This document shows, piece by piece, positions 1 through 64,000 of a stretch of 64,000 nucleotides of DNA. How positions within the stretch are numbered: the stretch's first letter is position 1; each line of letters starts with the position of its first letter. A program made the position numbers and the translations under genes. Below the pieces are notes generated by a model, which was given only the letters and a program-made list of their open reading frames with translations, ran no database searches and was not told the DNA's origin. The stretch lies in the NCBI GenBank assembly GCA_019635275.1, contig JAHBZV010000004.1, forward strand, positions 1 through 64,000. The letters are read 5' to 3'. The DNA comes from Burkholderiaceae bacterium (GTDB lineage Bacteria > Pseudomonadota > Gammaproteobacteria > Burkholderiales > Burkholderiaceae_E).

Positions 1-18
1 GGACAGCAAGGAGCGACG

Positions 19-2859
19 ATGAGCGCGCCCGCAGCAACGCACGACCCTGCCCGAGCCGACGCACCGGCACCTGCGCCGGCACCCACGGCCGCCTCGGCCT
101 TCCCGGCCGAGTTCTCGCAGCGCGAGCTCGCCGTCGTGCGCGCGCGCCGCGCTGCGCTCGGCCTGCCGTTCACCGACGTCGAAACGACCGGCCGTGCCGG
201 CCTGGCGATCTCGGGTGGCGGCATCCGCAGTGCGACCTTCGCACTCGGCGTGCTTCAGTCGCTGGCCCGACTCGGGCGGCTGCGCCACGTCGATTACCTG
301 TCGACGGTTTCCGGGGGCGGCTACATCGGCAGCTTCCTCGGCAGCCTGTACCTTCCGGTCGCGGCGCGCAACGGCGCCGCGGCCGCGGCAACGTCGTCGC
401 CGGCCGCATCGTCGCCGCCTGTTTCGTCGTCGGCCGGATCCACAGTCGCGTCGGTATCGCCCTCGGCCGCCCAGACGGCGGATCGCGTCGAGCGCACGCT
501 CGCCGACGCCGACGCGCCGCCCGTCCGCTGGCTGCGTGAGTACGGCCGCTACATGGCGCCGCGCGGCGCCGGCGACTACCTCTACGCGGTCGGAATCTAC
601 CTGCGCAACTGGATCTCGCTGCACTACGTGCTGGCCGTGACGCTGCTCGCAGGTTTCCTCGCCGGCGACCTTCTGAGAGCCCTGCTGTGGCAGCGCTTCG
701 CCGCGATACGCGCACTCGAGACGAGCCTGTTCGCCGGATCGGCCGCGGGCCTGTGGTGGAGCCCCTGGCTCGTGCTGCCGCTCGCCGGTTTCGCGCTCGC
801 GCTGGTGCCGCTCGGCTGGGCGTACTGGCTCACCCAGACACGCCAGGACGCGCCACACACGATGCGCAACCCGGCGCTCTTCGCCACCTTCCTCGTCGCG
901 CTTGCCGCCGCCGCAGTGCTGCGCTGGCCGCCGGCCCTGGCCTACCTGCCGGCCGCGCAACCCGACACCGTCGCTGCGATGGCCGCATGGCTGCTCGTCG
1001 CTGCCGCGATCGCCAGCGGCGCCTGGTTCGTCGCGCGCATCGGCAGCGGCAGCGACGGCATGGCACGCAATCACCTGTCGCGATGGCTCGGCTCCACGCT
1101 CTCGGTCGTGCTCGCGCTCGCCGGGTTCGCGCTCGTCGACAGCCTCGGCCAGAACCTTTACCTGCTCGCCAGCGCCGAGCACGGGCGATGGTGGGCCACG
1201 CTCGTTCCGCTGGGTTCGGCGGTCGTCGTCCTGGTGCAGCGCTTCGCGCCGCTGATCGGCCGCTTGGGCGTCAGGGAGGCCGGACTGCGACTGTCGGCGG
1301 CATCGGCGCTGTCTGCGCTCGGCATCGTGCTGTTCGCGCTGCTGATGGCCGGATGGTCGGCCGTGGGACACGCGCTGCTCTGGAGCGGCCAGTGCGCGGC
1401 CTGCGGTTCGGGCGCCCCCGCGCCACAGGCAACGACGGTCGCGGCAGCGCTCGCCGCGATGACGGTGATCTCGCTGCTCACCGGCCGCACGATCCCGTTC
1501 CTGAACCTGTCGACGCTCGCGCAGTTCTACGCGGCGCGGCTCACCCGCGCTTACCTCGGCGCGAGCAATGCCCGCCGCACCGGCTACCGCGCCGACCCCC
1601 CTGCGGGAACGACGCCGGCCGCCGCGTCGGCGCTGGCCGACGTGACCCGCGCGTCGGCGTCGGACGACATTCGCTGGCAGGCGTATCGGCCCGACCTGCA
1701 CGGCGGACCGCTGCACTTCGTGAACGTGACGCTCAACGAGACCGTGACCGGCGCCGCGCAGCTCACGCAGCGCGACCGCAAGGGCATGTCGATGGCGGTG
1801 GGCCCGCACGGCCTGAGCGTCGGCCGTCACCACCACGCACTGTGGAACGGCTCCGACGCGCGCATCGCCCCGCTGGCGCTGCCGCCGGGACGCTTCGCGA
1901 TGTTCCCCGCCGACCCGCACGATGGCCACGGGGTCGATGGCCACGAGGTCGAGTCCCTCGGCGTCGGCCAGTGGATCGCGGTGTCCGGCGCCGCCTTCAC
2001 CACCGGGCTGGGCTCACGCACGCGGATGGGCTTGTCGATGCTGCTCGCGCTGTCGAACGTGCGGCTCGGCTACTGGTGGGACAGCGGCGTCGACCCTGGT
2101 CGTCGGCGCGAGCGTTCGGCCCGCGGCGCGCTCGACCGGGCGTTCGCGTGGCTGGCCGCGCTCGCGCCGGTGCAGGCCTATCTCGCCAACGAAACGTTCG
2201 CGCGCTTCCACGGCGCGCACCGGCGACGCTGGTACCTGTCCGACGGCGGTCACTTCGAGAACACCGCGGTCTACGAGCTGCTGCGCCGGCGGGTGCCGTT
2301 CATCGTCGTCTGCGACGACGGGCAGGACCGCGACTACGCGTTCGAGGACGCAGGCAACCTGGTGCGCAAGGCGCGCATCGACTGGGACGCGGAGATCCGC
2401 TTCCTGTCCGGCGACGAGATCGTCGAGTTGCTGGGCGCCGGGTCGCCGCTGCTCGAGACCATCGGCACGCCCGCGCAACTGCAGCGGCGAGCGCGCGACC
2501 CTTCGGGCAGCCAGCCCGTCTCCCGGCTGCACGGCCAGGCCTACTCGGAGCGCCACGCAACGCTGGCCTGGGCGCGCTACGGCGACGACGCGCAGGCGCG
2601 TTCGCTGTTGCTGTTCGTCAAGCCGACGCTGGTCGGAGACGAGCCGCTCGACCTGCAGGACTACTTCGCCCGCCACCCGGACTTCCCGCAGGAGAGCACG
2701 CTCGACCAGTCGTTCGACGAGGCGCAGTGGGAAAGCTATCGCAGGCTCGGCGAGCACATCGGCCAGTGCCTCTTCGGCGTCGCGGCGGCCCCCGGGCGCT
2801 GGGCGCCGTACGAGATGCGCGCCCCGGCTAGCGCGCCGCCTCGAGCAGGTACGTCCTGA
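19..2859 (+). CDS. patatin-like phospholipase with multiple membrane segments
   Basis: A 946-residue protein whose ends carry the two halves of a patatin lipid-hydrolase domain. The glycine-rich oxyanion motif SGGGIRSATF is at about residues 65-74, the candidate serine nucleophile is Ser98 in STVSGGGY, and the candidate catalytic Asp is Asp742 in DGGHFEN. Between them, roughly residues 195-490, are several hydrophobic segments, so the enzyme should be membrane-embedded. Patatin enzymes release fatty acids from lipids; the substrate here is unknown. The nucleophile elbow has Thr where classical GxSxG has its first Gly. A GGAG-like site precedes the ATG. The 3' end overlaps the convergent cyclase gene by 32 bp. 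Family assignment is firm, function is not. Confidence 0.85.
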   Translation: MSAPAATHDPARADAPAPAPAPTAASAFPAEFSQRELAVVRARRAALGLPFTDVETTGRAGLAISGGGIRSATFALGVLQSLARLGRLRHVDYLSTVSGGGYIGSFLGSLYLPVAARNGAAAAATSSPAASSPPVSSSAGSTVASVSPSAAQTADRVERTLADADAPPVRWLREYGRYMAPRGAGDYLYAVGIYLRNWISLHYVLAVTLLAGFLAGDLLRALLWQRFAAIRALETSLFAGSAAGLWWSPWLVLPLAGFALALVPLGWAYWLTQTRQDAPHTMRNPALFATFLVALAAAAVLRWPPALAYLPAAQPDTVAAMAAWLLVAAAIASGAWFVARIGSGSDGMARNHLSRWLGSTLSVVLALAGFALVDSLGQNLYLLASAEHGRWWATLVPLGSAVVVLVQRFAPLIGRLGVREAGLRLSAASALSALGIVLFALLMAGWSAVGHALLWSGQCAACGSGAPAPQATTVAAALAAMTVISLLTGRTIPFLNLSTLAQFYAARLTRAYLGASNARRTGYRADPPAGTTPAAASALADVTRASASDDIRWQAYRPDLHGGPLHFVNVTLNETVTGAAQLTQRDRKGMSMAVGPHGLSVGRHHHALWNGSDARIAPLALPPGRFAMFPADPHDGHGVDGHEVESLGVGQWIAVSGAAFTTGLGSRTRMGLSMLLALSNVRLGYWWDSGVDPGRRRERSARGALDRAFAWLAALAPVQAYLANETFARFHGAHRRRWYLSDGGHFENTAVYELLRRRVPFIVVCDDGQDRDYAFEDAGNLVRKARIDWDAEIRFLSGDEIVELLGAGSPLLETIGTPAQLQRRARDPSGSQPVSRLHGQAYSERHATLAWARYGDDAQARSLLLFVKPTLVGDEPLDLQDYFARHPDFPQESTLDQSFDEAQWESYRRLGEHIGQCLFGVAAAPGRWAPYEMRAPASAPPRAGTS

Positions 2860-4081
2860 CCTCGCCCATCCCCTTCATCCGTACGGGCGCGAGCTCGCGC
2901 GTCACGAAGCGCATGCGCAGCCGTTGCCACGCCGCCTCGGAGATGTGCACGCCCGACGGGCTGCCGCTCGACTCGAGCCGGCTCGCGAGGTTGACCGTCT
3001 CGCCCCAGCAGTCGAACGCAGGCTTGCGCGTGCCGATCACGCCGGCGATGACCGGGCCCACGTGCAGGCCGATGCGCACGTTCAGCGCGAGGCCCGTCTC
3101 GCGCGAAACCTCGGCCACGCGTGCCTGCAGCGCCAGCGCGAACCGCGCCGCACGCTCGGCGTGATCGTGCGCTTCGCCCCCCGTCGGGCCGATGCCACAG
3201 ACGGCCATGTAGGCGTCGCCGATGGTCTTGATCCGCTCGACGCCGTGGGCCGCCGCGAGCCGATCGAAGTCGGAGAACAGGCGATCGAGCAGTTGCACCA
3301 GTTGCGGCGCCGGCAGGCGACTCGACAAGGCGGTGAAACCGACCAGGTCGGCGAACACGATGCTCACCTCGCCGTGCGCATCGGCGATCGGCGATTCGCC
3401 ACGCTGGATGCGGTCGACGATCTCGCCGGGCAGCATGCTGTGCAGCAGGTCCTCGATCCGCAGCTTGGCAGCCGCAACCTCGTTGAACAGCCGGAACTCG
3501 CGCCGGTTCTCGCTCTCGCGCGTCCACGCCCCGTAGAGCCCGAGCACCAGCGCGGCACTCACCGCGATCGCGCTCGCGAGCGACAGGCCCGGCTCCGTTC
3601 GCCCCGTGGCCGCCACGACGGCCAGGAACGCGGACCACGCGACGAGCGAGAACACGGCGAAGTGCCGGAACCGAAGGCGGATGATGAAGATCGTCGAAAG
3701 CATCAGCAGCACCAACCCCAAGCCGGCGCGCGCCATGCCCGCGTCGATGCGCACGTAGATGACCGCGAGGAGCGTCGCGACCAGGCACGCCACCAGCGTC
3801 GCTGCGGGCTCGTAGATCCGCTCGATCCAGGGCTGCCTGACCGCCCACGCGAACGCCAGCATCGACGGTACGACGACGAGGAGCCTCAGCGCCACCGTGA
3901 CCCGCGCACCGGCCGGATCGAGCATCCAGTCCGACGCGGCGAACAGACCGATCAGGAGCGCGCCGGCCGCGAGCGCGAGGCTCGTGTGGTGCCGCAAGCG
4001 CAGGCAATAGAAGTTGCGGAACGCGGTCTCCTCGCCCGGATCGGCGAAGCGCAGGCGAAACCTGTCGAGGAAGCCGGCCAT
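2828..4081 (-). CDS. membrane-bound class III adenylate cyclase
   Basis: Predicted to make cyclic AMP from ATP at the inner membrane. Residues about 33-185 contain some six hydrophobic segments, followed by a short linker and a C-terminal cyclase homology domain from about 235. Metal-binding Asp245 lies in FADLVGFT and Asp289 in IGDAY. Lys285 and Asp357 occupy the purine-selecting positions typical of adenylate rather than guanylate cyclases. Asn364 and Arg368 of the VNLASRLE motif, the transition-state residues, are present. The layout resembles other bacterial six-helix membrane cyclases. It lies 12 bp downstream of truA and may be co-transcribed with it. What signal the membrane part senses cannot be told. 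Confidence 0.85.
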   Translation of the reverse strand: MAGFLDRFRLRFADPGEETAFRNFYCLRLRHHTSLALAAGALLIGLFAASDWMLDPAGARVTVALRLLVVVPSMLAFAWAVRQPWIERIYEPAATLVACLVATLLAVIYVRIDAGMARAGLGLVLLMLSTIFIIRLRFRHFAVFSLVAWSAFLAVVAATGRTEPGLSLASAIAVSAALVLGLYGAWTRESENRREFRLFNEVAAAKLRIEDLLHSMLPGEIVDRIQRGESPIADAHGEVSIVFADLVGFTALSSRLPAPQLVQLLDRLFSDFDRLAAAHGVERIKTIGDAYMAVCGIGPTGGEAHDHAERAARFALALQARVAEVSRETGLALNVRIGLHVGPVIAGVIGTRKPAFDCWGETVNLASRLESSGSPSGVHISEAAWQRLRMRFVTRELAPVRMKGMGEVRTYLLEAAR

Positions 4082-4093
4082 CGTGCGCCCGCG

Positions 4094-4882
4094 TCAGCCG
4101 AAGCAGTCGAGCGGCTCGCCACCCCACGATGGCACGCCGAAGCGCTCGTCGTACTGCGCGCCGTCGAAGTACAACCCGTCGGGCGCGAAGGTCGCCGGAC
4201 CGTGGCGGCGATCGCGCCCCGCCAGCAGCTCGGCGATCCAGGCCGGCGCGTGGCGCCCGTCGCCGACGGCCAGCAGCGCCCCCATCAGGTTGCGGATCAT
4301 GTGGTGCAGGAACGCGTTGCCGGTGAACGTGAAGACGACGAAGGCGCCGTACTCGTGCAGCGAGAGCTCCTCGAGGCGGCGCACCGGCGACGCCGCCTGG
4401 CACTCGGCCGAGCGGAACGCCGAGAAGTCGTGTTCGCCCACCACGAGCGCCGCCGCCTCGCGCATCCGCGAGACGTCGACTTCGCGGAAGGTCCATCCTG
4501 CGCGCCGCGCGAGCAGCGGGTGGCGCACCGGCGAGCGATGCAGCAGGTAGCGGTAGCGTCTCCGCGCGGCGCCGAAGCGCGCGTGGAAGTCGTCGGTGAC
4601 CGGCGTGGCGCTGCGCACCGCGATCCCCTCGGGCAGGTGCGCGTCGACTCCCCGCACCCAGGCCGACAGCGGCCGATCGGCATCGCTGTCGAAATGCACC
4701 ACCTGCCGCAGCGCGTGCACGCCGGCGTCGGTGCGTCCGGCGCAGATCGTGTCGACCGGATGCCCGGCGATCGTCGCGAGCGCACGCTCGAGCACATCCT
4801 GGGCCGCCTGGCCTCCCGGCTGCGTCTGCCAGCCGTTGAAGCGGCTGCCGTCGTAGGCAAGCGTGAGCGCGAATCTGGGCAT
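4094..4882 (-). CDS. truA: tRNA pseudouridine(38-40) synthase TruA
   Basis: Isomerises uridine to pseudouridine at positions 38-40 of the tRNA anticodon arm. The 262-residue protein begins MPRFALTLAYDGSRF and carries the conserved AGRTDAGVHA motif with catalytic Asp52. Length and the RYRYLLH segment agree with the TruA family. I chose the ATG at 4882 because the frame upstream crosses the fimV terminator hairpin and has no homology-like sequence. fimV-truA adjacency is common in Burkholderiales. Because the terminator precedes it, truA probably has its own promoter or depends on readthrough. Confidence 0.95.
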   Translation of the reverse strand: MPRFALTLAYDGSRFNGWQTQPGGQAAQDVLERALATIAGHPVDTICAGRTDAGVHALRQVVHFDSDADRPLSAWVRGVDAHLPEGIAVRSATPVTDDFHARFGAARRRYRYLLHRSPVRHPLLARRAGWTFREVDVSRMREAAALVVGEHDFSAFRSAECQAASPVRRLEELSLHEYGAFVVFTFTGNAFLHHMIRNLMGALLAVGDGRHAPAWIAELLAGRDRRHGPATFAPDGLYFDGAQYDERFGVPSWGGEPLDCFG

Positions 4883-4892
4883 CGAGCGGCGT

Positions 4893-4922
4893 AAAGAAAA
4901 AGGGGAAGCCGAAGCTTCCCCC
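4893..4922 (-). terminator. intrinsic terminator of fimV
   Basis: On the minus strand an 8-bp perfect stem GGGGAAGC / GCTTCCCC encloses a TTCG tetraloop (4902-4921) and is followed by a T-rich tract. UUCG-capped GC stems with a U-run are textbook Rho-independent terminators. It lies just downstream of the fimV stop and 11 nt before the truA start codon. Confidence 0.9.
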
Positions 4923-4943
4923 AGGCACTTCGGTGACGGGAAC

Positions 4944-7913
4944 TTATCCGATCTTGGCAAGCATCGAACGTGCCTTCTGCTGTTGTGCGGTGTCGCCGCC
5001 CTTGAGCACTTCTTCGAGCAACTCGCGGGCGCCTTCCTTGTCGCCGATCTCCTCGTAGGCCGAGGCGAGATCGAGCTTGGTCGCCATTTCCTGCCAGCGC
5101 GACGAATCGACCGCCGGTGCCACCGCGGTCTCGGCCGCCGCCAGGCCGAGATCGCCCGCGGATTCGCCGATCATCGGGCCTTCGTCGATCGCCGGGCGCG
5201 TGTCGAGCCCCTCGAGCGACGGCAGGTCGATCTTGAAGTCGCCGAGGTCGGCGAGCGCCGCCGGCTCTCCGGCTCCGGCCGATGCGGCCGGCGCGGAGAC
5301 CTGCCCGACGTCGAACGCCGACCCGGCCGGCTCGATGTCCAGCGTCGGCAGCTCGAAGCGGCCATCGATCGCGCGTGCCAGGTCGGATTCCGACGGCGTG
5401 CCCGACTCGGGCTGGATTCCGGCGGCCTCGCGCATGCTCGCAGCGCGGCCGATCGTCGTGTCGAGGTCGAGGTTGAAGTCGAGATCGGGCATCTCGCCCG
5501 CCGCAGCCTCTCCGTCCATCGGTACCGTCTCGGCGAACGACCCGGTTGCGGCGCCGCGCGGGCGCGCGGCCTCCTCGTCTCCGGGCAGCATCCGGTCGCC
5601 GAGCATCGTCGCAGCGACGCCCGCCGCGGCCGCGAGGCCCGCAGCGCCGGAGAGCCCCGCCGCCGGTGCCGCGGGCGCCGCCGGAGCAGCCTCGGGCACC
5701 GCCGGTGCCGCCGCGGACATGTCGCCCTGCCCGGTGTAAAGCGGATTGGCCGGGTCGATCGACAGGCCGAGCGTGACCACCTTCGGCCACTCCTCGTTCT
5801 GCCCGCCGGTCATGTCGTACATCTCCTGGGCCAGCGTGCCGAAGACCACCGGATCCTTGCGGCCGGCGTAGATCTCCAGCAGCTTGAGCCGGATCGCCTG
5901 GCGCTCGGGCTGCTTCTTCAGCGCCTCCTTCAGGATCTCCTCGGCCTGCGCCTCACGGCCATACGCGATGTAGACCTCGGCTTCGGCGATCGGGTCGACC
6001 TCGGTCGAGTGCACGTCGACGCCGCTGTCGCGAGTGCTCGTCGCGAACAGGCTGTTGCTCGTGTCGACCGCCTGGCCGCCGGTGGAGCCGAACAGCGAGT
6101 TGGCGGTGAAGGCGTCGGCCGGCGTCAGGCTGTCGTCTTCGAACTTCTCGGCCTTCTTGCGGCGGCGCACCGAGTACATCCCGTACGCGCCGAGCGCCAG
6201 CACGATCGCTCCCAGGCCCGGCAGGGTCAGCGGGTTGGCGAGCAGCTGGTCGACGAAGCCGGGCTCGGCTGCCGGAGCCGGCATCGGAGCCGGCGCAGGC
6301 TTGGCGGCGACCGGCGCCTGCGCGTCGGCGGCCGTCGTCGTGGCTGGCGCGGCCGGGGCAGCGGTCGCGGGCTCGGCCGTCGGCGCTGCGGGCTGGCCCG
6401 CGGCAGCGGCCGGCGGCGTGGCCGGTTGCGCAGCCGAGGCAGCCGGCTCGGTGGTCGGTGCGGCAGCGGTCGGCGCTGCTGCCGTCGGTGCAGCTGCCGA
6501 TGGCGTAGCCGGTGCGGCGGCGGGCGCCTGCTGCGCGGCCGGCGGCGTCGCTTCGGTGACCGGCGCGGCACCGGCTCCGGCGACCGCGCCCGCGGCGGTG
6601 GTTCCTGCTGCGCGGGCCGCCTCGACCTGGCGCTGCAGTTCCGCCAGCTGCTTGTTCTTCAGTTCGACCAGTTGCTGCAGGTCGGCGACGTTCTTCTCGA
6701 GCGCGGATACACGCTCCTGCTGTTCGCGCACCGCAGCATCGCGAGCGACCTGGGTCTCGGCGCTCGAGTCGGAGGCGCCGCTCGCACTGCCCGTCGCGCC
6801 CGCCACCTTCCCGGTGGCACCCTGGGACCTCGACAGCTTCAGCTGATCGCCGGGGGCGGCCCCCGCTGCCTTGTCCTCGACGCGTGCGGTGACCGTTCCG
6901 GCAGCACTCTGGCCTGCCTGCGCCGGCTCCACGCGCCGAGCCGCCGCAGCGAGCCGCTCGCGGTACGCGCGGAAGTCCTTGGCCTGCGCGAGGATCTGCT
7001 TTTGCGCGGCTGCCGAATCGACCGCCGCCATCGCGTCGCGGCCGGGAACTTCGAGGCGCTTGCCGGCCAGCATCTGGTGGACGCTGCCGAAGAACGCGCT
7101 GGGGTTTGCGTCGTAGATTGCGATGATCGCCTGGTCGAGCGAGACGTCGGCCGGCTTCACCCGCGCCGCGATCGAAGCCAGCGTGTCTCCGGTGCGCGTC
7201 GTCACCTCGCCGGGAGTGCCCGTCGACGTCGGCGCAGGTGCCGCCTGGACAGTGCGCGCGGGTGCGGCGGCAGGGGTACGCGGCGCCGGAGTGCGCGCCG
7301 CCGCAGGCGTCGACGCGGCGGGCGCCGCCGGGGCCGGCTGCGCGCTGGGCGCTGGCGCGGCCGAGACGCTCGGGGGCACGACCTGCTGCGACGCAGTGCC
7401 GCCCGCCACGGTTTCGCGCCCCATCCGCAGTTCGGGCGGATCGAGCAGGAACGTGTACTCGCGGACGAACTTGCCCGAGGCCCAGTTCAGCTCGACCAGC
7501 AGGTCGACGAACGGCTCGTTGATCGGCTGCGTGGAGGTGATCCGCACGACCGCGCTCCGATTGGAGCGGCGATCGATGGCGAAGCGAAGACTAGTGAGCG
7601 CAGGGTTGTATTCGAGCCCCGCCTGCCTGAACGCTTCGGCCGGGGCGAGCCGCGCGCTGAGCGTTCCGAGTTCCTCGAGGCCGAGCGACGTGACCTCGAC
7701 TTCGGCCCTCAGCGGTTGACCCAGCGCCGACTGGACGGTCAGGCGGCCGAGCCCGGCTGCGTCGGCCGGAGCCGGAACACCGCCTGCCAGTGCCGCGGCG
7801 ACCGCCAGTGCGAGAATCGTCGGAGTGCCCGTTCGGCGCGGTCCGACCGGCTGTGCTTGCGTTGATTTCACGCTTTTCCCCAGTCGCATCAAGCGATTTT
7901 TCGAGCCTAACAT
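4944..7913 (-). CDS. fimV: FimV/HubP-family polar peptidoglycan-binding protein
   Basis: A 989-residue protein with FimV architecture. It has an N-terminal signal segment, a periplasmic FimV-type N domain (residues about 55-160) and a LysM-like region (about 220-280). A long Ala/Pro-rich low-complexity stretch leads to a single membrane helix (GLGAIVLALGAYGMY) followed by an RRRKK stop-transfer. The acidic cytoplasmic part ends in the conserved TPR-like FimV C-terminus (DLASAYEEIGDKEGARELLE). In other bacteria FimV/HubP organises the cell pole and type IV pilus assembly. The start could also be the internal Met at 7889. Codon usage and GC match the neighbours. Confidence 0.9.
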   Translation of the reverse strand: MLGSKNRLMRLGKSVKSTQAQPVGPRRTGTPTILALAVAAALAGGVPAPADAAGLGRLTVQSALGQPLRAEVEVTSLGLEELGTLSARLAPAEAFRQAGLEYNPALTSLRFAIDRRSNRSAVVRITSTQPINEPFVDLLVELNWASGKFVREYTFLLDPPELRMGRETVAGGTASQQVVPPSVSAAPAPSAQPAPAAPAASTPAAARTPAPRTPAAAPARTVQAAPAPTSTGTPGEVTTRTGDTLASIAARVKPADVSLDQAIIAIYDANPSAFFGSVHQMLAGKRLEVPGRDAMAAVDSAAAQKQILAQAKDFRAYRERLAAAARRVEPAQAGQSAAGTVTARVEDKAAGAAPGDQLKLSRSQGATGKVAGATGSASGASDSSAETQVARDAAVREQQERVSALEKNVADLQQLVELKNKQLAELQRQVEAARAAGTTAAGAVAGAGAAPVTEATPPAAQQAPAAAPATPSAAAPTAAAPTAAAPTTEPAASAAQPATPPAAAAGQPAAPTAEPATAAPAAPATTTAADAQAPVAAKPAPAPMPAPAAEPGFVDQLLANPLTLPGLGAIVLALGAYGMYSVRRRKKAEKFEDDSLTPADAFTANSLFGSTGGQAVDTSNSLFATSTRDSGVDVHSTEVDPIAEAEVYIAYGREAQAEEILKEALKKQPERQAIRLKLLEIYAGRKDPVVFGTLAQEMYDMTGGQNEEWPKVVTLGLSIDPANPLYTGQGDMSAAAPAVPEAAPAAPAAPAAGLSGAAGLAAAAGVAATMLGDRMLPGDEEAARPRGAATGSFAETVPMDGEAAAGEMPDLDFNLDLDTTIGRAASMREAAGIQPESGTPSESDLARAIDGRFELPTLDIEPAGSAFDVGQVSAPAASAGAGEPAALADLGDFKIDLPSLEGLDTRPAIDEGPMIGESAGDLGLAAAETAVAPAVDSSRWQEMATKLDLASAYEEIGDKEGARELLEEVLKGGDTAQQQKARSMLAKIG

Positions 7914-7996
7914 CAGCCACTTACCCGCGCAAGCTTAAGCAGTGGCCGAGGTTCGCTACGTCGCGCCCATGTGACGAACGGCGCCCTGAAGGCACC

Positions 7997-8015
7997 CGGC
8001 GGCATGTTGCCGCCG
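7997..8015 (-). other. GC-rich hairpin downstream of asd
   Basis: Perfect 8-bp inverted repeat CGGCGGCA-TGT-TGCCGCCG between the asd stop and the fimV start. There is no U-run, so it may stabilise the asd 3' end rather than terminate. Confidence 0.45.
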
Positions 8016-8028
8016 CCAGACGAGACGA

Positions 8029-9150
8029 TCAGGATGCCAGGAGCCTCAACATGCGCCTGAGCGGCTCAGCCGCCCCCCAGAGCAGCTGGTCGCCGACCGT
8101 GAACGCACTGAGATAACCGCCACCGAGCGACAGCTTGCGCAGCCGCCCGACCGGCACGATCAGGCTGCCGTTGACCGCCACCGGCGAGAGCTCGCGGATG
8201 CTCGCCTCGCGCGTGTTCGGCACGAGTTTCACCCACGCGTTGCCCGACGCGACGATCGACTCGATCTCGTCGAGCGGCACGTCGCGACGCAGCTTGATCG
8301 TCAGTGCCTGGCTGTGGCAGCGCATCGCGCCGATGCGCACGCACAGGCTCTCGATCGGGATGTGGCCCGGCCCGGACGCCGGCAACCCGAGAATCTTGTT
8401 GCACTCGGCATCGCCCTTCCACTCCTCGCGCGAGGTGCCATTGCCGAGATCCTTGTCGATCCACGGGATCAGGCTGCCGGCCAGCGGCACGCCGAAGTGC
8501 TCGGTCGGGAACGCCGAAGCGCGCATCGCCTGCGAAACCTTCGCGTCGATCTCGAGGATCGCCGAACCCGGGTCGGCCAGCAGCGGCGCCACCGCCGCGT
8601 GCGCAGCCCCCATCTGCGCGAGCAGCTCGCGCATGTTCTGCGCGCCGGCGCCCGAGGCCGCCTGGTAGGTCATCGCGCTGATCCACTCGATCAGGTTCTC
8701 GCGGAACAGGCCATTGAGGCCCATCATCATCAGGCTGACCGTGCAGTTGCCGCCGACGAAGGTGCGCCCGCCGCGCGCCAGCGCGTCCTTGATCACGTGC
8801 AGGTTCAGGGGGTCGAGGATGATGACCGCGTCGTCCTTCATCCGCAGCGCCGAAGCCGCGTCGATCCAGTAGCCGTTCCAGCCCGCGGCACGCAGCTTCG
8901 GGTAGACCTCGTTGGTCCAGTCGCCGCCCTGGCAGGTGAGCACGACGTCAAACTTCTTCAGCGCCTCGACGTCGCCGCCGCCGCGCAGCGTGCGATCACC
9001 GAGGTTGGGCACCTCGGGGGCCTTGCCGCCAGCGTTCGACGTGCTGAAGAACACCGTCTCGACGTGCGCGAAATCGTTCTCCTCGCGCATGCGCTGCATC
9101 AGCACGGAACCGACCATCCCGCGCCACCCGACCATCGCCACCTTCAACAT
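8029..9150 (-). CDS. asd: aspartate-semialdehyde dehydrogenase
   Basis: Reduces beta-aspartyl phosphate to aspartate semialdehyde with NADPH, the branch point to lysine/diaminopimelate, threonine and methionine. The 373-residue protein starts [17 protein letters not shown] with the NADP-binding motif. The catalytic cysteine is Cys136 in [10 protein letters not shown], and the conserved MRCHSQALT segment supplies the His. Length and motifs match the gamma/beta-proteobacterial Asd form. The ATG at 9150 is the only start matching the family N-terminus. It lies 56 bp downstream of leuB in the same direction, the usual Burkholderiales order. Confidence 0.97.
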
Positions 9151-9206
9151 GACATCGCTCCCTGATCGCGTCGGCCTCCCGGGGGCCGGCCGCGCCTTGG
9201 TCCTGG

Positions 9207-10286
<1,080 letters not shown>

Positions 10287-10304
10287 TCAGAGTTCATAAA
10301 TGAA

Positions 10305-10335
10305 GCGGCCCGGCCTGGGTTCCCGGCCGGGCCGC
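10305..10335 (-). other. perfect 11-bp hairpin between leuD and leuB
   Basis: Inverted repeat GCGGCCCGGCC / GGCCGGGCCGC with a 9-nt loop, in the 105-bp leuD-leuB gap. On the minus strand it is followed by TTCATTTAT, a weak U-rich stretch. It could be an inefficient terminator or an mRNA processing/stability element. Confidence 0.5.
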
Positions 10336-10376
10336 CTCGGTCGATCTCGACAAGACGTCTGCGAGCCCGGTCCGCG

Positions 10377-11030
10377 TCAGCCGGCCAGGGTCGTCGCCAG
10401 CCACGGCTGCTCGACCAGCCGTTTGCTCTCGTATTCGCGGATCGCGTCCGCGTGCTTCAGCGTGAGCCCGATCTCGTCCAGGCCGCCCAGCAGGCACTCC
10501 TTGCGGAACGGGTCGATCTCGAACGCGAAGCTGCGCGAACCGTCCACCGTGCGCACCTGCTGCGCGGGCAGGTCGACCACCAGCTCGAAACCGGTGAACG
10601 CGTTGACCTGGTCGAACAGCCAGTCGACGTCGGACTCGGACAGCCGCACCGGCAGCAGCCCGTTCTTGAAGCAGTTGTTGAAGAAGATGTCGGCGTACGA
10701 CGGCGCGACGATCACCCGGAAGCCGTAGTCTTCCAGCGCCCACGGCGCGTGCTCGCGCGAGGAACCGCACCCGAAGTTCTTGCGCGTGAGCAGGATCGAC
10801 GCGCCCTGGTAGCGCGGCTGGTTCAGCGCGAAGTCGGGGTTCAGCGGCCGGCGGCTGTTGTCCATGCCCGGCTCGCCGCGATCGAGGTAGCGCCATTCGT
10901 CGAACAGGTTCGGCCCGAAGCCGCTGCGCTTGATCGACTTCAGGAACTGCTTCGGAATGATCGCGTCGGTGTCGACGTTCGCCCGATCGAGCGGCGCGAC
11001 GAGACCGCGGTGAACCGTGAGGCTTCGCAT
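10377..11030 (-). CDS. leuD: 3-isopropylmalate dehydratase small subunit
   Basis: Small subunit of isopropylmalate isomerase, which pairs with LeuC to convert 2- to 3-isopropylmalate. The 217-residue protein starts [16 protein letters not shown] and contains [14 protein letters not shown] and the swivel-domain active-site loop [14 protein letters not shown]. The ATG at 11030 gives the family length; reading further upstream would run through the entericidin-like gene in another frame. Confidence 0.96.
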
Positions 11031-11056
11031 GCTGGCCTTGTGTGTGCGAGCCGCGC

Positions 11057-11188
11057 TTACTTCTTCGCGGCGCCGGAGATCGTTTCGCCGGCCTTCTCGA
11101 TGTCCTTGCCCGCGCCGGCAATCGTGTTGCAGGCGCCGAGCGACAGCACGAAAGTGCCAGCCAGCAGGACGGAGAGGAATCGCTTCAT
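11057..11188 (-). CDS. entericidin-like small lipoprotein
   Basis: A 43-residue protein, [13 protein letters not shown] onward, with a hydrophobic signal peptide and a lipobox LSLGAC whose Cys should be lipidated. The mature part ([19 protein letters not shown]) has the short amphipathic composition of the entericidin A/B family. These small envelope lipoproteins are associated with stress and with toxin/antidote-like behaviour in enteric bacteria. It sits between leuC (20 bp) and leuD (26 bp), its common position in Burkholderiales leu operons. Its role there is not established. Confidence 0.85.
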
Positions 11189-11208
11189 GTGTTTGCCCCT
11201 TCAGACGA

Positions 11209-12618
11209 TCAGATGCGCCGCACGTCGACGAAATGCCCGGCGACGGCTGCGGCAGCCGCCATCGCAGGACTGACAAGGTGAGTGCGCCCGCCGGCGCCCT
11301 GCCGGCCCTCGAAATTGCGGTTCGAGGTGGACGCGCAACGCTCGCCCGGCTCGAGCCGGTCGGCGTTCATCGCCAGGCACATCGAGCAACCCGGCTCGCG
11401 CCACTCGAAGCCGGCGTCGCGGAAGATGCGATCGAGCCCCTCGGCCTCGGCCTGCTTCTTCACCAGGCCCGAGCCCGGCACGACCATCACCAGCTTCACG
11501 TTCGAGGCCTTGTGCTTGCCGCGCACGATCGCGGCCGCCTCGCGCAGGTCTTCGATACGCGAGTTGGTGCACGAACCGATGAACACCTTGTCGACGCGGA
11601 TGTCGCCGATCGGCGTGTTCGGCTTCAGCCCCATGTACTGCAGCGCGCGCTCCATGCCCTCGCGGCGCACCGGATCGCGTTCCTTGTCGGGGTCGGGCAC
11701 GCGGTCGTCGACCGGCACCACCATCTCGGGCGACGTGCCCCAGGTGACGTGCGGCTTCAGTTGCGTGGCGTCGACGTCGATCACCAGGTCAAAGCGCGCG
11801 CCGGGATCCGAGCGCAGCGTACGCCAGTAGTCGACCGCCTTGTACCAGTCGGGCCCGGCCGGCGCCATCGGGCGGCCGCGCAGGTAAGCGAGCGTCGTCT
11901 CGTCGACCGCGACCATCCCGGAGCGCGCGCCGGCCTCGATCGCCATGTTGCAGATCGTCATCCGGCCTTCCATCGATAGCGCGCGGATGGTGGAGCCGGC
12001 GAACTCGATCGCATAGCCGGTGCCGCCGGCCGTGCCGATGCGGCCGATGACCGACAGGATCACGTCCTTGGCGGTGACGCCGCGCGGCAATGCGCCGTCG
12101 ACCTTCACCAGCATGTTCTTCATCTTCTTCGCCACCAGCGTCTGCGTGGCGAGCGCATGCTCGACCTCGGAGGTGCCGATGCCGAAGGCCAGGCACGCGA
12201 ACGCGCCGTGCGTGCTGGTGTGCGAGTCGCCGCAGACCACGGTCATGCCGGGCAGCGTCGCGCCCTGCTCGGGCCCGATCACGTGGACGATGCCCTGGCG
12301 GCGATCGTTGATGTCGAAGTACGGAATGCCGAACTCGTGCGCGTTGGCGTCGAGCGTCTCGACCTGCAGCCGCGAGATCGGGTCCGCGATACCCTGCGAG
12401 CGGTCGGTGGTCGGCACGTTGTGGTCGACCACCGCCAGATTGGCCGCGACGCGCCACGGCTTGCGGCCGGCCAGCTTCAGCCCCTCGAACGCCTGCGGAC
12501 TGGTGACCTCGTGGACCAGGTGACGGTCGACGTAGATGAGCGCGGTGCCGTCGTCTTCCTGGCGGACGACGTGGGCATCCCAGAGCTTGTCGTAGAGGGT
12601 GCGGGGGGCGATCGACAT
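11209..12618 (-). CDS. leuC: 3-isopropylmalate dehydratase large subunit
   Basis: Aconitase-family large subunit that holds the 4Fe-4S cluster and works with LeuD. The 469-residue protein has [15 protein letters not shown]-like active-site sequence. The three cluster cysteines lie in IGSCTNSR and the pair in [11 protein letters not shown] substrate Arg-containing NRNFEGRQG motif follows. The ATG at 12618 gives the expected N-terminus ([16 protein letters not shown]). It is the first gene of the leuC-lipoprotein-leuD-leuB-asd run. Confidence 0.97.
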
Positions 12619-12695
12619 GCGGAAATTATGCCATGCGCCCTCGCGCCGCCCCGGCGCGCCCCGGGGCCGTGGCGCGATTCCCGCCACCCGGCTCC

Positions 12696-13520
12696 CTAGC
12701 GGCGGCGCGCCTGTTCGTACAGCGGCATGACCCGCGCCGAATAGACCTCCAGGTCCTTCAACCGCGTCTCGGCCGACGGGTGCGTGCTCAGGAACTCCGG
12801 ACCGCTGCCGCCGCCGTTGCGCGCCATCTTCTGCCACAGCGTGATCGCGGCGCGCGGGTCGTAGCCGGCGCGGGCCGCGACCTCGACGCCGATCCGGTCG
12901 GCTTCCGTTTCGTGCAGCCGGCTGTTGGGCAGCCCGAAGAACGCCTTGTAGAAGACGCCGCCGAGGTCGGAGCCGGCCTGCCCGACGCCCAGCAGGATCG
13001 ACGCGCCGCTGATCACCGCCTGCGCGCCCATCTGCTCGGACGCGCGCTCGCGCGCGTGCTCGCGAAGTGCGTGGGCGATCTCGTGGCCGATCACCGCGGC
13101 GATCTCGTCGTCGGTGAGGTTCAGTTTCGTGATCAGCCCGGTGTAGACCGCGATCTTGCCGCCCGGCATGCACCAGGCGTTGATCTGGTCGGAGCGGATC
13201 ACGTTGACCTCCCACTTCCAGCGCGCGGCATCGGGACGGAACGCCGCGCTGGCCGGAATCAGCCGGCTCGTGATCGCGCGCACGCGGCTGGTCAGCGCCG
13301 GGTCGGCGTTCAGCGTGCCCTTGTCGCGCTCCTTGGTCAGCGTCTCGCGGTAAGACAGTTCCGCCTGCTGGCGCATGTCCGCCTCGGACACCATCGACGA
13401 CATCCGCTGCGTGCGCTCGATGCCGACCGCGCCCGGGCTGGTGGTCTTCACCGACTGGCAGCCGGCGAGCAGTGCCGCGGAGGCGACCAGCGCGGCCGCC
13501 AGGATCCGTCTCTTGTACAT
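12696..13520 (-). CDS. M48-family zinc metalloprotease lipoprotein
   Basis: A 274-residue lipoprotein. Residues 1-20 form a signal ending in the lipobox LLAGC (Cys21). The Zn-binding HEIAH is at 146-150 after IGAVIGHE-like sequence, and the third ligand Glu lies in the [11 protein letters not shown] segment. M48 lipoproteins of this size (LoiP/YcaL-like) act in the periplasm in outer-membrane protein quality control. The start was set at MYKRRIL because the signal peptide begins there. An AGGGAG ribosome site lies 8 nt upstream. Confidence 0.9.
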
Positions 13521-13537
13521 CGTTCGTCTCCCTGACC

Positions 13538-13584
13538 GGGCGGCCGTCGGGGCCGCCCCTCCCGGACGGCCGTCGACGCCGTCC
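13538..13584 (-). other. two tandem GC hairpins in the protease 5' leader
   Basis: Two consecutive related hairpins. The first is GGGCGGCC-GTCG-GGGCCGCCC (13538-13558); the second is GGACGGC-CGTCGAC-GCCGTCC (13564-13584). They look like a duplicated 26-bp unit and lie 18-64 nt upstream of the protease start codon. Function is unknown; they could control message stability or terminate transcription entering from upstream. Confidence 0.45.
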
Positions 13585-13692
13585 CTCCGATGGAGCCGAT
13601 TCTCGCAAACGGCCGGCCGGAGGGCCAACCCGGCTTCCATCGGCGCGGGCCGGCCGACCGCGAGAACCGGCGAAACCGGGCCGGCCCGCCGC

Positions 13693-14859
13693 TCACCGGC
13701 CGACTTCCACCGCCTCCGGCTCGCGGCAGCGACGGAACACCCAGGCGCCGAGTGCCGCCGCCACGGCCGACACCAGGAACGCCGCCGACGGCGACACGGT
13801 GGCCCACACCCAGCTCGCGGCGAGCGTGCCCAGCGCGCCGCCGAGCCCGTAGCCGACCATCACGTACAGCGCCTGCGCCCGTGCCTGCTGCGCCGGCTCG
13901 AACCAATGCTGCAGCGTCGCCACCGTCGCGGTGTGATGCACGCCGAACGTCACCGCATGCAGCAGTTGCGCGATCGCCAGCGCGGGCAACCATCCCGCGG
14001 CCAGCCCGATCAGCGCGAAGCGCAGCGCCGCGACCCACAGGCTCGCGCCGAGCAGCCGGATCGCGCCGAAGCGGTCGAACAGCCGCTGCTGAACCCAGAA
14101 GATGCCGATCTCGGCGACGACCCCGAGCGCCCACAACAGCCCGATCGCCGTCTTGCTGTAGCCGAGCTGTGCCAGGTACAGCGACAGGAATGCATAGAGC
14201 GCCGCGTGCGCGAACAGCATCAGGAACGCCGACGCGAAGAACGCCTGCACGCGCGGCTGGCGCAGCCGCTCGCGCACGCGCATCGCCGGCGGCCCGGACT
14301 GCGGCACCGGCACCGCGCGCAGCATCCAGGTGCTCGCGGCGAGCGCCACGAGGATCGCCGCCATCCACCACGGCAGCGAGCGCATTCCCCACGCGTCGAG
14401 CACCGGCCCCATCGCGACCACGCCGACGATGAACCCCGCCGAGCCCCAGATGCGGATGCGCCCGTAGCGGCCGGCGTCGCCCCCGGCGTCGCGCATCGCG
14501 ATCGTCTCGCCGATCGGCATCTGCGCCGCGGTCATGAAGAACAACAGCGCCAGCACCGGCAGCAACGCCGCGAAGCGGTCGCCGGCCCACGGCAGCAGCA
14601 GCGCCGAGACGAACGCGCCGACCGAGCTCACCCGCAGCAGCAGCACGCGGCTGCCGCCGCGATCGGCCATCCAGCCCCAGAACGGCGGCCCGACGATCCG
14701 CAGCACCTGCGGCACCGCCATCAGCACGCCGATCTGCGCGATCGACAGCCCGATCGCGGCCAGGTACAGGCTCAGGTACGGCGAAAACAGCCCGACCCAG
14801 GTGAAATAGGCGAGATACAGCGCCCGGATGCCGGCGGCGCCGGTGCCGCCCGCGTTCAA
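13693..14859 (-). CDS. MFS transporter, phenylpropionate-permease-like
   Basis: A 388-residue major facilitator with about twelve hydrophobic segments. It begins around [20 protein letters not shown], the N-terminal helix typical of the MFS_1-like/3-phenylpropionate permease group. The proposed TTG start at 14859 overlaps the aroC stop (TTGA), which suggests translational coupling. No other plausible start gives a complete first helix. The transported substrate cannot be inferred from the neighbours aroC and the protease. Confidence 0.8.
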
Positions 14860-15968
14860 CGCGCGCCGCGCGGCGCCGGCCCCGCGATGCGCGGCGTGTC
14901 CACCGACACCTCGGCGTTCTGTGCGCGATCGCGCAGCGCGTGGTCGATCAGCACCAGCGCCAGCATCGCCTCGGCGATCGGGGCGGCGCGGATGCCCACG
15001 CAGGGGTCGTGCCGGCCCAGCGTCTCGACCGTGGTCGGCGCGCCCGCGAGGTCGATCGAGCGCCGCGGCACGCGGATGCTCGAGGTGGGCTTGATGGCCA
15101 GCTCGACCACGATCGGCTGGCCGGTGGAGATGCCGCCGAGCACCCCGCCCGCGTGGTTGGTCGCGAAGCCTTCCGGCGTGAGCTCGTCGCCGTGCTCGCT
15201 GCCCTTCTGCGTCACGCAGGCGAAGCCCGCGCCGATCTCCACGCCCTTGACCGCGTTGATCCCCATCATCGCGTAGGCGATCTCGGCGTCGAGCTTGTCG
15301 TAGAGCGGCTCTCCCAGCCCCACCGGCACGTTCTCGGCCACGACGCGCACGCGCGCGCCGCAGGAGTCGCCGGCGCGCCGCAGCGCGTCCATGTATTCCT
15401 CTAGTTTCGGCACGACCCCCGCGTCGGCGGCGAAGAACGGGTTGTTCGGCACCTGCGCCCAGTCGGTGACCGGGATGACGACCTCGCCCAGCTGGGTCAT
15501 GCAGCCGCGGATCTGCGTGCCGAAGCGCTCGCGCAGCCACTTCTTCGCGATCGCCCCGGCGGCGACCGCCGGCGCGGTGAGCCGCGCCGACGAGCGACCG
15601 CCGCCGCGCGGATCGCGCACCCCGTACTTGTGCCAGTAGGTGTAGTCGGCGTGGCCGGGGCGGAACGTGCGTGCGATCGTCGAGTAGTCCTTGCTGCGCG
15701 CGTCCTGGTTGCGGATCAGCAGCGCGATCGGAGTGCCGGTGGTGCGCCCCTCGAAGACGCCCGACAGGATCTCGACCGCGTCGGGCTCCTGCCGCTGCGT
15801 GACGTGGCGCGAGGTGCCCGGGCGGCGGCGATCGAGGTCGGGCTGGATGTCCGCCTCCGACAGCGCCATGCCGGGCGGGCAGCCATTGACCACGCAGCCG
15901 ATCGCGGGCCCGTGCGATTCGCCGAACGTGGTGACGGTGAAGAGACGACCGAACGTGCTGCCGGACAT
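14856..15968 (-). CDS. aroC: chorismate synthase
   Basis: Last step of the shikimate pathway: EPSP to chorismate, using reduced FMN without net redox change. The 370-residue protein starts [20 protein letters not shown], the diagnostic AroC N-terminus, and has [14 protein letters not shown] and [12 protein letters not shown] motifs. Length is normal. Its stop overlaps the downstream MFS start. Confidence 0.97.
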
Positions 15969-15998
15969 CGGGAAGGCCCTCAGGCTGAAACGGTGATT

Positions 15999-16412
15999 CT
16001 AGCGGACCCAGTTCTCCAGCTTCAGCTTCCTCACGCGTCGAAACTCGCGCACGTTGTTCGTCACGAGCGTGGCGTCCAGCGCGCGCGCGTGTGCCGCGAT
16101 CAGCAAGTCGTTGGCCCCGATCATTTCACCGCGACGCCGAAGATCGGCCCGAATATCCGCGTAGTGATCTGCCGCATCGCCACCCCAGTCGAGAACGACG
16201 AGATGGCGCACGAATGCCTCGAAGGCCACCGCCGCCTGACCAGGGCGCGACGAGAGGCGCACGCCGAACTTCAATTCGGCGACGCTGATGACCGAGATCG
16301 CCTGCTCCTCGATCGGCACTTCGCAGAGCCGATCCAGCAGCGCCGCGTTGGAACGCTTCATCACGTACGAACAGGTATCGGTGTCGAGCAGGTACACGTT
16401 CGGCCCGCGCAA
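15999..16412 (-). CDS. vapC: VapC-type PIN-domain toxin ribonuclease
   Basis: A 137-residue PIN-domain protein. The acidic metal-binding residues sit in LLDTDTCSYV, SVAELKFG and GANDLLIAAHA, with the family tail LVTNNVREFRRV. VapC toxins cleave tRNA or rRNA when freed from antitoxin. Translation appears to start at TTG (16412), 2 nt after the vapB stop, which fits tight coupling. Neighbours aroC and gltX are unrelated, so this is an inserted two-gene cassette. Confidence 0.92.
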   Translation of the reverse strand: MRGPNVYLLDTDTCSYVMKRSNAALLDRLCEVPIEEQAISVISVAELKFGVRLSSRPGQAAVAFEAFVRHLVVLDWGGDAADHYADIRADLRRRGEMIGANDLLIAAHARALDATLVTNNVREFRRVRKLKLENWVR

Positions 16413-16414
16413 CT

Positions 16415-16648
16415 TCAGAGCGCGCGTTCCTGCAGCGGCAGATCCTCGACGCCTTCCATGAAGTCGTCCGGAGCCACCGGTCCCTCGGTAAGGTAGGCGT
16501 GCCAGCTGCTGGGCCGCGGCGAGAGAACGATGCTTTCGCCTTCACGATGCACGTAGACCTCGCTGACCGAGAACTCGAACTCCTTGGGCAGCCGGACCGC
16601 CTGGCTGCGGTTGTTCATGAAGAGCCTGGCGATTCGTTCGCGTTGCAT
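16415..16648 (-). CDS. vapB: VapB-type antitoxin (AbrB/SpoVT fold)
   Basis: A 77-residue antitoxin. The N-terminal swapped-hairpin DNA-binding segment contains ARLFMNNRSQAVRLPKEFEF, the standard VapB/VagC signature. The C-terminal acidic part (APDDFMEGVEDLP) should bind the VapC active site. It is immediately upstream of vapC. An 18-bp palindrome 26 bp upstream of its start is the likely autoregulatory operator. Confidence 0.92.
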   Translation of the reverse strand: MQRERIARLFMNNRSQAVRLPKEFEFSVSEVYVHREGESIVLSPRPSSWHAYLTEGPVAPDDFMEGVEDLPLQERAL

Positions 16649-16673
16649 GCGTCAACCCCCGGATCCCGAGTGG

Positions 16674-16691
16674 CATATACAATTGTATATG
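16674..16691 (-). promoter_or_regulatory. 18-bp palindromic operator of vapBC
   Basis: Perfect palindrome CATATACAATTGTATATG, AT-rich in very GC-rich surroundings. It contains a TACAAT -10-like hexamer on both strands. It ends 26 bp before the vapB start. VapBC complexes typically repress their own promoter through such a site, so operator and -10 probably overlap here. Confidence 0.8.
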
Positions 16692-16767
16692 TCATCAGAA
16701 AGTAGCGCTGCCGTCAATAGAACGAACGGTCGGCAACCTTTCGGGCGCAGTACCCTCGACCCGCCAC

Positions 16768-18162
16768 TCACGCGTGCAACCGCGCCAACACCGTCTCGCG
16801 CGGCATCGCCGCCAGCACCGCGTCCACGGACGGCGTCTGCGTCGTGCCGAACACCTTGAGCCGCACCGGGATGGCCAGCTGCGGCATCTTCAGCCCGTGC
16901 TCGGCGAGCGTCGCCTTCAGCGCCGCGGCGATCGCCTCTTTCGACCAGTCGCCGTCGGCGAGCCGTGCCGCGAGCGCGGCGAGCGCCGGCCCCAGCGCGG
17001 GCGGCGCCGCGTCGAGGTGCTTCTCGCGATCGACTTGGGCGATCACCGGCTCCACGTAGAACATGTGCGCGAGCTCGGCCAGCTCGTTCAGCGTCTGCGC
17101 GCGCTCCTTCAGCAGGCCGCACACCGTCGCGAGGTCGGCCGCGCCAGGCGCGAGCTCCACGCCCGACGCGCGCAGCCGCGGCAGCACCCGCGCCGCGAGG
17201 TCGGCGTCGGACGCCGCCTTGAGATAGTGGTGGTTCAGCCAGCGCAGCTTGTCGAAGTCGAAGCGCGACGGCGAGCGGCTCACGTGCGAACCGTCGAACC
17301 ACGCGACGAACTGCTCGCGCGTGAAGATCTCCTCGTCGCCGTGGCTCCATCCGAGCCGCGCCAGGTAATTGACGATCGCCTCGGGCAGGTAGCCCTCGTC
17401 GTCGTACTGCATCACCGAGACCGCGCCGTGGCGTTTCGACAGCTTCTGTCCGTCGGGCCCGTGGATCATCGGCAGGTGGCCGTACTCGGGCACCGGGGCG
17501 CCGAGCGCGCGCAGGATGTTGATCTGCCGAGGCGTGTTGTTCACGTGGTCGTCACCGCGCAGCACGTGCGTGATCCGCATGTCCCAGTCGTCGACGACCA
17601 CGCAGAAGTTGTAGGTGGGCGTGCCGTCGGAGCGCGCGATGATCAGGTCGTCGAGTTCGCCGTTGTCGAACGCGATCGGCCCCTTGATCGTGTCGTTCCA
17701 GCTGGTCGCGCCGTCCACCGGGTTGCGAAAGCGCACCACGGGTTCGACCCCAGCCGGCGGCGCCGGCAGCTTGCGGCCCGGCTCGGGACGCCAGCGACCG
17801 TCGTAGCGAGGCTTCAGGCCGCGCGCCTCCTGCTCGGCCCGCATCGCCTCGAGCTCCTCCTTCGTGCACCAGCAGTGATAGGCGGTGCCGTCGGCGAGCA
17901 TCTTCCGGATGACTTCGCGGTAGCGCGGCATCCGCTGCATCTGGTAGAACGGGCCCTCGTCGGCGTCGAGCCCGAGCCAGCGCATGCCGTCCAGGATCGC
18001 CTGCACCGCCTCCGGGGTCGAGCGCTCGAGGTCGGTGTCCTCGATGCGCAGGATGAAGGTACCCTTGTGGTGGCGCGCAAACGCCCAGGCGAACAGCGCA
18101 GTGCGGGCGCCGCCGATGTGCAGGAAGCCGGTCGGGCTGGGAGCGAAGCGCGTGCGAACCAT
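16768..18162 (-). CDS. gltX: glutamyl-tRNA synthetase
   Basis: Charges tRNA-Glu with glutamate. The 464-residue class I enzyme starts [20 protein letters not shown] with the HIGH-type motif (FLHIG). It has the KLSKRHG catalytic loop and the [10 protein letters not shown] segment. Length is typical of bacterial discriminating GluRS. The start at 18162 matches the conserved N-terminus. Confidence 0.97.
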
Positions 18163-18260
18163 GTCGCGAGAGTCCGGAAAGCAGGGGAAGCGTTCGATTT
18201 TACGCGAGCGGCCTCGCGCGACGCCGCGCGCCGCGCGCCCCCGGACGGCCGAAACCGACC

Positions 18261-19307
18261 ATGGCCGCGACTGAGCCGCAGCCCGACTTGCCGCCGCAAG
18301 GCGAGCCGTGGCCGCCGGCGCACGACGCCGAGCCGCTGCCCACGCATCCCGACACCGCCGGCGAGCACCTGGTGCTGCGCGTGCTGCACGCGTCGCCGCA
18401 CGAGACCGTCGGCGCGCTGCGCCGGCGCCTCGCCGACGGCGCGCAGGTCGATTCGGCCGACGCCGTCTACCTGCTCGACGACAGGCGCCACCTGCTCGGC
18501 CTCGTGCCGATGAGCCGGCTGCTGCGCGCCCGCCCCGAGCAGATCCTCGCCGACATCGCCACCGCGCCGGTGCCCGCGGTGCGCATCGGCGCCGACCAGG
18601 AACACGTCGCGTCGCTGGCGATCCAGCACGGCGTCACCTCGATGCCGGTCGTCGACCGGCGCGGGCACTTCGCCGGCGTCGTGCCGCCGCTGGCGCTGCT
18701 CGAAGTGCTGCGCCGCGAGCACGTCGAGGACCTGCACCGCTTCGCCGGCATCGGCCCCGAGGAAAGCGGCCGCGCCCGCGAAGCGATCGAGGCGCCGCCG
18801 ATCCGCCGCGCGCGCGACCGCCTGCCCTGGCTGCTGGTCGGCCTCGTCGGCAGCATGCTGGCCACCTTCATCGTCGCCGGCTTCGAGGCCGCGCTCGAGG
18901 CGCGCGTCGCGATCGCGTTCTTCGTCCCCGGCATCGTCTACCTGGCCGACGCGGTCGGCACCCAGAGCGAGGCGATCGCCGTGCGCGGCCTGTCGCTGAG
19001 CCGCCTGCCGCTGGCCCGCCTGCTGGCCGGCGAGCTGCGCACCGGCCTGCTGATCGGCATCACGCTGGCGCTGCTGGTGCTGGGCCCGATCTGGTGGTGG
19101 TTCGGCGACGCCGACCTGGCGGTGGCGGTCGCCGTCGCGCTGCTGGCCGCCAGCACCTGCGCCACGACGATCGGTTTTGCGTTACCGTGGCTGCTCGCGC
19201 GCAGCGGACGCGACCCCGCGTTCGGCAGCGGCCCGATCGCCACGATCATCCAGGACATGCTGAGCCTGCTGATCTACTTCTGGACCGTGAAGGCACTCTT
19301 GTTCTGA
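18261..19307 (+). CDS. MgtE-like divalent cation transporter with CBS domains
   Basis: A 348-residue protein. Residues about 35-155 form a pair of CBS regulatory domains. From about 190 there are five hydrophobic helices including the MgtE signature region [23 protein letters not shown]. MgtE proteins are Mg2+-gated magnesium channels, dimeric in the inner membrane. It is shorter than the common 450-residue form because much of the N-terminal superhelical sensor domain is missing. Transcribed divergently from gltX; the next gene begins 1 nt after its stop. Confidence 0.85.
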
Positions 19308-19308
19308 C

Positions 19309-19899
19309 ATGGAGAAGCCGTTTTCGCCCGCCTGCGAGCGCAACCGCGAGCCGATCCTCGCGGTGCTGCGCGAGTGGTTCGCCGACCGCAAGCACGTGCT
19401 CGAGATCGGCGGCGGCACCGGCCAGCACGCCGTGCACTTCGCTGCGGCGCTGCCGAAACTGCGCTGGCAGACCTCCGACGTCGCCGAGAACCTGCCTGGC
19501 ATCCGCCTGTGGCTGAAGGAAGCGGCGCTGCCCAACACGCCGGCGCCGATCACGTTCGACGTCAACGGCGCGCCGCCCGAGGGCGACTACGACGCGGTGT
19601 TCAGCGCCAACACGCTGCACATCATGGGCTGGAAGGAAGTGGAGCGGATGTTCGCCGCGCTGCCGAAACTGACGAAGCGCGGCGCGGTGCTGGTGGTCTA
19701 CGGACCATTCAACTACGAGGGCCAGTACACCAGCCCGAGCAACGCGCAGTTCGACGAGGCGTTGCGCAGCGGAAATCCGAAGCGCGGGATCCGCGACTTC
19801 GAGGAGGTCGACGCGCTGGCGAGCGCCGCGGGGTTCGCGCTGAAGGAGGATCGCGCGATGCCGGCGAACAACCGGTGTCTCGTCTGGAAGCGCAGCTGA
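19309..19899 (+). CDS. DUF938 class I SAM-dependent methyltransferase-like protein
   Basis: A 196-residue protein with an SAM-binding motif VLEIGGGTGQHAVHFA near residues 29-44 and the DUF938 signatures SPACERNREPIL at the N-terminus and GPFNYEGQYTSPSN in the second half. The family is widespread in proteobacteria but its substrate is unknown. It is separated from the MgtE gene by one base and is surely in the same transcript. Confidence 0.88.
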   Translation: MEKPFSPACERNREPILAVLREWFADRKHVLEIGGGTGQHAVHFAAALPKLRWQTSDVAENLPGIRLWLKEAALPNTPAPITFDVNGAPPEGDYDAVFSANTLHIMGWKEVERMFAALPKLTKRGAVLVVYGPFNYEGQYTSPSNAQFDEALRSGNPKRGIRDFEEVDALASAAGFALKEDRAMPANNRCLVWKRS

Positions 19900-19915
19900 G
19901 AAAGGCCGGGGGAAT

Positions 19916-19944
19916 TTGATCGGGGGGGCGGATTTGCCTACAAT
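19916..19944 (+). promoter_or_regulatory. sigma-70-type promoter of tRNA-Val
   Basis: A TTGATC -35, a 17-bp spacer rich in G, and a TACAAT -10 end 18 bp before the first tRNA base. Spacing is ideal, and the GC-rich discriminator after the -10 (GCGCC) is typical of stable-RNA promoters. Confidence 0.75.
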
Positions 19945-19962
19945 TGCGCCTCCCTCCCAGAG

Positions 19963-20037
19963 GGGCGGCTAGCTCAGCGGTAGAGCACTGCCTTCACACG
20001 GCAGGGGTCACAGGTTCGAACCCTGTGCCGCCCACCA
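19963..20037 (+). tRNA. tRNA-Val (anticodon CAC)
   Basis: Complete cloverleaf. The acceptor stem GGGCGGC pairs with GCCGCCC, and the D arm GCTC/GAGC is present. The anticodon stem is CTGCC/GGCAG with loop TTCACAC (CAC at 19995-19997). The T arm ACAGG-TTCGAAC-CCTGT follows, and the 3' CCA is encoded. It reads GUG valine codons. Confidence 0.97.
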
Positions 20038-20187
20038 GCTTCCAGCGACATCGTCAGCGCGAATCCGCGCACCCGGTCGATCGCCTCACGTCCGCCTGCT
20101 GCACCCCCTACATGCTGCGCCGGTTCGCGCGCGTTGCTACACTATTCGCGAAGCGCCGACCCAACCTCATCGATCGAGGGAACCTCC

Positions 20188-21084
20188 ATGACCCCCTTCA
20201 AGCAAGCCGCTCTCCTCGCGTGCCTCACCGTCGTTTCCGCTGCCGCGCACGCCCAGGCGCTGACCGGCACGCTGCAAAAGGCGAAGGAGACCGGCGCCAT
20301 CACCGTGGGCTATCGCGAATCCTCGATCCCCTTCTCGTACCTGGACAACGCCGGCAAGCCGATCGGCTACGCGATCGACCTGTGCGGGAAGATCGTCGAG
20401 GCGGTGAAGGCCGAGTTGAAGATGCCCAACCTGAAGGTGAACTACTCGCCGGTCACCTCGAGCAACCGCATCCCGCTGCTGGAAAACGGCACCATCGACC
20501 TCGAGTGCGGCTCGACCACCAACTCGGTCGCGCGGCAGAAGCAGGTGGCGTTCGGACCCACCTACTTCGTCATCAACGTCTCGGCGGCGGTGAAGAAGGA
20601 CTCGGGCATCGAGCGCTTCGAGCAACTGAAGGGCAAGACGATCGTCACCACGTCGGGAACGACGTCGGTGCCGCTGCTGAAGAAGTACGCCAAGGCCGAA
20701 GACGCAGACTTCAAGGAAATCTACGGCAAGGACCACGCCGAGAGCTTTCTGCTCATGGCCGACGGTCGGGCGGTGGCGTTCGTGATGGACGACATCCTGC
20801 TGGCGGGCCAGATCGCGAACTCGAAGGATCCGTCGGCCTACAAGATCCTCTCCGGTTCGCTGCGCAGCGAGCCCTACAGCATGATGCTGCGCAAGAACGA
20901 CCCGCAGTTCAAGGCGCTGGTCGACAAGACCATCGGTGCCGTGATGAAGTCCGGCGAGATTCACCAGCTCTACACGAAGTGGTTCACCAGCGCCATTCCG
21001 CCCAAGGGCATCAACCTGAACTTCCCCGAGAACGCCGCGAACAAGGAAGCCTTCGCCAATCCGAACGACAAGGGCGTCGAGTAA
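20188..21084 (+). CDS. gltI: glutamate/aspartate-type ABC transporter binding protein
   Basis: Periplasmic solute receptor of 298 residues with a cleavable signal (about residues 1-24, ending AAAHAQA). The SBP_bac_3 fold is shown by TVGYRESSIPFSYLD near the mature N-terminus and LLENGTIDLECGSTTNS. The latter motif is characteristic of the GltI/DEBP glutamate-aspartate subgroup. The start at 20188 was chosen for the signal peptide and the upstream GAGGGA. The permeases and ATPase follow directly, forming gltIJKL. Confidence 0.9.
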   Translation: MTPFKQAALLACLTVVSAAAHAQALTGTLQKAKETGAITVGYRESSIPFSYLDNAGKPIGYAIDLCGKIVEAVKAELKMPNLKVNYSPVTSSNRIPLLENGTIDLECGSTTNSVARQKQVAFGPTYFVINVSAAVKKDSGIERFEQLKGKTIVTTSGTTSVPLLKKYAKAEDADFKEIYGKDHAESFLLMADGRAVAFVMDDILLAGQIANSKDPSAYKILSGSLRSEPYSMMLRKNDPQFKALVDKTIGAVMKSGEIHQLYTKWFTSAIPPKGINLNFPENAANKEAFANPNDKGVE

Positions 21085-21110
21085 GCGCCACCCGGGCCTG
21101 AAGGACGGCC

Positions 21111-21839
21111 ATGCTCGGCCTCGGCATCTTCGGCGAGGAGACCCCGGACGGCGACACGACCTGGGCGATGTCGCTGCTCTCGGGGCTGGAGTACACGCTG
21201 GCGCTGGTGGCGCTGTCCTGGATCGTCGCCATGGTGCTCGGCTCGCTGCTGGGCGTGCTGCGCACGACCAACCGGCGCTGGGTGGTCGCGCTGGGCGACG
21301 CCTGGGTCGAGCTGTTCCGCAACATTCCGTTGCTGGTGCAGTTCTTCCTCTGGTACTTCGTCATTCCCGAATTCGTCCCGCCGCTCAAGCGCATGGCGGT
21401 CGAGATGGATCCGACCCGCTTCCAGCTGCTGCTCTCGGTGGTCTGCCTCGGACTGTTCACGTCCGCGCGCATCGCCGAGCAGGTCAAGTCCGGCATCCTG
21501 TCGCTGCCGCGCGGCCAGCGCATGGCCGGTTACGCCATGGGCCTGACCGAGGCGCAGACGTATCGCTACGTGCTGCTACCGATGGCGTTCCGCATCGTCA
21601 TTCCCCCGCTCACGTCCGAATCGATGAACCTGGTGAAGAACTCGGCGGTGGCCTACTCGATCGGCCTGGCCGAACTCTTCTTCCGCACGCGCGAGATGGG
21701 CGAGATGACCTTCCGCTATTTCGCCGCCTTCGGCGCCGCCACCGTGCTGTACGTGCTGGTGGCGTTCGCCATCAACCGGGTCTTCGCCTGGGTCGAGCGC
21801 GCCACGGCCGTGCCCGGCTATCTCGGAGGCAGGCGCTAG
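21111..21839 (+). CDS. gltJ: amino-acid ABC transporter permease (GltJ-like)
   Basis: A 242-residue inner-membrane permease of the HisM/GltJ family with about five hydrophobic helices. The N-terminal ELFRNIPLLVQFFLWYFV segment and the coupling-loop motif YAMGLTEAQTYRYVLLPMA contact the ATPase. It pairs with the next permease to form the channel. An AAGGA site precedes the ATG. Confidence 0.92.
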   Translation: MLGLGIFGEETPDGDTTWAMSLLSGLEYTLALVALSWIVAMVLGSLLGVLRTTNRRWVVALGDAWVELFRNIPLLVQFFLWYFVIPEFVPPLKRMAVEMDPTRFQLLLSVVCLGLFTSARIAEQVKSGILSLPRGQRMAGYAMGLTEAQTYRYVLLPMAFRIVIPPLTSESMNLVKNSAVAYSIGLAELFFRTREMGEMTFRYFAAFGAATVLYVLVAFAINRVFAWVERATAVPGYLGGRR

Positions 21840-21842
21840 GCC

Positions 21843-22529
21843 ATGGGCGGATTCGACTGGTCGTCCATCGCGAACTCGCTGCCCTTCCTGATGAAGGGCC
21901 TGACCTATACCGTCCAGCTCACCGTGGTCGCCGCCATCGGCGGCACGCTGTGGGGCATCCTGCTGGCGCTGGCGCGGCTGTCCGGAATCGCGCCGCTGGC
22001 GTGGGCAGCCGCCGCCTACGTGAACCTGATGCGCTCGGTGCCGCTGCTGCTGGTCATCTTCTGGTTCTACTTCCTCGTGCCCGTGATGCTGCAGTCGATC
22101 ACCGGCGCCGCCTATCCGCCCAAGATCGGCCCCGACCGCTCGGCCTACGTCACCTTCATCCTGTTCGAGGGCGCGTACTTCTGCGAAATCGTGCGCGCGG
22201 GCATCCAGAGCATCCCCAAGGGCCAGCTCGGCGCGGCGTACGCCATCGGCCTGAACTACGCGCAGGCGATGCGCCTGATCATCCTGCCGCAGGCCCTGCG
22301 CAACATGCTTCCGGTGCTGCTCACGCAGACCATCGTGCTGTTCCAGGACGTCTCGCTGGTGGCGCTGCTCAACGTCACCGACCTCGTCGGCGCCGCCGTC
22401 AAGATCGCGCAGCGCGACAGCCGCCTCGTCGAGATGTACACGCTGGTGGCCGTGGTCTATTTCGTGCTGAGCTACGCGCTGTCCCTGGGCGTGAAGGCGC
22501 TGAACCGGCGCATCGCCATCATCCGTTGA
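21843..22529 (+). CDS. gltK: amino-acid ABC transporter permease (GltK-like)
   Basis: A 228-residue second permease, homologous in layout to the preceding one. It carries [19 protein letters not shown] and the ATPase-coupling segment [19 protein letters not shown]. It begins 3 nt after gltJ, so the two subunits are translated together. Expected to form a heterodimeric channel. Confidence 0.92.
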
Positions 22530-22548
22530 GCCTGCGAGGCGAATCGAC

Positions 22549-23289
22549 ATGCCGATGATCGACATCCGCGGCGTCAGCAAGTGGTACAACGAGTTCCAGG
22601 TGCTGACCGACTGCACGACCCACGTCGAAAAGGGCGAAGTGGTGGTCGTCTGCGGGCCGTCGGGCTCGGGCAAGTCGACGCTGATCAAGTGCGTCAACGC
22701 GCTCGAACCGTTCCAGAAGGGCGACATCGTCGTCGACGGCATCTCGGTGTCGGCGCGCGGCACCGACCTTCCCAGGCTGCGCTCCCGGGTCGGCATGGTC
22801 TTCCAGCACTTCGAGCTCTTCCCGCATCTGTCGGTGATCGAGAACCTCTGCCTGGCCCAGGTGAAGGTGCTCGGGCGCAGCAAGTCCGAGGCGGCCACCA
22901 AGGGCATGCACTACCTGGAGCGAGTCGGGCTTGCCTCGCAACGCGACAAGTTCCCCGGCCAACTCTCCGGCGGCCAGCAGCAGCGCGTGGCGATCGCCCG
23001 CGCGCTGTGCATGGACCCGATCGCCATGCTGTTCGACGAGCCCACCTCCGCACTCGACCCCGAGATGGTCGGCGAGGTGCTCGAGGTCATGGTCGGGCTG
23101 GCCAAGGAGGGCATGACCATGATGGTCGTCACCCACGAGATGGGCTTTGCACGCAGCGTGTCCGACCGGGTGGTCTTCATGGACGCCGGACGCATCGTCG
23201 AGGACTGCCCCACGAAGGAGTTCTTCGGCAACATCGAAGCGCGCAGCGAGCGAGCGCGCCATTTCCTCGGCAAGATCCTCGCGCACTGA
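22549..23289 (+). CDS. gltL: amino-acid ABC transporter ATPase (GltL-like)
   Basis: A 246-residue ATPase that powers the GltIJK importer. It has Walker [16 protein letters not shown] (about residues 34-48), Q-loop [17 protein letters not shown] signature [15 protein letters not shown], Walker [17 protein letters not shown] and the H-loop VTHEM. All residues needed for hydrolysis are present. Last gene of the transporter operon. Confidence 0.94.
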
Positions 23290-23379
23290 GGCTGCGCCGC
23301 GTCGCGGGCCGACGAGGGCCGCGACGAAGTTCCATCATTTCAGGTCGAAGCGCATTCGGCCACCGACCAGGAGCCGAGC

Positions 23380-24036
23380 ATGACCGAGCCGCATGCCACC
23401 AGTCGCGCCCACGTGGCGCACTTCGATGCCGTCGCCGACACCTGGGAGGAAGATCCCCGGCGCACGGCCATCGCTCGAGCTGTCGCGGGAGCGATCCTCG
23501 ACGCCGTTCCCCTCGCGGGCACCGAACAGGCCATGGAGTTCGGCTGCGGAACGGGGCTCGTCACCGCATTGGTCGCGCCGAGCGTCGGGCACGTGCTAGC
23601 GCTGGACAGCTCGGCGGGCATGCTGGACGTGCTGCGCCGCAAGCTTCCGGAACTCGGGATCGCGAACGTCGAGCCGATGGAGGCCGATCTCGCGCAGCAG
23701 ATGCCGGCCGGTCCCTTCGATCTCGTCTTCAGCAGCATGACCCTTCACCACATCGAGGACGTCGCAGGCCTGATCGCACGCGTGTACGCCGTGCTCGCGC
23801 CAGGCGGCCGGATTGCGTTCGCAGACCTCGACAAGGAGGATGGCAGTTTCCACGGTGCCGAGGTGCCGGGTGTCATGCATCACGGGTTCGAAGCTGCCGA
23901 GCTCACGCGCTGGCTCGAAGATGCCGGATTCGCGGATGTCCGGGTCCGCACCGCGCATCGGATCCGCAAGTCGCGAGAGGACGGTTCGACGCGCGAGTAT
24001 CCGGTGTTGCTGGTGACTGCGCGGCGCCCGGCGTAG
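23380..24036 (+). CDS. class I SAM-dependent methyltransferase
   Basis: A 218-residue protein with an SAM-binding motif AMEFGCGTGLVTALVAP (about residues 49-65), acidic post-I motif and the FSSMTLHHIEDV motif typical of small-molecule or cofactor methyltransferases (UbiE/BioC-like fold). The substrate is unknown. AGGAG lies 8 nt upstream of the ATG. It stands between two transporter operons and is not obviously linked to either. Confidence 0.82.
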   Translation: MTEPHATSRAHVAHFDAVADTWEEDPRRTAIARAVAGAILDAVPLAGTEQAMEFGCGTGLVTALVAPSVGHVLALDSSAGMLDVLRRKLPELGIANVEPMEADLAQQMPAGPFDLVFSSMTLHHIEDVAGLIARVYAVLAPGGRIAFADLDKEDGSFHGAEVPGVMHHGFEAAELTRWLEDAGFADVRVRTAHRIRKSREDGSTREYPVLLVTARRPA

Positions 24037-24132
24037 CTGCCCCGGACCTCTTCGCGGTCGATGGATCTTTTGACAGGTCCAATGTTTTCCGAGATGCTTC
24101 AAGCCCTCGAATATCCCCTCAGGAGCCCCAGC

Positions 24133-25104
24133 ATGCGCCCACCGTTCGCGGTCGCCGTCGCTGCGCTGTGCCTGGCCGCCGCCAGCGCGGCCAGCGCCCA
24201 GACGAAGATCAACATCGGCATCGTCACCAATCCGACCTTCGTGCACACGCGCGCGGCCACCTGGTTCAAGGAGTGCCTCGACAAGCAGGTGCCCGGCAAG
24301 TTCGACGTCGTGATCCACCACTCGGCGGTGCTCGGCAGCGAGACGCAGGTGCTGCAGCAGATCCAGCTCGGCACGACGCAGATGTCGGTGAGCACGACCG
24401 GTCCGGTCGAGGCCTTCGTGCCAGAGATCAAGGCACTCGAAATGCCGTTCCTGTTCCCGTCGTACGAGGCCGCCGACAAGGTGCTCGACGGGCCCGTCGG
24501 CCAGGACCTGCGTCGCCGCTTCGAGAAGGCCGGCTTCGTCGCCCTCGCCTTCCTCGACAACGGGTTTCGCAACGTCACCAACTCCAAGCGCGACGTGAAG
24601 GATCCGTCCGACCTCAAGGGCATGAAGATCCGCACGATGGAAGCGCCGACGCACCTGGCGATCTGGCGCGCGCTCGGGGCCAACCCCACGCCGATGGCGT
24701 GGCCGATCTTCACCCAGCTGCAGCAGGGCGTGATCGACGGCCAGGAAAACCCGATCGCGGTCATCCACGCCGCCAAGCTCCCCGAGGCCGGCCAGAAGTA
24801 CCTCTCGCTTACCCGCCACGTCTATTCGGCGCTGGTATTCGTGGCCAACAAGCGCTTCGTCGACAACCTGCCCGCCGCCGAGCGCAAGGCGGTCGGCGAG
24901 TGCGCGCAGACCGCGGCGCTCGCGGGCCGGCGCTACATCCGCGACAACGAGCGCCAGCAACTGGCCGAGCTGAAGGCCGCCGGCATGCAGGTCGACGAGA
25001 ACCCCGACCTCGCGGCCTTCCGCAAGGCCACGCAGCCGGTGATCGATTCGCTGTCCGGCGACACGAAGAAGCTCGTCGAACAGATCCGGGCAGAGGTGAA
25101 ATAG
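24133..25104 (+). CDS. dctP: TRAP transporter solute receptor, DctP family
   Basis: A 323-residue periplasmic receptor of a tripartite ATP-independent transporter. It has a signal peptide (about residues 1-22). The TRAP signatures follow: LGSETQVLQQIQLGTTQMSV, FLDNGFRNVTNSKRDVKDP and GLKGMKIRT-like sequence with the conserved carboxylate-binding Arg. The ATG at 24133 was chosen for the signal peptide and the AGGAG site. Substrates are usually organic acids; which one is not evident. Confidence 0.9.
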   Translation: MRPPFAVAVAALCLAAASAASAQTKINIGIVTNPTFVHTRAATWFKECLDKQVPGKFDVVIHHSAVLGSETQVLQQIQLGTTQMSVSTTGPVEAFVPEIKALEMPFLFPSYEAADKVLDGPVGQDLRRRFEKAGFVALAFLDNGFRNVTNSKRDVKDPSDLKGMKIRTMEAPTHLAIWRALGANPTPMAWPIFTQLQQGVIDGQENPIAVIHAAKLPEAGQKYLSLTRHVYSALVFVANKRFVDNLPAAERKAVGECAQTAALAGRRYIRDNERQQLAELKAAGMQVDENPDLAAFRKATQPVIDSLSGDTKKLVEQIRAEVK

Positions 25105-25128
25105 CGCTCGTTGCCCAGGCACGCGCCG

Positions 25129-25605
25129 ATGGCCGCCCTGCGGCGAATCAGCGGCGCCCTGAACGCCGCAGTGGAAAAGCTGCTGATGGCGATCGGCGCG
25201 GCCATCTGCGTGATCCTGTTCGCGCAGGTGCTCTTCCGGTATGCAGGCGACTCGCTCGGCTGGTCCGAGGAGGTCAGCCGCCACCTGCTGGTGGCGATCA
25301 CCTTCCTGGGCGGCACGGTCGCCTACAAGCGAGCGAGCTTCATCGGCCTGCAGGGCATCGGCCACTTCCTCGGCCCCGCCTTCCAGCGTTCGGTGGTGCT
25401 CGCACTGCAGCTGCTCACGCTGGCCTGCTTCGCGCTGATCGCATGGTTCGGCGCGGCCTACACGATCAAGGCCGCTGAGCATACGTCGGCCTCGCTGCAG
25501 ATCCCGATGTCGATTCCCTACTCGGTGATCCCGATCTCGGCGATCGTCTTCATCGTGCACGTGCTGGCCGACATGGCCGCCGCACGCGAGAAGCGTCCCC
25601 GATGA
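25129..25605 (+). CDS. dctQ: TRAP transporter small permease, DctQ family
   Basis: Small four-helix membrane subunit (158 residues from this ATG). The family motif SLGWSEEVSRHLLVAITFLGG lies between helices 1 and 2. A TTG at 25111 is an alternative start and lies nearer a GAGGTGA-like site. It overlaps dctM by ATGA. Confidence 0.88.
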   Translation: MAALRRISGALNAAVEKLLMAIGAAICVILFAQVLFRYAGDSLGWSEEVSRHLLVAITFLGGTVAYKRASFIGLQGIGHFLGPAFQRSVVLALQLLTLACFALIAWFGAAYTIKAAEHTSASLQIPMSIPYSVIPISAIVFIVHVLADMAAAREKRPR

Positions 25606-26906
25606 TCGTCGCGCTGCTGTTCGGGGGGCTGTTCCTGCTGATCGCGCTGGGGCTGCCGATCGCGTTGTCGATCGGCCTGCCGGCGATCGGCGCGATTCTC
25701 GCGCCGGGAGTCTTTCCGCCCGAGGTCGACACGGCGGGGCTGGGCCAGACGATCGTGCAGCTGCTGTTCGCGGGCGTCGACTCGTTCGACCTTCTGGCGG
25801 TGCCCCTCTTCATGCTGGCCGGTTCGATCATGGAGCGCGGCGGCATCTCGCAGCAACTGATCGACTTCTCCGACTCGCTGGTGGGATGGGCACCGGGCGG
25901 ACTCGCCTGCGCGGTGATCGTCGCCTCGATGTTCTTCGCCGGCATCTCCGGGTCGGCGGCGGCCGACACCGCGGCGCTCGGCGCGGTAGCCATCCCGGCT
26001 ATGATCCGCCAGGGCTACCCGCCGGCCTTTTCCGCCGCGCTGGTGGCGGCAGGCGGCGCGATCGGCGTGATCATCCCGCCGTCGATCCCGATGGTCATCT
26101 TCGGCTTCCTGACGAACGTCTCGATCGCGGAACTGTTCGCCGGCGGCCTGTTCGTCGGCCTGCTGTTCGGCCTGTCGTTCATGAGCGTGGCGGTCTGGAA
26201 GGCACTGCGCCACGGCTACGGCACGCGCCGGCCGTTCTCGCTGCGCTTCGTCTACGTCTCGTTCAGGAAAGCCCTGTGGTCGCTCGGCGCGCCGGTGATC
26301 GTGCTGGGCGGCATCCTCAGCGGCATCGTCACGGTGACCGAGGCGGCGGCGCTGGCCGTCTTCTATGCGCTGCTGGTCGCGATGTGGGTCAACCGGCAGC
26401 TCAGCTGGCGCGAGATGCCCGGGCTGCTGGTGGAGTCGCAGGTGATCGCGGCAACCATCCTGTTCATCATCGCGATGGCGAAGGTGTTCACCTGGCTGGT
26501 GGCCATGCAGCAGACGCCCGCGATGTTGCAGAGCGCGATCGCCACGATGGCGCTGCCGCCCTGGGGCCTGCTGCTGCTGGTGATGGCGGGCCTGCTGGTC
26601 GTGGGCTGCGTGATGGAGACCACCGCCGCGCTGATCCTGCTCGTGCCGGTGCTCGCCCCGCTCACCGTGCACATGGGCGTCGACCCGATGCACTTCGGCG
26701 TGCTGATGGTGGTGAACCTCGCCATCGGCATGCTCACGCCGCCGGTGGGCATCTGCCTGTTCGTGAGCTGCGGCATCGCCGGGCTGTCGCTGGGCCAGGT
26801 GGGCCGCGCGGTCATGCCGTTCGTGGTGGCGGCGGTAGCCGCGCTGATGGTGGCGAGCTACTGGCCGCCGCTCACGACCTGGCTGCCGACGCTGATCTAT
26901 CGGTAG
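25602..26906 (+). CDS. dctM: TRAP transporter large permease, DctM family
   Basis: A 434-residue channel subunit with about twelve hydrophobic segments. DctM signatures include LFMLAGSIMERGGISQQLIDF, ASMFFAGISGSAAADTAALG and the C-terminal NLAIGMLTPPVGICLFV. Together with DctP and DctQ it makes a complete Na+-coupled importer. Starts inside the dctQ stop codon (ATGA). Confidence 0.93.
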   Translation: MIVALLFGGLFLLIALGLPIALSIGLPAIGAILAPGVFPPEVDTAGLGQTIVQLLFAGVDSFDLLAVPLFMLAGSIMERGGISQQLIDFSDSLVGWAPGGLACAVIVASMFFAGISGSAAADTAALGAVAIPAMIRQGYPPAFSAALVAAGGAIGVIIPPSIPMVIFGFLTNVSIAELFAGGLFVGLLFGLSFMSVAVWKALRHGYGTRRPFSLRFVYVSFRKALWSLGAPVIVLGGILSGIVTVTEAAALAVFYALLVAMWVNRQLSWREMPGLLVESQVIAATILFIIAMAKVFTWLVAMQQTPAMLQSAIATMALPPWGLLLLVMAGLLVVGCVMETTAALILLVPVLAPLTVHMGVDPMHFGVLMVVNLAIGMLTPPVGICLFVSCGIAGLSLGQVGRAVMPFVVAAVAALMVASYWPPLTTWLPTLIYR

Positions 26907-26917
26907 GGGCCGGTAGC

Positions 26918-27721
26918 ATGCATCCCCTCGACCGCGCGACCCGCCTCGTCCGCAACGCCGACCGCTCGTTGACGGGGCGCACCGACCCGGCCTACGCCAA
27001 CATGGTCGGCCCGTTCGGCGGCGTCACCGCGGCAACCATGCTGAACGCCGCGCTCACGCACCCGGAGCGCCTCGGCGACCCGGTCGCGCTGACCGTCAAC
27101 TACGCCGGGCCGCTCGCGGACGGCGAGTTCCGGATCGACGCAGCGCCGGTGCGCACCAACCGATCGACGCAGCACTGGACGATCACCGCGAGCCAGGGTG
27201 ACGGCGTCACGACGACCGCGACCGCAGTCTTCGCGCTTCGCCGCGAGACCTGGTCGTCGACCGAGACCGGGTTTCCGCAGGTACCGCCCGCGGCCTCGCT
27301 GCAGCGCATGCAGGCCGGCGCGCTCGCGGAGTGGACGAAGCGCTACGACATGCGCTTCGTCCGCGGCGGCTGGCCCGACGGCACGAAGCCGGACCAGGAG
27401 CCCGATTCGGTGAGCACGCTGTGGATCCGCGACGATCCGCCGCGCCCGCTCGACTTCCTGTCGCTGGCGGCGATCTGCGACTCGTTCTTTCCGCGGGTCA
27501 TGATCCGCCGGCCGCGATGGGTACCCGCCGGAACCGTTTCGCTCACCAGCTACTTTCACGCCGACGCGAAGCGCCTGGCCGCCGAGGGCGAGCGCCCGGT
27601 GCTGGGCACGGCGCGCGCCTCGCACTTCGGCCTGGGGTATCACGACCAGTCGGCCGAGATCTGGAGCGAAGACGGCGCGCTGCTGGCCACGAGCCACCAG
27701 ATCGTCTACTACAAGGAATAG
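26918..27721 (+). CDS. acyl-CoA thioesterase, double hotdog (TesB-like)
   Basis: A 267-residue protein with two hotdog halves. The first half has AYANMVGPFGGVTAATMLNA and the second HFGLGYHDQSAEIWSEDGALLATSHQ, the conserved thioesterase-II pattern. It would hydrolyse acyl-CoA to free acid and CoA. The start at 26918 gives a normal N-terminus. Only 11 bp separate it from dctM, so the TRAP substrate and the thioesterase may belong to one metabolic task. Confidence 0.8.
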   Translation: MHPLDRATRLVRNADRSLTGRTDPAYANMVGPFGGVTAATMLNAALTHPERLGDPVALTVNYAGPLADGEFRIDAAPVRTNRSTQHWTITASQGDGVTTTATAVFALRRETWSSTETGFPQVPPAASLQRMQAGALAEWTKRYDMRFVRGGWPDGTKPDQEPDSVSTLWIRDDPPRPLDFLSLAAICDSFFPRVMIRRPRWVPAGTVSLTSYFHADAKRLAAEGERPVLGTARASHFGLGYHDQSAEIWSEDGALLATSHQIVYYKE

Positions 27722-27726
27722 CGGAG

Positions 27727-27748
27727 CCGGTCGCGGTCAGGCGACCGG
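27727..27748. terminator. hairpin between convergent genes
   Basis: Perfect 8-bp inverted repeat CCGGTCGC / GCGACCGG with a 6-nt loop, in the 56-bp gap between the converging thioesterase and CoA-transferase genes. Position suggests a bidirectional stop, but no U-run follows on either strand. Confidence 0.4.
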
Positions 27749-27777
27749 CAAGGCTCGATGCCGCCGGGCGAGCCTGG

Positions 27778-28971
27778 TTACCGGAGGTCTGCGGCTTCGC
27801 CGAAAGCCCCCTGCGCACGCATCGCGGCGAGCCTCGCGTCGTCGTACCCGAGCACCGACCTCAGCACCTCCTCGGTGTGCTGGCCGAGGTGGGGCAACAC
27901 GTTCCGGGCCTCCATGCGACTGGCCGACAGCTTGTACGGCGCGTTGGCGACCTGGAACGCCTCTCCATCGGCGCCGATCGTCGCCATCGACCGGCGATGC
28001 ACCGCCTGCGGGTCGGACATCGCCTCGCCGACGGTGCGATAGCGCGAGCACGGCACGCCTGCCTGCATCAGCGTCTGCTCGCACTCGAGCGCGCTGCGCT
28101 GCGAGGTCCAGCCCTCGATGATCCGCAAGAGCTCGCCCCAGTTCGCCTCCTTCTCCGCGACGGTGGAAAACCGCGGGTCGGTCTTGCCTTCCGGGAAGCC
28201 GATCACGTCGAACAGCGCCGCAAGGTTGCGCGGCGTGATCGCCGCCACCATCACCCATCCGTCCCTGGCGCGCACGGGCTGGTAGACCTGGCGCTGCCGC
28301 GCCGCGGGGAACTGCGCGTTCTGGACCTCGTAGATCAGCATTCCCAGCACCGAATCCATCAGCGATACGTCGATGCACTGCCCTCGCCCGGTGCGGTGGC
28401 GCTGGAGCAGCGCCGTCTGGATGGCGCTGGCCGCGTTGATCGCCCCCAGGACGTCGGCGATGAAGATGCCGTTGTTCGCCGGCCGCGAGGCATCTCCCTG
28501 GTAGCGGGCGTAGGCGTCCTCGTAGCCCGACGCGGCGTGGATGATCGGCGCATACGCCGGCGCCTGGGACATCGGTCCGCTCTGGCCGAACCCCGAGATC
28601 GAGCAGTAGACGAGCCGCGGGTTGTCGCGTTCGAGGGTCTCGTAGTCGAGGCCGAGGCGCTTCATCACCCCGGGCCTGAAGTTCTCGACGACGACGTCGG
28701 CCGCCCTCGCAAGTTCGCAGGCGGCCTGCCGCCCCGCGGCGGTGTGCAGGTCGAGCACCGTGCTCCGCTTGCCGCAGTTCATCGCCGCGAAGTACGTGCT
28801 GATGCCGCCCCGGAACGGCGGCCGATGCCGCACCATGTCGCCCTCGGGCGACTCGATCTTGATGACGTCCGCCCCGGCATCGGCCAGCACGCGCGTGCAC
28901 ATCGGGCCAGACATCACGATGGTGAAGTCGACGACGCGCACGCCTTCCAGCGCGTCGGATTGGCTGGACAT
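27778..28971 (-). CDS. CaiB/BaiF-family CoA-transferase
   Basis: A class III CoA-transferase of 397 residues, expected to move CoA between carboxylic acids. It carries VRVVDFTIVMSGPMCTRVLADAGADVIKIE at the N-terminus and the FRPGVMKRLGLDYETL region. A conserved Asp in the SVLGMLIYE-adjacent DVSLMD segment probably forms the acyl-enzyme intermediate. I prefer ATG at 28971 over TTG at 28986. It lies 31 bp downstream of the fused dehydrogenase gene in the same direction, consistent with substrate activation followed by oxidation. Confidence 0.9.
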   Translation of the reverse strand: MSSQSDALEGVRVVDFTIVMSGPMCTRVLADAGADVIKIESPEGDMVRHRPPFRGGISTYFAAMNCGKRSTVLDLHTAAGRQAACELARAADVVVENFRPGVMKRLGLDYETLERDNPRLVYCSISGFGQSGPMSQAPAYAPIIHAASGYEDAYARYQGDASRPANNGIFIADVLGAINAASAIQTALLQRHRTGRGQCIDVSLMDSVLGMLIYEVQNAQFPAARQRQVYQPVRARDGWVMVAAITPRNLAALFDVIGFPEGKTDPRFSTVAEKEANWGELLRIIEGWTSQRSALECEQTLMQAGVPCSRYRTVGEAMSDPQAVHRRSMATIGADGEAFQVANAPYKLSASRMEARNVLPHLGQHTEEVLRSVLGYDDARLAAMRAQGAFGEAADLR

Positions 28972-29002
28972 GGATTCGCTCTCCAAGACGGTTTCTCGCT
29001 GC

Positions 29003-31273
29003 CTACCTGGGCAAGCCCAGCGCGCGCTGTGCGATCAGGCTGCGCTGGATCTCGTTGGTGCCGATGCTGATCACCCACATCAGTGAGTGGCGCAGCTGCT
29101 GCTCGAGCCGGCCGCCCATCGGGGCCCCGGCCGCGTTCGCGGACAGCGTCGCCTGCATGCCGAGGATGTCGAGGGCCGACTCGTGGAATCGCTCCATCAG
29201 CTCGCCGGCGAACACCTTCGTGACAGCCGCTTCCCAGGTCGGCATGTCGCCTCGCGCGAGGATGCGCACGCACTCGAGCGCGAGTTGCCGGCCAGCCTCG
29301 ATCTGCGCCGCGTAGTCGCCGAGCACTTCGCGCACCCGAGGATCGAGCCGCAACGGCTGGCCGTCGACCTCGATCCCGCGAACGGTTTCGCACAGCTCCC
29401 CGAACTGGCGCGCGAGCTTCATCAGGATGCCTGCGCCGACGAAGGCGCGCTCGGTGCCGAGCGACCCGACGAGGATCTCCCAGCCTCGGCCCGGCTCGCC
29501 CACCACCGCGTCGAGCGGGACGCGAACGTCGTCGAAGAACGTGTTGCAGAACTCGCCGTCGTACATCGTCCCGATCGGCCGGCGCGTGATGCCGGGGGTG
29601 TCGACCGGCACGACGAACATGCTGATCCCCGCGTGGGGCGGCTTCGCCGCCGGATCGGTGCGGGCGGCCAGCCACATGTAGTCGCCCCAGTACGTGGTGG
29701 TCCAGATCTTCTGGCCGTTGATGACCCACTCGTCGCCATCGCGCACCGCGGTCGTGCGGATCGAGGCCAGGTCGGATCCCGAGTCGGGCTCGCTGTACCA
29801 CATGCCGTACATCACTTCGCCGCGCAACAGTTCGGGCAGGTATCGCGCCTGTTGCTCGGGGCGGCCGAAGCTCATCCACGCCGCCGCCTGGATCGGCGCG
29901 CCGGCGCGGGGCGCATCGGCGCGATTCATCTCTTCCAGGAACGCCATCCAGTGGTAGGGCGAGCGTTCCAGCCCGCCGAAGCGCGCAGGCCAGGTCAGCC
30001 CGAGCCATCCAGTCTCGCCGAGTTCGCGCGCGAACTGCGGGTCATGGTCGCGGTGCGCGTGCTCGGAGGCCTGGTACCGCTCCCGGCGCTCCGGCGGCCA
30101 GTGCTCGGCCAACCACGACCGCACCTCTCGGCGAAACGCATGGGCCGCCGCCCCGAGGTCGAGCTCGGGAAACTCCAGCGGCGTCTCGCCGAGATACCGC
30201 TCGGCGAGCGCCTCGCGCGCGGCCCGCGCTCCGCCGTGCCGCGTCACGTCGAGGTGCACCCGCCTGAAATGGCGAGGAGCCTCGTGGTCCTCGGCGTAGC
30301 CGATCGCGCCGAACGCATGGTGGTTTTCCAGCGAGACCCGCCGCAACGACGGGCCCGCGTACGCACAAGTGGCCGCGGCGAAGCTACGCCACTGCCCGGC
30401 ATGACGGTCGCAGTGGGCGGCGGCATTGTCGAGACTCGCGTGCACGGCCCGCAATCCGATCAGGTTGTCGGCGAGCTTGTGCTGGATCGCCTGGAAGCGG
30501 CCGATCGGCTGGCCGAATTGCCGGCGATCCTTCGCATACTGCACGACGAGCTCGAACGCGCGATCCGCCGCACCCCACGCGCGCGCCACGTGGGCCAGGC
30601 GCGAGATCCGGAGCAGGTCGCCGACGAGCGCCCGATCGATCGCCACGACGACTGCCGGCGCGTCCTGCAGGTCGATGCGGCAGAGCCCGTCCATCCCCAT
30701 TGCGCGGGTCGGCGTGACTGTCACGCCCTGCGCCTGGGCTTCGACGAAGGCCAATGCCGGCCCGTCGTGCGCCACGGCGACGAAGTGGGTCGCCGCGGCC
30801 GCCCCTTCGACGAAGTTCAGCCGTCCGGACACCGCTCCGCGGGCGATCGACACCGCGCCGACTGCGCGGTCGGGATCGGCCGCGCCGAACGACAGGCACG
30901 CGTAGGCGTCGCCACGATGCACGTCGGCGAGCAGCCGCGCCACGGCCTCGGGCGGGTCGCGGCGCTCCCCGAAGGCCAGGTTCAGCAGACCCGCGTCGAT
31001 CAGCGGCGCCGGGCACGCCGCGCGGCCGAGTTCCTGCAGGACGACCACCAGCTCGCGCACCCCGCCCTCGGCCGGCTCGGCGCCGAGCGCCGCGAGGCCC
31101 TGCCCGGCGAGTTGGCGCCAGATGCGGCGCAACGCGGCCGGTTGCGCGCCCCGCTCGACCGCGCCCACAACCGGCCAGGCCTGCGCGAGGAAGCCGCGGA
31201 CCGACTCCCGCAGCAGGCGCCGCTCCTCGTCGCCGGGCAGTGCCGTCTCGAGCGCTTCCGGTGCGTCGGTCAT
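29003..31273 (-). CDS. double-headed acyl-CoA dehydrogenase fusion
   Basis: A 756-residue protein made of two acyl-CoA dehydrogenase domains in tandem. Residues about 1-345 form the first, more divergent, unit, including YAKDRRQFGQPIGRFQAIQH. Residues about 375-756 form the second, with YSEPDSGSDLASIRTTA, DEWVINGQKIWTTTYWGDYM and the C-terminal GTNEIQRSLIAQRALGLPR. The family oxidises acyl-CoA to enoyl-CoA using FAD. Fusion of two units mimics heteromeric dehydrogenases such as those of steroid side-chain degradation, where one subunit is often catalytically incomplete. Whether the first half is active is unclear. Confidence 0.88.
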   Translation of the reverse strand: MTDAPEALETALPGDEERRLLRESVRGFLAQAWPVVGAVERGAQPAALRRIWRQLAGQGLAALGAEPAEGGVRELVVVLQELGRAACPAPLIDAGLLNLAFGERRDPPEAVARLLADVHRGDAYACLSFGAADPDRAVGAVSIARGAVSGRLNFVEGAAAATHFVAVAHDGPALAFVEAQAQGVTVTPTRAMGMDGLCRIDLQDAPAVVVAIDRALVGDLLRISRLAHVARAWGAADRAFELVVQYAKDRRQFGQPIGRFQAIQHKLADNLIGLRAVHASLDNAAAHCDRHAGQWRSFAAATCAYAGPSLRRVSLENHHAFGAIGYAEDHEAPRHFRRVHLDVTRHGGARAAREALAERYLGETPLEFPELDLGAAAHAFRREVRSWLAEHWPPERRERYQASEHAHRDHDPQFARELGETGWLGLTWPARFGGLERSPYHWMAFLEEMNRADAPRAGAPIQAAAWMSFGRPEQQARYLPELLRGEVMYGMWYSEPDSGSDLASIRTTAVRDGDEWVINGQKIWTTTYWGDYMWLAARTDPAAKPPHAGISMFVVPVDTPGITRRPIGTMYDGEFCNTFFDDVRVPLDAVVGEPGRGWEILVGSLGTERAFVGAGILMKLARQFGELCETVRGIEVDGQPLRLDPRVREVLGDYAAQIEAGRQLALECVRILARGDMPTWEAAVTKVFAGELMERFHESALDILGMQATLSANAAGAPMGGRLEQQLRHSLMWVISIGTNEIQRSLIAQRALGLPR

Positions 31274-31316
31274 CGCAGTCGTCGATCGTGCCGGACCCTG
31301 GGTGGAGCCCGCCCGG

Positions 31317-32288
31317 TCACTCGACCTTGATGCCGGACTCGCGAATCACCGTGCCCCAGCGCTTGACCTCGGCCGCGATGCGCTCGCGCAGCTCGTCGGG
31401 GGTGCTCGAGACCGCGACGAGCCCGAACGTGTTCAGCCGCTTCTGCAGGTCGGGCATGGCCAACGCCTTGTTCAGCGCCCGGTTCAATTTCGCGATGACT
31501 TCCGGCGGGGTACCGGCCGGCGCGAGCAGCGCGAACCACGACTCGGCCTGATAGCCGGGGAGGACCGACGCGACGGTCGGCGTGCCCGGATAGAGCGACG
31601 ACTCGGTGGCCGTGCCGACGCCCAGCAGCTTGAGCTTGCCGGCGGCGATCTGGCTGTTCATCGCCGACGACGGCGACGTGATGAGCAGCTTCGTTTCGCC
31701 TGCCAGCACCGCGTTCAGCGTCGGCGCCTGGCCCTTGTACGGCACGTGCACCAGCTGCAGCCCCGCGGCCCGCAGGAACAGTTCGGTCGACAGGTGACCG
31801 AACGAGCCGGGCCCGGCCGTCGCATACTCGAGCTTGCCCGGGTTCTTCTTCGAGTAGTCGATGAAGCCCTTCAGGTCGCTGACCGGCACTTCGCCGTTGA
31901 CGACGACGAGCATCGGCGAGGACGCGACCATCCCGATCGGCGCAAAGCTCCGGATGCCGTCGTAGCCCGGGTCCTTCTGCATGACCGGCGTCACGGCGAC
32001 GTTGCCGTTGTTGACGAAGACGACGGTGTAGCCGTCGGGCGCCGCGTTCGCCGTGTCCTTCATCGCGATCGAGCCGCCGGCGCCGGCCTTGTTGTCGACG
32101 ACGACCGTCTGCCCGAGGTCTTCCGACATCGGCCCCTGCAGTGCCCGCGCCATGATGTCGGTGGTGCCGCCCGGGGCGTACGGCACGACGAGCCTGATCG
32201 GCTTCGACGGGAAGGCCTGCTGCGCCCCCGCGCTCGCCGCAACGGCGCAGAACAGGGCCGCAGTCAGGTAACGGGTGAGTCTCTTCAT
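31317..32288 (-). CDS. Bug-family (TctC-like) periplasmic solute receptor
   Basis: A 323-residue receptor with a signal peptide (residues about 1-23, ending AGAQQ). The diagnostic PSKPIRLVVPYAPGGTTDI motif follows, with the GAGGSIAM segment in first-domain ligand binding. Bug proteins are greatly expanded in Burkholderiales and bind carboxylates. The membrane partners are not nearby, which is common. It sits between two acyl-CoA dehydrogenase genes on the same strand, so its ligand is probably the acid degraded by this cluster. Confidence 0.9.
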   Translation of the reverse strand: MKRLTRYLTAALFCAVAASAGAQQAFPSKPIRLVVPYAPGGTTDIMARALQGPMSEDLGQTVVVDNKAGAGGSIAMKDTANAAPDGYTVVFVNNGNVAVTPVMQKDPGYDGIRSFAPIGMVASSPMLVVVNGEVPVSDLKGFIDYSKKNPGKLEYATAGPGSFGHLSTELFLRAAGLQLVHVPYKGQAPTLNAVLAGETKLLITSPSSAMNSQIAAGKLKLLGVGTATESSLYPGTPTVASVLPGYQAESWFALLAPAGTPPEVIAKLNRALNKALAMPDLQKRLNTFGLVAVSSTPDELRERIAAEVKRWGTVIRESGIKVE

Positions 32289-32321
32289 GATTTCTCCTCC
32301 TGGGTTGAGCCGGTCTGCGAC

Positions 32322-33461
32322 CTACGCGAGCAGGTGCCGGGCGATGACGAGCCGCTGGATCTGGTTGGTGCCCTCGAAGATCTGGGCGAGCTTGGCGTCG
32401 CGCATCATGCGCTCCACCGGGTAGTCCTTCGTGTAGCCGTAGCCGCCGAAAACCTGTACGGCGTCGGTGGTCACGCGCATCGCCATGTCGCTGGCGAAGC
32501 ACTTCGCCATGCTCGCGAGCACGTTCAGGCGATCCCAGTCTCCCTCGTCGCCGGCACGCGCGCACTCGTAGACCAGGGCGCGCGAGGCCTCGATCTGCAT
32601 GACCATGTCGGCGAGCATGAACTGGATGGCCTGGAACTCGCCGATGCTGCGCCTGAACTGCTTGCGCTCCTTGGCATAGGCGATCGACGCATCGAGCGCA
32701 CCCTGCGCGAGACCGACCGACTGCGCGCCGATCGTCGGCCGGTTCAGGTCGAGCGCGCGCATCGATGCCTTGAATCCCTTGCCTTCCTCGCCGATCAGGT
32801 ACTCCGCCGGCACCCGCACGTTGTCGAGGAAGATCGGCGTGTTCGGCGCGCCGCGCCAACCCATCTTGCGCTCGTGCCGGCCGAAGGAGACGCCCTTCAT
32901 CTTCTTCGGCTCGATCACGAATGCGCTGATCCCTTCGGCGCCGTGCTCGCCCGAGGTGCGCGCCATCACCACGACGTACTCGGCCTCGACCCCGTAGCTG
33001 CACCACTGCTTGCGGCCGTTGAGGACGTAACTGTCGCCGTCGCGGACGGCCCGGGTCGTCATCGCGCTGACGTCGGAACCGGCCTGCGGCTCGGAGATGG
33101 CGATCGCGGTCACGACGCCGCCCTTCGCGACGATCGGCAGGAAGTGCCGGCGCTGCTCCTCGGACCCGAAGTGCAGCAGCGGCATGATGAACATCGTGTT
33201 CAGCCCGGCGATCGAGCCGCACGCCGGCGAGACGCGCGAGATCTCCTCGCGCGCGATGCACATCATCGTGAGATTGCCGTCCGGCCCGCCGTATCGCTCG
33301 GGCACCCAGAGCTGCATCAGCCCCATTTCGCCGAACAGCTTCACGAGCTCGGTGGGAAAGCGGTCGGTCTCGTCGATCTCGGCCGCGATCGGCGCGACGT
33401 GCCGCTCCACCATGCGGCGGATGCTGTCGCGAAACGCGACCTGCTCTTCGGTGAACTTCAT
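32322..33461 (-). CDS. acyl-CoA dehydrogenase
   Basis: A 379-residue FAD enzyme. It has [19 protein letters not shown] at the N-terminus, [18 protein letters not shown] in the FAD-binding middle domain, the [20 protein letters not shown] helix and [20 protein letters not shown] near the C-terminus. It ends with the [16 protein letters not shown] signature. Length is standard for short-chain members. The ATG at 33461 was chosen because upstream sequence has no family similarity and holds the promoter. Confidence 0.93.
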
Positions 33462-33564
33462 CGATCCTGCTCCGGGGGCGGCGCGGTCGTCGGGCACCGG
33501 GCCTGCGTGAATGTCTGCGGAATGTCCGCGCGAACGGGTCTTGTGCTCAATGGATCTCCCATTC

Positions 33565-33593
33565 ATACTATTCAACGTCAATTCCGATGTCAA
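33565..33593 (-). promoter_or_regulatory. promoter of the acyl-CoA dehydrogenase operon
   Basis: On the minus strand a consensus TTGACA -35 (33588-33593) is followed by a 17-bp spacer and a TAGTAT -10 (33565-33570), in an AT-rich island. The predicted leader is about 95 nt. A repeated TTGAC lies in the spacer. The divergent hydratase/GntR pair starts just beyond, so this is the natural place for the GntR regulator to act. Confidence 0.6.
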
Positions 33594-33607
33594 CAGAGGA
33601 TCAACCG

Positions 33608-34411
33608 ATGGACTACTCCCGCTACGAGTGCCTGGAGATCGTCAAGGCCGATCGCGTGGCGACCGTCACGCTGAATCGCCCCGAGACGGGCAACCGCATC
33701 GAGCACCGCTTCCACGTCGAGTTGCAGGACGTCTGGGCCGACCTGGCGCGCGACGACGAGGTCAACGCGATCCTGCTCACCGGCTCCGGCAAGTACTTCA
33801 GCGTCGGCGGCAACGTCAAGGGCATGCAGGACCGGCCCGGCGGCGACGTCTTCGAGGAAGGCGCGATGCTCGAGCCCAGCGGCGGCCGGCGCATCGTGCA
33901 GAACATCCTCGACTGCGAGAAGCCGATCGTCTGCGCGATCAACGGCGACTGCATCGGCCTGGCAGCCACGGTGGCGCTGCTGTGCGACGTCACGGTCGCC
34001 GCGCAGGCCGCCCGCATCGGGGACCCGCACGTCAAGATCGGCCTGGTGGCCGGCGACGGCGGCGCCGTGATCTGGCCGATGCTCGTGGGCCCGAACCGGG
34101 CAAAGGAGTTCCTGATGCGCGGCAACCTGATCGGCGCGGTCGAAGCCGAGCGCATCGGGCTTGTAAACTACGCGCTGCCGGCGGACGAGGTGCTGCCCCG
34201 GGCACGGGCGCTCGCGCAGGAACTCGCCGATGGCGCTCCCTGGGCGATTCGCTGGACGAAGCTGGCGATCAACAAGGCCATCAAGGACCAGTTCAACCTG
34301 ATCATGGACGCTTCCTACGCGCTCGAGATGTGCACCTTCCAGACCAGCGATCATCGCGAGGCGGTCCGCGCCTTCGTCGAGAAGCGCAAGCCGAAGTTCA
34401 CGGGCCGCTGA
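33608..34411 (+). CDS. enoyl-CoA hydratase/isomerase family protein
   Basis: A crotonase-fold enzyme of 267 residues that would hydrate the enoyl-CoA made by the neighbouring dehydrogenases. The oxyanion-hole segments [15 protein letters not shown] and [17 protein letters not shown] are clear. At the position of the usual catalytic Glu in PEV, this protein has [14 protein letters not shown], a variant seen in a subgroup of the family, so its exact reaction is uncertain. The ATG at 33608 follows an AGAGGA site; the ATG at 33587 lies inside the divergent promoter. Confidence 0.88.
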
Positions 34412-34412
34412 G

Positions 34413-35219
34413 ATGACTGCCCCGTCGCGCCGGATCGCCTTCGAGCCCATCCGGCCACGCCGCGCCTTCGAGGAGATCTGCGAGCGCATACGCGATCAAC
34501 TCGCGGCCGGGGCGCTGGCACCCGGCGACAAGCTCCCGGCGGAACGCGAACTGGCGCTGCAGCTCGGCGTGGGCCGCAACGCGGTGCGCGAGGCGCTGCA
34601 CACGCTGGAGCGCGCCGGGATCGTCGAGTTGCGCAAGGGCGCCAAGGGCGGCGCCTTCATCCGCCAGGGCGACCCGGGCAGCATCACGCAGGTCGTCCAG
34701 GACATGATGCACCTCGGGTCGATCTCGATGGACGAGCTCACCGAGGCGCGGCTGCACATTCAGGACGCGGTCGTGCGACTCGCCTGCGAGCGGGCGACGC
34801 GGGCCGATCTCGCTGCGCTGGCGGCGAACATCGACGCCACCGAGGAGGCGACGCGCTCGGGCGACTACATCGCCCGCATCGAGTGTTCCAGGGAGTTCTA
34901 TCGGCTTCTCGCCGCAGCGAGCCACAATGCGGCGCTGTGCCTGATCGTCGACTCGCTCACCGACATCCTGATGGGCTACCTGCGCGCCCGGGTGTCGGCC
35001 GGTGCGCGCACGAAGCGCGACCTCATCCAGGCCCGCAGGCGATTCCTGGCCCTGCTCTCCTCGCGCGACGCCGATGCGGCGGTGCGCGAAATGCGCGCGC
35101 ATCTGCGCAGCGTGCATCGATTGCTGACGGTGGACGGGGGCGAAGCGGCGGCCCCCGTGGGCGCGGAGTCGAGCGCGTCCAGGACAGGACCCCGTCGCCG
35201 GGATCGGGCGGTCGCCTGA
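34413..35219 (+). CDS. GntR/FadR-type transcriptional regulator (FCD domain)
   Basis: A 268-residue regulator. The N-terminal winged helix-turn-helix (LAPGDKLPAERELALQLGVG and NAVREALHTLERAGIVELR, residues about 30-75) is followed by an all-helical FCD ligand-binding domain with metal-site residues in ECSREFYRLLAAASHN. Such regulators sense acyl-CoAs or organic acids. It is translated 1 nt after the hydratase and most likely controls the divergent catabolic operons. Confidence 0.9.
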   Translation: MTAPSRRIAFEPIRPRRAFEEICERIRDQLAAGALAPGDKLPAERELALQLGVGRNAVREALHTLERAGIVELRKGAKGGAFIRQGDPGSITQVVQDMMHLGSISMDELTEARLHIQDAVVRLACERATRADLAALAANIDATEEATRSGDYIARIECSREFYRLLAAASHNAALCLIVDSLTDILMGYLRARVSAGARTKRDLIQARRRFLALLSSRDADAAVREMRAHLRSVHRLLTVDGGEAAAPVGAESSASRTGPRRRDRAVA

Positions 35220-35320
35220 ACCGCTGCAGGTCGTCGCTCGACCCCCGCCGGAGACTTGGCACGGCCAGCGCTCCGGAGGATACTTTTCTTCCCCTCGGCT
35301 CGTGTGTTCAGGTGGTCGCC

Positions 35321-35686
35321 ATGACGAGCATCCAGCAAGCATTCCAGCCCATCGAACGGGAACCCGCCGCTCCGGGCTTCCCGCACGCGCCGCCCGACTG
35401 GACGCGCGAGACGGCACTGAAGATCGCGCAGCAGGAGCACCTGACGCTCGGCGACGACCACTGGGCCGTCGTGCGCGGGCTTCAGGAGTTCTTCGCGCGC
35501 CACGAGGACGGCGTGACCAACCTGCGCGAGCTGCACGACGCGCTGGAGGAGAAGTTCCACCACAAGGGCGGCGTCAAGTACCTCTACACGTTGCTGCCCG
35601 GCGGGCCGATCGCGCAGGGCTGCCGGCTGGCCGGGCTCGAGCCGCCGGCTGGCGCCGTCGACCGGGGCTTCGGGAGCGTCGCGTAG
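35321..35686 (+). CDS. DsrC/TusE-like sulfur-carrier protein, CysA-only variant
   Basis: A 121-residue protein with the DsrC fold signature: TLGDDHWAVVRGLQEFF, HKGGVKYLYTLLPGGPIAQ and a C-terminal arm QGCRLAGLEPPAGAV. Relatives carry sulfur on a penultimate cysteine in PTGCV (CysB); here that position is Ala. The arm extends seven residues further (DRGFGSVA), while the upstream cysteine (QGC, CysA) is kept. TusE needs CysB, so it is unlikely to act in tRNA thiolation in the usual way. There is no dsr cluster nearby. A regulatory or alternative redox role is possible. Confidence 0.82.
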   Translation: MTSIQQAFQPIEREPAAPGFPHAPPDWTRETALKIAQQEHLTLGDDHWAVVRGLQEFFARHEDGVTNLRELHDALEEKFHHKGGVKYLYTLLPGGPIAQGCRLAGLEPPAGAVDRGFGSVA

Positions 35687-35710
35687 CGCGCTCGGCGATC
35701 CGGCTTCCGG

Positions 35711-37726
35711 TCAGGCCGCCTCCGGAACCGCGGCGCCGAGCGACTTCCCGATCCGCTCGTTGTCCTCCTTGAGCTGCCCGACCCGCTGGTCGATGCCCGA
35801 CAGCGACGACTCGGCCGCCTGCAGCTCGCGCACCATCTGCAGCCGCACCGCGCCCTCGTCGCCGCCGGCGGCGAGCGCGCCGATGTTCTTGCGCAGGTGC
35901 TCCTGCCGCACGATCAGGCGCTTGCGCTCGGCCTCGAGCGCCTCGATCCGGCTCGAGTTCTCCTCGACGCGCGCGAGCTGCGCACGCAGCGCCTCGAGCG
36001 CCTCGCGCGTCTTCGCGGTGAGCCCGCTCGCCTTCAGGAACTCGGCCACCTGATACAGGTTCAGGCGCGCGAGATCCAGGTTGCGCTCGATCAGCCGGCG
36101 CGATCGCACCTCGAAGCGCGTGGTCGCCCCGGGCGGGCAGGCGACCTCCCAGCGATACACGCCGTCTCCGTGCGTCGCGGGCTCCGGCGTATCGGAGAGT
36201 TCACCCGGCAGCGACTCGACCGCGCGCTCGATCGTCACCGTCTGCGCCGTGCCGGTGCGATTGACCAGCTCGTAGGCGTGGCGGCGAACGTCGGACACTT
36301 CCTGGTGCAGCAGCCCGTCTCCGATCCTCAGGGCCTGCGACTCGGTGCTGCGATCGCTGTCGACGCGCACGTCGATGCCCAGCTCGACCGCATAAGGCAG
36401 GTACAGGCTGCCGTCCTTGCCGGTGAACGGCACGATCGCCTCGCCGCGATAGCGCCCGTCCTCGACCAGCGTCGCGGGCCCGCGCTCGAGCACCAGCCCC
36501 GACGCGTTGGCGCAGCGCAGCGCCGCCACCGGGTGGCCCAGGTGTTTCGTCTCGTTGAACAGCAGCTCGCGGCGGTAGTCGAGCTTCGCCTGCAGGATCG
36601 GCACCAGCGCGCTCGAACCGCGCGGAATCGAGACCGGGCGCAGCACGTCGTAGGCGAAGGTCTCGCGCTGGTCGGCGGTGGCGCTGGCGGGCTCGGCGGA
36701 CTCGAGTTCGCGGATCGAGGCCAGGCGCGCCATCGCGGCCCGGCCGGCGTTCGACGAGAGGCGATCGGGAGGTGGAAGCGAGTACATCACGCTGCGATCG
36801 ACCGGCTCGGCGGCGTCGAAGGCGATGTCTTCGTCGCCGTGGGACGCCAGCATCCCGGGCCTGGCCCGGAACTCGACCGGCCCCGCCGCGACGCGCGCCT
36901 CGTCCTCGACGCGCCGGCGCTCGGGCACCCGCGACGTCTTCAGGTCATAGACGAACGAGATCGGCTGGCCGGCGACCAGTGATACCTCGACGTTCTCGAG
37001 GTCTTCGTCGAATCGGTTGTCGACCAGGCCCCAGCCCTGCAGCAGCAGCTTGCCTGCGTCGGGCGCTGCGTCCCCTTCGGCAGCGTGCGTGCCGTCGCCG
37101 GATTCGGCAATCACCCGGTAGCTGACCCGCCAGGTCGGCGCCGGCACCAGGTACGACACGGCGAGGTCGTGCTCGCCGGGCGTGAGACGCAGCGCCACCG
37201 ACTGCGCGCCGTCCGAGCGCTTGCCGGCGTCGAGAAAGCGTTCGAGGTCCTCCCCGATGCGCGCCTCGAGCGGCACGATCTGCACCAGGTCGGCGGCCGG
37301 CACCGCCTGCACCGCGCCGGACTGCTCGTCGAGCAGCATCAGCGTGGCGCCCTTCAGCCGCCGGCGCTCCTTCGCGTACTGCACGCCGGTGACCCGCCCC
37401 TCGACCGGCGCGCTGCGCCCGGCCAGCTCGGCGCGCACGCGCCAGCCGGTAAGCCGCTCGACGAGATCGAGCAGGCCGCTGCCGGCGCCCAACTCGAGCG
37501 CGTTGCCCTCCTTGCGGGCCGCGGCCGGGATCTGGTAGTCGATGCAGACCACCTGCCCGCCCGAGCGATCGAGCACGGTGAGGCTCTTCAGCGCGTCGTC
37601 GACGTCGTCGTCGCGAAAGCCGAGCTGCAGGGCTTCGCCCTGCACGCGGCCTTCGCGCTCGACCATCGAGACTCCGTGCTTGTAGAAGGTGACGCGGCGG
37701 ATGGGGAGCTGGGCGGGTTGGGGCAT
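35711..37726 (-). CDS. DUF4139 domain-containing protein
   Basis: A 671-residue protein starting MPQPAQLPIRRVTFYKHGVSM. It has an N-terminal beta-rich DUF4140-like part (RRVTFYKHGVSMVEREG) and a DUF4139 core (YLVPAPTWRVSYRVIAE, LLQGWGLVDNRFDEDLENV). The C-terminal region is long and charged, of coiled-coil type (EALRAQLARVEENSSRIEAL). No signal peptide is visible. Family function is unknown, although some members are called mucoidy-inhibitor-like. Converges with the DsrC-like gene. Confidence 0.8.
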   Translation of the reverse strand: MPQPAQLPIRRVTFYKHGVSMVEREGRVQGEALQLGFRDDDVDDALKSLTVLDRSGGQVVCIDYQIPAAARKEGNALELGAGSGLLDLVERLTGWRVRAELAGRSAPVEGRVTGVQYAKERRRLKGATLMLLDEQSGAVQAVPAADLVQIVPLEARIGEDLERFLDAGKRSDGAQSVALRLTPGEHDLAVSYLVPAPTWRVSYRVIAESGDGTHAAEGDAAPDAGKLLLQGWGLVDNRFDEDLENVEVSLVAGQPISFVYDLKTSRVPERRRVEDEARVAAGPVEFRARPGMLASHGDEDIAFDAAEPVDRSVMYSLPPPDRLSSNAGRAAMARLASIRELESAEPASATADQRETFAYDVLRPVSIPRGSSALVPILQAKLDYRRELLFNETKHLGHPVAALRCANASGLVLERGPATLVEDGRYRGEAIVPFTGKDGSLYLPYAVELGIDVRVDSDRSTESQALRIGDGLLHQEVSDVRRHAYELVNRTGTAQTVTIERAVESLPGELSDTPEPATHGDGVYRWEVACPPGATTRFEVRSRRLIERNLDLARLNLYQVAEFLKASGLTAKTREALEALRAQLARVEENSSRIEALEAERKRLIVRQEHLRKNIGALAAGGDEGAVRLQMVRELQAAESSLSGIDQRVGQLKEDNERIGKSLGAAVPEAA

Positions 37727-37859
37727 GCGGGGGTCTCCGGCGAGGGACACGATGGGAACGGGCCAGTGTTGCAGGGGCGGGGCTCATGGCGTGAGCCTGC
37801 CATCGAGGTGCTTGCGCACCGCGCCGAACGAGCTCGACGGGATCATCAGACGACGGCAA

Positions 37860-38732
37860 TCAATTACCACGCAGCGACTTCTCCAGGGAGTCGAGGCGCC
37901 GATACGCTGCCGAGACGTGCTCGTTCGGCCCCTGAATCGCGTACGCATTGCCCAAGCGTCTGCGTGCTTCGGCCAGCCATTTGCGCGCGCCCTGGGCGCC
38001 TTCGATCTCCCGATTCCGCTCGAAGAGATCCATCAATGCCCCCGCCCGAACCGTCAGCAGGATCGCCCGTGCCTGTTCCCCCCAAGGCCATCCCCGCGCA
38101 TCGAGCAGAACGTCTGTCACCACAATCGCCTCTTCGGGGCGCCGTGCGGCACGAAGCAGCGCGGCGCACTGAATCCTGAATCCGATCTCATCGGCCGACC
38201 TCGCTGCCGAGTTCATGCACGTCGAGCTCATGCACGCCGAGAGCCAGTCGCGCATCAAGTCGCAGGCTTGCGTCGTCACGGGCGTGGCGCGCTCGAAGTA
38301 CCCGCGAGCCTCGCGGACCTGGTCGAGTGAAGGAAGTCGTCGATCCGAGAACCATGGGTTCACGATGTCGTAAAGACGAACCGCCTCGGTGTCTGCCGGC
38401 CGCACCCCACCAACGAGTCGACGTTCGTTGAGCATCGCCCGCGCCGCCTCCACGCGTCGTTCGAGGTCCGAGCGTTCCGATTGCACGTCGTCCCAGATGC
38501 CGGAATCGACGGACACGTATAGCGAGCCGTCTTTGAGACCCCGGTAGTGAACCGTTTTCGGGGGAGCCGTATCGCAGGTTAGCGTAACCATCGGTCCGGC
38601 GGTCGCAACGACGCGCCACTCGTGGTGATCATCCGCAAACCCTGAATCGAGCAATCGTGGAACCCGGGAGACCTCGTCGCGTGCGATCCATCGAACCAGT
38701 TGCGCACCGTCGATCTCCTTCTCGTCGCCCAT
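37860..38732 (-). CDS. hypothetical protein, mixed beta then helical repeats
   Basis: A 290-residue protein I do not recognise. The first 85 residues look beta-rich (VVATAGPMVTLTCDTAP, VHYRGLKDGSLYVSVDSG). The rest is helical and resembles TPR-like repeats (SADEIGFRIQCAALLRAAR). There is no signal peptide or membrane helix. A good GAGGTGA ribosome site precedes the ATG. It is the first of several unrecognised genes in the accessory region. Confidence 0.6.
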   Translation of the reverse strand: MGDEKEIDGAQLVRWIARDEVSRVPRLLDSGFADDHHEWRVVATAGPMVTLTCDTAPPKTVHYRGLKDGSLYVSVDSGIWDDVQSERSDLERRVEAARAMLNERRLVGGVRPADTEAVRLYDIVNPWFSDRRLPSLDQVREARGYFERATPVTTQACDLMRDWLSACMSSTCMNSAARSADEIGFRIQCAALLRAARRPEEAIVVTDVLLDARGWPWGEQARAILLTVRAGALMDLFERNREIEGAQGARKWLAEARRRLGNAYAIQGPNEHVSAAYRRLDSLEKSLRGN

Positions 38733-38964
38733 GCGTCACCTCGCCGACGAATCTGTCGAGCTCGCGACCGCCCGCTCCGCGACCGACGCGGAGACTCGCA
38801 ACCAGGGAATCCAATCTACGCGGAACTGCCGGCGCAAACGGGGCACTCAAGTGGCAATCTGCTGACTCTCGTTGCACACCGGGGATCCTGCATACCGGCG
38901 GACTTACTCAGGCCCGAGTGCGGTCCACGAAGCCGTCGCCCCTGCGGGCCACATCGTGACCACG

Positions 38965-39177
38965 CTACACCCGCAGCCCCATCGAAGCCAGCATGCCGTT
39001 CGTCCTCTGCGCCCTGCGCATCGCCCAGATCGCAACATTGGCGGCGATCCCTGAAACCGGATGCAGCGCATTGGGCAGGAACGTCACGTAAGCCGGATTG
39101 TTGCCCAGCCTTCCGGTGCACCACGCGCCGAATTGAGGCGGAAGGCCGTGGGCCCGACATCCCTCAGCCCTCCTCTT
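38965..39177 (-). pseudogene. gene remnant lacking a start codon
   Basis: An open frame of 70 codons with protein-like composition (PPQFGAWCTGRLGNNPAYVT, then ANVAIWAMRRAQRTNGMLAS) ends at a TAG but has no ATG; only an internal GTG is available. It begins directly after the stop of the next gene upstream. It looks like the C-terminal end of a decayed gene. The rest of the 448-bp gap between the two flanking genes (38733-39180) shows nothing I can name. Confidence 0.4.
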
Positions 39178-39180
39178 TCA

Positions 39181-39939
39181 TCACTCCAATCCGGTGAAGC
39201 GCACATGCATGCCGTACCCTCGCCACAGGGGCACGGCCGCCTCGTCGCTCGACCGGAACGGTTGATCCGCGCTGACGATAGCGACGGAAGCGAAATGCCC
39301 GGTAGTGCTCATCCTGGCGCAACTCCTGGCGATTGCCACCCAGTTGGCCGGACGTTCCGCGCTGTCGCAGGGATACCTCGCTGACCGAACGACGACCCAT
39401 TCGGGTTTCGTGGTCTTGCCGACGAACCAGATCGACGGATCGACCTCGGGATTCCCCTGCCAGGACATCAACTGGAAGCCTTCCCCTCCCAGATGGTCAC
39501 GAACCACCTGAACCGCCATGTCATGGGCCTCCCATGGCGTCATCTCGATCTTCTCATCGGTGACCAGTGACACCGGATCGATCGGCTTTCCGGTCGCAGC
39601 ATCCAGCAGACCCCAGCCCGGTAGAGTTGCCACCCATGAGTCACCAAAGAGCCGCTTCTTCATGGGGAGGATGCAGGCGTGCCCGCTCGCGGCTCGGGCA
39701 GCGGCGGCAAGTCCGCGCCTGCTTGCGGGCCCCCGAACCTTGTCGTCTACGTCTTCGATGCGGACGAAGAACAACTGATTGCCAAGGCGAAAGGAAAGGT
39801 GCTCCAGGAACGGCGGATACGGATGAGCGCGCATCCAGGACTGGATGCCGCCATCGATCTGCTTGCCCAGGTGAATGCCAGCCGCCTTCCAGCACGGGAA
39901 GAAGGCTTCCGACATCTCCTGCATCTCAATTTCGTACAT
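39181..39939 (-). CDS. hypothetical protein with a perfect Shine-Dalgarno
   Basis: An unrecognised 252-residue soluble protein, notable for many Trp and conserved-looking blocks (PEWVVVRSARYP, ARSCARMSTTGHFASVAIVS, WRGYGMHVRFTGLE). An AAGGAGGTGA site, fully complementary to the 16S anti-SD, decides the start: the ATG at 39939 is at ideal distance, the one at 39945 is too close. A 9-bp hairpin lies just upstream. Strong translation initiation suggests the gene is meant to be expressed well. Confidence 0.65.
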   Translation of the reverse strand: MYEIEMQEMSEAFFPCWKAAGIHLGKQIDGGIQSWMRAHPYPPFLEHLSFRLGNQLFFVRIEDVDDKVRGPASRRGLAAAARAASGHACILPMKKRLFGDSWVATLPGWGLLDAATGKPIDPVSLVTDEKIEMTPWEAHDMAVQVVRDHLGGEGFQLMSWQGNPEVDPSIWFVGKTTKPEWVVVRSARYPCDSAERPANWVAIARSCARMSTTGHFASVAIVSADQPFRSSDEAAVPLWRGYGMHVRFTGLE

Positions 39940-39963
39940 GACCATTCACCTCCTTTCATCGCA

Positions 39964-39984
39964 AGCACCTTCATGGAAGGTGCT
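39964..39984 (-). other. 9-bp hairpin upstream of a strong ribosome site
   Basis: Perfect inverted repeat AGCACCTTC-ATG-GAAGGTGCT ending about 8 nt before the AAGGAGGTGA site of the downstream gene. The arm contains CACCTTC/GAAGGTG, related to the SD complement, so it might compete with the ribosome site; it could also be a simple stability hairpin. Confidence 0.5.
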
Positions 39985-40114
39985 CCAACAGGTGCCGCCA
40001 AATCGCACCGCGGCTCCTGCACGGCCTCTGCGTCGTTAGAGCGGAGTCGGCAACTGGCCCAACCCACGTCGCCAATGGCACCGGCGAAGGCGCGGGCGAT
40101 CGCCTCGTTGACCA

Positions 40115-41563
40115 TCACAACTCCAGCAGCCCAGCCGAATCGTCGGGCTCCGTGATCTCCTTGCCGCCGCCTTCGCATACTGCGCGATAGAGGATCTCTG
40201 CCATCTCCTTCGCCAAGAGTTCCTCACTGGCGCCGGAGCAGGCAGCACAGATCTGCCGATGCTCGGAAGACTGCGCCTCCTCCAGTCTCATTCCCCACAT
40301 GGCCTGAATCTGGTCATCGTTCAGTCGCCCCTCATCGACGTCTTCCTGGGTCACGCCGTCGAGCATTGCGTTCCTCTCGACCCCGTCCAGGAGCCACTTG
40401 CCAGGGCCGATGCTGGCGATGTAATAGGCGATGTGTCCTGAGTGGTACGTGTCCTCTTCCCAGAAGCCTGACGCGACCAGTTGCCAATCCGGTCTCTGCG
40501 AAGGCCGCAGAGCTTCGAGCGTGACCTGGCGGGTGTCCGCCGTCTGGATCTCCAGTGCGCAGGCTCTAACGAGCGCCCGACATTCACTGGCGAGCACGTC
40601 CAGCGCTGCAGAGTCGGGAACGCACACGGTGTAGCCGGACCCGCCCAGCATCCCCTTGGTCGACCACCCATCTCCTGCCTGCGCATTCTCGACGAGCGAA
40701 AGCGCTTCTTCGAGGCCGTCCGACGCTGCATCGATCAACCTGGCTCGCACCGGGTTCTGCCCGGCCAGCTTCTCGAGGATCAGCTCTGCTGTGGTCGAGT
40801 GCTCCGCGGAGCCGATCGTCTCGCCCAGTTCCTGGATCGCCGCTGCGAACGCCTGCCCTGTGCCGAGCGCCTCGATCTGACCGTCCCACACCCACGCGGC
40901 CGCATGCTCGCAGAGATCGTCAGCCGGAGGCGAATTGAAGCGGCCGCAGAACGGGCATTCGTCGCCGGCATCGGGGGTGGGGAAGTGGTCCCGCACGCGC
41001 TGCCTGCACAGGCGGTCAAGATCGGGATAGAAGTCCGAGTCGGCCGAAAAGAAGCCGAGCGCGCCTTCGACGTCGTCCTCGAAGTTCATCTCCAGGACTG
41101 CAATCAGGGGCCACGCCGTGATGAAGAAGTCCGCGAACTCGCCCAGCGTCATCGGCTTGGCGGTCCGTGCCTCCGTCGCCCCCTGCAGAGTCTCGCCACC
41201 GTACTCGTCGACAACCCGGTAGTGGATCGCGCCACCGTCCGGCCGTGCATAGACGCATGTCACGTCATAGGTCGTCGACTTGATGCTGATGCGGCCGATC
41301 TCCACTTCGCCGTCTTCCGTGTCGGGGAGGTAGTTGCCGCCCATGAACATCGGATGGAGCGACTCCAGCACCTTCCGGTCGGCAGCCGAGATGCCTTCTA
41401 CGGTCAGCAGAGTACTCAGCTCGGCGTGACGACCGGAGTCGAACAGCGCCTGCAGCTTCTTGCGCACTACGGCGCCCTTGACCTTCGACAGCAGGTAGCG
41501 CTCTAGTTTCTGCGGCCGGAAGTAGGTTTCCGGGCGGTAGCCAAGATCGATTTGCTTGTTCAC
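40115..41563 (-). CDS. hypothetical protein with a CxxC zinc-finger-like motif
   Basis: A 482-residue soluble protein of unknown function that starts with GTG (MNKQIDLGYRPETYF). The middle contains CPFCGRFNSPPADDLCEHAA, which looks like a small zinc-binding motif. The C-terminal third is acidic and has further cysteines (ICAACSGASEELL). The G-rich upstream stretch is a plausible ribosome site. Lies on the same strand as the previous gene, in an accessory gene run beside metK and BREX. Confidence 0.6.
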   Translation of the reverse strand: MNKQIDLGYRPETYFRPQKLERYLLSKVKGAVVRKKLQALFDSGRHAELSTLLTVEGISAADRKVLESLHPMFMGGNYLPDTEDGEVEIGRISIKSTTYDVTCVYARPDGGAIHYRVVDEYGGETLQGATEARTAKPMTLGEFADFFITAWPLIAVLEMNFEDDVEGALGFFSADSDFYPDLDRLCRQRVRDHFPTPDAGDECPFCGRFNSPPADDLCEHAAAWVWDGQIEALGTGQAFAAAIQELGETIGSAEHSTTAELILEKLAGQNPVRARLIDAASDGLEEALSLVENAQAGDGWSTKGMLGGSGYTVCVPDSAALDVLASECRALVRACALEIQTADTRQVTLEALRPSQRPDWQLVASGFWEEDTYHSGHIAYYIASIGPGKWLLDGVERNAMLDGVTQEDVDEGRLNDDQIQAMWGMRLEEAQSSEHRQICAACSGASEELLAKEMAEILYRAVCEGGGKEITEPDDSAGLLEL

Positions 41564-41643
41564 GAGATGCCCCCCTTCGTCACTCTCTGGACGATTCGCT
41601 AGAGCGCCGCAACCGCATCGCCACTGATCGCTTCGACCTTGGC

Positions 41644-41777
41644 TCAGGTGATCGGCGCGTTCTTTTCGGCATCGATGACCTGTTCGACGGTTCGAACCGC
41701 AGAAACGACAGGGGCGTTCCTGCCCGGTCCCAGAACGCGACGCTTTCGGTTTGCATCTCGAACGCGGGCGCGATCAT
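41644..41777 (-). pseudogene. frameshifted small gene behind a SAM-II-like element
   Basis: Translation from the ATG at 41777 (MIAPAFEMQTESVAFWDRAG) looks protein-like for about 30 codons, then turns into Arg/Ser-rich noise. Switching frame near 41690-41720 gives a coherent tail VRTVEQVIDAEKNAPIT and a stop at 41644. This suggests one frameshift in a gene of roughly 44 codons. It has the same type of leader and an AGGAG site as metK, so it probably was a methionine-related or metK-companion gene. The product is not recognised. Confidence 0.4.
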
Positions 41778-41783
41778 TTGGCA

Positions 41784-41843
41784 CTCCTCTTTAGCCGATT
41801 GACCGGTTGGCAGGGGCCTTCAATCCGGATGAAGTTGCCCCGG
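41784..41843 (-). promoter_or_regulatory. SAM-II-like riboswitch, second copy
   Basis: Read on the minus strand, P1 is GGGGC/GCCCC (41837-41841 with 41813-41817). The P1 loop contains ATCCGGATTGA, which pairs as a pseudoknot with TCAATCGG just before GCTAAAGAGGAG. The same layout, with GCUAAA running into the ribosome site, defines SAM-II aptamers. It lies 24 bp after the metK stop and directly before the small frameshifted gene. It shares the blocks ATCCGGATTG and CGGCTAAA.AGGAGT with the metK copy. Confidence 0.65.
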
Positions 41844-41866
41844 GAACTTCATCGCGTGCCTCAAGG

Positions 41867-43057
41867 CTAGGCATCGACGGGCTCACCAGACGAGCCATCG
41901 TCGGCAGCCCGCCGAACGCCTTCCCACGGCAGATCGAGGTCGTCCCGACCGAAATGGCCGTAGGCTGCCGTCGGATAGTAGATTGGCCGTTGGAGGTCGA
42001 GGCACTGGATGATCCCGGCCGGGGTCAGGACGAACTCCCGGCGCAGCGCATCGACGATCTCGGCACTGCGCGCTGAGGTGACGCCCTCGGCCTCAACCAT
42101 GAAGCTCACCGGCTCAGCCACCCCGATCGCATAGGCCAGCTGCACCAGCGCGCGCCTCGCCCAGCCCCGCGCCACGACCTGCCTGGCCAGGAACCGCGCC
42201 ATGTAAGCCGCCGAACGATCGACCTTCGACGGATCCTTCCCCGAGAAGGCGCCGCCTCCGTGAGGCGCGGCGCCGCCATAGGTGTCGACGATGATCTTCC
42301 GGCCCGTGAGCCCCGTGTCCCCCTTCGGGCCCCCGGTGACGAAGCGGCCGGTCGGGTTGATCAGCTCCCGATAGCCCGGCGCGCGCATCGACTTCGGGAT
42401 GACCGCTTCGACGATCTCGCGGCTCACTGCGTCGCGCACTTCGTCGGCGTCGGCGTCCGCCGCGTGCTGCGTCGACAGCACCACCGCCTCGACCGCGACG
42501 GGTCGCCCGTCCTCGTAGCGGAACGTCACCTGCGACTTGGCGTCCGGGCGCAGCCACGGATAGCGCCCCGACCGCCGCAGCTCCGCCTGCCGCCGCACGA
42601 GCCGGTGGGCGAAGACGATCGGCGCAGGCATCAACTCCGGCGTCTCGTCGCACGCGTAGCCGAACATCAGGCCCTGGTCGCCCGCCCCGATGACTCCGTC
42701 GACACGATCGACCCCGCGATTGATGTCCGCGGACTGGCCGTTGAATCGCACCTGGACTTCGCAGCGATCGGGATCGATGCCGGTGGCCGCATCGCGGTAG
42801 CCGGCGTCGCGCAGCACGCCCGCCACGATCGACACCGCGCGCTTGCGCACCTGCCGGAACACGTCGAGGTCGCGGGTCTTGAACTCGCCGGCGACGACGA
42901 CGCACTGGTCGGCGAGCAGCGTCTCACAGGCGACCCTCGCGCCGGGATCGAGCCCGAGGAACTCGTCCAGCACCGCGTCCGAGATGCGGTCGGCAAGCTT
43001 GTCAGGGTGGCCCTCGGAGACGGATTCCGAGGAAAAGAGGCCATTGCGAACAGACAT
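41867..43057 (-). CDS. metK: S-adenosylmethionine synthase
   Basis: Makes SAM from methionine and ATP. The 396-residue protein has FSSESVSEGHPDKLADRISD at the N-terminus, GAGDQGLMFGYACDETPELM, and the phosphate-binding GGGAFSGKDPSKVDRSAAY. INPTGRFVTGGPKGDTGLTG is also present. All are standard MetK signatures and the length is normal. The SD AGGAG is directly attached to a SAM-II-like aptamer, so translation should fall when SAM is high. The gene is embedded among unknown genes next to BREX rather than in a methionine-cycle operon, so it may be a second or acquired copy; this window cannot tell. Confidence 0.96.
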   Translation of the reverse strand: MSVRNGLFSSESVSEGHPDKLADRISDAVLDEFLGLDPGARVACETLLADQCVVVAGEFKTRDLDVFRQVRKRAVSIVAGVLRDAGYRDAATGIDPDRCEVQVRFNGQSADINRGVDRVDGVIGAGDQGLMFGYACDETPELMPAPIVFAHRLVRRQAELRRSGRYPWLRPDAKSQVTFRYEDGRPVAVEAVVLSTQHAADADADEVRDAVSREIVEAVIPKSMRAPGYRELINPTGRFVTGGPKGDTGLTGRKIIVDTYGGAAPHGGGAFSGKDPSKVDRSAAYMARFLARQVVARGWARRALVQLAYAIGVAEPVSFMVEAEGVTSARSAEIVDALRREFVLTPAGIIQCLDLQRPIYYPTAAYGHFGRDDLDLPWEGVRRAADDGSSGEPVDA

Positions 43058-43062
43058 CGGTC

Positions 43063-43124
43063 AACTCCTGTTTAGCCGCGTTCGACGATGCGTCGGGGGC
43101 GGCAATCCGGATCAAATCCCCCCA
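43063..43124 (-). promoter_or_regulatory. SAM-II-like riboswitch of metK
   Basis: Minus-strand RNA directly before metK. P1 forms between the G-run (43118-43123) and CCCCC (43095-43099), enclosing GATTTGATCCGGATTGCCG. This closely parallels the loop of the known SAM-II aptamer (GAUUUAACCGUAUUGC). A small CGACG-CAT-CGTCG hairpin follows, then the conserved 3' piece GGCTAAACAGGAG, which contains the metK ribosome site. Ligand binding should hide the SD. The pseudoknot pairing (CCGGAUU with AACGCGG) has two mismatches, so a covariance-model score is desirable. Confidence 0.75.
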
Positions 43125-43125
43125 G

Positions 43126-43157
43126 AAAACAAAAAGCCCTCCGCTTCACGGGAGGGC
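43126..43157 (-). terminator. intrinsic terminator inside the metK leader
   Basis: Minus-strand stem GCCCTCC / GGAGGGC (43151-43157 with 43136-43142), 8-nt loop, followed by TTTTTGTTTT. It stands immediately 5' of the SAM-II-like element, leaving no room for a promoter between them. Its 5' arm shares four bases (43154-43157) with the closing stem of the upstream structured RNA, so the two can compete. Confidence 0.85.
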
Positions 43158-43252
43158 CGACGCGATGCCCGCTTGGTTGCTCCCGCAGGAGCCACATCCG
43201 CTTTCGCGATCCACCTTGCCCGGGACAGGCAGGTTGGCATGGGCGTCGGCCC
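43154..43252 (-). promoter_or_regulatory. multi-hairpin structured RNA leader upstream of metK
   Basis: A closing stem of 10 bp (GGGCCGACGC with GCGTCGGCCC) plus 5 bp (ATGCC/GGCAT after a small internal loop) joins positions 43236-43252 and 43154-43170. Inside are three hairpins on the minus strand: CCTGCC/GGCAAGG with one bulge, CGC-GAAA-GCG with a GNRA tetraloop, and GCTCC-TGCG-GGAGC. This is a four-way-junction fold ending at a terminator, as in transcription-attenuating riboswitches. I cannot match it to a named family. It could alternatively be a terminated small RNA. Confidence 0.55.
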
Positions 43253-43468
43253 AACTCGGAATGCAGGGTGCATGCTAGCAGGAATGCGACGGCCAGTCAC
43301 CGCACCGACAGGCGACAAGTTCATGAAAGGCGATCTGGCCGTCTACCATTGATTGGACAGGTCGCATACCCTACCAATGGCTGTAAAGGCACAAATTCAA
43401 CAGTCAGTACAGGACGTCCAGATCAGTGCGTCCGGGCGGGTCGATGGTGGCCAACTCATGGAGTGAAC

Positions 43469-43828
43469 ATGGGCGCGCAGCGCTGTGACGAAGACGAGGA
43501 ACACAAGTGCCCCTTCTGCTCGAGCACAGGGCACTGCCCGCACATCTTGCTGCTAGTGGACACGACGTTCCGAAACGCCGAGGGTGGCGTCTTGATGAGC
43601 GCTTTCAACGAGCGTTGGAGCAAGCTCTGTCAAGAAGGCGGCGACGACTTCGACGAGCGCGAGCCGTTCGAGAGCCTTCTCGGAGAGGTCGACTCGATCG
43701 CTGATGTTGCTAACGACTACGACTATGAAGGGGGGCCCGGTATGTCGTCGACGTACTCCGCCTACTACGTCGACTCGGAAACGAAAGCGCAAGACGCCTT
43801 GGGGCGCTTCATCGAAGCAAGACGGTGA
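43469..43828 (+). CDS. hypothetical acidic protein with Cys/His motif
   Basis: A 119-residue protein, unrecognised. Near its N-terminus CPFCSSTGHCPH at about residues 13-24 could bind zinc. The remainder is strongly acidic (CQEGGDDFDEREPFESLLGE, ADVANDYDYEGG). A GGAGTG site precedes the ATG at 43469. It is the only plus-strand gene in this part, divergent from metK and convergent with brxA. Confidence 0.6.
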   Translation: MGAQRCDEDEEHKCPFCSSTGHCPHILLLVDTTFRNAEGGVLMSAFNERWSKLCQEGGDDFDEREPFESLLGEVDSIADVANDYDYEGGPGMSSTYSAYYVDSETKAQDALGRFIEARR

Positions 43829-43861
43829 CTAGCCAGCGATGCATCAAGGCACGCGGACGAC

Positions 43862-44581
43862 CTAAGCCGATCTGAGACCAGCGAACTGCTGATTCGCCCC
43901 CTCCAACCGCAGTTCCAGCGTGTCACTGTTCGAAATGACGTAGGCCAGAGGCTGATCGAGCACGAAGGGGTAAAGCACGGCGGTTGACTGCAGTGTAGCG
44001 AGCGAAATGGGTCTTCCATGATATCTAAGCGCAGCCTCGATCAGCCAACCGACCATATGCGGGTCGTCCAGACGGCGTGCCGCCGTGCGGACCAGTCGCT
44101 TGCCCATCTCCACGCGTTCGATCGCTCCCCAATTGGCTTGGGTTTGCAGGACCGCTTGCGTCGCTCGCTTGGTCACCTGCCGATCGCCGTAGACCTCGCT
44201 CATCCTCCTATGGATTTCGGCTACCGAGCAGTCGCCCTGTATTGCGGTCAGGCGACCCGTGAACTCGGCCACCTTGCCAAAATAGGGATAGGCGGCGATC
44301 GCCGCCCCCCACGCGAACGGAGCGACGTCGGCTGACGACAATGGGATTGCGAAATGGCCGACACCGCGTCCGATGAAGTCCGCCAGATCTGATCTTGGCT
44401 CCATGGCCATGGCCTTCAACTTCGTGCGCGTCTTGGCCTTCGCCTCCGGCCCCAGGCCCGAGCTGTCGAGCAGTCCCTCCAACTCATCCAGATCGGCGCT
44501 CCCAATGCATACCCTCAGCGCCGCCGCCACCCACTCGATTTGGATGAATCGGTCGAAGCCAATCTGAGGGACTTTCGACAT
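43862..44581 (-). CDS. brxA: BREX-3 protein BrxA
   Basis: A 239-residue soluble protein at the end of the BREX operon, immediately after pglZ. This is the position of brxA in type 3 systems, and the QIGFDRFIQIEWVAAALR opening and size agree with the DUF1819/BrxA group. BrxA of other BREX types is a small DNA-binding protein needed for full defence. Translation may start at ATG 44581, or at TTG 44593, which overlaps the pglZ stop. Assignment rests partly on position. Confidence 0.75.
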   Translation of the reverse strand: MSKVPQIGFDRFIQIEWVAAALRVCIGSADLDELEGLLDSSGLGPEAKAKTRTKLKAMAMEPRSDLADFIGRGVGHFAIPLSSADVAPFAWGAAIAAYPYFGKVAEFTGRLTAIQGDCSVAEIHRRMSEVYGDRQVTKRATQAVLQTQANWGAIERVEMGKRLVRTAARRLDDPHMVGWLIEAALRYHGRPISLATLQSTAVLYPFVLDQPLAYVISNSDTLELRLEGANQQFAGLRSA

Positions 44582-44589
44582 CTTGGCGT

Positions 44590-46584
44590 TCAACTCGAGC
44601 GACTCACTTTCACGAACGGCACCAGCAGCTCCTCCACCGAGATGCCGCCATGAACGACGGCTTGCTCGGCATCGGGCATGAAGGCGCTTCGCCCCCCGGC
44701 GAACAGACTGAAGAAGTTCGTGGGCAGTCCAGCGACGTCAAGCCGGTAGCTGTTGGGGTTGGACGTAGCCGACTCTGCCGCCAAAACTTCGCTGCGATAA
44801 GTCCGCACCCGCTCGCCGCGCAGCTCTGCGGCGACGCCCTGCTTCGGACGTCCCTGCCCCACCGCCTCGACATTGCCGTGGTCGGCGGTGAGGTAGACGC
44901 GAAAGCCCTTGTCTGCCAGTTGATCGAGCAATCGCTCAACGAACCCCGACTCGCACCAGCTTTCGATCAAGGCGGCGACGCCGCGCTTGCCGAGCGGTGC
45001 ACCGTGAACGATCTCGTCGACCGTGTCAACCACGATCCCGACGACCTTCAGCACGGGACTACTCAACGCGCCATCGAGTTCAGCCAACTGGTCATTGCGC
45101 TTGATGCCCTTACGATACAGAACCTCGTTGGCTCGCAAGCCCTGGTCCTGCCAGAACCGGGACCATTGATTGGGCTCGGGCGCGGTTGACTCGATCGTGT
45201 CCGCGAACTCCCGGGGCTTGAGCCCCGAGAAGATCGCCTGGCGGGATACCGACGTCAGCGTCGGCAGCCACGCAAAGCAGGCAGATTCGTCGAATGCATA
45301 TCTCGGCGCACGCTTGGCCAGCGCTTCTCGAATCTGTACCCACTGATCGACAGCCAGCCCATCGAACACGAGCAGTGCGATCTTCTCCTCACCGGCCCCA
45401 CGCCGAATGGAGAGAAAGCGCGGGACGTGGTGGACCATGACCGGGCTCTTGGCGACAGGGAGCGACGGCAGATCGGCGTAGTGCTTGGCGGTCCACTGTC
45501 GCAAACGCTCGTCGGATGACGTCTGCAGCTCGACAATCGCCGCCCGCAGACCCTCGGCGCGCGTCGAGTCCAGGGAATGAAAGCGCGCCAGCACCTCGCC
45601 GAACCTCCGTGCGGTGCTGATCCAGTCGCGGTAGGACGAATCCACCGTGGGCAGTGCCCCTTGAAGTCCCTTGATGCCCTCTCCCACGAGGTTTCGCAGC
45701 GCCAAGGGATCCTGAACGATGCCGACCTTGGCCCACTCCGGGATCGTGGGCAGCGCGCCGTTCACGGCCAGCGGATGGAGCAGGCCGTCAAGGAACATCG
45801 AATCGACGATCACGCGCACGTCCGGGTGCTCGAAAGGCACGTCCGCCCTTGCTGCGAAGTCAGGCGCTGGCGGCTCACCCGTGCGTGTGCCCGTGACGCC
45901 GCGGTCCGACCAATAGCGGTACCAAGCCTCCTGCACCACACGAAGTAGCGTTGCCTTGGAGCAGAACAGCTCGCTCAGCGGCAGCGACTTGAATACCGCG
46001 CTGTCGCCAAGCACCTGCGCGACGTGCTCGCCCAACACCGGGGGAAGCGCGGCATCCCGGTAGTGCAGACGCAGCAACTCGCGCCATAGATCTTCAGGAC
46101 GCGAAATCAGGTGCGGGCTGATCCTGAAGAGGTGCGTAAGGATGAAGTCCTTGGTCAGCGATTCACCCAGGGCTTGCGACGCATGTTGCGTCTGCGCGGC
46201 ATAGAGTGCCTCGTGGTGTTCCGGCCCGATCTGACGAACGACGTTGTAGCTCAGCTTCGCAAACAGATTGGCGAGACTCAGGCTCACCTGCCGCGCCTGC
46301 CGCAAGTAGTCCCACGGCAGATCACCCACGTTCGTGCCGCGCAAGTGCAGGATCAGGGCCTTCGCCGGCCCGCTCTCTCCCGAGTCCCAGGCGGCCCGGT
46401 AGCGCTCTTCGTACTCGGCGCGGAACACGACCGAGTCCTCGAAGGGCAGCAGCTCGAAGCCGCGCTCGCGCAGACCAGCGAGAACGCGCTCGTCCAGCAG
46501 CACATCATCCGGGTCCGCCGCGATCCACAAGCGAGCCAGGTCCGCCGTGAACTCCTTGAGGATGCGGTCAATCCAGGCGCTCAT
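44590..46584 (-). CDS. pglZ: BREX-3 phosphatase-like protein PglZ
   Basis: A 664-residue PglZ-domain protein of the alkaline phosphatase superfamily, a defining component of all BREX systems. The C-terminal half holds the metal-binding elements LLVFDGLAVDQW and YLTADHGNVEA (Asp568, His569). The loop TLTSVSRQAIFSGLKP corresponds to the nucleophile region. The ATG at 46584 is 19 bp after the DUF262 gene. In characterised BREX, PglZ is essential for both host methylation and phage exclusion. Confidence 0.92.
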   Translation of the reverse strand: MSAWIDRILKEFTADLARLWIAADPDDVLLDERVLAGLRERGFELLPFEDSVVFRAEYEERYRAAWDSGESGPAKALILHLRGTNVGDLPWDYLRQARQVSLSLANLFAKLSYNVVRQIGPEHHEALYAAQTQHASQALGESLTKDFILTHLFRISPHLISRPEDLWRELLRLHYRDAALPPVLGEHVAQVLGDSAVFKSLPLSELFCSKATLLRVVQEAWYRYWSDRGVTGTRTGEPPAPDFAARADVPFEHPDVRVIVDSMFLDGLLHPLAVNGALPTIPEWAKVGIVQDPLALRNLVGEGIKGLQGALPTVDSSYRDWISTARRFGEVLARFHSLDSTRAEGLRAAIVELQTSSDERLRQWTAKHYADLPSLPVAKSPVMVHHVPRFLSIRRGAGEEKIALLVFDGLAVDQWVQIREALAKRAPRYAFDESACFAWLPTLTSVSRQAIFSGLKPREFADTIESTAPEPNQWSRFWQDQGLRANEVLYRKGIKRNDQLAELDGALSSPVLKVVGIVVDTVDEIVHGAPLGKRGVAALIESWCESGFVERLLDQLADKGFRVYLTADHGNVEAVGQGRPKQGVAAELRGERVRTYRSEVLAAESATSNPNSYRLDVAGLPTNFFSLFAGGRSAFMPDAEQAVVHGGISVEELLVPFVKVSRSS

Positions 46585-46603
46585 CGAACGCACTTGGCGA
46601 TGT

Positions 46604-48469
46604 TCATGCGGCAACCATTGCGGCTTGGGACTTGCTGGCCACGTGCAACGTCCATAAGGCATCCACCGTCGGGGAGTTCCCGTTGACCAGTGCCTCCATC
46701 GCAGACACCACCAACTGAGCGCGATCGCGCAAGAACTCGCTGAAGTCGTCTGAAAGCTTCTTCTTCAACGCCTCGCCATTGAGATCAGCGTAGTGCCCCT
46801 TCGACAGCAGCTCGAAGGAGATCAGATGGGACTTCAGCCGATCACTGACCGCGCTTGCGTCGGCCCACTGCACGCGCTCTTCCAGATAGTTCAGAGGATC
46901 CTTGCGACCGATCATCCTATTGGTTTTCCAGGTGATAAGTGCGCAGTTCAACGCGAGGTAGCTCTGAATGCCAGCCTCCTCGAGCAGCGCATCCGGAAAG
47001 ACGTGGTGGTACTCGCGCTTCTGAATGCTTTCGTAGGACGCTGCTTTGCCATCTGCGAAATCGATGGCGCCCAGGTAGGTGGTCACGGCCAGGACTGCCC
47101 GGGCCTCGATCCCGGCAGCCTTGGGCCACCCGGCGGCCATGAGGGAGTCAACGTCAGCCAGGGGGAAGTCGGTACGATTCAGCACTGGCACGGTCGACAA
47201 GTCGCCGTCGACGAAGCTCGGTTTCTCCAGCAGAGCCTTCAGGGCTTTGAAGTCAGCGAAGGCGCGCGAAGGTGCGGTGTTCTCGTATCGGTCCGTAAAA
47301 AACGCCGACCACAGGTAGCGCCGCAACAACTTCTCCGCCTTGGCGAGAAAGTCGCCGTGGTCCGGTATCAAATCGTACGCGGCAGCGATGACCGGCAATA
47401 CGGCATTTGTCGGCAGTCGAGCATCATCGAAGACACCTTGTGCGGCCAGGAAAGCGGCCATGCGCTCCAGTCCACGCTCCAGCTTGGGCCAGTTCTCAAG
47501 CAGTCGCTTCTTGTCCATCTCCACCATGCCACGCGTGTTTGGGAGCTTGTCCTGCAACAACGCAGACGTGGAGAGGATGAGATCGGAAAGCTGGCCGTAT
47601 CTCCTAGCCGTAGGGCACTTGTCGATCAAGCTGGCTTCCAGCGCGTGAAGCGACTTCTCTGCGACGCTCTCGACTTCGGCGACGATGATGTCGTATAGCG
47701 ACAGCGGTTTGCTGTTGGTGTTCATGTTGATGAACACCTGCAAGGCCACGTCCTTGGTCGTGTCCGCTGGCAAAGACAAATAGGGCAGATTGAAGTAGGC
47801 CACGCGCTCGCGGAGCGTCGTGATTTCAGCCTTGATCTTGTCGCGCGTTGCCGTGTACGCCTTGTACTTGGCAAGTGCGTCCGACTCGCTGTCCACCGGC
47901 TCCAACGGCTTGGTGGCCTCATTCAACCATCCATCAATTTCGGTCGAGATGTCCCCGGGCCGGAGCAGGTTGACGGGCAACAAACCGCGCCTCAGGCACT
48001 GTGCCGAATCGTCCGCCCAGCGAGGCATCCGTAGCTGGTGTTTGTTCACCCAGCGTGGGATACAGCGGACCTCGACATCGCCAGACTTGTTTTCGTTCTC
48101 GCTCCGATCGAACTGCGGTAGATATATAAAGAAGGTCTCCCACTCGTAGTTGTTGTGCATCGCGCGCCAGAATGCTGTAAGGCGCTGCTGGCCGTCGAGC
48201 AGGTGTTGCGTGACGGTTCCGGACTTGGCGGGATCGGATGTGGCGATGTAACGGGACTCGAACTTCTCGGGCCCCGCCACTTCAAGCGCGAGAGTCACGC
48301 CGACTGGCAAGTTGTTGATGATCGTATTGAGAAAACTCGTGATTCGGCCACGGTCCCAAGCCTCGAGGCGCTGGAAGCGTGGGAGCTTGACCATCCCCTG
48401 CTGGATGTTCTGAAACCAGACGCCCAAGGCACGGTCCTGTGCCTTGCTGGACTGCTGCATGACGCTCAT
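46604..48469 (-). CDS. DUF262 and HNH (DUF1524-like) nuclease, GmrSD-type
   Basis: A 621-residue protein inserted in the BREX operon. The N-terminal DUF262 (GmrS-like ParB-fold nucleotidase) carries LPRFQRLEAWDRGRI and the signature HLLDGQQRLTAFW (Asp92-Arg96). The C-terminal part has REYHHVFPDALLEE (His488-His489) and CALITWKTNRMIG, matching a DUF1524 HNH endonuclease. Such proteins are type IV restriction enzymes that cut modified phage DNA. BREX plus a GmrSD enzyme (BrxU) is known to give complementary defence. It lies 50 bp after brxHII and 19 bp before pglZ. Confidence 0.88.
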   Translation of the reverse strand: MSVMQQSSKAQDRALGVWFQNIQQGMVKLPRFQRLEAWDRGRITSFLNTIINNLPVGVTLALEVAGPEKFESRYIATSDPAKSGTVTQHLLDGQQRLTAFWRAMHNNYEWETFFIYLPQFDRSENENKSGDVEVRCIPRWVNKHQLRMPRWADDSAQCLRRGLLPVNLLRPGDISTEIDGWLNEATKPLEPVDSESDALAKYKAYTATRDKIKAEITTLRERVAYFNLPYLSLPADTTKDVALQVFINMNTNSKPLSLYDIIVAEVESVAEKSLHALEASLIDKCPTARRYGQLSDLILSTSALLQDKLPNTRGMVEMDKKRLLENWPKLERGLERMAAFLAAQGVFDDARLPTNAVLPVIAAAYDLIPDHGDFLAKAEKLLRRYLWSAFFTDRYENTAPSRAFADFKALKALLEKPSFVDGDLSTVPVLNRTDFPLADVDSLMAAGWPKAAGIEARAVLAVTTYLGAIDFADGKAASYESIQKREYHHVFPDALLEEAGIQSYLALNCALITWKTNRMIGRKDPLNYLEERVQWADASAVSDRLKSHLISFELLSKGHYADLNGEALKKKLSDDFSEFLRDRAQLVVSAMEALVNGNSPTVDALWTLHVASKSQAAMVAA

Positions 48470-48519
48470 TTGTCTGCTCCGCTCTTTCTTCTGTTCGCTG
48501 TTTGCCCTGCATCGCTTCT

Positions 48520-51348
48520 CTAAGTAGGCCGAGGTAAAGCATCGCTCGAACCGACCCGGAGCATCAGCACCGCATTGAGGTCCGGGATGCTGGCCTCGGC
48601 ATCGTCCAGCGCCGCCATTCGCACCTGGTGCTCAGCGTCCAGCCGCTTGCGCCGATGCTCGCGCACTTGCGGCAAGCCAATCCGCCCGATCGCCTGATGG
48701 CGCGCATCGTATGCGTAGCGGGCGCGCTCGCGCTCGTCCTTCAACCGGGCGCGATGCTCTTCCAGCAGGCTGTCAAACAGCCGCTCCCCCTGGGTTTTGG
48801 CTGCGGCTATCGAAGCATCGAACCAGCTAGTGGAATCCTCGCTGCTGCTCTTGCCATGGATCTCGACTGCTTCCGTAAGCAGCAGATCCCAGATGCGCTT
48901 GGCGGTCGGAACAAAGGTTCGCCCATCGTCCGTGGCGAATGCCGGCAAGAAGCGCTTGAGGTTGAACCCGGGCGCCGAAAGGCTGATCTCCCACAGGGAC
49001 CACACGCCCTGGATCCCGTCGGGCAGGCCGCCCACTTTGACGCAGGGCAGCGGTTGCCCGGCCACCCAGCGAGGCAGTTCACTAATGACCGCCCTCGCGC
49101 GCGGGTCTTCTAGCGTCACCCACTCGAGTTCAGGGTTCTGCTCGGCCGTGCGCGCGTCAAAGCACACCCTGGGCGACTCGCTGCCATCCGCCCAGCGCAC
49201 GCGCCAAGCGTCACCGCTCTTCACTGCCGAGCCGCCCCGGGCCGGCAGGCCCGTGGTGATCGCGCGCTCGAGCCAGAACTGCGCGGGATGGTCACGCCAC
49301 TTGCGGGCGTCGTCGGGCTTCAGGGGGTGCGCATCGGCAAGCAGGTCGCTGTTCTTGCGCGCCTCCGCCACCTTGTCGCGCACCTGGTGGATCGCGGCGT
49401 CGCATTCCTTCTCGATGGAAGCCGGGTCCTGCAGCCCGTGTACGAACAGCTCGTCGAAGATCGGCTCGGCTTCCACCGAATCCATCACGTCGGACGCCTT
49501 GTCGACACCGAACTCTTCGGCGATGACGGCCAGCTTCTCTTCGAGCACCTGGCGGACGCGGTGCTCGACGGTGTCTTCGAGCACGAAGTTGATGGCGCGC
49601 ACTACGTGCTTCTGCCCGATGCGATCCACGCGGCCGATGCGCTGCTCCAGGCGCATCGGGTTCCATGGCATGTCGAAGTTGACCACGACATGGCAGAACT
49701 GCAGGTTCAGGCCTTCGCCCCCGGCGTCAGTGGAGATCAGCACCCGTTTCTCGCCCGCGAACGCCTGTTGCGCCCTTGTGCGGGCATCGAGATCCATGCC
49801 GCCATTCAGCAGCGCCACCGAGAAGCCACGGCTTTCCAGGAACCCCGCCAGCATCACCTGCGTCGGCACGAACTCGGTGAAGATCAGCACCTTGAGCACC
49901 GGATCGTTCTCGTCCTGCTGCAACTTGTAGATCAGCTCCAGCAGTGCTTCGGCCTTGGCGTCGGTGCCCTGCGCTTCAGTCTCGCGCGCCAGGTTCAGCA
50001 GCAGGTCAACTTCCGCCTTCTCCTGCGCCCACCCTGCGGTCTGGACGGCGATGTCCACCTGACTCTGACCGTCCAGTTCCGCCCATTCGTCCGTCTCGGC
50101 AAGATCGAACAGGTTGGCCTGGGGCTGTGGCGAGTCGAGCAGTGCCTGCCGTTTCTCCAGCGTGGTGCGAATCGCTGCGGTACTCGAAGTCACGAGCCGC
50201 TGCATCAGGATCATCAGGAACCCGATGTGACGCTGTTTAGCCGCGAGCGCCTGGTTGTAGCCGTGACGCACGTAGTCGGTCACAGCCTCGTACAGGCGCT
50301 GCTGCGCGACATGCCTGTCTTGCCAGGCGACCGCGTGTAGGCGGGGCACGCGCGGCTTGAAGAGCGGGCGGCCCTCGGCGTCGATCGCGACACGCTTCTC
50401 GGTGCGGATGACGAAGGGCCGCACGCGCTCCTGCGTGACGCTGCCTTCGTCGGGAAACGAGTCCCGGTCGATGAGCTGCATCAGGCGCAGGAACTGATCC
50501 GTCTTGCCCTGGTGCGGCGTCGCCGACAGCAGCAACACATAGGGCGCCGCCTCGGCCAGCGCGGCACCCAGCTTGTACCGGGCCACTTGCTCGGTGCTGC
50601 CGCCCATGCGGTGAGACTCGTCGATGATGACCAGATCCCACGACGCCGAGACCAGGTCCTCGAAGCGCTCGCGGTTGTAGTTCGCCAGCTGCTCCAGGCT
50701 CCAACCCCGCCGCCCTTCGATCGGCTTGACCGAGTCCAGCGAGCAGATCACCTGGTCATGCAGCCGCCAGAGATTCTCCTCATCGTTGCGCCACTGCCGG
50801 AAGGCGGCCAGCTCGGCCGGGTCGATGTGTTGGAGCTTCTCGCCGAAGTGCAGGCGCATCTCGGCCTGCCACTGGCGGACCAGCCCCTTGGGGGCCACCA
50901 CCAGGATCCGGCGCGCCATGCCGCGAAGCTTCAGCTCGCGCAGGATCAGCCCGGCCTCGATCGTCTTGCCCAGCCCCACTTCGTCGGCCAGCAGGTAGCG
51001 AATGCGGTGCTGGCTCATCGCGCGGTTCAGCGCGTAGAGCTGGTGCGGCAGCGGGACGACACTAGACTGAATTGGCGCAAGGAGCAGGTTGTCCTCCAGC
51101 GCGTCGAGCAGCTTGGCCGCTGCGGCGGCATGCAGCACGGTGTTGGCGGACGGTTCGACGCGTTCGAGCGCCATCAGCTCCGTCGCCCGGGCTCGCACCA
51201 CCGCATCCTTGGCCGGCAGCCACACCCGGTAGACGTCCTCGCCCCACATGTCCTGCCGGTCGACGACACGGCACGGCGCGGACTGGCGCTGGTGCCAGCA
51301 CCAGGTGCCGATCTGATGACCGTCCTGCACGGCTCGCGCCTCGGCCAT
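48520..51348 (-). CDS. brxHII: BREX-3 SNF2/helicase-like protein BrxHII
   Basis: A 942-residue superfamily 2 helicase. Walker A is DEVGLGKTIEAGLILRELK (from residue 122), motif II is LVIIDESHRMGG, motif III LLSATPHQGKTDQF. The C-terminal RecA-like lobe contains KVLIFTEFVPTQVMLAGFL, LISTDAGGEGLNLQFC and RLEQRIGRVDRIGQK. The protein starts inside the pglXI stop codon (ATGA). Type 3 BREX carries this helicase between pglXI and pglZ, exactly as here. Confidence 0.93.
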   Translation of the reverse strand: MAEARAVQDGHQIGTWCWHQRQSAPCRVVDRQDMWGEDVYRVWLPAKDAVVRARATELMALERVEPSANTVLHAAAAAKLLDALEDNLLLAPIQSSVVPLPHQLYALNRAMSQHRIRYLLADEVGLGKTIEAGLILRELKLRGMARRILVVAPKGLVRQWQAEMRLHFGEKLQHIDPAELAAFRQWRNDEENLWRLHDQVICSLDSVKPIEGRRGWSLEQLANYNRERFEDLVSASWDLVIIDESHRMGGSTEQVARYKLGAALAEAAPYVLLLSATPHQGKTDQFLRLMQLIDRDSFPDEGSVTQERVRPFVIRTEKRVAIDAEGRPLFKPRVPRLHAVAWQDRHVAQQRLYEAVTDYVRHGYNQALAAKQRHIGFLMILMQRLVTSSTAAIRTTLEKRQALLDSPQPQANLFDLAETDEWAELDGQSQVDIAVQTAGWAQEKAEVDLLLNLARETEAQGTDAKAEALLELIYKLQQDENDPVLKVLIFTEFVPTQVMLAGFLESRGFSVALLNGGMDLDARTRAQQAFAGEKRVLISTDAGGEGLNLQFCHVVVNFDMPWNPMRLEQRIGRVDRIGQKHVVRAINFVLEDTVEHRVRQVLEEKLAVIAEEFGVDKASDVMDSVEAEPIFDELFVHGLQDPASIEKECDAAIHQVRDKVAEARKNSDLLADAHPLKPDDARKWRDHPAQFWLERAITTGLPARGGSAVKSGDAWRVRWADGSESPRVCFDARTAEQNPELEWVTLEDPRARAVISELPRWVAGQPLPCVKVGGLPDGIQGVWSLWEISLSAPGFNLKRFLPAFATDDGRTFVPTAKRIWDLLLTEAVEIHGKSSSEDSTSWFDASIAAAKTQGERLFDSLLEEHRARLKDERERARYAYDARHQAIGRIGLPQVREHRRKRLDAEHQVRMAALDDAEASIPDLNAVLMLRVGSSDALPRPT

Positions 51349-54137
51349 CAGGCGCTCGCCTCCGCGCGGGTCAACGCTTGGTCATACCAGAGGAGCAGCT
51401 TCTCGTCTTCCTGCAGCGCCTCTTCGGGGATCTTTAGCGCGACCTTGATGATGGTTGCGTAGTCCTTGCGGCCCCAGGCCGCCTTGAAGCCTGCGCGGAG
51501 CACCTCGAGTCGGAACTCCTTGAGCTTGCGGCCCGTGGCACCGGCGTACACATCGAACTCTCTTAGCAGCGCCTTTTCGCGCTTCTTCTCCAGGTCTTGC
51601 GCCTTGTTCGGGTCGGGCACGTACCACCGGTCCTGCGCCTTCGCCTTCAGTCGCGGATCCGCCTTGTCCAGGCTCCGCAGCTCCTTGAAGTTGGTCGACA
51701 GGTAGCTGTGGATCTGGCTCGGCACATCGCTCGCCCCGTCGTACTTCAGGAAATTGTTCTCAAGCAACGCAGACAGCTCCGGCTTGGCCTCATGCTTCTT
51801 CCAGCCGGCACCAAGCTGCGTGATGAACTCGGGGTGAATCTCCTGGTAGGTCGAGGGACGCGCCTTGAGGAAATCGACCAGCCAGTCGATCGCGCTGCGC
51901 TCGTCGCTGACGAACAGCTCCATCTGCGGCGCCTGGGTTACCTGCGCGCGCTTCTTGTCGTAGATCGTCACCTGTTCAGGCAGGAACACCATGCCGTCGC
52001 GCTCTGCGAAACGAATTCGCAAGCCGCTGAGAAACTCGTCGCTTGACAGCGGGACGGCTGCATCGTGGCGAACGAACCACGCCACCATGCGATCGAAGAT
52101 TCGTCGTGGCTCTCTCTCGACGACAAACTCCAGTTCACTGGCCTTTAGCTTGACGACGGGAAGCTGCCGCAAGTGAGTCTGAACAAAGTCCCACGCGGAC
52201 TCGGGTACAGCTCCCCGCTCAACAAATCTCTGCTCAAGTCCGCCGTTCGGCTTGTAGGCTGATATGACCAAGTCCTGCTTAACGGTATTTGGCGAAATAC
52301 CCTGTTGAAAGCTTCCTTGCCGCTTGTCGAGAGCATTCACCTCCGCGACCACGAAGCCGGCCTGCTGAAGTGCAACCTGAATCGCGTTCCAGACGGACGC
52401 CCGGCTGTTTGAGAAGACAACGGTCATCCAGCGGCCTGGCTTCAAGACGCGGAAATACTCAGAGAAGCAACGATGCATGAGGCGCTGATACTCTGGGACC
52501 GCCTTTCGGCGAACACGATCAACGATCGCCTCGGCTCTTGCATCTGTTGTTACGCCATGCCAAGTCTCGACCATGAAATTGAGGTCCGCGTAGTAGATGT
52601 TCTCGCCAAAAGGAGGATCGGTGAAAACGTAGTCAACCGAAGAGTCCGAAAGTGCAGAGCCGCTCGCGCTTCCCGTCGATACCATCACAGCTTGCGCGGC
52701 ACCATGAAACGAGGAAAACGTCTTCGTTAGGCGATCAAGTTTTCCCTCAAACTGCGTTGAGACGCTAACCTCGGAAATAAGCGAGGGCACATAGAAGACC
52801 CCTGGCAAGTCGAGCCCAACCTGAGATCCACCGAGGCGACCGTGCTGGATCGGCTTATATCGATTAAGCACGGACATCCCTCGGATGCCTTGCTCAACAA
52901 AGTACATGAGCATGTGTCGCAAGCGGCGATCCGGAATACGCTTGACACGATCCCACAACGTGCCCATCGCTTGCGCCGCTCTTGGCAAAAACATCGAATG
53001 AATGGTCGATGTGTTAGTAGTCCGCATCCGACCTACCCGCGACATTTGGGAGTCCGGCAGCGAATCCCGTGGCAGTTCCTCAGGAATGGGTAATCGTGAG
53101 ATGCGGTCTAGTATCTCTAGGTCAAAGGCATCCGGCTTCTTCACAAACTTCTGCTTTCCGATCCGGTACTGAATCCAAACGGGAGTTCGTTTTGGTCTCT
53201 TTACAACGAGATTAGTTGCCGAATCGACGAAGCTCTCAAAGCGAAGATCCATCTGTTCCTTATTCCCTTCCGCCCCGCAATGCGGACATGGGAAGACGTC
53301 GGCGACTTCCTGCGTAACATCGTCGACTGCAGCCTCGGCAAAGATGAACTCCCCCAAGCAAGATCGACACGTAAGCGACTCGCTCCAAACCGTGTACTCG
53401 ATTCGCGCTTTGGTTCGGCCGTCCGTGTGGAGGGTCTCGTACATCCAACCGAGATCCTTTTCCACCGACTTGAGCAACTCCTTTCCCGCCTCGGAAAACG
53501 CTTCGACGTCGAAAGGCAAGTTGTAGTTGGCCGCTATGAAGGAAGCTGCCGGCGACAGGTCATTGAGCACAACTCGCCGTGGCCCCCACTGGGGCACAGC
53601 GCGACCTTCCTTCTTCCATGCCATCTCGAGTTCGTGTCGGTAGGCGGTCGGTGCGCTGCCGCACCACTGCCCCGCCACGCCCGTCATACCGGAACCGGCA
53701 AAACCGTCCAGCACGATATCCCCCGGCCTTGTGTAATGAAGGATGGAGGGGACGATTGCGAGATGAGGTACCTTAGTGTGATACGCGTGGGCCCTGTAGA
53801 TGGGATCGGTCTTGCCGACGGAGACGTCAATGGCCAGCGGCTCGCGGGTGTACTTCTCTTGCGCGTCATAGGGCTTGCCGTAATGCTTGGCGAAGTCGCT
53901 CAGCCACGGATTCGGGCACGCGGTGTAGTACGGCGGATCGGACATGGCCAGAATGGCTTCGTCGGTGCCATTGGGAAAGCCGTCCTGCCTTCGGAATGCG
54001 GGATCCTTGAGCTTCTCAGCCAGCAGCTTCAGGAAGTGCTCACGCCGCGCCTGCTCGCTCGGGAACTTCTGCCCCAGACATTCGACCGGCCCTGAGGCTG
54101 CGGCGCCACCTAGGTTCAGGGATTGGGTACCACTCAT
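51348..54137 (-). CDS. pglXI: BREX-3 adenine-specific DNA methyltransferase PglXI
   Basis: A 929-residue DNA methyltransferase that should mark host DNA. Catalytic motif IV DPPYYT is at 67-72, followed by the SAM-binding IVLDGFAGSGMTGVAGQW (141-158), the order of beta-class amino methyltransferases. A second DPPFGENIYYADL occurs at about 507-519. The middle contains CxxC pairs (LTCRSCLG, FPCPHCGA) suggesting a zinc ribbon in the target-recognition part. The ATG at 54137 overlaps the stop of the AlbA_2 gene (ATGA). Confidence 0.92.
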   Translation of the reverse strand: MSGTQSLNLGGAAASGPVECLGQKFPSEQARREHFLKLLAEKLKDPAFRRQDGFPNGTDEAILAMSDPPYYTACPNPWLSDFAKHYGKPYDAQEKYTREPLAIDVSVGKTDPIYRAHAYHTKVPHLAIVPSILHYTRPGDIVLDGFAGSGMTGVAGQWCGSAPTAYRHELEMAWKKEGRAVPQWGPRRVVLNDLSPAASFIAANYNLPFDVEAFSEAGKELLKSVEKDLGWMYETLHTDGRTKARIEYTVWSESLTCRSCLGEFIFAEAAVDDVTQEVADVFPCPHCGAEGNKEQMDLRFESFVDSATNLVVKRPKRTPVWIQYRIGKQKFVKKPDAFDLEILDRISRLPIPEELPRDSLPDSQMSRVGRMRTTNTSTIHSMFLPRAAQAMGTLWDRVKRIPDRRLRHMLMYFVEQGIRGMSVLNRYKPIQHGRLGGSQVGLDLPGVFYVPSLISEVSVSTQFEGKLDRLTKTFSSFHGAAQAVMVSTGSASGSALSDSSVDYVFTDPPFGENIYYADLNFMVETWHGVTTDARAEAIVDRVRRKAVPEYQRLMHRCFSEYFRVLKPGRWMTVVFSNSRASVWNAIQVALQQAGFVVAEVNALDKRQGSFQQGISPNTVKQDLVISAYKPNGGLEQRFVERGAVPESAWDFVQTHLRQLPVVKLKASELEFVVEREPRRIFDRMVAWFVRHDAAVPLSSDEFLSGLRIRFAERDGMVFLPEQVTIYDKKRAQVTQAPQMELFVSDERSAIDWLVDFLKARPSTYQEIHPEFITQLGAGWKKHEAKPELSALLENNFLKYDGASDVPSQIHSYLSTNFKELRSLDKADPRLKAKAQDRWYVPDPNKAQDLEKKREKALLREFDVYAGATGRKLKEFRLEVLRAGFKAAWGRKDYATIIKVALKIPEEALQEDEKLLLWYDQALTRAEASA

Positions 54138-56008
54138 GGTTGTTCTTCCGTATGGCTTGCGGCCTGTTGTTCGCGCCAGAGCTTGAGCTGGACGCCGGCT
54201 TCTGTGAGGACGTAGCGCTGGTTGGGCGAAGTGGGCTTGTCGGGTTTGGTCATGCGCACGATCCCGCCAGCGAGTAGGGGCTCCAGATGCTGCCGTTTGA
54301 AGTGGGCGCGCTGCCTGTGGCCGGTATGCGCGGTCAACTCGAGGATGGTGCGCGGCACGTCGACGAGGCCGACGATCTGCCACTGAATGGCGGTCAACTG
54401 TACAAGTGACTGCACAAGCTTCTCCTGCCCAACGCCAGCTTGTGCAGCGGCTTGTGCAGTGCTCTGCTCGGCGCCGCCGGACGTCAGCGCCTCACCGCTA
54501 CCCGATTGATTTCCTTGCGAATATTCCGTTTTCTCAACCGGAAACCGGGCACGCAGATGCTCGGCCAGAACGAATACGTTGCCGGCCTCGCCCTGCGCCA
54601 CTAGAAGGGCTTGTACGGTGAGCCGCTGGACCAGCTGGCGTGCGTCGGCGCCGGAAAAACCGGTCAACGCCTTCACATCGGTCAAGTCGATCCGGCCCTT
54701 GCGGGTCAGGTAGGCGAAGACATCGGCCTCCTCCTCGCTCAGATGGGCGCCCAGTTGGGCCTGGGCCAGCAACTGGGCCTCGGTGATGAGCTTCTCTCTT
54801 CGAAGGCGCAGGCGAAAGCTCTTTTCGGCCTTGTGGTTTTCGATCTCCGGCGGAACGAAGCCCAGCTTGCGCCAGCCGTCGAAAATCGCGCGCACGCCGG
54901 TGCCGCCTTGGTCGGACAGGCCGATGCGGCGGAAGGCGTTGACGATGCTCGGGTTGCGCACTTCCTTGTCGCCAGGGTCAAGCAGTTGCTCACGCGAGGC
55001 GAAGGCGTCTCCGGGGTTGAAAAACTCGGTCTGGTCGCGAAAGAAGCGGATCACCGGTACCCGAGTGGTATCGCCGAAATCCTGGTGGATGAGCAGGTTG
55101 ATGGCCGCTTCGCGGAAAGAGATGTAGTCCGGCGGGTCGTCATCGCGGCGCAGGGTGGTGGCGTCGACGGCAAAAGGCCGCTCACTGTGACGGAAGTAAA
55201 AGTCGACGACAGCCTGCCAAGCCTTGATGAGGTTGTCCTCGACGGTCAGGCGGTCGGCCCAGCGCACGGCGGAGTCGTACTGGGCACTGGTGTGGCGGTA
55301 GAGCTGCACGTCTGCCACCATGCGCGGCAGCACCTGACGGACATACTCACCGCTCCCCAGAACCAGAATGGCCGCACGCGTGGGGCGCAGCACGCCACCT
55401 TGCTCGACGAGAAAGCCCCAACTTCGCAGGAACGCGGTGTCATCGGCGGCGGTGTCCTTGCCGGGGTTGCTGGACGCGAAGCGTGCGCGATACCAGCGCA
55501 CAGACTCTTCGTCGAAGCAGCGGGAGATGTCTACTTCCAGTGGCTCGGCGTCGTAGCGAACGGCCGCAGCGTCGCGCATGAAGCGCAGCAGCTCGTCACC
55601 CGTGCAGGTGTCGTCGCGTCCGCCGCGGCGGACGTGCGCCTTCTTAGGGTTGCCGTCGAGGTAGACAGGCTTCTGTTGCCGTGCGGCTTCGGGGATGTAG
55701 AACGCGAGCACCGTGCCTTCGGGGAGATTGTGCACCGTGCCGTCGATAGGAAGGAACACACTGATCTTGTTGATGTCCCGAACCTGGCCGAGAAACGTGT
55801 TCTGCACTTGGTCGGCATCCGTGACGCCGGTGATTATGAACAAGCCCTTGGCCTGCTTCACGCCGAACACCAAGTGCCCGCCCGCCGTGTTGGCGAAGGC
55901 GCTAACGGTTGAGAGTGCACTCTTGGGGACTTCCCAAGATGCCTCCTTGAACTCGATGTCGTTCCATTCGATGGACTCGAGACGCTGTAGCAGTTCGTCA
56001 CGAGTCAT
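54134..56008 (-). CDS. AlbA_2 / HATPase-like protein embedded in BREX
   Basis: A 624-residue protein. Residues about 15-130 form an AlbA_2 (Schlafen-type) domain with WNDIEFKEASWEVPKSALST and AFANTAGGHLVFGV. Residues about 260-400 resemble the HATPase_c_4 module of RecG-like ATP-binding regulators (ISFREAAINLLIHQDFG, FFNPGDAF, GLSDQGGTGVRAIFDGW). The C-terminus has one or two winged-helix segments (RTILELTAHTGHRQRAHFKR). It starts 2 nt after brxC and its stop overlaps pglXI, so it is fully coupled to the BREX operon. It is not a core type 3 component; a regulatory or accessory defence role is inferred. Confidence 0.85.
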   Translation of the reverse strand: MTRDELLQRLESIEWNDIEFKEASWEVPKSALSTVSAFANTAGGHLVFGVKQAKGLFIITGVTDADQVQNTFLGQVRDINKISVFLPIDGTVHNLPEGTVLAFYIPEAARQQKPVYLDGNPKKAHVRRGGRDDTCTGDELLRFMRDAAAVRYDAEPLEVDISRCFDEESVRWYRARFASSNPGKDTAADDTAFLRSWGFLVEQGGVLRPTRAAILVLGSGEYVRQVLPRMVADVQLYRHTSAQYDSAVRWADRLTVEDNLIKAWQAVVDFYFRHSERPFAVDATTLRRDDDPPDYISFREAAINLLIHQDFGDTTRVPVIRFFRDQTEFFNPGDAFASREQLLDPGDKEVRNPSIVNAFRRIGLSDQGGTGVRAIFDGWRKLGFVPPEIENHKAEKSFRLRLRREKLITEAQLLAQAQLGAHLSEEEADVFAYLTRKGRIDLTDVKALTGFSGADARQLVQRLTVQALLVAQGEAGNVFVLAEHLRARFPVEKTEYSQGNQSGSGEALTSGGAEQSTAQAAAQAGVGQEKLVQSLVQLTAIQWQIVGLVDVPRTILELTAHTGHRQRAHFKRQHLEPLLAGGIVRMTKPDKPTSPNQRYVLTEAGVQLKLWREQQAASHTEEQP

Positions 56009-56010
56009 GC

Positions 56011-59000
56011 TCACTCCACCACGAACCGCAGCTTGCTCGCGTCCTTGCCCTTGCAGCGATCGTTCAAGAACGCCTCGAAGCGCTTGCGCAGGTCGTCCGG
56101 CGTAGCCGGTGAGCCGCCCTGCAGCAGCGCGTTCTTGATGTCTTCGCTGGTGACACCGATCTTCTCCAGACCGGAGAGTGCTTCCTGCACGGCGCTGACG
56201 AAGTCGGGCGGCACCGGGTCCGGCAGCTTCTTCGACGCGACGAACTTCTTGATCAGCTCGCGCGCTGAAGCCTTCAGCAGGTCGAAATTGCTCCGGATGA
56301 TCGGATCGTCCAAGTTGTCCAGCAGCGTCTGCTGCCACCCATCGAGCAGGCGATCCAGCTCGTCGTCGAGTTGCTTGATCACATTGGCCGCCGGCAGGAA
56401 GTCGCCCTGCTCGTTGGCCGGACGGAAGTTGCAATGCGGACAGTACGGACTCGCCGCCAGTTCGGACTCCACCAGCGACGCACAGCTCTTGAGCTTGTCG
56501 AGCTTGTCGTCAAAGGCGGTGAGCTGGCTGGTGGGCATCAGCGAGATGCCTGCCAGCGCCCGCATCGCGACCAGCCGGGAATCCTTGCGCAGCGCCGCCT
56601 TGGTCTTGTCTTCGGCCACGCCTAAGCGTGCCTTGCTGTGCTGCGCGATGTAGGCCGTCAGGTAGTCCCGCTTCAACTGCGCCAGTGCCTGCCGGTACTC
56701 GGCTGCATGCTTCGCACTGCGGTCTGTGGCCAGCTTCTCGAGAATGTCCTTGCGCGCCGACTGCGCCTGTTTGACCCACGGGTGGTCGCCGGCCAGCACC
56801 AGCTCGGCTTGCGACAGGTAGCCCGCGGTGGCGCCGAGCTCACCGACGAGTTCCAGAAGCTTCTCGACCGATGCCAGGACGTCGAGATTCTTCTTCTGCG
56901 CGTCGATATCGTCGGAGCCGATGCGAAGGTTCTTTAGCTTGCCGACCGTGTTGTAGGGAGTCAGGCCCTCCGTGAAGGTCTTCAGGGCTTCCAGCCGTGT
57001 GCGCCAATCACGAATCTCGTCGTCGGTCAGCAGCGGCTTGCCCCAGAAGCTGAGCTTTCCGTGCAGATCCGTGCCAGCGATGAGCACCCGGCCGACGAGC
57101 TTCGAGACGGCGTCCAGGAGCTGCTTGACCGGCTCTTCGGACCCCTGCGTCGCAAGCTGCGCGAGACCCGGTGACAGGCCCAGCAGCTCGAACAGGGAGC
57201 GCAGCACCGCGACGTTGATCTCCTTCGGGGCTTCGACGTGCTTGAACTGCTTGAGCTCGTCGAGACTGCGCTCGGCCAACTGCGTGATCTTTCCGGAGTC
57301 GATCTTGTCTCCGGTGATAGCCAAGACGATGTCACCTGCGTAGACGAGGCCGCCGAGGACCGCCACCAGAAGATCGGGTTCGAGCCGGAACTTCACGGGG
57401 TGGAAGTACTCGACGTCTGTTGGCCCGCTCAGCAGTTCGCTGCGGTTGAGTACCTGTCCATGCCCCTTGGCCTTGAGCCGCTTCAGGATGTCCTGCGCAT
57501 AGCGCGAGCGGCCCAGGTCGATACGGTCGCCGTCGAGCATCTCCAACGCGTCCAGCATGGCATTTGCATCCTTGGTGCGGGTACCCCCCGCAAGGGCCTT
57601 GAGCGCGCTGCCGACCAATTGCCTGCGGTTGGTCTCGGTGACCAGCACGGAGAAGACGGGGTACTCGGGCGCGATGTCGGCGAAATGCTGCTTGAGCGCC
57701 AGCCCGGAGATCACGTTGACGATGTCGCGGAAGTTGGCGCGCTCGTCGGCACCCAGGCGCAGCTTGTCGCGGATGGACACGCCCTTGGTCCACTCCTGCA
57801 AGGTCTTGGTCTTGCCCTGGTAGGTGACCTCGTAGGCTGTCATCTGCTTTTCCTGCAGCCACTTGCTCATGTCGCGCAAGGCGTCCTTGGCCTTGTCGAG
57901 ATAGATGCCCTTGGCGCCGCCGCTGGCCGTGGATGCGAGGTCCTGCGCGGCTGCGTAGAAGGACAGATACCGCTTGATGGCATCGTCGAGGCCCTTCAGG
58001 CGCAGGAACACCTCGTCGGCCTTGCTTTCGTCCCGGAAGCGCGGCGGCTCGAAGGGCTGGATGAAGTAGATGTAGAAGTCACGCTCGGGCTGCGCCGTGG
58101 GCCGATCGTTCGGAGCGCCGAAGAACAGGTAGCCATTTCGGTCGACTCTGTGCTCCTGCCACTCGATCGGGTACTGCCAGATCTGGTGGCCGGTGACGTA
58201 GGTACTTTCGTCCGTCCGCTCCATCAACTGCTTGATGGCGCCGAAATACGCGCGGTCCAGGGCGTCGTCCGACAGCGCCTCGGCGCGCTTCTCGATCTGG
58301 GAGTCGTAATCGACGTCCTTCTTCAGGTCCAAGTAGTACTGCTCGGTGTCGGGCGCCTTGGAAATGAACTGACCGTTCACCGTCTTGACGATTTCGCGCA
58401 GGGTGGTCTGCACCGCCGTCAATAGATCGTCGGCCGGATCGCCGCCCATGTCCTCGATGCCTGGCTGGTACAGCGAAAGGGTGTCTCGCAGTTCCGCGGC
58501 GGTTGGGCCCACCGGGACGTAGATGTCGCCCCCCGTGGTGAGGCGATGGACCGACAGGCCGCTGATCACGCGCAGCGCCATTGCCTTGTAGGTCGGGCGG
58601 GAGAACACTTTCTGCACCCGCTCCGTCAGCACCTCGGACACCTTCAGAACGGGCCCGATGCTCGGATCGGAGCGAAGCACGGAGTTCGAGGTCACCGTCT
58701 CCCAGAACTTGTCATAGCTGATCAAGCCCGGACGATCTTCCGGCACGTCGGTGTTTAGAATGGCCTGGATCTGGTCTCGTAGCGTGACCAGCGCCCCGCG
58801 CTTCTCGGTAAAGACGAGTCGCTCGAAGGTGCCGATGTATTCGGGATGAACTGGGAAGAGGCGCACGTACTCGTCCATGCGCTCGTTCATCGAGCTATAG
58901 AACTTGGCGAACTTGGTCAGGTAGGTGCGAATCCGGTTCTGCTGGTCCGCCGTCTTCTTGAGGAGGCGCTCGGCCACGACGAAGCTCACGTCCTGACGCG

Positions 59001-59736
59001 CGAGCAGCACTTCGGCGAAGCGCTCCTTCACACGACGCAGGCTGTCGGCGACGTGCTGAAAGCGACCGCTGTCGAAGATCGCTTCCTGAACGCCAGCCAA
59101 GAAGCGGAAGCGCAGGTGCTTGGCGACTTCGCCGATTTCGCGGAGGAAGGACAGATCGAGGACCAGGTCGTGGTCCCTGCGCGAGCGCAGGTACTCGAGG
59201 AACTCGTCGACCACGAGCAGCACGCCATGGTTGGGGTGCACCTCGGCGAAGGCGGCCATCATCTCCTCGAAGGCCGCCTTGTTGTTGACCACCTTGTCAG
59301 CGGGCGGGAACGTGTAGCTGACGCCGTTCTTCTCCAGGAACAACTCGAGCTGCTGCGTGACGATGTCCCGCAGCGACATCTGGCTGGAGATCTCGATGCG
59401 GTGAACCTTGAACTTGCCCGCGATCGCCGCTGCTGCTTCGGCCACCTTGCGGTGGCGAATCATCGACTGGTACGCCGCGTCCTCCGCCACGAGCGAAATC
59501 ACGGACATCAGGTGCGACTTGCCGGTGCCGTAGTTGCCGACGACCAGCAGGCCCTTGTGGTCGACTGACTCGTCGAAAGAAAGCTGGGGGATCATGAGCT
59601 TGGCGATGCGCTCGGCCATGTCGTCAGAGATGACGTACGTGGCGACGAGCTTCTTCGCTTCGGCGGGCCGGTTCGCATCGAGCAACTGGATGACCGATTC
59701 GATCGGTTCGAATTGGATGAGATCGCTGTAGCGCAT
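56011..59736 (-). CDS. brxC: BREX-3 large ATPase BrxC (DUF6079-like)
   Basis: A 1241-residue AAA-type ATPase. Walker A is GNYGTGKSHLM (67-77) and Walker B GVLLVVDEFLEYL (about 170). A sensor-like region and a long helical C-terminal part follow, with a CPHC motif (SPYCPHCNFRPANEQ) around residue 1100. BrxC/PglY ATPases are universal BREX components needed for defence. The second gene of the operon, as in known type 3 loci. An AGGGGA ribosome site precedes the ATG. Confidence 0.93.
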   Translation of the reverse strand: MRYSDLIQFEPIESVIQLLDANRPAEAKKLVATYVISDDMAERIAKLMIPQLSFDESVDHKGLLVVGNYGTGKSHLMSVISLVAEDAAYQSMIRHRKVAEAAAAIAGKFKVHRIEISSQMSLRDIVTQQLELFLEKNGVSYTFPPADKVVNNKAAFEEMMAAFAEVHPNHGVLLVVDEFLEYLRSRRDHDLVLDLSFLREIGEVAKHLRFRFLAGVQEAIFDSGRFQHVADSLRRVKERFAEVLLARQDVSFVVAERLLKKTADQQNRIRTYLTKFAKFYSSMNERMDEYVRLFPVHPEYIGTFERLVFTEKRGALVTLRDQIQAILNTDVPEDRPGLISYDKFWETVTSNSVLRSDPSIGPVLKVSEVLTERVQKVFSRPTYKAMALRVISGLSVHRLTTGGDIYVPVGPTAAELRDTLSLYQPGIEDMGGDPADDLLTAVQTTLREIVKTVNGQFISKAPDTEQYYLDLKKDVDYDSQIEKRAEALSDDALDRAYFGAIKQLMERTDESTYVTGHQIWQYPIEWQEHRVDRNGYLFFGAPNDRPTAQPERDFYIYFIQPFEPPRFRDESKADEVFLRLKGLDDAIKRYLSFYAAAQDLASTASGGAKGIYLDKAKDALRDMSKWLQEKQMTAYEVTYQGKTKTLQEWTKGVSIRDKLRLGADERANFRDIVNVISGLALKQHFADIAPEYPVFSVLVTETNRRQLVGSALKALAGGTRTKDANAMLDALEMLDGDRIDLGRSRYAQDILKRLKAKGHGQVLNRSELLSGPTDVEYFHPVKFRLEPDLLVAVLGGLVYAGDIVLAITGDKIDSGKITQLAERSLDELKQFKHVEAPKEINVAVLRSLFELLGLSPGLAQLATQGSEEPVKQLLDAVSKLVGRVLIAGTDLHGKLSFWGKPLLTDDEIRDWRTRLEALKTFTEGLTPYNTVGKLKNLRIGSDDIDAQKKNLDVLASVEKLLELVGELGATAGYLSQAELVLAGDHPWVKQAQSARKDILEKLATDRSAKHAAEYRQALAQLKRDYLTAYIAQHSKARLGVAEDKTKAALRKDSRLVAMRALAGISLMPTSQLTAFDDKLDKLKSCASLVESELAASPYCPHCNFRPANEQGDFLPAANVIKQLDDELDRLLDGWQQTLLDNLDDPIIRSNFDLLKASARELIKKFVASKKLPDPVPPDFVSAVQEALSGLEKIGVTSEDIKNALLQGGSPATPDDLRKRFEAFLNDRCKGKDASKLRFVVE

Positions 59737-59754
59737 GTGTTCCCCTATCCCGCT

Positions 59755-60213
59755 CTACTGAATGGCGAATGGGACCAGGCCATCGAGGCCGTAGTCCTGA
59801 TGTTCCGGGTGCCCCATTTGGGCGTAGACGAGGCGCCCATCCCGCAGTTGGCCAGGCCAGACGGCGACCACCCGACGGGAGCGCGCCAACTGCTTGAGCA
59901 GGTCGAGGGGGTCGAGCTGCAAGGTACGATCGAACAACAGCTCGATATTGTCGATCAGCAGGAGATCGCTTGCGGCGCGACCATTGGCCAGCTCGCGCAG
60001 GAGATCAGTTGCCAGCAAGGGTCGCAGTTTTACCGGGCACGCCGACAAACGGCGGCCGAGCTCGCTCCCGACGTTCAGGATATGCGCTTCGTGGCGCTTA
60101 CCAAGGGCGGATAGAAGCTTCGACTTGCCCGCGCCCCGCTCACCGATGAGCACAATCAATTTGCTGTGTAGGGCAGCGGCCTCGTCAGTAATTTTCTCGA
60201 GTTTTTCGAGCAT
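59755..60213 (-). CDS. brxF: BREX-3 P-loop protein BrxF
   Basis: A 152-residue ATPase with Walker A LIGERGAGKSKLL (24-31 core) and Walker B LLLIDNIELLFD. BrxF is the small first gene that distinguishes BREX type 3. It opens the operon, 18 bp before brxC. On the minus strand a GATAAT -10-like box (60250-60255) lies about 37 bp upstream of its ATG, with only a weak -35. That is the probable start of the defence transcript. No strong ribosome site is seen. Confidence 0.9.
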   Translation of the reverse strand: MLEKLEKITDEAAALHSKLIVLIGERGAGKSKLLSALGKRHEAHILNVGSELGRRLSACPVKLRPLLATDLLRELANGRAASDLLLIDNIELLFDRTLQLDPLDLLKQLARSRRVVAVWPGQLRDGRLVYAQMGHPEHQDYGLDGLVPFAIQ

Positions 60214-60306
60214 CGCTCAAGCGGAAGGCTCTACAAATAAAGAGGATGAATTATCGTCTCGGTGCCGGATGACTTGCACCTGCTGCATGCCCCGCGAGGG
60301 CCGGCC

Positions 60307-60621
60307 TCACAAGTGCGTATAGCAGCAACTCTCCCCTGGCACTGCAATTCCACCGCAGACTTCACATCTTCCATTGCCCACAGAGTGCGTCCCCGAACCG
60401 ACGGGCAACTGGAATGGCCGTGGCAACGGCGAGGGCTGCTGAACCGGTGATCGCGCCTGCGGACTGGAGCTTCGAACCGGATCTCGAAGAAGGGGTCCCG
60501 TGTAATGCGGCGGCGAGCTTGACGCCCGGCGCGCCCCAATAGCTGCGTTCTTCTTGGCTGCGATTCTTTCCCCTGCTTTCGATTTCCCCTTGCCGCCTGC
60601 CTTTCGTCTCTTGTTCGCCAT
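60307..60621 (-). CDS. hypothetical basic protein with C-terminal Cys/His motif
   Basis: A 104-residue protein. The N-terminus is lysine/arginine-rich (MANKRRKAGGKGKSKAGERI), followed by a Ser/Pro-rich linker and a C-terminal CEVCGGIAVPGESCCYTH that could bind zinc. A GAGGA site lies 6 nt before the ATG at 60621. It lies 93 bp upstream of brxF on the same strand. Unrecognised; a nucleic-acid-binding role is possible from composition only. Confidence 0.45.
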   Translation of the reverse strand: MANKRRKAGGKGKSKAGERIAAKKNAAIGARRASSSPPHYTGPLLRDPVRSSSPQARSPVQQPSPLPRPFQLPVGSGTHSVGNGRCEVCGGIAVPGESCCYTHL

Positions 60622-60701
60622 GAACGTCCTCGATCGCTGCGGTCGATTGCCTCTGATCACTCACCATGAGACTCAGAAAAAAGAGCGTCGAGGTGGTCGT
60701 C

Positions 60702-61148
60702 TCACACCGGGACATTGTGGAGATGCGCAACGCGCATGAGTCCTCGCCGCTTCAACTCATCCCTGGTGCCGGGGAACGGAAGCTCGAGTCCCTCCGCCAG
60801 CAGCGCCACGCACTCCGCGGCCTGCAGCACGCCCATCCACTTGCGCACCGTCTGTCGACTTACTAGCGCGTCGGCGAGTGGCGACAGTTCCCTCGTCCTC
60901 GGATTGAAGCCCGACACCGCAAGCTCGTTCTCTTCGGTCTGCCCTTCATGGGGCGCGTGAAAAGCGTAGAACAGATTCCAGAGTACGGGATCGTGCAACT
61001 CGCGACAGGCATCTGCATCGAAAATCACCACGGCCGGCTTCCCGTCAACAAGTCCGAGGTAGTTCAGCTTGTACCAGGACATCGTCATGGGCGACCACCG
61101 GACTACTGCGCCCCGATTGGCGGCGGAGAGACTTGCGATCTTGCTCAC
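60702..61148 (-). CDS. hypothetical protein upstream of BREX
   Basis: A 148-residue soluble protein without recognisable family (WYKLNYLGLVDGKPAVVIFD, NPRTRELSPLADALVSRQTV). The GTG start at 61148 overlaps the stop of a 35-residue reading frame (GTGA), which favours it over the internal ATGs at 61088 and 61082. It is on the BREX strand, but the spacing to brxF is large. Confidence 0.5.
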   Translation of the reverse strand: MSKIASLSAANRGAVVRWSPMTMSWYKLNYLGLVDGKPAVVIFDADACRELHDPVLWNLFYAFHAPHEGQTEENELAVSGFNPRTRELSPLADALVSRQTVRKWMGVLQAAECVALLAEGLELPFPGTRDELKRRGLMRVAHLHNVPV

Positions 61149-61252
61149 GTTGGCGCCTCGACGACAACCGGCCGCATGCACTGGCCGGTGTGCAATGGTT
61201 GTCGCATCTCATGAAACGCCGCCACATTAGCCCAAACCCGAAGAATATTCAT
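61145..61252 (-). CDS. possible 35-residue small protein
   Basis: The frame beginning at ATG 61252 (MNILRVWANVAAFHEMRQPL) has a GAAGGA site 9 nt upstream and ends in a TGA that overlaps the GTG start of the next gene. Overlap and ribosome site argue that it is translated, perhaps as a leader peptide coupling the next gene. Protein-like residues also extend upstream (AVGEGYEGNYW), so the true gene could be longer. The interval up to 61511 contains nothing else I can identify. Confidence 0.35.
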   Translation of the reverse strand: MNILRVWANVAAFHEMRQPLHTGQCMRPVVVEAPT

Positions 61253-61511
61253 CCAATAGTTTCCTTCGTACCCCTCGCCGACGGCCAGTAGCGACGCCCG
61301 CACCACCGGCCGTCCAGTCTGCCCGGCGACTGGCTCATGCAGTGAGCCTCGTCGACACCTGATTGCACGACAACGCACACACTTCGATCGCGCCCCCCGC
61401 AAGCTCATCGCATGAGCCTGCCGGCGATTCCAATGGCAGGTGGTCCCGGGGGGGCAACACATCAGGCCGTACCTCCGGCTGCCCGAATTCAAACCACATC
61501 CGGAGCCCTCG

Positions 61512-61868
61512 ATGCAACGCAAAACGTCACTCGTCGTGCTGATTGCCTTCCTGACCGCCTGCGCCGGCTACCGCCCGGTCGTCGACATGCAGGGCGTCGA
61601 CACCGCGCGCTACGAAGCCGACCTGCGCGAATGCCAGCAATACGCGCAGCAACGAGACCCGGCGACCCAGGCGGCCGCCGGCGCCGTGGTCGGCGCCCTC
61701 CTCGGCGTGGCGCTCGCCGCCGCGATGGGCTCGAACTACAGCCGCAACACGGGTGCAGCAATCGGTGCGGTATCCGGCGGCGCTTCCGGCGCCGCGCACG
61801 GCGCGGAGTCGCAGATCCAGATCGTCCGCAACTGCATGGCGGGCCGGGGTTATCGCGTGCTCAACTAA
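61512..61868 (+). CDS. glycine-zipper lipoprotein
   Basis: A 118-residue lipoprotein. Its signal peptide ends in the lipobox FLTAC, followed by a segment with ECQQYAQQRDP and a glycine-zipper hairpin (AAAGAVVGALLGVALAAAMG and GAAIGAVSGGASGAAHGAES). The conserved Cys in IVRNCMAGRGYRVLN closes the protein. Such proteins insert in or decorate the outer membrane; specific role unknown. The start at 61512 is fixed by the signal peptide. Its last four bases overlap the opposing gene. Confidence 0.8.
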   Translation: MQRKTSLVVLIAFLTACAGYRPVVDMQGVDTARYEADLRECQQYAQQRDPATQAAAGAVVGALLGVALAAAMGSNYSRNTGAAIGAVSGGASGAAHGAESQIQIVRNCMAGRGYRVLN

Positions 61869-62614
61869 CCCAGCTCTCGAGTGTGCGCCCGAGGCCCGAG
61901 CCTGAAATCGGGAAACTGGGCGTCGGCTCGAAAGAAGTCGACAAGCCAGGCCCCCTGTCGCTGCTCGTAGTAGACCACGGCGACCCGCATCCAGCTCCGC
62001 TTCGTCGGCCGCACGTAGATCAGATCTGAAACCGGAAGGTGGTAGTCCAGAAAATACAGACTGAGTGGGCCCACAATGTCGTTCGTCACGACGCGTCCCT
62101 CCAGCTTCCAGACCCTTCGATCGATCCCGATAACTCGAGGCTGAATCACGGGCACCCAACCCGCCCACGGAGTCTGCGCGCGATAGGCAACCGCACCCGC
62201 TTCACGGGACGTCGCAGGCGCAGGGTCGAGATGCCCTGGCCAGTGTCCGCCGGGTGGCCTCGAGACGTCTACCAGAGTCGGAGCAGCTACCGATCGGGAT
62301 TTGCCGCGCACCGTCTTATCCGTGCAGGGATGCTTCCGCCACGGGGGGCCGAGTTCGTCGAAATACACCTTGCCGCCATACGGCGACTCGTAGTAGTAGA
62401 CGGGCTACCCGCAGACCGGGCACTCGGCATTCGGAACTGTGAACGAGTCACGCGTCAGCGTAGCGCCGAAGGTCTGCCATCGAATCGGACGCCCGGCAGC
62501 ATTCGCAAGCAGATCGCCAACGTTCCAGGCGTACTGGCGTCGTCCACTTCCACCGTGATACACCCCACCCCCTCCACAGTTGCACTTTCGCGAGTGATTC
62601 CACGCGTTACACAT
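61865..62614 (-). pseudogene. zinc-ribbon-type gene interrupted by an in-frame TAG
   Basis: The same reading frame continues on both sides of an amber codon at 62405-62407. Before it comes MCNAWNHSRKCNCGGGG to NAECPVCG; after it PVYYYESPYGGKVYFDELG, PPWRKHPCTD and a long C-terminal part. From memory, proteins of this layout read CPVCG-x-PVYFYxSPxGGRVYFDxLGPPWPKHPC without interruption, so a single base change explains the stop. Start ATG at 62614. The gene is probably inactive or yields an 69-residue fragment. Function of the intact family is unknown. Confidence 0.7.
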
Positions 62615-62693
62615 TGAGCTCCTCCCTCGTGGCCAAGGCAACGTTTGGCCAACGCGCCTGCCCAAACCCTCTTACTGTGCGCACATGGCGAAG

Positions 62694-63458
62694 TCAGTGA
62701 AGCCTCGTCTGCAGGCATCCTGCATCGCCGTCGGCTGTCCGCAGCCAGGTGTGCGCCTTGAGCACCTCCGCAGCGAGCTTCTCGCCGCTGCCTCCGACTT
62801 CGTAGATTCTCGGAATCTTGTTGAGATGCTCCAGAACACGTCGCCATCTGGTGCTCACGCCTTCCTTCGGTATCCACGTCACCGCTGACGTCAGCAATTG
62901 ACGCTCTGCGCGTGCTGCAATGAAGAAGCCGTTCTTCGTCTCGATCGGCCAACGTTCCACACGGGCAATCTCGGCGGCTCGCCACAGTGTCGGTGCCAAG
63001 TGCACGCTGGGCCGCAACTCCTCTATTACCTGCCCCTGATCGAGCGTCCGAAGTCGCTGGAACAGCCTCTGCGTCGCATGACCGCTGAGGGCGAAGATCG
63101 GGATCACCTGCGGATACCTGATCGGCTTTCGACCATTCAGTTCGCCCACGATGATCGAGTACGTTGACTCGTCCTCGTCCTTGAAGACATACGGCGCGAT
63201 GAGGGCGTATTGGTATCGACGACCGGAGCAGTTGTGCATCCATCCCCACGAGAATCGATCACAGAACATCTCGTTCAACTGGACGACGACATTCCGAACG
63301 ACCTTGCAGTTTGGGCGCCCCGCCGAGCAGGCATCGACGCCGCCATCCAGCACGCGCAACAGCTGTTGTTCGACCTGCCGGGCATGGGCCGCCAAGGATC
63401 GACTGAATTGGCGCGCAGCGCCGCGGGCAAGCGAGCCGTCGACGAACAGATCTGACAT
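62694..63458 (-). CDS. hypothetical protein
   Basis: A 254-residue protein I do not recognise. It contains SWGWMHNCSGRRYQYALIAP, SGHATQRLFQRLRTLDQ and a basic C-terminal region. There is no signal peptide or membrane helix. It lies 16 bp after the truncated gene at the window edge and 79 bp before the amber-interrupted gene, so the three are likely an operon. Confidence 0.55.
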   Translation of the reverse strand: MSDLFVDGSLARGAARQFSRSLAAHARQVEQQLLRVLDGGVDACSAGRPNCKVVRNVVVQLNEMFCDRFSWGWMHNCSGRRYQYALIAPYVFKDEDESTYSIIVGELNGRKPIRYPQVIPIFALSGHATQRLFQRLRTLDQGQVIEELRPSVHLAPTLWRAAEIARVERWPIETKNGFFIAARAERQLLTSAVTWIPKEGVSTRWRRVLEHLNKIPRIYEVGGSGEKLAAEVLKAHTWLRTADGDAGCLQTRLH

Positions 63459-63474
63459 GTCATCACCCCGCAGA

Positions 63475-64000
63475 TCAATCGAGGAAAGCCCCCCACTCGG
63501 CCCGTTTCTCGTGGCGTGCGTCCGCCTGCAACCGTACGCGCTGATACATCGCCAGATCGATCTCCTTGCGCGAGCGTTCGTGCATCGGTCGCATGACCCG
63601 GCGTGCGGTTCGCTGCAGTTCGTCGATCAAAGCCGCACCGCCGGGCAGGTCGCGCGCATACCGTTCGAAATGACGCAACTGCTGCATGAGCCACGCGGCT
63701 GCCTCGCGCACACGCCCGTCGCGGTTCATGCGTATCGCCGCGCGGACGATGTCGGCCTGCCAGGTCTGCGCGACCTCGATGCTGGAAGCGATGTCTCGGG
63801 ATTGCGCACTGTTGTCGCGACCCGGCGCAAACTGGACTGAGGGTGCCAAGCGGTCGAGCTGCAGTTCCGCGCCGCTTCCGGGCACACGCCAGGCGCCCGA
63901 AACCTGCAGGGCAAGCGCGTCTCCCAGTTTCCCGGCAGGGCACGTGAGCCGGAAGATTGCCCGCCGGCGGGCCCCGGCCGGCAACGATCCGATCACGCAA
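63475..64000 (-). CDS. C-terminal part of a gene running off the window
   Basis: The open frame continues beyond position 64000, so only the last 174 or so residues are visible. They begin with a beta-like region (LPAGARRRAIFRLTCPAGK, LALQVSGAWRVPG). A long helical tail follows (IEVAQTWQADIVRAAIRMNR, AAWLMQQLRHFERYARDLP). The layout recalls the C-terminus of some von Willebrand factor A-domain proteins, but the diagnostic MIDAS region would lie outside the window. No function is assigned. Confidence 0.5.
   Translation of the reverse strand, partial: CVIGSLPAGARRRAIFRLTCPAGKLGDALALQVSGAWRVPGSGAELQLDRLAPSVQFAPGRDNSAQSRDIASSIEVAQTWQADIVRAAIRMNRDGRVREAAAWLMQQLRHFERYARDLPGGAALIDELQRTARRVMRPMHERSRKEIDLAMYQRVRLQADARHEKRAEWGAFLD

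Follow-up and report, generated by a model that had tools for sequence, protein, structure and literature searches.

Tandem SAM-I/IV and SAM-II-like elements ahead of metK in a Burkholderiaceae genome: a predicted two-level switch with a single ligand

The leader of a metK gene in a Burkholderiaceae bacterium carries two riboswitch-like elements in tandem: a SAM-I/IV aptamer with an intrinsic terminator, and a SAM-II-like pseudoknot placed on the metK Shine–Dalgarno (SD) sequence. We read this leader as a two-level, single-ligand SAM-OFF switch, the tandem having probably come from loss of a DUF3293 gene, and we give this reading a probability of about 0.8. Positions are those of the window, i.e. 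the whole stretch of 64,000 nucleotides analysed (positions 1–64,000 of contig JAHBZV010000004.1, assembly GCA_019635275.1).

RESULTS

The metK locus

The source genome is a MAG of 3,689,055 bases in 162 contigs (completeness 86.8%). The order toward metK, all on the minus strand, is SAM-I/IV aptamer, intrinsic terminator, SAM-II-like pseudoknot (W1), SD, metK. The genes concerned are:

41867..43057, minus strand: metK, coding for SAM synthetase, the genome's second copy (Pfam PF00438, PF02772, PF02773)
43862–59736, minus strand: BREX cluster (BrxA, PglZ, a GmrSD-type protein, BrxHI, PglX, BrxC)

The metK frame is open and 396 aa long, and its product matches each of the three SAM synthetase domains of Pfam. 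The other metK of the genome, on contig C68 (locus L086), is 57% identical to it and gave no match at E ≤ 1 with either of our two models, R2 and R1, described below. One SAM-II element of the genome scores above the Rfam cut-off; it lies ahead of a metX-like ORF (L001, 43.2 bits; the names metX and metZ were assigned by eye to neighbour genes that were not scanned). The BREX cluster is situated ∼0.6 kb upstream of the SAM-I/IV aptamer, on the same strand as metK.

The first element: aptamer, antiterminator and terminator

The features of the first element are:

43163..43269, minus strand: SAM-I/IV riboswitch aptamer (RF01725; cmscan 53.0 bits, gathering score 41.1, model positions 1–99 of 99)
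43243..43252, minus strand: antiterminator 5′ strand, bases also used by the aptamer P2 hairpin (complement in 11 of 14 leaders)
43154..43163, minus strand: antiterminator 3′ strand, with a 4 nt overlap with the terminator 5′ arm
43131..43158, minus strand: intrinsic terminator, stem 43158–43135 followed by a U tail

An earlier note, made from the letters alone, had described a terminator-bearing structured leader followed by a SAM-II-like pseudoknot on the metK SD, and this description held (RF01725, 53 bits; R1, 78.4 bits). The same note had called the first RNA unknown, and that label has to be given up: the RF01725 match covers the full model, exceeds the gathering score and has E 7.3e-06 over the whole window. 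By this match the first RNA is a member of a catalogued class, the SAM-I/IV riboswitches, and SAM binding is predicted for it. The note had overlooked this as well as a weaker SAM-II-like copy just after metK.

The terminator is the sole terminator-like site in 43050–43480 (1 found; mean of 0.4 in shuffled sequences). Upstream of it a 10-bp stem, GGGCCGACGC/GCGTCGGCCC at 43252–43243/43163–43154, and a 5-bp stem, ATGCC/GGCAT at 43240–43236/43169–43165 (both minus strand), are present in the minimum-free-energy fold of 43275–43126. Fold energies, with the ligand not counted, were −70.7 kcal/mol with the 10+5 bp helix and −63.6 kcal/mol with aptamer P2 plus terminator. The stem had been proposed as the closing stem of a sensor; it does exist in the most stable fold, but it competes with aptamer P2 and with the terminator. 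It is best read as an antiterminator, because its first strand also serves aptamer P2 and its second enters the terminator 5′ arm by four bases (43157–43154, an overlap that the note had correctly pointed out). The expression platform is thus mutually exclusive with the aptamer fold, the competing helix taking the P2 bases and overlapping the terminator arm. The overlap between antiterminator and terminator is only four bases, which counts against the switch model.

In 14 SAM-I/IV-type leaders, 13 of which have RF01725 above cut-off, we looked for a perfect complement to the P2 region in the sequence downstream of the aptamer; the set comprised L003, L004, L005, L087, L105, L109, L245–L251 and the window. 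Such a complement, 9 to 15 bases long, was found in 11 leaders; in L004, L250 and L251 there was none of more than 6 bases (the best complement in L251, 7 bases, belongs to another part of the leader and not to P2). Three leaders being devoid of it, the P2-strand platform is not general to the SAM-I/IV class. Among the 11 leaders with the helix is L249, where a scan of the record gave no RF01725 match. Alignment of these 11 shows pairing in 109 of 110 cells, with one helix pair missing in L249; one strand of L246 is longer by three bases. Changes on both sides are seen in three pairs. Slid versions of the helix pair in at most 57.3% of cells. The covariation score was reached by none of 500 shuffles and the number of two-sided pairs by 5 of 500, while the count of pair types was reached by all shuffles. 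A preceding count on six leaders had given 60 of 60 cells paired.

The second element: a SAM-II-type pseudoknot on the SD

The second element consists of:

43061..43125, minus strand: W1, pseudoknot of SAM-II type located at the ribosome-binding site of metK (model R1)
43065..43069, minus strand: metK SD, AGGAG, with GGA facing UCC of the W1 loop (putative pairing)

W1 has GGCTAAACAGGAG on the SD, and metK starts at 43057. Model R1 excludes the window sequence; it was built from five elements, two of them in L087 and one each in L005, L006 and L105. On the window it gave W1 78.4 bits (E 8.5e-21) and a second element, W2, 43.9 bits (E 6.8e-11), the next match having 8.3 bits; the tool itself calls the E-values of both R1 and R2 rough. 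The Rfam models gave W1 scores below their cut-offs: 12.5 bits, for a partial match, with SAM-II (RF00521, gathering score 36) and 18.6 bits with SAM-V (RF01826, gathering score 41). W1 thus scores somewhat better with SAM-V than with RF00521, both at E 0.35 or worse. An assignment to SAM-V was rejected on this score; in the source genome SAM-V had no match at E ≤ 0.001, in a search where controls were silent too. Elements of W1 type in relatives also stay below the RF00521 gathering score of 36 (L005, 17.0 bits; L006, 18.9 bits). The significant SAM-II match that the earlier note had proposed to look for is therefore not obtained from Rfam, but it is obtained from a model of relatives.

R1 run on 28 other loci produced 12 matches at E ≤ 1. 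It matches L198 (36.1 bits) and L204 (25.3 bits), both accepted by RF00521, and gives 36.5 bits to L197, which RF00521 leaves just below its cut-off at 35.5. The accepted SAM-II of the source genome (L001) gets only 13.3 bits from R1 (E 0.11), and R1 finds none of the 15 metK leaders of Burkholderiales type among the 28 loci. Although Rfam leaves W1 unreported, model R1 makes it a relative of SAM-II.

The element has the H-type pseudoknot, P1 plus P2, with GAUUU, UUGC and GCUAAA (pairs were counted on 6 and on 8 sequences). Over 8 sequences of W1-type elements 98.9% of cells pair. The third pair of P2 is C-G in 5, G-C in 2 and U-A in 1. L3 contains a hairpin of three pairs, the middle one being A-U in 5, C-G in 2 and G-C in 1. 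The covariation score was reached by 0 of 500 shuffles, the number of two-sided pairs by 144 of 500. The fifth P1 pair fails in L005. Pairing of loop UCC with SD GGA is possible in the six sequences counted, with one pair being U-G in L006. SAM-contacting bases of SAM-II are reported as U10, U11, A20, U21, U22, U46, A47 and A49 (PMC11508383, the portion available); we would place them in the GAUUU, AUUGC and GCUAAA segments, which W1 retains.

The diverged copy after metK

Two further features follow metK:

41780..41843, minus strand: W2, diverged SAM-II-like element just after metK (model R1)
41583..41777, minus strand: ORF of 65 codons downstream of W2, without a Pfam match, perhaps what is left of a gene

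W2 has kept P1, CUAAA and an SD; ACUUC has replaced GAUUU, and P2 is impossible in the usual register. It was not accepted as a full SAM-II on these two grounds, and we characterize it as a case of decay or of changed use. A 9-bp inverted repeat (41853–41845/41836–41828) competes with its P1. A third, weak SAM-II-like element is found at W2's place after metK in Gallionella (L006, 3570–3657; R1 12.6 bits, E 0.17).

One transcript and the proposed mechanism

A scan of 43050–43480 restricted to the sigma-70 consensus found 0 promoters (0.2 expected), so that neither a promoter between terminator and pseudoknot nor one upstream of the leader was recognised within that interval by that consensus; the missing upstream promoter is a point against the switch model. 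Only 7 nt separate the five-U run (ending at 43131) from the first stem of the pseudoknot (43123). With no promoter found and so short a distance, the natural reading is that both elements are on one transcript, as the earlier note had also argued.

Computation gave the class of each element, the terminator, the competing helix with its conservation across leaders, the pseudoknot covariation and the gene context; from these we infer that SAM binds, that each step is an OFF switch and that a gene was lost. As the first element matches SAM-I/IV and the second is a SAM-II relative, both inputs are most likely one ligand, SAM. When SAM is scarce, the P2 strand (43252–43243) would pair with GCGUCGGCCC (43163–43154) just upstream of the terminator; paired as an antiterminator, it would let the polymerase read into metK, and the downstream pseudoknot would be open with the SD free. 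When SAM is plentiful, the SAM-I/IV aptamer would be held in its bound fold, P2 would form and the terminator 5′ arm would be freed, so that most transcripts would end near 43131. In transcripts that escape, the SAM-II pseudoknot would bind SAM and tie loop UCC to SD GGA, thus blocking translation. The anatomy of a bi-mechanism tandem is present (two switch-like elements, the first with a terminator, the second on the SD); the mechanism is a prediction. Of the two-step switch drawn in the earlier note, the tandem arrangement survives, and the unknown first input gives way to SAM.

Relatives and the DUF3293 cassette

The closest metK proteins come from an IMG/VR contig (L087, 76%), a betaproteobacterial MAG (L005, 75%), a Gallionella MAG (L006, 65%) and a gammaproteobacterium (L008, 64%). 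In four relatives (a MAG, two IMG/VR contigs and a plasmid) the order is SAM-I/IV, DUF3293 gene, W1-type element, next gene. The cassettes, and the putative trace of one in the window, are:

L005 2342–3000; L087 3344–4000; L105 2120–2790; L245 2990–3680: SAM-I/IV + DUF3293 + SAM-II-type cassette
43124..43132, minus strand: putative remnant start of a lost DUF3293 gene, TTGTTTTCT (same letters, same place as the DUF3293 start of Paraburkholderia L248)

RF01725 scores 55.9 bits in L005 and 67.2 bits in L087; both continue with DUF3293 and, after it, a W1-type element that sits on the SD of metK. It scores 61.1 bits in L105 (IMG/VR) and 62.9 bits in L245 (plasmid pPNAP04 of Polaromonas naphthalenivorans CJ2), where a gene other than metK comes after the W1-type element. 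L109 and the Paraburkholderia megaplasmid loci L246–L249 have a SAM-I/IV-type leader, a terminator and a DUF3293-like ORF; among these the Pfam match to DUF3293 was run for L247 only, the others being assigned by similarity. The DUF3293 start is a TTG at the end of the terminator U run, annotated in L245 and L247 and read by eye in L105, L109, L246, L248 and L249. The hairpin of L087 is without a U tract; it seems to cover the SD instead.

The window has TTGTTTTCTG where L248 starts DUF3293 with the same ten letters, and then enters W1 directly. As relatives have DUF3293 between the switches and the window keeps only its first letters, comparison of the sequences suggests that the window's tandem probably arose by deletion of the DUF3293 gene between them. 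Our literature search returned no paper on a riboswitch together with DUF3293.

Some relatives have other arrangements. Ahead of metK, L006 carries first a SAM-II-like element (R2, 38.2 bits), next a hairpin that by eye resembles a terminator, and last a W1-type element; a similar pair precedes a 302-codon ORF in L196. Of three SAM-II-like elements in L008, two lie upstream of metK and one lies past the ORF that comes next. L251 is the second SAM-I/IV of pPNAP04; its annotated neighbours are transposase genes, and it lacks the P2-strand helix.

Several observations were made at the flanks of these loci. L087 has a second W1-type element (6076–6147) before another ORF, single genes there having their own SAM-II-type switch. 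An ORF with Pfam HD_4 (67 to 84 bits) occurs near cassettes in L006 (4283–4828), L008 (4186–4770) and L105 (3542–4117). In L005 metK is followed by an ORF for an Sf6-type terminase small subunit (4311–4832, 101.7 bits), a hint of a phage or prophage context.

A covarying SAM-II-like leader before Burkholderiales metK

A SAM-II-like pseudoknot was found upstream of metK in 52 of 80 metK loci, mostly Burkholderiales by record title (the source of all taxon groupings of metK loci).

L009–L081 (GTDB metK loci), within ∼205 nt upstream of metK: SAM-II-like metK leader (model R2)

R2, built from 22 of the 80 loci, matched at E ≤ 1 upstream of metK in 54 (partially in L041, L043 and L069); the figure of 52 leaves out L006 and L008, and 30 of the 52 are outside the R2 model set. 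The model sequences have GAGUUA, replacing GAUUU(A), together with UUGC, GCUAAA, P1 and P2. Over the 22 sequences 98.2% of cells are paired, and changes on both sides are seen in five pairs; the covariation score was reached by 0 of 500 shuffles, the number of two-sided pairs by 29 of 500. A previous pattern-based tally covered 49 unique elements, SAM-II included: of 98 cells for the two outer pairs of P2, 91 were paired, against no more than 86 in shuffles.

Rfam gave no SAM family at E ≤ 10 in L009, the sole locus scanned permissively, and no SAM-II at gathering in nine loci with the GAGUUA leader. R2 also matches accepted SAM-II elements (L001, 36.7 bits; L198, 24.9 bits), so the R2 leader belongs to the SAM-II superfamily. 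The GAGUUA leader is, as judged from these alignments, a candidate metK regulator of Burkholderiales; we found no description of it in the literature searched, and one may exist in papers beyond that search.

Distribution

RF01725 was found in 3 of 369 sampled genomes of the window's class (stricter filters), and by ORF inspection metK lies behind the element in only one of the three, the window's own genome. A wide spread of the tandem in this class was rejected on the count of 3 in 369. The view that SAM-II is established mainly in alphaproteobacteria, put forward in the earlier note, does not agree with the window's class: RF00521 matched at E ≤ 0.001 in 118 of the 369 genomes, and above cut-off in 31 of them. 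Several SAM-II-type matches occur as close pairs ∼100 nt apart (genomes G208, G084, G118, G331, G260, G148, G247 and G360), and SAM-II doublets look common in the class.

In viral contigs, pattern GGGGATTTGATYCRGMTTGC hit 10 stretches, two of them W1-type elements; the other eight, alike one another and with no GCTAAA in the stretch printed, were discarded. Five stretches matched the SAM-I/IV core pattern; two of them, L108 and L110, are in coding sequence and seem fortuitous. One scan for viral metK relatives gave 11 loci, all searched by motif patterns and eight scanned with Rfam at gathering, with switches only in L087; in a second scan, among the best 80 of 593, six leaders viewed by eye had no switch. 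By blastn the window leader matched no phage and 10 plasmid records, of which six were fetched.

DISCUSSION

Alternative readings

Could metK integrate two signals, the first RNA sensing some other ligand and having the 10+5 bp helix as its closing stem? The stem is present in the most stable fold of the leader; however, it excludes aptamer P2 and overlaps the terminator arm as antiterminators do, with compensating pair changes in relatives, and the RNA itself matches RF01725 over the full model. We rejected an unknown ligand on the RF01725 match and the compensatory antiterminator pairs, and consider such a sensor extremely improbable. Separate transcripts, with metK having its own start after the terminator, can hardly be expected either: in relatives a gene stands between the elements and an internal start is conceivable there, but the window has just the 7-nt interval, and the sigma-70 scan of 43050–43480 found no promoter-like site.

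A less remote reading, though an unlikely one, is that W1 is an RNA of SAM-II fold that senses SAM poorly, or senses SAH or another compound, so that only the first switch is live. Its low Rfam scores (12.5 and 18.6 bits with SAM-II and SAM-V) and the hairpin in L3 would agree with this; against it, W1 keeps GAUUU, AUUGC and GCUAAA, where by our placement the SAM-contact bases of the available PMC11508383 text would fall, and both its P2 and the L3 hairpin covary. We are similarly doubtful of a reading in which the cassette is decaying, the leader is what remains of it and the extra metK has no meaningful regulation. DUF3293 is gone, W2 is poor and the 65-codon ORF behind it has no Pfam match, yet metK itself and the parts of its leader (two aptamers, antiterminator, terminator) are intact.

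Besides the two-level SAM-OFF switch itself, one may consider the role of the gene. The BREX neighbourhood, together with a report that SAM depletion by phage T3 SAM lyase leads to loss of BREX defence (PMC11842806, available text), allows the reading that metK is a back-up against SAM depletion on a defence island: two independent SAM-OFF switches would silence it until SAM collapses, e.g. by a phage SAM lyase, and SAM would then be refilled for the adjacent BREX methyltransferase PglX. This reading rests on one locus, and none of the 10 ORFs scanned from the flanks of L005, L006, L008 and L087 was BrxA, PglZ, PglX or BrxC; we regard it as improbable.

Comparison with known systems

The earlier note expected two classes on one gene in this order to be rare and notable. 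Rare the type is; it is also known, as the text available of PMC9481103 lists two examples of SAM-I/IV followed by SAM-II, designated ‘Bi-mechanism’ in its Table 1. They have the same two classes in the same order as the window; that text leaves their loci unnamed, so that identity with the window cannot be judged from it. In the window, by comparison, the second element is below the Rfam threshold and a putative trace of the lost gene is visible. The same text gives seven tandems of inverse order, SAM-II then SAM-I/IV, said to be possibly purely pseudo-cooperative, as well as 44 SAM-II doublets and 149 SAM-II/SAM-V tandems.

The SAM-II/SAM-V tandem (PMC9481103 and PMC11508383, as far as available) resembles the window in that its first element ends in a terminator, its second acts on the ribosome-binding site and one ligand serves both, as predicted here; it differs in having SAM-II first and SAM-V second. 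In doublet SAM-II leaders (the 44 of PMC9481103; L006, L008 and L196 here) a SAM-II element is followed by a second one before one gene, whereas the first element of the window is SAM-I/IV. With respect to SAM-I/IV as described in the accessible part of PMC2864571, the first element matches the full RF01725 model above its gathering score, while the P2-strand antiterminator was worked out here and is absent in 3 of 14 leaders. W1 has in common with SAM-II (RF00521) the H-type pseudoknot with GAUUU, UUGC and GCUAAA, the SD following GCUAAA in W1; it differs by a P2 of four pairs, by the covarying L3 hairpin and by having no match at the RF00521 threshold.

Implications

The window contributes a well-resolved example of a tandem type that is rare, and for one branch of SAM-I/IV leaders a covariation-supported antiterminator is now supplied. 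The Rfam SAM-II model seems to miss two branches, the SD-type elements of mobile cassettes and the covarying metK leader in many Burkholderiales. Finally, the locus suggests that tandem switches can arise from two single operon switches joined by loss of the intervening gene.
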